Shown: piece after piece, positions 1 to 24,670 of the stretch | How the letters are laid out: every line of letters begins with the position of its first letter | Numbering within the stretch: the first letter of the stretch is position 1 | Virus record (IMG/VR): IMGVR_UViG_3300034685_000361 | Location: 1-24,670 of that record | DNA: 24,670 nucleotides | Source: a virus | Reading direction: 5' to 3' (one strand) | Notes under the pieces: model-generated | Told to the model about the DNA's origin: nothing | Seen by the model: only the letters and a program-made list of their open reading frames with translations | The model's database searches: none | Program-made: the position numbers and the translations under genes

Positions 1-69
1 AAAAATCGCCGTTTTTTTGACAGTTGCTTTCCATTCTGGCATTGCTTTACAATGCAAAATGCCCATTTT
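1..69. other. Intergenic stretch downstream of hsdR with a weak hairpin
   Basis: AT-rich non-coding sequence after the hsdR stop codon. A 6-bp inverted repeat (GCATTG and CAATGC, arms 39-44 and 50-55, 5-nt loop) could form a hairpin in the hsdR transcript. No T-run follows it directly on the minus strand, so a rho-independent terminator is not convincing. Nothing else is recognised here. Confidence 0.3.
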
Positions 70-2997
70 TCAAGGCTTCGCGGATTTTTGGGGGTAAAAT
101 AACAGTTTCTGGCTTTCAAACTCGAGCATGACCTGCTCTACTAATTCCCCCAATTTGCTACCTGCCTTTAGCCCAGCTCGCTTGAGGTTCTTATAAAACT
201 CCCGGATAATTTGCCGCTCCTGGCTTTCACTTTCCTGCCAGTAAGGGTAATTCATAAAAGCTTTATCCATCTTGAGGGCCACCTCTTCAGCACCTTTCAG
301 CCCCTGCCGCTTCAAATACCAGTAGACTGCATAGGTTGCCGGATTCATAACCTTCTCAACCCGCTCGCGCTCTGAGGCAAGGTACTCTTCTACCAGTTCC
401 CGCAAACGGCGCAGGGCTTCCTGGGTGCCAAGCTGCCGTGCCTGGTAAGCTTCGGCGATTCTTTCAGCCATTTCACCGATGGACAAAAGATAGGGCGCTT
501 CACGTCGTTTGGTGGCAATGGTATTTTCCAGGCTTTTCAGGAGATTAAATACCTCGACCGTGTATGTAGCCCTCGTCTCGGCTATTTTTTTTAGTCCTTC
601 TTCATTTATCTGGTAGATATCTACCGCATCCTGGATGGCTCCCGGGATGGTATGTTCCTGGACCAGGCGGGCCGTTTTGCGCATCAGTTCATGGTCCAGG
701 TTGACCCCCGGCTCAATGGAGCGCAGGAGCCGGTAGAGCCGGGCCAGCTGGTCGTAGTCATCCAGATACTCCCTTAAAAAGGGGTCCGGAGAGATGATTT
801 CAAAGAGATTGGACAGCTCTTTGAAAAAGAGGTAGTATTCCTGGCGCGCCCGGGGTTCCCGGAAGTGTTCGAGGGCTTTTTCCACCGCCTTATCCTGTTT
901 ATACCCGGCGATGATGACCAGGTATTTGCTCCTGCCTTCGGCCATTAACTCCTGAAAACGGTTTTTGAGGATATCCAGGTCGACTATGGTGCCCTCGACG
1001 TCTTTAGAATCAAAGGCCAGGGCCTTTTCCAGGTTTTCAAAGATGCCGACAAAATCGAGGACAAAGCCGGCCGGCTTCTGGTGGCCGGTTTCGTCCTCAT
1101 AGGGGCGGTTCACCCGGGCAATGGCCTGCAAAAGGACATGGTCGCGCATGGGTTTATCCAGGTACATGCAGTACAGCACTGGTGCGTCGTAGCCGGTCAG
1201 GAGCTTTTCGGTGACAATAAGGATTTTGGGCAATTCGTCGGGTTTGCGGAAGGCCTTGCGCAACTGCTTTTCTTCTTTTTCGGGGAGATAATAGCGGGCC
1301 AGTTCCGGCGGATCATTGTGGGCCCGGCTGATTACCACTGCCGAATACTCGGGCGGTAGATATTTATCCAGGGCTTCTTTATACAGAGCGCAGGCCTCGC
1401 GGTCTACTGCCACCAGGAAGGCTTTATAACCCATCGGTTCGATATAATCCCGGTAATGGCGGGCAACATAGGCAGCGATGGCCTCCACCCGCTCCCGGTT
1501 TTTGAGCATATTCCTTAAGGTAACGGCCTTCTCTAATACTTTGTTCAGTTCTTCGATGTCGCTGACCCCTTCAGCCGCCGCTAGGCTGAGAAATTCTTCC
1601 TCCAGGGTCTCGCGGTCCACCCGCAGTTCGTTGGGGGCCAGGGAGTAATGGAGGGGCACGGTGGTGCCGTCTTCAATGGATTCGGCGATGCTGTATTTAT
1701 CCAGGTAACCGTGGGGCCGGTCGTCGCAGCCAAAGACTTTAAAGGTGCCTTTGCCGTGGGCGGTGCGGTCAATGGGGGTGCCGGTAAAGCCGATATAGGT
1801 GGCATTGGGCAGGGCACCCATGAGGTAGTTGCCGAGATTCCCGCCGGTGGTGCGGTGGGCTTCGTCTACCAGGACGAAGATGTTGTCCCGGCAGTTGAGA
1901 TTGGCCGGGATGTCGTCAAATTTGTGGATCATGCTGACGATGAGGCCGCGGCGGTCGGAGGCTAAAAGCTCCTGCAGGTGGCGCTTGCTCTGGGCCACTT
2001 CAACCGCTCTTAAGCCGCAGGCGGATAGGTTAGCAAAAAGCTGCTGCTCCAGCTCATTGCGGTCCACCAGCATGAGGACCGTGGGGTTATTGAAACGGGG
2101 GTCTTCGATGAGCTTTTTGGCGATGGTGATCATGGTGTAGGTTTTACCCGACCCCTGGGTGTGCCAGACTAAACCCCGCTTTTTGGTGGGGTCCAGGGCG
2201 CGGTGCAGCACCCGGCCGATGGCCCGCATCTGGTGCGGCCTTAAGATTACCTTGCTTAATTCGTCGTCCCGGCGGGTAAACATGATGAAGTCCGTTAAAA
2301 CCCGCAGCACCCGCTGGGGATGGATGAAGCCCTTGACCAGGGTCTCATAATCCTGACCGGTACTTTCATCCCGCCAGTTGAAGAGGTTTTTGCGGCTTAA
2401 ACTCCAGGTGGCGCCGTAATAGAAGCGGACCAGGTGGGTTAAGCAATAAACCTGCTCCAGGGCCATAAGCTCCGGCGCCTCCCGGTGATAGCGGCGCATC
2501 TGGTCCAGGGCTTTGGCGATGCCTTCGATCTCACTGGTGGACTTCGTTTCTACCACCAGCACCGGGACGCCGTTGATCAAAAAGACGATATCGGCGCGGA
2601 TGGTATAGGTGCCGTTGGTAAAGGTAAATTCATCGGTAACCTGAAAGAGATTATTCCGCCAGTTGTCCAGGTCCAGCAGGCGGATGTTGCGCTCGCGTTT
2701 TTCCGTTTCCACGTAAACCGTCCGCAAACCTTTAAGATACTCCCAGGCCTGGAGGTTCCCCTCAATATTTGGCGGTACCCGCTCCAGCCGCTTTAATACC
2801 TCTTCGGCCCGCAGGTGGTCCACAACACCCGGGTTTAATTTCTGGAGCTGGCTGATGAAAACCTGGCGGTCGATTAATCCCCCCACTCCACCCCGCCTGA
2901 GCTCTAAATCCTGGGGTGGTATGTACTGCCAGCTCGCTTCGGTGGCATAGCGGATGAAGGGGTTTTGCACAGCGGAGCGTTCACCGCCCAGGGGCAT
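70..2997 (-). CDS. hsdR: Type I restriction enzyme, R (restriction and translocation) subunit
   Basis: HsdR is the motor and nuclease subunit of a type I restriction complex (R2M2S). It translocates unmodified DNA using ATP and cleaves it far from the recognition site. The 975-residue protein has the usual order. An N-terminal PD-(D/E)xK nuclease is visible as RADIVF (D136) followed by VVETKS (E150, K152). Next comes a superfamily 2 helicase with Walker A QGSGKT (281-286), a DEAH box at 378-381 followed by RTTGG, and the FTGTP motif. A helical C-terminus binds the methylase. Length is normal for the family and no frameshift is visible. The ATG overlaps the end of hsdS by 17 bases, which indicates translational coupling in an hsdM-hsdS-hsdR operon. 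Identification is secure; the recognition sequence cannot be read from this subunit. Confidence 0.96.
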   Translation of the reverse strand: MPLGGERSAVQNPFIRYATEASWQYIPPQDLELRRGGVGGLIDRQVFISQLQKLNPGVVDHLRAEEVLKRLERVPPNIEGNLQAWEYLKGLRTVYVETEKRERNIRLLDLDNWRNNLFQVTDEFTFTNGTYTIRADIVFLINGVPVLVVETKSTSEIEGIAKALDQMRRYHREAPELMALEQVYCLTHLVRFYYGATWSLSRKNLFNWRDESTGQDYETLVKGFIHPQRVLRVLTDFIMFTRRDDELSKVILRPHQMRAIGRVLHRALDPTKKRGLVWHTQGSGKTYTMITIAKKLIEDPRFNNPTVLMLVDRNELEQQLFANLSACGLRAVEVAQSKRHLQELLASDRRGLIVSMIHKFDDIPANLNCRDNIFVLVDEAHRTTGGNLGNYLMGALPNATYIGFTGTPIDRTAHGKGTFKVFGCDDRPHGYLDKYSIAESIEDGTTVPLHYSLAPNELRVDRETLEEEFLSLAAAEGVSDIEELNKVLEKAVTLRNMLKNRERVEAIAAYVARHYRDYIEPMGYKAFLVAVDREACALYKEALDKYLPPEYSAVVISRAHNDPPELARYYLPEKEEKQLRKAFRKPDELPKILIVTEKLLTGYDAPVLYCMYLDKPMRDHVLLQAIARVNRPYEDETGHQKPAGFVLDFVGIFENLEKALAFDSKDVEGTIVDLDILKNRFQELMAEGRSKYLVIIAGYKQDKAVEKALEHFREPRARQEYYLFFKELSNLFEIISPDPFLREYLDDYDQLARLYRLLRSIEPGVNLDHELMRKTARLVQEHTIPGAIQDAVDIYQINEEGLKKIAETRATYTVEVFNLLKSLENTIATKRREAPYLLSIGEMAERIAEAYQARQLGTQEALRRLRELVEEYLASERERVEKVMNPATYAVYWYLKRQGLKGAEEVALKMDKAFMNYPYWQESESQERQIIREFYKNLKRAGLKAGSKLGELVEQVMLEFESQKLLFYPQKSAKP

Positions 2998-4318
2998 CTT
3001 CGTTCACCTCCAGGTCTTTAACGCGCACCCTCCCGGTCATGAGCAGGTGGAGCATGGTTTGGAAGAGGGTCTGCAGGGCGGATTTGCGTTGTTGTTCGGC
3101 TTCAATTTTGTTGTCGACGGTAGTAAGTATATGGGCGATTTGGTGTTGTTCGGGGAGGGGGGGAAGAGGAATAACAAATCCCTTTAATTTAGTAGCACTA
3201 ATATTTGATTGACTCACACCTCGACTCGCAAGCAGTTTTAACCTGCGCTGTGTTTCGTCCCAATTAAAATAATAATTTAAAAACCAAGGTGTTAAGCGCA
3301 TTTTATTGGTAATGATTCTTATTAAATATGAGGCAAAGACAAAATCCCCTTCTAATGCAAATAGAGATGTTTTGCCTACTAACTCAAAACTGTTTGTTCT
3401 ATTAAAGAGTATATCGCCTTTATTTAAACGAAATCGTTCAAGTTGCTCTAATTCCAAGTTTACATATTGCAAATCAGAAGTATTTATCGAGCCTTCTATT
3501 AGGTTATTCATTCTTAATATTGGATACTTACCGTTTGTACTTCCACGTAACGAAAGCCCATATTGAGTATTAATTATTGTTTCCCCCAGCCTCACCACTT
3601 CCCAATGCTCCGGGACCATTCCGATTTCCGTTTCCTTCAAGGGGACGCGGTCAATCTGGTCCACAGGCACCGGGCCGTAGGTAAAGAGGTGGCGCATGAG
3701 CGACTTTTTAAGTTCCCTTAAAGCGCTGATAACCTTATCTTGAAGCTCGATGGCCCTCTGGATGGTTGAAAGCACATGGGCAATCCTGCGCTGCTCGGAG
3801 AGGGGGGGAAGGGGAATTAAATAATCTTTTAGTGTTTCAATCTGAAGATTGTATTTCCCATCAGCTGCTCTTTTACTACAAGCACCAAAGTCAATAATTC
3901 TGCCGTTACATAAGAAATAAAGAAAGTAACGGTTGACTTTTTCTAAAGGAGCCAGCTTGACTAAGAAAGATGCAAAAGTAGTTTTCTCAAAAGGTAACTC
4001 AGAAATCATTGCAGTTCTGCCAACGTTTTCAATACTACCGCTTGAACCCACGAGAAGAATATCATTGCTGCTTAATAGCTTAATTGCGCTAACTTTCTTT
4101 GCTATTCGGTAACGAACGTTATAGTCAACCTTTCCATTATTGATATTGGGAATGGCAATTACGGGTATTCCGTTTGAAGCCTCTTCGTTCTTTTTCCATG
4201 AGATGCCACGAATCAAAAGGGCAATCTCCCCCAGCCTCACCACTTCCCAATCCGCCGGCAGCACCCCGATTTCCGTCTCCTTATACCCCTCCATCATCTC
4301 ATTTTTCTCCTTACCCAT
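2981..4318 (-). CDS. hsdS: Type I restriction-modification specificity subunit with two recognition domains
   Basis: HsdS chooses the bipartite DNA target for both methylation and cleavage. The 445-residue protein is an internal duplication. Each half opens with KETEIG...WEVVRLGE (13-31 and 228-246), continues into a variable target-recognition domain, and closes with IPLPPL(S/P)EQ..IAH(V/I)L (168-183 and 383-398) followed by a helical spacer. This is the standard two-TRD design with two conserved coiled-coil regions. The TRD-coding DNA (about 3190-3560 and 3830-4150) is clearly richer in AT than the neighbouring hsdM and hsdR, as expected for swapped recognition domains. The start overlaps the hsdM end by 8 bases and the stop overlaps hsdR by 17. 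The target sequence cannot be predicted by eye. Confidence 0.95.
   Translation of the reverse strand: MGKEKNEMMEGYKETEIGVLPADWEVVRLGEIALLIRGISWKKNEEASNGIPVIAIPNINNGKVDYNVRYRIAKKVSAIKLLSSNDILLVGSSGSIENVGRTAMISELPFEKTTFASFLVKLAPLEKVNRYFLYFLCNGRIIDFGACSKRAADGKYNLQIETLKDYLIPLPPLSEQRRIAHVLSTIQRAIELQDKVISALRELKKSLMRHLFTYGPVPVDQIDRVPLKETEIGMVPEHWEVVRLGETIINTQYGLSLRGSTNGKYPILRMNNLIEGSINTSDLQYVNLELEQLERFRLNKGDILFNRTNSFELVGKTSLFALEGDFVFASYLIRIITNKMRLTPWFLNYYFNWDETQRRLKLLASRGVSQSNISATKLKGFVIPLPPLPEQHQIAHILTTVDNKIEAEQQRKSALQTLFQTMLHLLMTGRVRVKDLEVNEDAPGR
3582..3606. repeat. 25-bp direct repeat, copy in the second half of hsdS
   Basis: This 25-bp stretch is identical to 4227-4251. It encodes the WEVVRLGE motif that opens the second recognition domain. 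Together the two copies flank the first TRD and the central spacer (about 645 bp apart), so recombination between them would delete or exchange one half of HsdS. Confidence 0.9.
4227..4251. repeat. 25-bp direct repeat, copy in the first half of hsdS
   Basis: Exact match to 3582-3606 in the same orientation. It encodes WEVVRLGE at the entrance to the first recognition domain. Further similarity extends in both directions at the protein level, as expected of duplicated HsdS halves. Confidence 0.9.
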
Positions 4319-5861
4319 TCAGCCAACCTCCGAAACCCAACTTACTTAAGATATCATTTAGTTCCTTATCTACGGCCTGGCGTTCTTCTTCGATTTCGGC
4401 CAGCTCGACTAAAATTTCCTCCACGGGCCGGTATTCTTCTTTGCCATTTATGGATACATATCGGGACGGGCTGAGGTTGTAGTCGCTGCGGGCCGCTTCC
4501 TCTAGAGAAATTATTTTGCTCAAACCCTCTTCTTCCCGCCATTCCCGGTAAAGGCTGTAGACCTTTCTAATATGCCCGTCCTCCATATAGTTCTTGGGGC
4601 GGCCTTTGGTGAACAATTTGGAGGCGTTGATTAATAAAATCTCCCCTGGATGTTTTTTGGCTTTATTGATGACCATGATGATACCCGGGGCGGTCGTATT
4701 GTAGAACATGTTTTCCGGCAGTAAGATGACGCATTCTATCAGGTCTTTTTCCACAAAGACTTTGCGAATGTCCCGCTCGCGGTTGGAACCCTGGTTGCCG
4801 CTGCCCCGGGAGACGGAACCGGTGTCCAAGACGACGGCCATTTTGCCGTTTTCCTTCAGGGAAGCAAACATATGCTGGATCCAGCCCCAGTCGGCGCTTG
4901 ATGCCGGTGGGACGCCGCCGAATTTAAAGCGGTCATAGGGATCTTCTTCGTACAGGGTTAGGGGGAATTTCTGGTTCCACATGGGATTGGCCGTTACTTT
5001 GTCGAAGGTTCGTAGCGACCCGTCGGGATTGGTAAAGGCCGGCCGGGCCATTGTGTCGCCCAGGCGGATATCGGCCTCCAGATCATGAATGAAGGCATTC
5101 ATCTTGGCCATGGCGAAGGTGGTATAAAGGATTTCCTGGCCGTAAATTTTGACCGGTGCTATCCGGGGGTCGTCGCCATAAGCTTCCTTGAAGGCCAGAA
5201 CGCTTTTGATCAATAGACCCCCGGAGCCGCAGGCCGGATCATAGATCTCATCACCCGGTTGGGGCTCCAAAAGATAGGCCATCAGCCAGGTTACTTCCCG
5301 CGGGGTATAGAATTCGCCGGCGCTCTGGCCCTGGCCTTCGGCGAATTTGCGCAGCAGATACTCGTAGGCGCGGCCGAGGATATCGGCCTCCACATCCTTC
5401 AACCCCAAACGATGGCGGGAGAGGACCTGAATCAGGTTATAGAGGCGATCATTATCAATAACCGGCTGGCCGGCCATATGGGCGTTAAAGTCGACATGCT
5501 CGAAAATACCCTGGAGTTTGGGGTTTTCCCGGGCCACTGCCCGCACGGCATCGGTGAGGTATTCGCCGATATTGGTCGTCTGCCGGGATATGGCTTCCCA
5601 GCGGGCCCGGGGCGGGATGTAAAAACGCACCAGGGAGTGGTCTTCCTCTACCTGCGCCAGGGCTTCTTCCGCCGTGTCAAAGATCTCTTCTGCAAGTCGA
5701 GCTATTTCGTCGGCAAATACGTCGGACAGGCGTTTTAAAAAGATCAGGGGCAGTATGTAGTCCTTATATTTAGGAGCATCAACGGCGCCACGGATGACGC
5801 AGGCCGCCTCCCACAGCCAGTTTTCTAAGGTGCTGAGATCCATGCTCGTGGTTTCCGTCAT
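4311..5861 (-). CDS. hsdM: Type I restriction-modification DNA methyltransferase (M) subunit
   Basis: HsdM methylates adenine N6 at the site chosen by HsdS, using S-adenosylmethionine, and is also part of the restriction complex. Of 516 residues, the first ~150 form the helical HsdM N-terminal domain. They are followed by GEFYTP (182-187), the SAM-binding motif DPACGSGG (208-215) and the catalytic motif IV as NPMW (292-295). NPMW replaces the common NPPF; this variant is familiar in a branch of the family, so activity is still expected. The ATG at 5861 has a strong CGGAGGAAG ribosome site 4 bases upstream. It is the first gene of the operon, so its leader should carry the promoter. Confidence 0.96.
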   Translation of the reverse strand: MTETTSMDLSTLENWLWEAACVIRGAVDAPKYKDYILPLIFLKRLSDVFADEIARLAEEIFDTAEEALAQVEEDHSLVRFYIPPRARWEAISRQTTNIGEYLTDAVRAVARENPKLQGIFEHVDFNAHMAGQPVIDNDRLYNLIQVLSRHRLGLKDVEADILGRAYEYLLRKFAEGQGQSAGEFYTPREVTWLMAYLLEPQPGDEIYDPACGSGGLLIKSVLAFKEAYGDDPRIAPVKIYGQEILYTTFAMAKMNAFIHDLEADIRLGDTMARPAFTNPDGSLRTFDKVTANPMWNQKFPLTLYEEDPYDRFKFGGVPPASSADWGWIQHMFASLKENGKMAVVLDTGSVSRGSGNQGSNRERDIRKVFVEKDLIECVILLPENMFYNTTAPGIIMVINKAKKHPGEILLINASKLFTKGRPKNYMEDGHIRKVYSLYREWREEEGLSKIISLEEAARSDYNLSPSRYVSINGKEEYRPVEEILVELAEIEEERQAVDKELNDILSKLGFGGWLNG

Positions 5862-6043
5862 GATTCTTCCTCCGATTCAGGGTTAAGGCCTTATTTTTTA
5901 ACTGTTCCAATTCGTTTCCATTCCAGATATTCCTGCTTTATAATCGCCGCTTACGCGGCCTTGACGCGGGACGGCCCGGAACAATAAAACTCACCCCAAT
6001 ATCTTCATCTTGAAAAGGAGAAGATGGGAGATTAGGGAAACTT
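5862..6043 (-). promoter_or_regulatory. hsdM leader: ribosome site and possible promoter
   Basis: No gene is seen in this stretch. The clear element is the CGGAGGAAG ribosome site just before the hsdM ATG. A TATAAA box reads leftward at 5937-5942, but there is no good -35 at the right distance, so the promoter call is weak. A 5-bp inverted repeat GCCGC-TTAC-GCGGC (5946-5959) lies directly upstream of that box and could be an operator or a transcript hairpin. Confidence 0.3.
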
Positions 6044-6082
6044 CTAAAAAATAACGGCCCCCGGGTCTAATTCCCGGAAGCC
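6044..6082 (-). terminator. Rho-independent terminator of the interrupted tRNA-Thr gene
   Basis: Reading leftward, a 10-bp stem (arms 6073-6082 and 6056-6065, two G-U pairs) encloses a 7-nt loop and is followed by GTTATTTTTT. It begins 9 bases after the CCA end of the tRNA half-copy. This is the native terminator of the chromosomal tRNA gene, and it marks the left side of the attachment site as host DNA. Confidence 0.85.
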
Positions 6083-6091
6083 TTGCTTTCC

Positions 6092-6138
6092 TGGAGCTGG
6101 TAGTCGGATTCGGACCGACGGCCTGCGCATTACGAGTG
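6092..6138 (-). other. Prophage attachment site: 3' half of tRNA-Thr (anticodon CGU)
   Basis: Read on the minus strand from 6138, the sequence is a tRNA 3' half. It has a 7-nt anticodon loop CTCGTAA (anticodon CGT, Thr codon ACG), the 3' anticodon-stem strand TGCGC, the variable loop AGGCC, and a T arm GTCGG/CCGAC with loop TCCGAAT. It ends with the acceptor strand TACCAGC, discriminator T and an encoded CCA. Upstream of the loop, only two of five stem positions can pair, and there is no D arm or 5' acceptor strand (GCTGGTA expected). The similarity therefore stops inside the anticodon stem, where tyrosine integrases often cross over. The orientation places the element to the right, so the intact tRNA should lie at the far prophage end. 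Confidence 0.88.
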
Positions 6139-6153
6139 TCTTGGGATATAGGT

Positions 6154-6246
6154 TACCTGGGGTGGTATAGTGTTATAAAGCCAGGTATATCAAGGTTTTC
6201 CCGAAACGGTATTGCCTTTCCAGGTAGTAATTTTGCGCCTCAGGTA
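6154..6246. repeat. Four CAGGTA motifs beside the attachment site (possible integrase arm sites)
   Basis: The hexamer CAGGTA occurs at 6182-6187, 6221-6226 and 6241-6246, and inverted (TACCTG) at 6154-6159, all within 110 bp of the attachment core on the phage side. Two copies share the longer CAGGTAG. Tyrosine integrases bind short repeated arm sites flanking the core, so that role is plausible but inferred. The integrase itself is outside the window. Confidence 0.45.
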
Positions 6247-6254
6247 GCACATTT

Positions 6255-6276
6255 GGGCGGCAACTGGGCGGCAACT
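6255..6276. repeat. Exact 11-bp tandem repeat
   Basis: GGGCGGCAACT is present twice without a gap (6255-6265 and 6266-6276), between the attachment site and the late terminator. It is non-coding. It may be an integrase or accessory-factor site, or simple slippage; there is no direct evidence for either. Confidence 0.6.
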
Positions 6277-6286
6277 TATTTACACC

Positions 6287-6319
6287 AAAACCAAACCCCC
6301 GGGGTCATTTCCCCGGGGG
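6287..6319 (-). terminator. Rho-independent terminator at the end of the phage late operon
   Basis: Reading leftward, a 9-bp GC stem (6311-6319 with 6296-6304) closes a 6-nt loop and is followed by TTTGGTTTT. The stop codon of the dCMP deaminase sits in the loop. It would end late transcription before the attachment site and shield the host hsd operon. Confidence 0.8.
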
Positions 6320-6742
6320 CCACTCCTCCACTATTACTCCATGCCGCCTTAAAAACTCGATCCCCTCCCCCGTGTGCCCGTCCCGGCGCACCACCACCCG
6401 GGAAATAGCACACGACACAATGAGCTTGGCGCAGGTCAAGCAGGGGTCGGCGTTCACGTACAGGGTTCCGCCGGCCACGGCCAGGCCGCGCTTGGCACAA
6501 AGGCAGATGGCGTTTTGCTCGGCGTGGACGCAGGGCTTGTAATCTTCCCGGCCCGCCAGGTCTTTCAGGCACTGCCCGGTGTCAATGCAGTGTTCCGCCC
6601 CGCTGACCACCCCGTTGTATCCGTGGGAGAGGATGCGCCGGTCCACCACAATCACCGCCCCTACTTTTTTCCGCAGGCAGGTGGAGCGCCGGGCAATAAC
6701 GTCAACCACGTCCATGTAGATTTCATCGAAGGTCGGTCTCAC
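6305..6742 (-). CDS. Deoxycytidylate (dCMP) deaminase, ComEB-like
   Basis: Predicted zinc enzyme converting dCMP to dUMP and ammonia, which feeds thymidylate synthesis. Of 145 residues, the cytidine/deoxycytidylate deaminase signature is complete: HAEQNAI (zinc ligand H73, proton-shuttling E75) and PCLTC (zinc ligands C101 and C104). Length fits the family. The start is GTG at 6742, overlapping the preceding small gene as GTGA. It is the last gene of the late operon, downstream of lysis, and lies within 170 bp of the attachment site. That is an unusual place for a nucleotide-metabolism gene, which is normally early. It may be accessory cargo, or it may help raise dTTP for phage replication. 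The enzyme family is secure; the biological role is inferred. Confidence 0.92.
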   Translation of the reverse strand: MRPTFDEIYMDVVDVIARRSTCLRKKVGAVIVVDRRILSHGYNGVVSGAEHCIDTGQCLKDLAGREDYKPCVHAEQNAICLCAKRGLAVAGGTLYVNADPCLTCAKLIVSCAISRVVVRRDGHTGEGIEFLRRHGVIVEEWPPGK

Positions 6743-6897
6743 TTCTCTATCACCGCCGCGCTGGCGCTGAATGAAATATTCTCCAGGACCTTTCTAAGCC
6801 GCTCGATCTCCAATCTCATTTTCCGGTTTTCTTCTTGGAGCCAGGCCAATTGCCGTTCCAACTCGGCACAGTGCGGGCAGGGGTTATTTTCCGGCAT
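6739..6897 (-). CDS. Small CPHC coiled-coil protein
   Basis: A 52-residue gene that fills the gap between the membrane protein and the deaminase. It begins at ATG 6897 (overlapping the upstream gene by 14 bases) and ends in a GTGA overlap with the deaminase start. The product opens with a CPHC motif (residues 7-10) and continues as a charged amphipathic helix (about residues 11-42, rich in Glu, Arg and Leu), so a short coiled coil is likely. A lone CxxC pair could bind metal as a dimer. Function is unknown. Tight overlaps on both sides support it as a real gene. Confidence 0.7.
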   Translation of the reverse strand: MPENNPCPHCAELERQLAWLQEENRKMRLEIERLRKVLENISFSASAAVIEK

Positions 6898-7096
6898 CCT
6901 GCCCGCCTCCCTGCACTACCTTAGCCCGGGCGATGTCCACGGCAGCCTCTCCAAACACGTATCCAAGTACCAGAGCTACAATCTGCCAATAGGCATCCTC
7001 GGGAATACCCAGGCCGAAGCCCTCATTGGCGATGATTAAGACTGCGCCGGCCACGGCCACCCAAAACTTACGGGAACTAATTTTCTGCTTAAGCAT
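6884..7096 (-). CDS. Small phage membrane protein, holin-like
   Basis: A 70-residue protein with two hydrophobic segments, about residues 11-30 (FWVAVAGAVLII) and 37-56 (YWQIVALVLGYVFGEAAVDI), a basic N-terminus and a short hydrophilic tail. It follows the endolysin gene by 19 bases and has a strong AAGGAGATGAG ribosome site before ATG 7096. Its position in the lysis module and its topology suggest a second holin or holin regulator working with the BhlA-like protein upstream. No catalytic motif is present. Family assignment is uncertain. Confidence 0.7.
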   Translation of the reverse strand: MLKQKISSRKFWVAVAGAVLIIANEGFGLGIPEDAYWQIVALVLGYVFGEAAVDIARAKVVQGGGQDAGK

Positions 7097-7115
7097 TTAT
7101 CTCATCTCCTTGGTG

Positions 7116-7865
7116 TTATTCAACAACCACGGTCTTTTGCTCTTGTACCCACCTAACTTTCTTTCCTAACGCCTGGGCCAAATCCCTGACCGGGGCGTAA
7201 GTCGTGCCGTTAATCAACACGCCTTCAATAGCCTTATTACCAGCCACAACCTTTACCGTATCTTTCGCAGGAGGATCCGCCGGCGCAGGTGTTTGTTCAA
7301 AACCGGGTCGAAGTTGCACCTCAAGGAAGTCTGCTATACCTTGGGCGATTGCCCGGGCGGCCTTCTCCTGGAAGTCCGGGCTTTCCAGAAGGGCCTCCTC
7401 GGTGGGGTTCGATATGAAAGCCAACTCAACCAGGCACGCCGGCATTTTTGTCTGCCGAAGCACAGCGAAATTGGCTGTTTTCACACCCCGGTCTGGCAAC
7501 CCCAGGGCGGGTATGAGTTTGCCATGGATAACTTTGGCTAGCCTTTCCCCTTGTCCGCCCAGGGTAAAGCAAAACACCTCTGTACCTGCTGCCTCTCGGT
7601 TCGTAGCTGAATTACAATGAATTGACACAAAGCAGTCCGCTGCCCAAGTGTTGGCCATGGCAGCCCGGGCAGAAAGGTCAGCGCTTACTGTGCCCGCTAA
7701 CGCCCTGTCATCCACCCGGGTCAACTTTACCTCGACCACCGGTTTGAGTAGGTCGGCAACCTCCTTGGCTATTGCCAGAGTGATTACCTTCTCCTGCACT
7801 CCAGTCGGCCCGATAGCCCCTGGATCAGGGCCGCCGTGTCCGGGGTCAAGCACAACCTTTTTCAT
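7116..7865 (-). CDS. Endolysin: N-acetylmuramoyl-L-alanine amidase (Amidase_3) with C-terminal stalk-like domain
   Basis: It cleaves the bond between N-acetylmuramic acid and L-alanine in peptidoglycan and would lyse the host at the end of infection. In 249 residues the Amidase_3 zinc fold spans about 1-180, with DPGHGG (H10), E25, SIHCNS (H83) and the catalytic VELAFISN (E147). A linker rich in Pro and Ala (about 188-200) leads to residues 201-249. There ING(T)TYAPVRDLA matches the small copper-amine-oxidase-N-like domain often attached to wall enzymes in thermophilic Firmicutes. There is no signal peptide, so export depends on a holin. The ATG at 7865 overlaps the stop of the holin gene (ATGA). 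Confidence 0.94.
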   Translation of the reverse strand: MKKVVLDPGHGGPDPGAIGPTGVQEKVITLAIAKEVADLLKPVVEVKLTRVDDRALAGTVSADLSARAAMANTWAADCFVSIHCNSATNREAAGTEVFCFTLGGQGERLAKVIHGKLIPALGLPDRGVKTANFAVLRQTKMPACLVELAFISNPTEEALLESPDFQEKAARAIAQGIADFLEVQLRPGFEQTPAPADPPAKDTVKVVAGNKAIEGVLINGTTYAPVRDLAQALGKKVRWVQEQKTVVVE

Positions 7866-8077
7866 GCTCCCACCTTACCTTTCAACTCTTTTACATCGTC
7901 TCGCACTTCCCCTACATCCCTAGCAAGCGCTTCATATTGTGTGGACAGCCTCTCCAGCGCCGATAAAAGCCGTTCTTCACGCTTGACATTCTCCCGCAGC
8001 ACATAAAAAAGCAGCGCCACGAAGAGCACTGCCCACAGGCCCTGGCTAGCGGCTAGGCGGATGATCTCCTGTTCCAA
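7862..8077 (-). CDS. BhlA/UviB-like holin
   Basis: It forms membrane lesions that release or activate the endolysin. I place the start at TTG 8077, giving a 71-residue product beginning MEQEII. A strong AGGAGGTGGG ribosome site lies just upstream of it, and BhlA-type holins typically begin this way. The ATG at 8098 would put that ribosome site inside the gene. The sequence has one transmembrane helix (GLWAVLFVALLFYVL, about residues 11-25) followed by a charged coiled-coil tail, which is the single-helix BhlA layout. It overlaps the amidase start by 4 bases. Confidence 0.85.
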   Translation of the reverse strand: MEQEIIRLAASQGLWAVLFVALLFYVLRENVKREERLLSALERLSTQYEALARDVGEVRDDVKELKGKVGA

Positions 8078-8109
8078 ACGCCCCACCTCCTGTAACATTC
8101 GGCGGCACG

Positions 8110-8125
8110 TATTTCACGTGAAATA
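8110..8125. promoter_or_regulatory. 16-bp perfect palindrome resembling parS, copy 1
   Basis: TATTTCACGTGAAATA is a perfect palindrome in the 111-bp non-coding gap upstream of the holin. An identical copy lies at 19533-19548. From memory, bacterial parS is TGTTTCACGTGAAACA, a match at 14 of 16 positions, and the Noc-binding site is TATTTCCCGGGAAATA, also 14 of 16. The phage copies take the outer bases of the Noc site and the CACGTG core of parS. A ParB-family ligand is inferred, not shown. Confidence 0.6.
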
Positions 8126-8188
8126 ATCCAGGGCACCCAACCGATCACCGGGAGCCCCAAGTCTTATTACGCATTTAAGTCCAAATAT

Positions 8189-8377
8189 CTATCTAGCCAA
8201 CAGTTTCTCCAGCATCTCCAATACCACGTCCAGCTTGGCGTCTATATCCTCCAGCGCCAACTTGCCCTTCGCCTTCTTGTCGGCGAGGACGGCGAGCTTG
8301 GCCTGGCGCTGCTTCTGTTCCTCCTGCTTTTCGTCTGCGAATACCACCTTGTTGCCCTGTACCTGCTTAGGACGCAT
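8189..8377 (-). CDS. Small charged coiled-coil protein after the tail genes
   Basis: A 62-residue hydrophilic protein. The N-terminal half is rich in Lys, Gln and Glu, and the C-terminal half (about 38-60) is a Leu/Ile/Val heptad helix, consistent with a coiled-coil oligomer. The ATG at 8377 overlaps the preceding gene by 11 bases, and the stop is followed by the non-coding gap with the palindrome. Small proteins of this kind often sit between fibre and lysis genes. Function is not recognised. Confidence 0.7.
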   Translation of the reverse strand: MRPKQVQGNKVVFADEKQEEQKQRQAKLAVLADKKAKGKLALEDIDAKLDVVLEMLEKLLAR

Positions 8378-8705
8378 TGATTACCACCTCGTTCAGTCTC
8401 GTTCTCGTCGGTTCCCCCGCACGAATCCTTATCGCCCCCGGCGTTGTTGCCGTTATCTGGAAAGTTGCCGTATGGGTTACAGGATCAACAGGTACAGTGG
8501 TTATGACGTCATCGGTATCGCTGTGATAGAAAGTTATCTCTGTAGTTCCGACAGGGACTTCGGCGGTTGCAACGGCGGTATCTGCGCCGTCAGCCCTGAT
8601 AACAGGCTTATCCACAGAGAGGACAGCGGGTAAGACATCGTATAGCCATGTTCCTTCGGACTCCACGCAAAACACCTGAAAACCGTTACGCTCTAACCTC
8701 GCCAT
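8367..8705 (-). CDS. Small Ig-like tail-tip protein
   Basis: A 112-residue protein. Residues about 30-105 alternate as beta strands (for example VPVGTTEITFYHSDTDD and THTATFQITATTPGAIRI), in the manner of a bacterial Ig-like domain, of the type often found on phage fibres. Start ATG 8705 overlaps the stop of the glycine-rich gene by one base (TGATG). An alternative GTG three bases earlier is possible. Its place directly after the glycine-rich adhesin suggests a virion or fibre-tip accessory. Function is inferred from fold and context only. Confidence 0.72.
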   Translation of the reverse strand: MARLERNGFQVFCVESEGTWLYDVLPAVLSVDKPVIRADGADTAVATAEVPVGTTEITFYHSDTDDVITTVPVDPVTHTATFQITATTPGAIRIRAGEPTRTRLNEVVINAS

Positions 8706-9568
8706 CACGCCATCACCAACCTGAAAACGACACCGTTACCACCATTACCGCCAGATGAACCCCCATTATACCCGTTGCCACCACGTCCACCAGCGGCGGA
8801 AATTGTCGATATAGAGATTTCTCTAGCAACAGCAATAACTATACCGCCGCCGCCACCACCACCGCCGCCAGCACGGCAATAAGTAGAAGAGGTGCCGCTC
8901 CCAGCATTTCCATCAATGCCGTCAGCTCTAATCGCTCCACTACCCTTGGTAGCGCGTGCGGCTATACACAGCACAAGTCCGCCTCCACTCCCCCCTGTGC
9001 CACCATAAGCGGAGAAACTAGAGTTACTACTACTTGCTCCTCCCCCACCTCCACCACCGCCCTGGTAGGTAAATAGCGTAGAAAGGTCAGGCGGTGCTGC
9101 AAGCAGGTATGCACTTGTCGCAGTAAGCCTCGATGGATCGCTGCTACCGCTCGGGCCTCCTATGGCTGTAGCACCCCCTGCTCCGCCCAAGGCGGAACTG
9201 TAGTAGCCTCCAGCTCCGCCAGGTGCGGCGAAACCGGCCCCGTTTTTGCCAGCGTTCCCGTTGGCAGTACCACTGATGATTGCCCCACTTCCTCCACTTG
9301 CCCCGCGACCTGATGCTGTCAGCAACCCATCGATAACGATGTCAGAACTCGACAGTATTACAATAGGTGACGCACTAACCGAGACCATAACACCGGAGGG
9401 TATGTACACGGAAGAAAATCGGTACACCCTGCCACCAGTCAAAGTGACATCGGCGCTTGGCGAAAACGTACCATCGACGCCGTCATTTACACAAATAAGC
9501 CCAGTCAACAACTTGTACCAGTCTGGAACAAAAGAAATGGGTAAAGTGGATGTCACCTGTACACTCAT
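8705..9568 (-). CDS. Glycine-rich tail-tip protein, putative receptor-binding adhesin
   Basis: A 287-residue protein. The first ~85 residues form a compact beta-like domain (LLTGLICVNDG, then VTLTGGRVYRF) that could attach to the tail. The rest is dominated by glycine: Gly-Gly-x-Gly strings, a run of eight Gly near residue 170 and a run of nine Gly near residue 237. The ending is VVFRLVMA. Such sequences can fold as packed polyglycine II helices, as known for the T-even gp38 tip adhesins. By analogy this would be the host-recognition tip. The DNA for the Gly runs is a CCG/CCA triplet tract (about 8842-8872 and 9040-9062) that can change length in frame. It overlaps both neighbours by 1-4 bases. 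Role is inferred. Confidence 0.7.
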   Translation of the reverse strand: MSVQVTSTLPISFVPDWYKLLTGLICVNDGVDGTFSPSADVTLTGGRVYRFSSVYIPSGVMVSVSASPIVILSSSDIVIDGLLTASGRGASGGSGAIISGTANGNAGKNGAGFAAPGGAGGYYSSALGGAGGATAIGGPSGSSDPSRLTATSAYLLAAPPDLSTLFTYQGGGGGGGGASSSNSSFSAYGGTGGSGGGLVLCIAARATKGSGAIRADGIDGNAGSGTSSTYCRAGGGGGGGGGIVIAVAREISISTISAAGGRGGNGYNGGSSGGNGGNGVVFRLVMA

Positions 9569-9873
9569 AAGCTCAACACCCCGTCTATAAAGATCGTTAG
9601 CGCACCAGCAATACCCTGGTGACCTTTCACACTTTCATTTGCGTAAATATGCACAGGCACACGAATATCGGCTGTGCCGCCAGCAGGAATGCACATGGAA
9701 ACTAGTGGCATAGAATTATTCGACGTATCCACATGGGTCAAAGTCAAAGGTACCGTTGCTGTCGTGCCGTTAACTGCCCAAATGATCAAACCCTCATAGT
9801 CTTTTACCGCCGTAAATAAATTAGCATCAACTGTCCCAGGCTGGCCTTTGTAGAGACGGTCTTTTGCTGCCAC
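9565..9873 (-). CDS. Small tail-fibre-associated protein
   Basis: A 102-residue predicted beta-rich protein (strands such as TATVPLTLTHVD, ADIRVPVHIYA and ALTIFIDGVL) with no catalytic motif. It starts at ATG 9873, next to the stop of the coiled-coil gene upstream, and overlaps the adhesin gene by 4 bases (ATGA). Position and composition suggest a virion structural piece of the fibre or adhesin cassette. No family is recognised. Confidence 0.72.
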   Translation of the reverse strand: MAAKDRLYKGQPGTVDANLFTAVKDYEGLIIWAVNGTTATVPLTLTHVDTSNNSMPLVSMCIPAGGTADIRVPVHIYANESVKGHQGIAGALTIFIDGVLSL

Positions 9874-10077
9874 CTAAATCCCCCCTAACCAGAAGATGAC
9901 GTTTACCTTTTTAAGGTTTGCTGTATCATTTACCAACGTATTAACCGATGTATCCAGCGCAGCTACGGCCTTATCCAGTTCATCTGTCTTATTCTCGTTG
10001 TTATTCAAACGTTCCGCCGATATGCCCGGCGGCCCGTAGTTTACGTATGTCGTTTTCTGGTAGTCACCTAAGGCCAT
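9874..10077 (-). CDS. Short fibre-stem-like coiled-coil protein
   Basis: A 67-residue protein beginning MALGDYQKTTYVN, followed by GISAERLNNNENKTDELDKAV. This opening is common at the N-terminus of Firmicute phage fibre proteins, where it joins the fibre to the baseplate. Here only the anchor and a short heptad helix (about 28-56) remain before the hydrophobic end VNVIFWLGGI. It may be a complete small trimeric linker or the head of a fibre that has lost its shaft, with the following small genes supplying the tip. Confidence 0.72.
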   Translation of the reverse strand: MALGDYQKTTYVNYGPPGISAERLNNNENKTDELDKAVAALDTSVNTLVNDTANLKKVNVIFWLGGI

Positions 10078-10086
10078 CTACATCAC

Positions 10087-10572
10087 CTACCCCCTGGAGA
10101 TCGTATCCGTCCGCCGGATAGTCCAGCTTTCAGTCGAACTTTTCTGCCTTGAATACAAAACACGGGCAATCATTATGCCCGTGTTTGCTGTGGCCGTAGC
10201 CTCCGCCCCGGCAAACCAGCCGATTTCTTCGCACTTGAAATTATTAGCTTCCGTGTCGGCGATGTAAAGCTCTGTATAGAGCTTCCCCGGCGTTACCGGG
10301 TCAGGATTTTGGCTCGTCACCTGCTTGCGGAATTGTTCAGCGACCAGTTGAGTTTGGCTGGGATCTGGTGCAGTAGTACCGTTACCCAGAGCGACGTATT
10401 TTATTTTGCCGTCGGTAATTGTTCCCCGCAGAATGTCGCGGATCATGTTCAGCCCGGCATCCGTGATCAGGTTCGGCCGGACTTCATCCCGCCAAAGTTC
10501 ACGGCCCTGGGCGTCATGGGCTATGATTTCCCACTGACCAAGCCAGGATGTTATTGCTTTATCGTTCATCAT
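10087..10572 (-). CDS. Tail-fibre or baseplate-associated structural protein
   Basis: A 161-residue protein of a type often found just after the baseplate hub in Firmicute siphoviruses. It has an N-terminal region with LWRDEVRPNLITDAGLNMIRD, then YVALGNGTTAPDPSQTQLVAE, and a C-terminal strand-rich part (EIGWFAG, then GIMIARVLYS). The ALG-G-G-TAP motif recurs in fibre and baseplate proteins. Start ATG 10572 has GGAGGAAAGC directly upstream, with a second ATG next to it. No enzyme motif is seen. Exact virion position unknown. Confidence 0.72.
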   Translation of the reverse strand: MMNDKAITSWLGQWEIIAHDAQGRELWRDEVRPNLITDAGLNMIRDILRGTITDGKIKYVALGNGTTAPDPSQTQLVAEQFRKQVTSQNPDPVTPGKLYTELYIADTEANNFKCEEIGWFAGAEATATANTGIMIARVLYSRQKSSTESWTIRRTDTISRG

Positions 10573-10587
10573 GCTTTCCTCCTTACA

Positions 10588-11646
10588 TTACATTGGATAT
10601 AGGTCTTCCCGCGGGTAAAGATTTTCCGAGGGCAACAAACTGTATTGACTGACATCCAACTCATCGCTCCAGGCTGTGCTGTCACTTAATTCCACCGGCG
10701 GCGGTGAGGTGAAGGCCTCCGCCCAACCCACAACCTCTCCCACGGCCAACGGTGGCACCCTTGCCGCTGTTTCACCCCACCGCCACCATCCTGTTGCCTC
10801 CACTGGTGGCGGCAATTCGGCCACCTCCAGCCAGGCCCAGGGCTCTTCTTTTGCAATATATTTCTCCACCGGTCCTTCTTCGTCGCGCAACGTAGCCTTT
10901 TCCAGAGCAAACAACCGCTGCGCAAGGTCCTTCAGTATGTGCGACACGTCACGCTCCGGACTTTCAAGCTGCAGCTTGATGTCTACCCGGGCCTGGCCAG
11001 GGATGCTGTCGTATATAACCTCTTTAATTTCCAAGTAGGTATCAATATTCAGATCGGGAATTTGCACCAGGATATATTCACCTGGCTTGTACACGCCGGT
11101 GAACGGTTCAATGCTGCCTGTGATTACCGGCTGGCTGTATTTATACAGGTGTCGAAGGCCTAACTCCAGGGCCAGTTCCTTGTCGTCGGTGTCTACCCGG
11201 AGGATATCCTCAAAGACCCCGTACCGCTTCTGGCTTTCTGGTTCCTCCAGGAGAATTTTAATCGGGTATTCGTACCGGTAAGAAATCGTTCCAGTGCCGC
11301 TTGTGCACAAGTCGGGGATAAGCAACTTTTCAGAAGCATTCAGCAGAAAATCGTGTGTGCCGGGCTGGTCAATGTTCTGTAAACCGATTGTTTTTTGCTG
11401 GCCGTCCACGATTACCGTTACCGGATCCCGGGGGGAGTAGTGCAACGGTATCGGTTCTGTCCCCACGGTAATAGGCTGAGTATATATGTCAGACAGGGCC
11501 TTACCGCCTTTAACCCAGAGGCGATTCACCAGCTGCCGGCTGTCCGGGGTGAGTTTCGCGCTACCTTTCTTGTAGGTGCCGGGCTTCAGCACGTACTTGC
11601 TCAGCCGGCTGCCGGCCGGGAAAAAGTGTATAGCTACTACGGACAC
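10588..11646 (-). CDS. Baseplate hub protein, C-terminal half, with Trp/Pro-Pro repeat tail
   Basis: A 352-residue protein that appears to be the second part of a gp27/XkdQ-like hub. Its opening VVAIHFFPAGSRLSKYV is what normally follows the GYEWFI(D/S) segment of such hubs, and that segment ends the globular part of the upstream gene. Residues about 160-245 (PGEYILVQIPDLNID, then YLEIKEVIYD) match hub beta domains. Residues 272-326 are a repeat with Trp at 272, 290, 308 and 326, each followed by an acidic residue and a Pro-Pro. The protein ends ENLYPREDLYPM. Start is GTG 11646, with AAGGTGAG upstream and 11 bases after the previous stop, in a different frame, so this is a true gene boundary. 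Confidence 0.78.
   Translation of the reverse strand: MSVVAIHFFPAGSRLSKYVLKPGTYKKGSAKLTPDSRQLVNRLWVKGGKALSDIYTQPITVGTEPIPLHYSPRDPVTVIVDGQQKTIGLQNIDQPGTHDFLLNASEKLLIPDLCTSGTGTISYRYEYPIKILLEEPESQKRYGVFEDILRVDTDDKELALELGLRHLYKYSQPVITGSIEPFTGVYKPGEYILVQIPDLNIDTYLEIKEVIYDSIPGQARVDIKLQLESPERDVSHILKDLAQRLFALEKATLRDEEGPVEKYIAKEEPWAWLEVAELPPPVEATGWWRWGETAARVPPLAVGEVVGWAEAFTSPPPVELSDSTAWSDELDVSQYSLLPSENLYPREDLYPM
10671..10835 (-). repeat. 54-bp (18-residue) Trp/Pro-Pro repeats in the hub C-terminus
   Basis: Four tryptophans at exactly 18-residue spacing (272, 290, 308, 326 of the hub C-terminal protein) mark units of the form W-x-E-x(4-5)-PP-x(8-9), the last one partial. Two related units close the upstream hub half (Trp 178 and 197). 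The repeat is clear at protein level and divergent in DNA. Confidence 0.7.
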
Positions 11647-11657
11647 GTTCTCACCTT

Positions 11658-12332
11658 CTACCCTGGATATAGCGTTTCGGAAGGGTACAAATCTTCAGCC
11701 GGCCGCGGCGGGTAGAATATACGTTGCTGTACCGTTTCCTCCCACCCTATGCCTTCATCTGTCGCCAGGGCCGGCGGGACTAATTCCACCAGTTCGCTCC
11801 AGCCGGAGCCTTCGCCCTGGGGAATTTCCTCGGGTAGCGGTTCGGAAATAAACCACTCGTACCCGGCCAGCTTGCACAACTTTTCCATGCAGTCAAACAA
11901 AAATTCATCTCGGAAGCGAATAGTGATTACCTTGTCGCAGGGCACAATGCTGTCCCGGTTTATCCAGGGCATATATTTTGCGAAAAGGTCATTCACGATG
12001 TCGCTGATACGCCAGTTCTCATAGTTTTCCGTGACCACGATTTTCTGCGTCCGGCCGGTGTAACACATGCCGTCTATCTGTATTGCTTTCACCGGGCCGT
12101 CTACAGACTTAGCCGGGTTGAGCACCCACCCCCGGAAGATGTGATCGCCCTGGCTAATCCACACGTCACTGCCCACGGGAAAGGCGTCTATTAGTTCACC
12201 GGACACATCCGGCAACACTAAAGTAAATGACCCGGACCGCGTTGTCGCGGACAGGGTCACTGTGCAGCGATCGTAAACTTTAATCTCCCGGGGGTTACCG
12301 CCGGGAGGTGTGATGATGATTTTTGTACCCAT
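11658..12332 (-). CDS. Baseplate hub protein, N-terminal half
   Basis: A 224-residue protein resembling the N-terminal domains of siphovirus/PBSX-type hub proteins (gp27-like). It has beta strands up to about residue 60, then DVWISQGDHIFRGWVL, then the helical ISDIVNDLFAKY segment and FLFDCMEKLCKLAGYEWFI (about 143-162). A normal hub would continue from here. Instead residues 165-224 form a tail with two Trp/Pro-Pro units (Trp 178 and 197) and the ending EDLYPSETLYPG, much like the end of the next gene. Start ATG 12332 overlaps the tape-measure stop by one base (TGATG). The two hub halves would have to associate in the virion. Confidence 0.75.
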   Translation of the reverse strand: MGTKIIITPPGGNPREIKVYDRCTVTLSATTRSGSFTLVLPDVSGELIDAFPVGSDVWISQGDHIFRGWVLNPAKSVDGPVKAIQIDGMCYTGRTQKIVVTENYENWRISDIVNDLFAKYMPWINRDSIVPCDKVITIRFRDEFLFDCMEKLCKLAGYEWFISEPLPEEIPQGEGSGWSELVELVPPALATDEGIGWEETVQQRIFYPPRPAEDLYPSETLYPG

Positions 12333-15300
12333 CACCACACACCCCCGGTAGCCAGGCCGTATTTACTCGCAATGCGCCTGGATACAATGTCGGCGAATTC
12401 CTCCATGCCACGGCTGCCAACAATGGTACCGTGGTTTTCTATATGGATGTGGAGTTCACTGCGCAGAGGCTGCGGGGAAGCCAGAACAGTTAACCCCTTA
12501 ACTGCTTCCAGCAGGGCATTTGTCATCATTGGCTGCAACTGAACGAGGGGTAATACCGCCTCCGGACCAGCTTCCCCTATAACTGCCGTAATTGCCTTTC
12601 TAACTATACCCCCGGATGCCATATAAGCGGGGGGATAATTGTAATTACCATGTTCATACTCATCTTCAGACCCGTAATAACGATACGCAGGCGCATTGCT
12701 AAATGGCCCATACCAACCAGGCCCCTGATAGCCATTTCTTGGATCTAGGTATGTTGTACCAGAATTAGAACCAGAATTACCAGTATCTGAACCAAAATCA
12801 TTAGAGCCAGGTTCCGTTGTACCAATAAATTCACCAGTATCTGTGCGGAAGTACAGTTTAAGGCTAGGATCGGCATACGGATAGATATAAAACCATTCCC
12901 ATCCTTCTTCCTGTGCTTTCTGGAGATATTCATAATAAGTATCCCAAAATCCTTCCAAGCTGCCACCTGCATTTACCCACAATTGTTCAGGTTCTGTGAG
13001 GGCCTGCGTAGGAGGATTGTAAATAGGGGGAGTGTAAATCGGTCTTGTAATGCTATCTATTGCGTCTTGTACAGCACTCTTACCGCTGTTAATTGCGTCT
13101 ACAAGGCTCGATATAGCATCTTGCCCTATCCTACCGAATTCATTAGGTAAAGTGCTCAATGAGCTTATCATACTTTGCGAAATTCCTGACATTGCATTTT
13201 TGACGTTTACTTCCCCGTCTTTAATGCCAACCGCTAACCCTTCGGCAACATTCTGGCCTATTTCACGCATAACCCCGGAAGGCGAGGATATGCGGAACAA
13301 AGCCTTGATGTGTGATTTTATGCCTTCTATCCATCCCGTCACCTGACTGCGCAACCAGCCAGCCATATTTTGTATGCCTGACCAGAACCCCTCAACGAGA
13401 TTCTTTCCCCAGGATATTGCATTTTGTGCCAGCTGCGAAAACGTACTTATGAGCCAGGATTTGATATTGTTCCAAACTTCCTGAGTCCTGGTTTGGATAT
13501 TGCTCCAAACATTCGAAATAGTATCCTTTATCTGCTTAAATTTGGTGTTAACTTCATTTGCTATACTCTGGAAGAGCCCGGACAGGAACGTTTTAATGCT
13601 GTTCCAGGTTTCCTGAGTCTTGGTCTCAATGCTACTCCACGTGGTCGCCAACCAATCCCTGATCGACGTCCAGACGTTGGTAAAAGCGGTCTTGATGCTA
13701 GTAAGGGTATCGTTAAAGAATTTCTTTATGTCATTCCAAATCTTTTTCGTCTCATCTTCGATTTTAGACCATAAATCGGTGAGGAAATCTTTTATTGCAT
13801 CCCAAATGGCTTCAGTTTTAGCCTTGATTTCGTCCCAGTTCTCTATCACCAGGGCCACCACAAGCCCTACCGGCCCGGTAATAGCAGCCAAAAGCAGCGG
13901 CCACCAGTCTACCAGGAATTGTTTGATTGCGTTCCAAATCTCCGAAGTTGCTGCCTGAATCGCAGTCCAGGCGTTGGTCACGGCCACCCTGACGGACTCA
14001 ACCGCGGTGGCGATGCTGGCTTTAATGCCCTCCCAGACCGTAGTCAGCGCCGCCCACAACTCCTGCGTCTTGGCCTTCACCACGTCCCAGTGTGTGTACA
14101 ACGCTACGCCGGCGGCAATCAAAGCGGTAATGGCCGTAATAACCAAGCCAATAGGGTTCGCCCGTAAAGCCGCGTTAAACAGTGTTTGTGCCGCAGCGGC
14201 TGCCCTGGCCACGGCGGTGTAGGTTTCTTTTGCAATAGTGACTGCTTTTACCGTCGCACTGTAAGCGGCCCAAGCTGCCGCCGTTACACCTATAACAGTC
14301 CCAATTGCAGTTAAGCCGTTCTGCACTGATAGAAGCGACGATGCAAATTCGGTCATTGTAGCTTTTGCCGCTCCGAAGTCTCCATTGATTACCTGCGCCA
14401 CTGCACGAATTACCGGTTCAACAGCTCGTAGTGCGCCGACCAGCACCTGAGCAATGACCTGGCTGATCTGGTTCAGGACGTTTAAGAACACCGGCCATAC
14501 CGTGCTGTTTGCCTGTGCTACGGCGGCAAATACCGGCTCCAGGGCCATCTTTAGGTCAGCCCATATCTTGGTTAGTACCGGACCAACTGTCTCCCAATTC
14601 TGTTTGATAACCAACGCAGCAATGCCAAAAGCTGTCAGCATCGGGTTAAGTCGCACAAAGTTGACCACCATACCTGGCAATGACCGTGCAAAGGTAAGCA
14701 TAGCAGGACCAAGGCCAGCGATAACGCTGGGCAGGCCGAATATGGCGTTTCTAAACAGTTCCAGCTGTGTCCTGAGTGCTACCACTTGGGGCGAAAGAAC
14801 CGCTATGCCCCCGGTAGACATCGCCACGATTGACTGTGCCAAACCATGGAAGAGCGCCCGATGCTGGATGAGAAGACCGGCCACCGGGCTGGCGGCGGCT
14901 ACGAAACCGACAGTGGCAGTAGTAGCCATACCCAGGTAGCCAATGAAAGATGCTATCCCTGGATTGTTACGCAAAAACTCGGTGGCAGCCTGGGTCGCGT
15001 TTTTAAATCCATCAGCAATTTTGGTTAGTGTCGGTTCTACGGCCTGGTATAGTTCAACCAGTACCGCCTTCGCCCCGCGCAACGCCTCGCCAAACCGCCC
15101 CATGGCTCCCTTGTCAAGCGCCGCGTTCATCTGCTCAAATGCGCGGGCACCCTCGGTACCGGCGGCAGTGAGGTTCTTCCACTCGCTTCTGTGGGTAATA
15201 ACGTCTTCTGTAGCCTTTTCGATGTCGCCCTGGTACTTCTTCAGGGCCAGAGTCATGATGTCCGCGGCCTGCTGCTGTTCCACGCCCAGTTTCTTCATCA

Positions 15301-16351
15301 CCAGGCGCACGCTATCTATAGCCTGGGTCGGTTTTACTCCCCATGCATCGGCAAAGGCAAAGGCCATTTCGGCTGATTGCCGCAGGGTCTCTTTGCCCTC
15401 GTTATACTGGTTTACAAGGTGCGAAAATACTTCGCCAACTTCGCCGTACTTCTTACCGGTGGTTGTCGCCGTGTCAACCATCAGATCCTTAAATTCGCCC
15501 ATGGTGGCATTAGATTCCAGGGTTTGCGCCTGGAATCTGTTCCAGGCATTCTCTGCCTCCGAAGAAAATTTGGCAACAGCCACGTTTACGCCAGCCATCG
15601 CAACGGCAGCCATGCCGGCGTACATGCCGATCTGCTGGTATATCATCGGCAACTGCGCTATTTTTGCCTTTTGGGCGGCAGTGGTATCGGCTGCGCCCAC
15701 GATTTTCTTCGCGGCGCCGTCGATGATTTCATAGGTTTTATTGGCTACGGCGGCAAGGTCCTGGTTAATAAAGCCGGCGATCTGCGCCTTTGCCCTGGCT
15801 ACCTGGTCGGTGATAGGCTTAACAAAGACGTCCTTACCGAAAATTTTCTGGACTTCGTAGCCGAAGGCTTCTGCAAATTTCTTAATCGGCTCAGCATCGG
15901 CAAGCTGCTGCTTATAACGTGCCAGGGCTGCTTCGGCCTTTTTGATTTCGTCTACAAGTTCGTCAGCCCGGCCGCTCTCCTTCATCTGCTTCAGGGCCTT
16001 CTCCGTAAGGGCTATTTCTTCTTTCAACCTTGTCATCCGGACATTTGCCAGGTTGTAGAGCTGGGCCTCAAGGGCTTTCGCCTCGGCCTTTGTCTGGCCG
16101 AAGCCGAGGCGCGATAATTCGGCCCTGGTTTGCCGGATGGAACTCTCTAACTGGCTGAAGGCATGTGTGACCTGTACGGGGTTCGCGGCTTCAGCGAAAC
16201 GCTTGAAAGCAACTTCCGAATTCGCCAGGCGGGTGTTCATGTTTTGGATAACTTTTTCGGTACCCTGCAATGCCGCCTGGGCAGCGGCCAGGCTGCGCCG
16301 GAATTCCCGGTCATCAAGAGCCATCCTTGCGTAAAGTTCGCCAACTTGCAT
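12332..16351 (-). CDS. Tail tape measure protein
   Basis: It sets tail length and is likely ejected with the DNA. The start ATG 16351 (MQVGELYARM) follows GGCGGGTGGG; an in-frame codon ten residues earlier has no better site. The 1339 residues begin with coiled coils (about 10-230) and contain hydrophobic segments (about 470-560 and 690-740). At about 800-985 there are Trp-containing helical repeats of the type W..I(K/R)..L....W..I. The family motif SSPSGVMREIGQNVAEGLAVGI lies near 1045, and the GEAGPEAVLPL motif lies near the end. Residues about 1100-1245 are an unusual Tyr/Gly/Trp-rich insert in AT-richer DNA. By the usual scaling of about 0.15 nm per residue, the tail would be near 200 nm long (inference). 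Confidence 0.93.
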   Translation of the reverse strand: MQVGELYARMALDDREFRRSLAAAQAALQGTEKVIQNMNTRLANSEVAFKRFAEAANPVQVTHAFSQLESSIRQTRAELSRLGFGQTKAEAKALEAQLYNLANVRMTRLKEEIALTEKALKQMKESGRADELVDEIKKAEAALARYKQQLADAEPIKKFAEAFGYEVQKIFGKDVFVKPITDQVARAKAQIAGFINQDLAAVANKTYEIIDGAAKKIVGAADTTAAQKAKIAQLPMIYQQIGMYAGMAAVAMAGVNVAVAKFSSEAENAWNRFQAQTLESNATMGEFKDLMVDTATTTGKKYGEVGEVFSHLVNQYNEGKETLRQSAEMAFAFADAWGVKPTQAIDSVRLVMKKLGVEQQQAADIMTLALKKYQGDIEKATEDVITHRSEWKNLTAAGTEGARAFEQMNAALDKGAMGRFGEALRGAKAVLVELYQAVEPTLTKIADGFKNATQAATEFLRNNPGIASFIGYLGMATTATVGFVAAASPVAGLLIQHRALFHGLAQSIVAMSTGGIAVLSPQVVALRTQLELFRNAIFGLPSVIAGLGPAMLTFARSLPGMVVNFVRLNPMLTAFGIAALVIKQNWETVGPVLTKIWADLKMALEPVFAAVAQANSTVWPVFLNVLNQISQVIAQVLVGALRAVEPVIRAVAQVINGDFGAAKATMTEFASSLLSVQNGLTAIGTVIGVTAAAWAAYSATVKAVTIAKETYTAVARAAAAAQTLFNAALRANPIGLVITAITALIAAGVALYTHWDVVKAKTQELWAALTTVWEGIKASIATAVESVRVAVTNAWTAIQAATSEIWNAIKQFLVDWWPLLLAAITGPVGLVVALVIENWDEIKAKTEAIWDAIKDFLTDLWSKIEDETKKIWNDIKKFFNDTLTSIKTAFTNVWTSIRDWLATTWSSIETKTQETWNSIKTFLSGLFQSIANEVNTKFKQIKDTISNVWSNIQTRTQEVWNNIKSWLISTFSQLAQNAISWGKNLVEGFWSGIQNMAGWLRSQVTGWIEGIKSHIKALFRISSPSGVMREIGQNVAEGLAVGIKDGEVNVKNAMSGISQSMISSLSTLPNEFGRIGQDAISSLVDAINSGKSAVQDAIDSITRPIYTPPIYNPPTQALTEPEQLWVNAGGSLEGFWDTYYEYLQKAQEEGWEWFYIYPYADPSLKLYFRTDTGEFIGTTEPGSNDFGSDTGNSGSNSGTTYLDPRNGYQGPGWYGPFSNAPAYRYYGSEDEYEHGNYNYPPAYMASGGIVRKAITAVIGEAGPEAVLPLVQLQPMMTNALLEAVKGLTVLASPQPLRSELHIHIENHGTIVGSRGMEEFADIVSRRIASKYGLATGGVW

Positions 16352-16364
16352 GTTCCCACCCGCC

Positions 16365-16852
16365 TTAGAGAATTTGGTCAATATAGCCCTGCTTGACGTT
16401 TTTCTGCTTCTCGGTTACGTTAGCCACTATAACGTAATCCCAGAACATTTCCAGATCAGTATCGTCGATATCATTAGGTGTCCAGCCGAAACTACGCGAC
16501 AACTCCAAAAAATAATAAATTACGAGCTGGTAGCCGGACAGGTTTACCCTGTCGGCTTCTGTGCGTTTGGGAGCTGGTTAATCTTCATCGTTACAATTTG
16601 ACCTATCCAGGACGATATCTCGTTAAAAATTGGCAGGAAATCTTCCAGGCCGAGGTTTTCCTCAATTGCCTGCGGTGTTACGTCTGGATGATTAAACGCC
16701 TCGGCTATCAGCCGCAGCATTTCGTCCAATGCCTGCTGTGTGTCCATTTTGTCCCGCACTTCCTGGAATTTTACAAACTGCCGCCACATTTTAACTTTAG
16801 GGCTCGGAGCTGTGTAAGTTTTACCGTTCAAGGTGATAGTCGGTGCGTTCAT
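16365..16852 (-). CDS. Tail assembly chaperone G-T fusion made by -1 ribosomal frameshift
   Basis: Predicted 162-residue product: 96 codons of the upstream chaperone, a -1 slip at CCCAAAC (16565-16571), then 66 residues in the new frame ending at TAA 16365-16367. The extension includes YYFLELSRSFGWTPNDIDD and ends GYIDQIL, the familiar form of gpT-like chaperone tails. It has no start codon of its own at a useful position. In lambda and relatives, the G and GT proteins coat the tape measure and recruit the major tail protein, and their ratio is fixed by slippage. The stop lies 13 bases before the tape-measure start. No in-frame route exists without the frameshift. Confidence 0.88.
16532..16571 (-). 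promoter_or_regulatory. Programmed -1 frameshift signal: slippery heptamer plus hairpin
   Basis: The heptamer C CCA AAC (16565-16571) is in the zero-frame phase required for X XXY YYZ slippage. After a 7-nt spacer, a hairpin at 16532-16557 has a 10-bp stem (AGCC plus GACAGG, pairing with CCTGTC plus GGCT, one bulged C) and a GTAAA loop. The zero-frame stop codon TAA is in the loop. Confidence 0.85.
16544..16852 (-). CDS. Tail assembly chaperone, short (G) form
   Basis: A 102-residue zero-frame product: a short N-terminal beta segment (TITLNGKTYTA) followed by an all-helical acidic domain, typical of Firmicute phage tail chaperones. The ATG at 16852 has a CGGGAGGT ribosome site. It lies between the major tail protein and the tape measure, as in lambda-like phages. 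The last six residues after the slip site differ from the fusion form. It would be the abundant product, with the G-T fusion made at low frequency. Confidence 0.9.
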   Translation of the reverse strand: MNAPTITLNGKTYTAPSPKVKMWRQFVKFQEVRDKMDTQQALDEMLRLIAEAFNHPDVTPQAIEENLGLEDFLPIFNEISSWIGQIVTMKINQLPNAQKPTG

Positions 16853-16876
16853 TTGATCTACCTCCCGAGATTATAT

Positions 16877-16898
16877 GGGGCGGCTTTTATGCCGCCCC
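16877..16898 (-). terminator. Strong hairpin after the major tail protein gene (attenuator or processing site)
   Basis: An 8-bp perfect GC stem (GGGGCGGC / GCCGCCCC) with an ATAAAA loop begins 12 bases after the major tail protein stop. The following bases are ATATAATC, so there is no T-run and full termination is unlikely. A partial attenuator or 3' RNA-stabilising element is more likely. Confidence 0.6.
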
Positions 16899-16909
16899 GG
16901 TAATCAAGT

Positions 16910-17794
16910 TTAAGCCGTAGTAAAGTTGATCACATACGGGCTGGCCAGGGCGTTGCCCGCCAGGTCCTTGACGTTCGTTGTAACCACGAAAATGTACTGC
17001 GTAGCAGCCGCCAGGTTGGCCGCCGGGTCGAAGGTGACTACAGTGTGGTCTGCATTGAGCGACAGGGTACCGGCTACCGGCGCACCGTCGGCCGTCATCA
17101 AAATGAAGTTGGCCGGCGTGACGGTGCTGGCCTGAATGGCCTCGCTGAAGGTTATCACGATGTTGGCGCTGACGGACACGCCGGTAGCCGCATCAGCCGG
17201 GGTGCTGGACAGCACGGTTGGAGGTGTGGTGTCAGCGGCGCCTTCCACGGCAGCGAACCAGTTAGCGCCGATACTCGGCACGTAATCCGGATGGTCCTCG
17301 TCCGCCTGCTTAATCCAGGCATCATCGAAAATGCGCTTCAGGAAAATACCCTCAATCTTCGGGGTTTGAAAGTTTACTTTGTCGTCCTTTGTTTTGTGTT
17401 CCAGCTTGGGAAGCTGGAATTTGCCTTTGAGCAGCCAAACGTACCGATATTTTCCGTTTGTCTTTAAGGATTTGAAGCCAATTGCGACATAAGGTGCCGT
17501 ATCGGTGGATTTCCGTACCATTACACCGCCAGAAATAGTATGACCAAGTAGTGCGGCCTGTACTTCCAGTGGCAGGTCCTTAACTTCGAGGCTAAGTTTG
17601 ATTTCCCCCATGTTGCTGAAGGTTTCCGCAGGCCCATCGTCCGCGAAAAGAGTACCACTGGAAGGATTAGGGTCAATGTCGGCGGTTATCACCCCGGGGA
17701 TGGCCACGGGCGCCTGATAGGTCACACCTGTTTCGTCGTCTTTGGTAAGGATTGCGTAATGTAAGTCACGTAAACCAACTTGAACTCCAGCCAT
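16910..17794 (-). CDS. Major tail protein with fused C-terminal Ig-like domain
   Basis: It forms the hexameric rings of the siphovirus tail tube. Residues 1-185 are the phi13-type tube domain (MAGVQVGLRDLHYAILTKD, then GTLFADDGPAETFSNMG at 47-63, then KYRYVWLLKGKF). Residues 190-294 (from DTTPPTVLSSTPADAATGV) form a bacterial Ig-like domain of the SbsA/Big_5 type that would project from the tail surface. In SPP1 a comparable extension is added to only some subunits by frameshifting; here it is fused directly, so every subunit should carry it. Start ATG 17794 has a strong AAGGAGGAAT site. A hairpin follows the gene. Confidence 0.93.
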   Translation of the reverse strand: MAGVQVGLRDLHYAILTKDDETGVTYQAPVAIPGVITADIDPNPSSGTLFADDGPAETFSNMGEIKLSLEVKDLPLEVQAALLGHTISGGVMVRKSTDTAPYVAIGFKSLKTNGKYRYVWLLKGKFQLPKLEHKTKDDKVNFQTPKIEGIFLKRIFDDAWIKQADEDHPDYVPSIGANWFAAVEGAADTTPPTVLSSTPADAATGVSVSANIVITFSEAIQASTVTPANFILMTADGAPVAGTLSLNADHTVVTFDPAANLAAATQYIFVVTTNVKDLAGNALASPYVINFTTA

Positions 17795-17807
17795 TTGGCA
17801 TTCCTCC

Positions 17808-18206
17808 TTAATCTCTTGTGGTTGCTACCGCCAAATTAAACACAAAAACCGTCCGCCCGCTGGCGTCGGTTTCAAGTTTGAACGGCGTTTGCAGGGCCTG
17901 GATTATGGCCACACGGTCTGGTGTAAGCTGTACCCCTTCGCCCCGGGTATCAGCCCGGTCCAGCAGGTTGAATATGGCCCATGCCTTTGCCCGGGCGGTA
18001 GCGTAACTTTTATTGCGTACCAGAACCTGTACCCGCCGGTCAAGGGCATCAACGCCGGTGGTAGTCGGTAGACCGGCATATTCAAAAATACTGATCAGAT
18101 TGTCAGGTTGGTCTGGCCGGGTGTCCAAAAAAATATCCGTCCCTATGGCTGCGGCCTGGGAGTTGGCAATGAGATACAATGCAATGTCCCTGGTTAGTTC
18201 AGCAAT
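17808..18206 (-). CDS. Tail terminator protein, probable ATT start codon
   Basis: A minor capsid/tail terminator-like protein that would cap the tail tube and join it to the head. I start it at ATT 18206, giving 132 residues beginning MAELTRDIALYLIANS. This frame is closed by a stop (TAA) just before the ATT. The strong ribosome site AGGGGGTGGT ends 4 bases upstream, and the family usually begins with this helix. No ATG, GTG or TTG occurs in frame until TTG 18179, which would remove the first nine residues of the helix and has no ribosome site. The gene is 2-13 bases from its neighbours. Family identity comes from position and helix-strand pattern (TDIFLD, LQTPFKLETD). Confidence 0.78.
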   Translation of the reverse strand: MAELTRDIALYLIANSQAAAIGTDIFLDTRPDQPDNLISIFEYAGLPTTTGVDALDRRVQVLVRNKSYATARAKAWAIFNLLDRADTRGEGVQLTPDRVAIIQALQTPFKLETDASGRTVFVFNLAVATTRD

Positions 18207-18218
18207 TTATACCACCCC

Positions 18219-18581
18219 CTACGGCGTATTTCGCAAGGCAGCCCGCACCCGCTCTTCTACCAACCGGGTGACGGCAGGTAGATTGCGGTTAAACGGATCC
18301 TCCAGGTACTTGGCCTTGCCTCCCCGGGGGTGGTTAAAGTCCAAGCGTTCATGCTGGACAACGGCATACGGTGTGTTGAATGAAATGTATACCGCCCACT
18401 CAGCGGGCGCGTCGGTCACGGTCCCGGACCGGCGCAGGGTACCGGTATCAATCGGCGTCTCGTCGATAGCTTCGGTCAGGATATGCTCTGCCCCGTCATG
18501 CAGGGCCTGCAGTGCCGCCTCGCGGGCTATTTTCGTTGCCAGCTCACCACGCCAGGTAAAGCTTCCTACCTCTTTCGGCAT
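18219..18581 (-). CDS. HK97 gp10/SPP1 gp17-like tail completion protein
   Basis: A 120-residue protein beginning MPKEVGSFTW at ATG 18581, which overlaps the preceding stop by one base (TGATG). An apparent longer frame upstream is antisense or shifted coding of the neighbouring gene. Features of the HK97-gp10 family are present: an N-terminal helix ending in DETPIDTGTLRRSGTV (about 40-56), strands AEWAVYISFNTPYAVVQHE, and a C-terminal helix. Such proteins sit at the head-tail interface and may help the tail terminator assemble. Neighbour order (head closure before, tail terminator after) agrees. Confidence 0.88.
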   Translation of the reverse strand: MPKEVGSFTWRGELATKIAREAALQALHDGAEHILTEAIDETPIDTGTLRRSGTVTDAPAEWAVYISFNTPYAVVQHERLDFNHPRGGKAKYLEDPFNRNLPAVTRLVEERVRAALRNTP

Positions 18582-18874
18582 CAGCAGGCCACCTCCCGGA
18601 AAAGTATGCTTCCATCCAACATGGTCGCATCCAGGACAGAGATCACCGGCCACTCCCGGCCGGCATATACAAGTGTATCCCCAGGCTGGACAGGTTCGGT
18701 GGTGTATACCAGGCTTTCACTGACCACTTCCTGCCCCTGCCGGTCGCGGACCAAGCGGCGCTTTGAGATCCAGCGGACCTGGATTTCCTTTTCTTCTACC
18801 ACAGGTTCGCCGTATTCGTTGGTTCCGGTGGTGCGCCGCCAGATGGCCCGGTGACAAAGGTATAACTCAATCAT
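18581..18874 (-). CDS. Head closure protein, SPP1 gp16-like
   Basis: A 97-residue beta-rich protein starting at ATG 18874, in an ATGA overlap with the connector gene. The pattern YLCHRAIWRRTTGTNEYGEPVVEE, then a strand-rich core, then QPGDTLVYAGREWPVISV, is characteristic of small head-tail joining proteins, where the tyrosine-rich hairpin closes the DNA channel. Position between the gp15-like connector and the gp17-like protein fits exactly. A longer reading starting at 19072 would run through the connector gene in another frame and is rejected. Confidence 0.85.
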   Translation of the reverse strand: MIELYLCHRAIWRRTTGTNEYGEPVVEEKEIQVRWISKRRLVRDRQGQEVVSESLVYTTEPVQPGDTLVYAGREWPVISVLDATMLDGSILFREVAC

Positions 18875-19299
18875 ACGATAGCCACGCTCCCCGCCAGCCA
18901 GGGCCGCAGCAACTCCCTGGCCTCCTGGCTCAACAGGCCCCGGCCAGCGCCCGGGCGGTACTGCTCGTTCAGACCACTGGGGCCGCCGATACTGAAAACG
19001 GTCACGCCTTCCTGCTGGAGTTTCCGGCGCTGGCTGTTGCCCCGTTCCAGTAAGGCCAGGGCCTCTTCGCAACAGGCATCCTTCACGGCTTGGGGAACTT
19101 CGATATCCGGGTAGCGTGGGAAGGCCAGAGCCTGGGCAGGGTCGGTTTTGCGTCCGGCGATTGGTTGCCGGTCAATGGCCCGGGTGGCCATCTCCAGAGC
19201 TTTTATTTTGTCCGGATCTGCAGCATTAGCCCAGGCGTCAGAGAAAAGACGGGCCGAAAAGTAGGCCTGGGCCTCTTCCAGTGTCACGTAGGCGGGCAT
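18871..19299 (-). CDS. Head-tail connector protein, SPP1 gp15-like
   Basis: A 142-residue mostly helical protein: YVTLEEAQAYFSARL, then WANAADPDKIKALEMATRAID, PRYPDIEVPQAVKDACCEEALALL, and a C-terminal segment leading to LLRPWLAG. These are the landmarks of the gp15/YqbG-type adaptor family, which binds below the portal. The ATG at 19299 has GGTGACTAATC upstream, and the gene lies 2 bases after the small Glu/Pro-rich gene. It directly precedes the head closure gene in an ATGA overlap. Confidence 0.9.
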   Translation of the reverse strand: MPAYVTLEEAQAYFSARLFSDAWANAADPDKIKALEMATRAIDRQPIAGRKTDPAQALAFPRYPDIEVPQAVKDACCEEALALLERGNSQRRKLQQEGVTVFSIGGPSGLNEQYRPGAGRGLLSQEARELLRPWLAGSVAIV

Positions 19300-19301
19300 G
19301 A

Positions 19302-19511
19302 TTAGTCACCGCCTTTTTTCTTACCTTTCTTTGGCTCAACAGGTTCCGGTTCTTCTGCCGGTTCCTGTACCCCTGCCGGTGCGGCTGCCTGCGGTTCCGG
19401 TTCTTCTGCCTGAGCGGAGGGGGTTTGCTGTAGCTCCTGTTCTCTTTGCCGTTCTTCTTCCGCTTTTCTAGCCAGTTCACGCCGGCGCCGGTTGAATGCG
19501 GTTACACTCAT
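19302..19511 (-). CDS. Small basic-acidic disordered protein after the capsid gene
   Basis: A 69-residue protein with three parts: a basic helix (FNRRRRELARKAEEERQREQ), a Pro/Glu/Ala-rich low-complexity middle (about 29-58) and a Lys-rich end (KKGKKKGGD). Proteins of this shape often stand between the major capsid and connector genes of Firmicute siphoviruses, and their function is generally not known. It is probably intrinsically disordered. Start ATG 19511 follows the non-coding gap with the palindrome. Confidence 0.75.
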   Translation of the reverse strand: MSVTAFNRRRRELARKAEEERQREQELQQTPSAQAEEPEPQAAAPAGVQEPAEEPEPVEPKKGKKKGGD

Positions 19512-19532
19512 TTAAACCACCAGCTTTCCCAG

Positions 19533-19548
19533 TATTTCACGTGAAATA
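19533..19548. promoter_or_regulatory. 16-bp perfect palindrome resembling parS, copy 2
   Basis: TATTTCACGTGAAATA, identical to 8110-8125, lies in the 68-bp gap after the major capsid gene, 6 bases from the capsid hairpin. The two copies are 11.4 kb apart and both fall in rare non-coding gaps of an otherwise densely packed operon. That argues for a retained binding site rather than chance. Confidence 0.6.
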
Positions 19549-19554
19549 TTTGTT

Positions 19555-19576
19555 GAGGCGGGCTAAAACCCGCCTC
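19555..19576 (-). terminator. Hairpin directly after the major capsid gene
   Basis: A perfect 8-bp stem GAGGCGGG / CCCGCCTC with a TTTTAG loop begins 3 bases after the capsid stop codon. The sequence after it (AACAAATATTT) has no clean T-run, so a leaky attenuator or mRNA 3'-end stabiliser is more likely than a full terminator. It parallels the hairpin after the major tail protein gene. Confidence 0.6.
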
Positions 19577-19579
19577 CTT

Positions 19580-20542
19580 TTAAATCTTGTGGATAAACGC
19601 AACAATCCGGATGGCCTTGTTCTCGTACACCCTGGTCCAGTTAGCACCGTTCTCCAACTCCGCGTTCGTCGGGCTGGAGCCGGCAGGAGTGCCCACCCAC
19701 TTGACACCCCTGGGGTGCAGGATGAACGTCCGCCGGTTAATCAGGTAGTCCTCACCGGCCAGGGTGTCCCGATCGGTCTCAGTCGGGACGAAACCTACAG
19801 GATTACCCTCACCGTAAGCAATAGCACCTTCGCCGAAGATGTAAGTAGTGTAAATACCATTCACGGTATCTACAGGGCAGCCATCGTCAACAATAACCCG
19901 CTTACCCATATAAGTCGGCACCTGCGGGCTGGCGGTGGACGGCTGGATGTACTGGATCAGGTTCTGCTTTGCCAGGGCCGCCTCTACAGCAGAGTGCATG
20001 ACCACGGCAGTAAGCTGGTCTTTGGCATCACCCAGGAGCTGGACCGCATCAATGAAGCTGGAAGCAGAAATCTTCTCAGCCCCGCCAGTCAGGCCAGAGA
20101 TGTCGAGCTTGTTGCCGGCCATGCTGGCAGAAGCAAATACACCTTTGAGAATCGAAATCAGCGTAGCCTGGTACCGCCGCGCCCAGTAACCGGCCACCAG
20201 GTCTCCGATTACCCGCATCGGGTCGTCGCCGGCAAGGTTGGCCGCTAGGTCGTTAGCACCCCAGGCTTTACCCCGGCGCAGGATTACAGCCACGTCCTGG
20301 CCGGTGCCAATCTTATCGGGGGTAAGGGCTGTACTGTCGGACAGTACCTCATCCGCTCCAGTCAGGTCAGTCCAGTAAGGCATATTGATGGTCTTGGCTC
20401 CAGAGCTGGCCAGCCGATCAAATTCTGCGGTCCTCTGAGCAATTCCGCTCTGAAAAATAGCGGCCAATTCCATCGTCCGCTGAACAACGTAAGGGTTGAA
20501 TACTTCAGGTACGATTACGTCCGCAATCTTAGTAACAGCCAT
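19580..20542 (-). CDS. Major capsid (coat) protein, HK97-fold
   Basis: A 320-residue shell protein that follows the scaffold gene. The order is typical of the SPP1 gp13/coat group. It has an N-terminal arm (IADVIVPEVFNPYVVQRTMELA), then KTINMPYWTDLTGADEVLSDSTALTP (about 50-75), and then the long spine helix with DDPMRVIGDLVAGYWARRYQ. The A-domain contains VVMHSAVEAALAKQNLI and MGKRVIVDDGCPV. The C-terminus (RTFILHPRGVKWVG) is a P-domain strand. No maturation protease gene is visible nearby, and the protein has no long N-terminal delta domain, consistent with use of a separate scaffold. Ribosome site AGGAGGATGATGG precedes ATG 20542. Confidence 0.93.
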   Translation of the reverse strand: MAVTKIADVIVPEVFNPYVVQRTMELAAIFQSGIAQRTAEFDRLASSGAKTINMPYWTDLTGADEVLSDSTALTPDKIGTGQDVAVILRRGKAWGANDLAANLAGDDPMRVIGDLVAGYWARRYQATLISILKGVFASASMAGNKLDISGLTGGAEKISASSFIDAVQLLGDAKDQLTAVVMHSAVEAALAKQNLIQYIQPSTASPQVPTYMGKRVIVDDGCPVDTVNGIYTTYIFGEGAIAYGEGNPVGFVPTETDRDTLAGEDYLINRRTFILHPRGVKWVGTPAGSSPTNAELENGANWTRVYENKAIRIVAFIHKI

Positions 20543-20557
20543 CGTCCATCATCCTCC

Positions 20558-21160
20558 TTAGATTTTCACCCCCGCTTCGGCCATAAGCCTTTGAGCCAAA
20601 GCAGGATTTTCTTTGAGAATTTTGGCCTGCATCGTGAGGTTAAAGGTTTCCTTTTTCCAGGGATTCTGCATCCCTCCGGTGTTTGGCGGGTTTGTGCCGC
20701 TCCCCACCGTTTTCCCAGCAGCACCAATCAGCTTCTTCAGCTCCCCGGCGTCCTGCCGTATCTCCTCTTCCGTGGTACCGAAAATGCGGCTGGCCCACGC
20801 CTTCAGAAGCCCCATTTCGTCTAAAACCTTGAGCTTCAGGCTTTCCAGCCGGGCCTCTTGGAGCTGGAGTTCAAGCTCTAGCTGCCGCCGTTCTGCTTCG
20901 GCCAGCTTGACCTGGAGTTTTTCGGTCTCGCTCATCTGGGCCTCCTTCAGCTTCTTAAGCTCCTCAGCCGCTTTTTTCAGTTCGTCGTAGTCCTTATATT
21001 TCTCCCGTTCACGCTTTAGGCGTTCAGCTAAGATGCGCTCAAGCTCCTCCTGCGTGAACGTCTTTGGTGGTTCCGGCGGGTTCTGGTTGCCACCCTGGCC
21101 GCCGTTGCCAGGGTTCTGTTCTGGATTTTGATTGGGATTTTGATTGTTGTTGTCAGCCAT
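20558..21160 (-). CDS. Capsid scaffolding protein (DUF4355-like)
   Basis: An internal scaffold that shapes the procapsid and leaves before maturation. The 200-residue protein opens with a low-complexity Asn/Gln/Pro/Gly-rich stretch (1-32). It continues with KTFTQEELERILAERLKREREKY (about 33-56) and a long charged coiled coil to about residue 120. It ends in a short helical C-terminus (ALAQRLMAEAGVKI) of the sort that contacts the coat protein. This layout is typical of DUF4355-type scaffolds, and its place directly before the capsid gene is standard. Start ATG 21160 has AAGGAGGATAAC upstream. Confidence 0.92.
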   Translation of the reverse strand: MADNNNQNPNQNPEQNPGNGGQGGNQNPPEPPKTFTQEELERILAERLKREREKYKDYDELKKAAEELKKLKEAQMSETEKLQVKLAEAERRQLELELQLQEARLESLKLKVLDEMGLLKAWASRIFGTTEEEIRQDAGELKKLIGAAGKTVGSGTNPPNTGGMQNPWKKETFNLTMQAKILKENPALAQRLMAEAGVKI

Positions 21161-21208
21161 CAGTAGTTATCCTCCTTCCGGGTTTTTGCCGGGTTCCCGT
21201 ACCCGTGA

Positions 21209-21430
21209 TTATTCACAGTAAGGGCAAAGAGCCACATAGTGACAGTCGCCCTTTGCGGCCTCCAACAAGCCAAGCTTTTCGATGTAACTCAGCTCGGCCC
21301 AAGCTATCTCAAATGTGCCGTCCCTGTTCTTGATGCACAGCACAAGGCCCTCAATCTCGCCTTGCTCGAATTTCCTGTTCAGTCGGTCAATTGCTTCCCC
21401 AACGCTGCCCAGGCGCACTACCTTGCTCAT
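21209..21430 (-). CDS. Small hypothetical phage protein
   Basis: A 73-residue protein with a helical first half (SVGEAIDRLNRKFEQGEIEG), a strand-turn-strand (LVLCIKNRDGTFEIAWAEL) and a last helix, ending in CHYVALCPYCE with a CPYC pair. It starts at ATG 21430, overlapping the upstream stop by one base, and lies before the scaffold gene. I do not recognise a function; the form suggests a small alpha-beta protein. The terminal CxxC could bind metal or be redox-active, but this is speculative. Confidence 0.7.
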   Translation of the reverse strand: MSKVVRLGSVGEAIDRLNRKFEQGEIEGLVLCIKNRDGTFEIAWAELSYIEKLGLLEAAKGDCHYVALCPYCE

Positions 21431-21765
21431 TACTTCTCTCCCGCCAACTGCTTAAGGCTCTCAGGCGGTCCCATCTTTGCCTCACGATATAGCCGAATGA
21501 GTTTTCGGGCAGCCTTTCTTTTTACATCAATCGGTGCGTCTACACCGCCCATTCCGCCTGCCAATACCTGAGCTGCTGATATCATCCCGTTTTTATTGTA
21601 TTTCCCATTAGGCTCCTTAACGAGCAGTTTGCACTTGCTGGCTACTTTCTCTTCGCCAGGCGGGTTAAGGTCAATAAGACAGGCGGCACAGTATTTTTCG
21701 ACACTGCCGTAAGCTTCTACAGTTTTTGAGATTTCTCCCCACGACCGATTGCTAAACTCAGCCAC
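21430..21765 (-). CDS. Small head-region protein resembling a prohead-associated domain
   Basis: A 111-residue protein starting at GTG 21765 (an upstream ATG is out of frame and runs into a stop). The segment CKLLVKEPNGKYNKNGMISAAQVLAGGMGGV, followed by a basic helix with RKLIRLYREAKM and a Pro-Pro-Glu end, resembles a short domain often found in phage prohead or head-maturation proteins (the C-x-L-x-(V/I)-x-E-P-x-G form). Here it stands alone between the minor head protein and the scaffold. No protease residues are visible, so it is more likely structural or scaffolding-related. Confidence 0.68.
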   Translation of the reverse strand: MAEFSNRSWGEISKTVEAYGSVEKYCAACLIDLNPPGEEKVASKCKLLVKEPNGKYNKNGMISAAQVLAGGMGGVDAPIDVKRKAARKLIRLYREAKMGPPESLKQLAGEK

Positions 21766-21846
21766 CAGCCATCACCTCTTTTTTCTTTTAGACAGTTGCA
21801 GGTTTCAAAAATTACCTGGCAAATAGTTAGTAACAGGGGTGGTTTT

Positions 21847-22179
21847 ATGGATTGGATTGACCCAAACTGGACCTTAGCCAACGACAAGCTGTCAGTCCAC
21901 GTCGGCATCAATACCCGCCTGTGGCTGTGCCGCAAACAGGGCCTGATCCCCGTCTGCATCCTCCTGGGGAAGGAACATACCCGCCTGTTTATGAAGGAAC
22001 GGGGTTGGAAAGTAATCCCCAAAGGCCAGCATTACTACTCCCGCCGCTGCATCCCCATTATTTTCAATGTGCCCGGGCTGTACGGCATCGCGGTGGAAGC
22101 TATCCCGAAGCCGCCAAAGCGGGCAAGTAAAGGCCGTAAGCGTGCCGGCAGTTCGGGTGAAACAAGCCCGCATCTTTAG
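21847..22179 (+). CDS. Hypothetical gene on the opposite strand inside the head cluster
   Basis: A 110-residue protein that reads rightward against all the surrounding phage genes. Start ATG 21847 has an AGGGGTGG ribosome site 4 bases away. The product looks real: WIDPNWTLANDKLSVHVG, then LWLCRKQGLIPVCILLG, a helix FMKERGWKV, strands CIPIIFNVPGLYGIAVEAI, and a basic tail rich in Lys, Arg and Ser. It fills the only large gap (21766-22099) in the leftward coding. Its last 80 bases overlap the end of the minor head protein gene in antisense. Extra genes of this kind in a late cluster are often called morons and may be expressed in the lysogen. No convincing promoter was found, and no family is recognised. 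Confidence 0.65.
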   Translation: MDWIDPNWTLANDKLSVHVGINTRLWLCRKQGLIPVCILLGKEHTRLFMKERGWKVIPKGQHYYSRRCIPIIFNVPGLYGIAVEAIPKPPKRASKGRKRAGSSGETSPHL

Positions 22180-22918
22180 CCTGTTGCAGTGTTGGATATC
22201 CCGGTGTCCTCCCGGTAAGGCTTAATATCTTGCCCTGCCATGGCTGACACTTCTCGCAGGCCCCCCGGTGCGTGCTCACCTTGACCAGGTCATGACCGTG
22301 CTCCAACAGCCGGTTCGCCGTGCCCTGCAGGTGCGCCTCCATCGTGGTAGTGCGGGCCACCATGTTAGCATAGGTTCTCATGTTCCACTCCCTGTTGGCC
22401 GCGTCCTTAAACCCCGTAACACCTCGCTCTGCCAGCATCTCCCGGTACTGCTTCGCTACCTGCTGCCAGGTTTTGTAGCCGATAACACTGCCTCGAACGG
22501 CCTCAAGGGCCAGGGTTCGGTATATATCGTCAACCCGGCGGCCAATAGTAAGAACCACATCGTCAAAGCGGTTGTAAGCTGTTTCAGCCAGCACCTGGAC
22601 AGCCTGCTGGTGAATGGCACCGAATCCGACCACAACCTGGCCAATAGCTATAATCTGAGTATCAACTGCCTGGGTGCTGGCCACGTAAACCCGGGGGATG
22701 GCCTCCTCACACCACTGCCTGGAGCCGTTGCGCAGGTCTTCCAAAATAGCCCGCACGTTAGCAAGCATAGCCTGCAGATACTCGATTTTATTGCCACGTA
22801 ACAATGCCCGGTTAATCTCGTTTAAGATTTCCCGCTCGGCTTCGGTATAAAGCTGCACCAGCCGGGCCACTTCGTCATCGCTGAAACGGACCAGCCTTTC
22901 ATCCGGCCCCCGGGCCAT
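22100..22918 (-). CDS. Minor head protein (SPP1 gp7 / phage minor capsid protein 2 type)
   Basis: A protein of the head that associates with the portal and may be packaged and ejected. The 272 residues have a long helical N-terminus (about 1-190) with VRFSDDEVARLVQLY, followed by TYANMVARTTTMEAHLQGTANRLLEHGHDLVKVS. The C-terminal signature is CEKCQPWQGKILS (Cys 221 and 224) plus GLFHPNCRHAYG (HPNCRH, 254-259), the typical ending of Mu-F/gp7-like head morphogenesis proteins, perhaps a zinc site. Start ATG 22918 shares one base with the portal stop. The 3' end overlaps the rightward gene by 80 bases. Confidence 0.9.
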   Translation of the reverse strand: MARGPDERLVRFSDDEVARLVQLYTEAEREILNEINRALLRGNKIEYLQAMLANVRAILEDLRNGSRQWCEEAIPRVYVASTQAVDTQIIAIGQVVVGFGAIHQQAVQVLAETAYNRFDDVVLTIGRRVDDIYRTLALEAVRGSVIGYKTWQQVAKQYREMLAERGVTGFKDAANREWNMRTYANMVARTTTMEAHLQGTANRLLEHGHDLVKVSTHRGACEKCQPWQGKILSLTGRTPGYPTLQQAKDAGLFHPNCRHAYGLYLPALAASG

Positions 22919-24333
22919 TATTCACCACCGCCCTGGCCTGCGGCGGCAGGCAGTGTTATCCTGGGCGGCTGCGGCGCCGTTTGTTGCTGCTTGCCCCTTA
23001 TGCGTTCGACCTCCTGTTGCAGGGCCTCGCCTTCCAGACCGTCCAACCGCTTCAAAGAGCTTTCCAAGCTGCTAAGGCCTGCAGTGTATCTCTGCACTTC
23101 ATTTTCTACTGCCTCTTTATCATCCTGCGGTAAGCCATCCTGCCACGTGATGTGGATGTTTTCCAGCTTCACCGCTCCCGGCATCCCCTGGGCCACCTCC
23201 AGGGCCGAGGCCAGCTGCAGGACCTTCTTCAGTGCCGGGTCAAACCTCATGCGGATCCGGTTTGTTTTTGCCAGCGGCGCCATCATCAGCCGGCGCAAGG
23301 CTGAACCACTTTCAGCCAATCCCGATTTAAGCTGCCCAAAGGCCGCGGCGCTGGTTTCGCTCAGGATGTAAAGCTGCTCCATCAGGAGTTCAATCTGCCG
23401 GAAAGCCGCCTCCAACTGGCCGTCCCATGTGACGTAGCCCGGGGGTTCCTCTCCTTGCCCAACCGGGAAATATTTGCCGCCTCCCCGGAATGTCCATTCG
23501 CCCGTCTTGGGGTCTTGCTCCAGGGCTGTATCCGGGCCGTACATGTTCGGGTCGGCGTGCTTATCGAGGATGCGGCTTATCTGAGCTACCCGAATTTCTA
23601 ACTCCTGAATGATGCTGTCCAGGTCGCTGTAGTCATCCAGACCGGTAATACGGTCGGTGGTGAGGATGTTGTTCACCGGGATTACCAGGAAGTCGTCAAC
23701 GCCGGTCTCCTGCTCTTCCCGCTCCTGCTCGGCGGCTATCATCCCATCCCGGAGCAGGTAGGTGGCGGTAGTTATCTTGCCACGTTCATGGATTTCCGCC
23801 TTGAGATAGGTCTGCTTTCGAGTACCGAAAAGACCTTTCTCCTCCACGTCGTAGGTATAGGCCAGTACGTGGGCCACAATCTCCTTTACATTGTCGGGCT
23901 TGACCACCGGGAACCACACTGCAGGCTGCTGGGCCTCGATTATCCCCCGCTTGTCGAAGCGCACCTTGAAGATGCCCGTGCCGTAGCGGGAAACGTCCAG
24001 GGCCACCTCATAGGCCACGTTAATGAGGTCATTGTCCCGGACAAGCCGTTCAACCGCCTGCTGCTCCGGCGTGTTTTTGTCGCCCGCCGAGATGCGCGGC
24101 GGCTCGCCCAAAAGCAGGTCGGCCCAAAGTGTACTGAGCCGCTTGTGCCAGTTGAGGATGATCTCCAGCGTGGCCTGCTGGTCTTCCCGCAACAGCCGCA
24201 CCCAGTCTTTAAAAACCTGGTCGTGCTTGCCCTCGAACAGCTTGCGGTTGTTGTCGTACAGTGTTAACCGCTCCACCTCAGTGGGCGGCGGCCAGGCTTT
24301 GCCGGGTTGTAGAAAGTTCATGTCTGTAAGCAA
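22918..24333 (-). CDS. Phage portal protein, SPP1 gp6-like
   Basis: A dodecameric ring at the unique capsid vertex through which DNA enters and leaves. The 471 residues match the family layout: a helical N-terminal wing (RLTLYDNNRKLFEGKHDQVF, then WHKRLSTLWADLLLGEPPRI at about 62-80), a central clip and stem with VNNILTTDRITGLDDYSDLDSIIQELE (about 216-242), and a C-terminal crown ending in a Gln/Pro/Gly-rich tail. Length fits SPP1 gp6-type portals. The start is TTG 24333 with GGTGATG upstream; an ATG four codons in (24321) is the alternative. It follows the terminase fragment by 5 bases. Confidence 0.92.
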   Translation of the reverse strand: MLTDMNFLQPGKAWPPPTEVERLTLYDNNRKLFEGKHDQVFKDWVRLLREDQQATLEIILNWHKRLSTLWADLLLGEPPRISAGDKNTPEQQAVERLVRDNDLINVAYEVALDVSRYGTGIFKVRFDKRGIIEAQQPAVWFPVVKPDNVKEIVAHVLAYTYDVEEKGLFGTRKQTYLKAEIHERGKITTATYLLRDGMIAAEQEREEQETGVDDFLVIPVNNILTTDRITGLDDYSDLDSIIQELEIRVAQISRILDKHADPNMYGPDTALEQDPKTGEWTFRGGGKYFPVGQGEEPPGYVTWDGQLEAAFRQIELLMEQLYILSETSAAAFGQLKSGLAESGSALRRLMMAPLAKTNRIRMRFDPALKKVLQLASALEVAQGMPGAVKLENIHITWQDGLPQDDKEAVENEVQRYTAGLSSLESSLKRLDGLEGEALQQEVERIRGKQQQTAPQPPRITLPAAAGQGGGE

Positions 24334-24338
24334 CTACA

Positions 24339-24544
24339 TCACCAGCCTTTTGGCTTCGATACCGGACCGGTTCTTGCTCGCCGGAAGTGGCTGTATAAAG
24401 CGTATCTGTTCCGGTCCATAGCATGGTCGTTCTGTTTCAAAGGCTTGTCTTCGCCCCTTAACTGCGCTTTCGGGTCCCATACGTAGGAGTTAAACTCCTT
24501 AATCGTATGCTTGCAGTTCGGGCTAACAAAAAACCGCTCCTGGG
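24339..24544 (-). pseudogene. Terminase large subunit, C-terminal fragment cut by an IS
   Basis: About 67 residues of the C-terminus of a PBSX/XtmB-type terminase large subunit, the ATPase-nuclease that packages DNA. The visible part runs from QERFFVSPNCKHTIKEF through the conserved ending with RGEDKPLKQNDHAMDRNRYALY, where DHAMD..RYA is the nuclease-domain end signature. The reading frame enters from IS sequence at 24545, so the ATP-binding domain and most of the nuclease are either beyond the IS or lost. Unless the IS excises cleanly, packaging is disabled. The natural stop lies 5 bases before the portal start. Confidence 0.85.
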
Positions 24545-24670
24545 TGTTGATTGTCAATAGAATTGACCCACTATGTGCAAATAAAATTGACCCACTGGAG
24601 AACAAAAATAACCAGCATTGATCCCCCTGATGAGACGAAAATTTTGCCTGGCTCGCTTCGCTCGGCCTTG
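24545..24670. mobile_element. End of an IS21-like insertion sequence (partial)
   Basis: At 24545 the phage frame gives way to TGTTGATTGTC, followed by two copies of a 17-bp repeat, AATARAATTGACCCACT (24556-24572 and 24580-24596), exactly 24 bases apart. Terminal TG and multiple internal end repeats are typical of IS21-family ends. The remaining 74 bases show no recognisable transposase frame. Target duplication cannot be judged because the other end is outside the window. Confidence 0.65.

Follow-up and report, generated by a model that had tools for sequence, protein, structure and literature searches.

A predicted phage-encoded orphan ParB with hybrid parS/Noc-type sites among late genes

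Which protein, if any, would be recruited by two identical 16-bp palindromes that lie among phage late genes and resemble the sites of both ParB and Noc? The question arises from a phage genome fragment of 24,670 nucleotides (IMG/VR record IMGVR_UViG_3300034685_000361; hereafter, the window). An earlier note on this sequence reported two identical palindromes in non-coding gaps, described them as parS/Noc-site hybrids with two differences from each, and proposed binding by a member of the ParB family, either from the host or phage-encoded. Both descriptive claims held: TATTTCACGTGAAATA occurs as two exact copies, each in a gap between co-directional minus-strand late genes (Table 1), and differs at two bases from parS and at two from the Noc-binding site (NBS). 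These copies are the sole matches in the window with up to three mismatches allowed; dinucleotide shuffles of the window yielded 0.02 matches on average, and none of 100 shuffles had two. One site precedes the longest ORF for a BhlA-type holin by 11 bp, although the real start of this gene is possibly a TTG further in; the other separates the major capsid gene from the gene that follows, whose ATG lies 21 bp downstream of the site.

Table 1 Coordinates of the sites and surrounding features in the window and in the overlapping contig G009
Feature	Position	Strand	Remark
Endolysin	window 7116..7865	-	lysis module starts after site 1
BhlA-type holin gene	window 7862..8098	-	downstream of site 1
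Hybrid parS/NBS-type palindrome TATTTCACGTGAAATA, site 1	window 8110..8125		exact match
Small ORF	window 8189..8377	-	upstream of site 1; no family match
Small gene	window 19302..19511	-	21 bp downstream of site 2; no family match
Hybrid parS/NBS-type palindrome TATTTCACGTGAAATA, site 2	window 19533..19548		exact match
GC-rich hairpin	window 19555..19576		just after capsid gene, 6 bp from site 2
Major capsid gene	window 19580..20542	-	adjacent to site 2 on its upstream side; 52.5% identity to SPP1 coat protein
Stretch 100% identical to contig IMGVR_UViG_3300022514_000001 (G009) 1-18534	window 6012..24545		
parB	G009 21302-22861	-	orphan ParB gene
Third site, one mismatch	G009 22346-22361		inside parB coding sequence

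A ParB/Noc homologue in the rest of the phage, which the earlier note had proposed to look for, was found past the window end. The parB gene itself is outside the window and was reached via contig G009, which overlaps it over 18.5 kb at 100% identity and continues into terminase, rusA and parB. The encoded protein (519 aa) contains ParB_N and HTH_ParB domains, both above the Pfam cut-off (PF02195, 98.7 bits; PF17762, 93.2 bits), and its sequence, PDB and Foldseek matches are to ParB/Noc, including the Noc DNA-binding domain 6y93 (TM 0.86 by target length). The GERRxR and ENLQR regions of ParB proteins are conserved CTP-pocket motifs; residues G76, E77, R78, R79, R81, N111 and R114 are invariant in 13 sequences. 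Thus, this is a member of the ParB/Noc family with the CTPase fold, CTP activity being only inferred. The C-terminal half of the phage ParB carries cysteines. Among named phages and plasmids, only distant ParBs were identified, such as that of a Thermaerobacter plasmid (55% identity over 140 aa). The same anatomy, parB with the palindrome at (N)ISR(E/G/K)I and further copies in gaps, is repeated in other phages. The host of the window phage was not found; a single scan of genome contigs yielded mainly ordinary ParB and Noc genes.

The residues that determine ParB and Noc specificity co-vary with the site type across these phages. At positions 173, 179, 184 and 201 (Caulobacter numbering), the ParB of the window phage reads QRDS, and the seventh base of its site is A; this combination does not match the Noc-NBS signature (Q173, K at 179/184, R201, site TATTTCCCGGGAAATA). 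Q173 with G or S at 201 accompanies the hybrid site, Q with K, R or T at 201 accompanies Noc-type sites, and R with G201 accompanies a parS-type site; an exact or near NBS occurs where position 201 of the phage ParB is K or R. The stem letters of the site are nearly invariant, and the central letters vary with the ParB residues. There are exceptions: two phage ParBs with Q and S201 (L150 and L160) have no such site in the portion scanned, and L147 has only a three-mismatch version. The co-variation agrees with the published rules (Q173-A1, R201-C6, permissive K/R at 179/184) and with the laboratory-made QKAG, QTKG and QKKG hybrids that switch to sites with features of both parS and NBS (PMC7383237), and counts as support. 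The dual-specificity variants of that study mostly have T or S at 201; since the window phage's ParB has S201, it may not discriminate strictly against parS and NBS. Among 93 sampled bacterial ParB/Noc-type proteins, 76 have R+G, 13 have Q+R and 4 have other combinations; the hybrid pair of Q with G or S was not encountered. In the tree, 13 Noc rows form a group of their own (support 98/88), and the phage ParBs are on a separate branch.

The copy inside parB provides a further line of evidence. It occupies the same codons in 17 ParB genes, which were chosen for having the motif, and is kept above the expectation from the codon use of the respective gene at p < 0.05 in 14 of the 17 (combined Fisher p 2e-19, assuming gene independence); the test alone was not significant for L137, L144 and L185. 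In the Noc-site phages L151 and L185, a paired synonymous change from TCA CGT to TCC CGG preserves the palindrome. The in-gene copy is kept in phages of 41-70% GC. The codon tests point to selection acting here on the DNA.

In a single bacterial genome, G160, three ParB-type proteins coexist, and each has a different 16-mer. The prophage ParB (QRKG) is accompanied by two exact gap sites and, inside its gene, a copy with one mismatch; the host Noc has an NBS inside its gene, and the host ParB a parS-type site next to parA. Apart from one copy on another contig, the hybrid sites are in the prophage. An AzlC-like gene, recognised by eye, is located at one end of the prophage contig, and integration is a possibility it suggests.

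Had the 16-mer been common in bacterial chromosomes, the proposal would have been refuted, and this is not the case in the genomes sampled. The exact site was detected in 0/25 bacterial genomes, in 1/398 genomes sampled from the phylum of one Bacillota genome and in 1/20 genomes of its order, the positive being that same genome, with a related prophage. The raw frequency in IMG/VR was considered as evidence and rejected: the exact site occurs in 43 stretches in 34 contigs, and an arbitrary control palindrome is equally common (51 stretches in 51 contigs), so many single-copy matches are likely to be chance occurrences. What distinguishes the site is clustering and company. Two to four exact copies are present in 8 of the 34 site contigs vs 1 of the 51 control contigs (Fisher p 0.002), and ParB_N was detected in 10 of the 34 exact-site records (956 kb total) vs 0 of 50 control records (941 kb total; one control contig omitted; p 5e-5). 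None of the 8 tested capsid relatives without the site had ParB_N. ParB_N was not found in 24 of the 34 exact-site records, including 3 of the 8 multi-copy ones (G010, G017 and G024).

With regard to placement, ten records contain 21 exact sites apart from those in parB, of which 19 have no overlap with a called ORF, one is at an ORF edge and one is inside an ORF; only 4.7% of 16-bp windows in these records are ORF-free. This tally was entered by hand and excludes G013 and G018, the exact sites of which lie inside called ORFs of 123 and 498 nt, respectively; also outside the count is the one-mismatch site of G010, inside a 246-nt ORF. The sites are dispersed over about 9-31 kb and are unclustered. 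The distance from a site to the next start codon is often 7-50 bp; it was not used as evidence because the gaps are short anyway. The possibility that the site is part of a promoter was rejected, given that no sigma-70-like match coincides with either window site, and therefore a role in transcription has no direct support. For neighbouring hairpins, the results depend on the test. A GC hairpin is found within 12 bp of 8/21 sites in multi-site or ParB-bearing records vs 51/610 pseudo-sites (p 0.0003), and of 6/23 sites in other records and 1/29 control palindromes; the test giving 8/21 used an explicit site list, with thresholds varied after inspection, and all these counts are exploratory only. 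The first automatic test, with the site masked, showed no adjacency (3/19 gaps vs 22/134, p 0.64), nor did a second reach significance (3/17 vs 32/610, p 0.06), where the parB-site filter apparently lost several gap sites.

The earlier note envisaged consequences for segregation, membrane placement or late transcription. A ParA-driven form of segregation is disfavoured: in a search with one Pfam model (PF13614) of 28 records, many of them fragments, ParA exceeded the cut-off only in two, both with a parS-type site, and G024 gave a weak sub-threshold match. The ParA-binding motif (L/F/I)G(K/R)G(L/F/I) was found in none of the 18 phage ParBs tested; L152 and L162, the two parS-type-site records with the ParA match, do have it. 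Membrane placement is disfavoured as well, if only tentatively, given that in several family members ParB_N is preceded by almost no sequence that could form a Noc-like N-terminal membrane-targeting helix (about 10 residues or fewer after the likely start in L119, L120, L121 and L122); in the window phage's ParB, about 20 residues of low model confidence precede the domain. Control of late transcription remains the favoured function, by inference only and with no expression data. Binding by a ParB-family protein is supported overall, strongly for the phage-encoded option but by sequence only: the ParB of the same phage has matching hybrid residues and a third, one-mismatch site in its gene. 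The host-protein option is disfavoured by the absence of the hybrid pair from the bacterial sample and further weakened by the separate host Noc and ParB sites in the sole bacterial genome found with hybrid sites.

We consider it likely (probability of about 0.8) that the palindromes are parS-like nucleation sites of the phage's own orphan ParB clamp, with no ParA detected, distinct from the host ParB and Noc. The sequence itself shows the sites and the ParB, how these co-occur and co-vary, the in-gene codon evidence and the failure to detect ParA; binding, CTP loading and sliding are only inferred from it, without binding, CTP or expression data. In this scheme, Q173 with the permissive R179 would read A at the second base, and the missing R at 201 would leave A at the seventh, resulting in a third specificity that matches neither the parS of host ParB nor the NBS of host Noc. 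The phage genome would usually offer two to five loading sites at scattered positions, one in parB itself and most others in intergenic gaps; from these, ParB would close around DNA with CTP and slide over adjacent genes, controlling late transcription in the manner of VirB, BisD or KorB, through either repression or anti-silencing. Taken alone, the nucleation-site role for this ParB is very likely, albeit inferred without binding data; the regulatory role is the weakest step, an inference with odds slightly below even.

Several other explanations merit consideration. The prophage could exploit host segregation, SMC loading or membrane placement by recruiting the host ParB or Noc to these sites. 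The resemblance to both consensus sequences, with two differences each, is compatible with this scenario, but it is very unlikely given that the hybrid pair is missing from all 93 bacterial proteins and the site from 25/25 and 397/398 bacterial genomes, that the G160 host Noc and ParB have an NBS and a parS-type site of their own, and that neither ParB_N nor the site is present in the 8 tested capsid relatives. Less easily dismissed, but still unlikely, is a role in partition instead of regulation, in which ParB and its sites, without ParA, would maintain a plasmid-like prophage or place phage DNA during its replication. ParB-site pairs are classically centromeres, a staphylococcal phage and plasmid pSK1 have been discussed in connection with ParA-less maintenance (PMC10286716), and no integrase was seen in G009, itself a fragment. 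Against this stand the tyrosine integrase in 16/28 records (9/16 hybrid-type records) despite many of these being fragments, the spread of the sites, and the AzlC-like gene at the G160 prophage contig end, which points to integration.

The palindrome could also be an RNA element, a UAUUUC-ACGU-GAAAUA stem-loop acting as part of a terminator or as a processing signal, rather than a protein site on DNA. By eye, a six-pair stem with a tetraloop is possible, and the exploratory count of GC hairpins near 8/21 sites fits; however, the stem letters are nearly invariant while the central ones track the ParB residues, and the element also occurs inside the parB coding sequence and is accompanied by a ParB with matching specificity residues, which makes this reading very unlikely. 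Also very unlikely is the view that the sites are operators of another phage regulator, or short recombination-prone boundary sequences that different phages have in common, and that the ParB link is coincidental. Identities of 38-51 bp surround some sites between different contigs, and sites adjoin genes of differing modules, but neither the in-parB copy, kept across the GC range, nor the exact or near NBS in phages with K/R201 ParBs would be explained.

The orphan-clamp reading can be extended to a bolder one, for which the odds seem slightly below even: integrating phages might run a private, ParA-less ParB clamp whose third specificity (A1/A6) prevents mixing with the host's ParB and Noc within one cell; clamps loaded at gap and in-parB sites, mostly every 4-15 kb, would coat the whole prophage and jointly switch late genes, packaging or the placement of the genome. 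A phage family of orphan ParBs now has predicted cognate sites, and a specificity class that, to our knowledge, had not been known outside engineered ParB-to-Noc intermediates is seen in nature; such ParB-site pairs could double as extra DNA-labelling tags. In 2023, the authors of a staphylococcal phage paper knew of no characterised phage with a ParB gene only (PMC10286716), and the open-access PMC literature searched yielded no description of ParB sites in the late operons of phages.

Compared with known systems, the phage proteins share with chromosomal ParABS (Spo0J/ParB-parS) the ParB_N CTPase fold, HTH_ParB and a 16-bp palindrome of the same architecture. The site may also be inside or beside the partition genes, as seen by parA in G160; B. 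subtilis has such a site as well. Unlike ParABS, the phage system has no detected ParA or ParA-binding motif; the specificity positions read Q/R/x/G-S where ParABS has R/x/x/G, the second base of the site is A and not G, the C-terminal half of the protein bears cysteines, and the ParB is phage-encoded, with sites scattered over late genes. The phage ParB resembles Noc in being a ParB relative without the ParA motif, with Q at 173, A at the second base, several spread sites and an in-gene site (the NBS inside noc in G160), but differs in lacking R at 201, in the parS-like centre of its site, in the little room that several members leave for a membrane helix before ParB_N, and in its separate branch. 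VirB-virS of Shigella, BisD of ICEclc and KorB of RK2 are likewise ParB-type CTP clamps on mobile elements, where they regulate transcription from DNA sites and do not serve as partition proteins in the classical sense; they belong to other lineages and hosts, and none is a phage late-operon network. The cluster A mycobacteriophage stoperators (PMC9283540) are also many repressor sites across a phage genome, but these are asymmetric and bound by a monomeric repressor, in contrast to ParB-type palindromes. The orphan ParB-like proteins surveyed on mobile elements (PNAS 2025, PMC12704722) include phage and prophage ParB-CTPase folds without the ParA-binding motif, but the sections consulted give no cognate DNA sites for the phage orphans. 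The closest specificity counterparts are the engineered QKAG, QTKG and QKKG variants (PMC7383237), with Q173, a permissive basic residue, no R201 and a site with parS and NBS features; those are laboratory-made, whereas the phage case is natural, with R179 and S or G at 201.

The window carries two exact copies of the hybrid 16-mer and contains no further match at up to three mismatches (expected 0.02). parS and the Noc-binding site (NBS) each depart from this 16-mer at two bases. The earlier note had claimed two identical 16-bp palindromes in late-operon gaps, each two differences away from both known sites; these claims held, with exact coordinates. Its inference that a ParB-family protein binds there is supported, by sequence only and without binding data, for the phage-encoded option: the hybrid 16-mers are very likely where a ParB clamp encoded by the phage itself loads onto DNA.

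Coordinates of sites and other features in the window and related records
Feature	Record	Position	Context
hsdR, hsdS, hsdM-like region	window	70-5861	resembles type I restriction-modification genes (read from translations); located next to the phage's lysis end
Region identical (100%) to G009	window	6012-24545	
dCMP deaminase gene	window	6305-6742	beyond the holins
Site 1	window	8110-8125	gap in minus-strand late operon, between small ORF and BhlA holin/endolysin module
Site 2	window	19533-19548	gap in minus-strand late operon, directly after capsid gene and its hairpin
Last 125 bases	window	24546-24670	unmatched in G009; the window breaks off here inside the terminase gene, probably an assembly end
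Four cysteines	G009 ParB	residues 239-265	behind the HTH
Five NBS-like sites	G054 (IMGVR_UViG_2936425318_000002)	3873, 13534, 17625, 26195, 30748	variable centre (TATTTCCCAGGAAATA type)
Perfect palindrome TATTCCACGTGGAATA	G047 (IMGVR_UViG_3300025010_000007)	e.g. 10920, 27291	two copies; three mixed copies elsewhere
Extra exact hybrid site (L434)	G160, other contig	C67:4211	ahead of a hicA-hicB toxin-antitoxin pair, whose hicA ORF lies 88 bp downstream

The window is a virus fragment, and the ParB or Noc homologue that the earlier note proposed to seek in the rest of the phage lies past its end, in the overlapping contig G009 (IMGVR_UViG_3300022514_000001). The G009 extension encodes a terminase, a RusA resolvase and a ParB of 519 aa (counted from the likely start), with a replisome-organiser gene near the latter. 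This protein contains ParB_N and HTH_ParB domains, matches Spo0J and Noc structures in sequence, and yields a structure model that matches ParB/Noc folds and is confident over approximately residues 20-290 and poor in the remainder. Its four cysteines are invariant in 8 aligned sequences and might form a metal-binding knuckle from which a long helix extends, in place of the canonical ParB dimerisation domain. The ParB gene itself contains a third hybrid site, with one mismatch.

Across IMG/VR, 34 contigs (8 of them with 2-4 copies) contain the exact 16-mer, in a total of 43 stretches, compared with 51 contigs for a control palindrome, one of which has two copies. ParB_N was detected in 10 of the 34 exact-site records (956 kb) vs none of 50 control records (941 kb) of about equal total length. 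No hybrid site was found within 2 mismatches in 69 other capsid-bearing loci, and ParB_N was absent from all 8 of these that were searched (the other 61 were left out), the closest having capsids 90-91% identical. ParB_N was not found in three of the eight multi-copy contigs (G010, G017 and G024), and the ParB_N protein of G013 is short. In six single-site contigs without ParB_N (L079, L088, L098, L102, L105 and L112), the site is no more than 12 bp from a GC hairpin; some of these may thus be true sites in phage fragments.

Eight of the ten ParB genes carry an in-gene site at the same place, with 0-2 mismatches; in G018, a one-mismatch copy lies 113 bp upstream of the ParB ORF. The in-gene site encodes (N)ISR(E/G/K)I immediately after the HTH. 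In 17 ParB genes chosen because the motif is present (third-position GC 0.42 to 0.87), the palindrome is kept better than synonymous codon use of the same gene predicts (p < 0.05 in 14; combined p ~2e-19, with genes treated as independent). Two phages with Noc sites, L151 and L185, encode the same amino acids via TCC CGG, not TCA CGT, both half-sites changing together.

The exact sites outside parB number 21 in ten records, by a hand-typed tally: 19 are fully outside called ORFs, one is at a small-ORF edge, and one is within an ORF (G024) that is possibly an artefact; 4.7% of 16-bp windows in these records are ORF-free. For G018 and G013, the exact sites fall within called ORFs (498 nt and 123 nt, respectively) and are excluded from the tally, as are records without an exact non-parB site, such as G026, G011 and G043. 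Neighbouring genes include terminase small subunit, capsid, head decoration, head-tail adaptor, a repressor-like gene, integrase and endolysin. GC hairpins are near 8/21 sites vs 51/610 pseudo-sites in an exploratory test, two earlier versions of which were not significant; 38-51 bp around some sites are common to different contigs.

By the published rule, A at position 1 of the site corresponds to Q173 of ParB and C at position 6 to R201, with a permissive basic residue, K (or R), at 179 or 184; in the engineered variants QKAG, QTKG and QKKG, specificity shifts to a site combining parS and NBS features (PMC7383237). The specificity residues of the window phage's ParB (Caulobacter numbering, 173 first and 201 last) are QRDS. 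Among 25 phage and prophage rows of our choosing, 19 combine Q with G/S at 201, and for 16 of these the record or locus contains a site that departs from the hybrid 16-mer at no more than one base; L147 has an in-gene version with three mismatches, and no hybrid site was present in the scanned sequence of L150 and L160. The remaining rows include L151 (QRDK; three exact NBS), L185 (QRDR; two ATTTCCCGGGAAAT), L176 (QRKT; five NBS-like sites) and L152 (RASG; CGTTTCACGTGAAACA with ParA); no clear site was found for L148 and L153, with T at 201. The ParB of the G054 phage has T at 201, and we read the G047 sites as further drift of the hybrid site. Because most laboratory dual-specificity variants have T or S at 201 (PMC7383237), the window phage's ParB might discriminate less strictly than its relatives with G201.

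The Q+G/S pair was absent from all 93 ParB-type proteins of 80 bacterial genome-contig loci, the best 80 of a longer hit list (76 R+G, 13 Q+R, 4 other). In a 59-row tree with weak deeper forks, 15 Q+G/S rows (L132-L142, L144, L145, L147 and L433) group together (97/93). This group is distinct from Noc (98/88) and chromosomal ParB and does not include L146.

In the bacterial genomes sampled, the 16-mer is rare: it occurs in G160 alone, both among 398 genomes taken from a Bacillota genome's phylum and among 20 of the order of G160. The prophage contig of this bacterium encodes a ParB (QRKG) and has two exact gap sites and one in-gene site with one mismatch; its Noc-like gene (residues read by eye) contains an exact NBS, and a further ParB has a parS-type site by parA. 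The extra L434 site adjoins a hairpin, and the surrounding 51 bp are 96% identical to a viral contig (L077); it could be a chromosomal target or a phage remnant.

Loading at a DNA site, followed by sliding with CTP, is common to ParB, Noc, VirB and KorB. By analogy, the phage ParB would load at the 16-mers and spread over kilobases around each. The likeliest role, rated slightly below even odds and inferred without expression data, is control of late transcription or prophage chromatin, because ParA went undetected and most sites are in gaps beside late genes. Partition without ParA is a possible alternative, as is DNA organisation for packaging. Of 28 records, two had a ParA (PF13614) match above the cut-off, and it is these two that possess a parS-like site and a ParA-binding motif; the match in G024 was weak and sub-threshold. 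The motif was absent from all 18 other phage ParBs tested. A tyrosine integrase is encoded in 16 of the 28 records, so many of these are probably integrating phages; none was found in G009, itself a fragment.

The open-access literature searched yielded no paper that describes a network of cognate sites for an orphan ParB from an integrating phage, and none on a natural protein with hybrid specificity. Relative to this literature, the site network of an orphan phage ParB and the natural hybrid specificity, as inferred from sequence, appear to be new, whereas phage ParB folds and orphan ParBs themselves are already known (PMC12704722).
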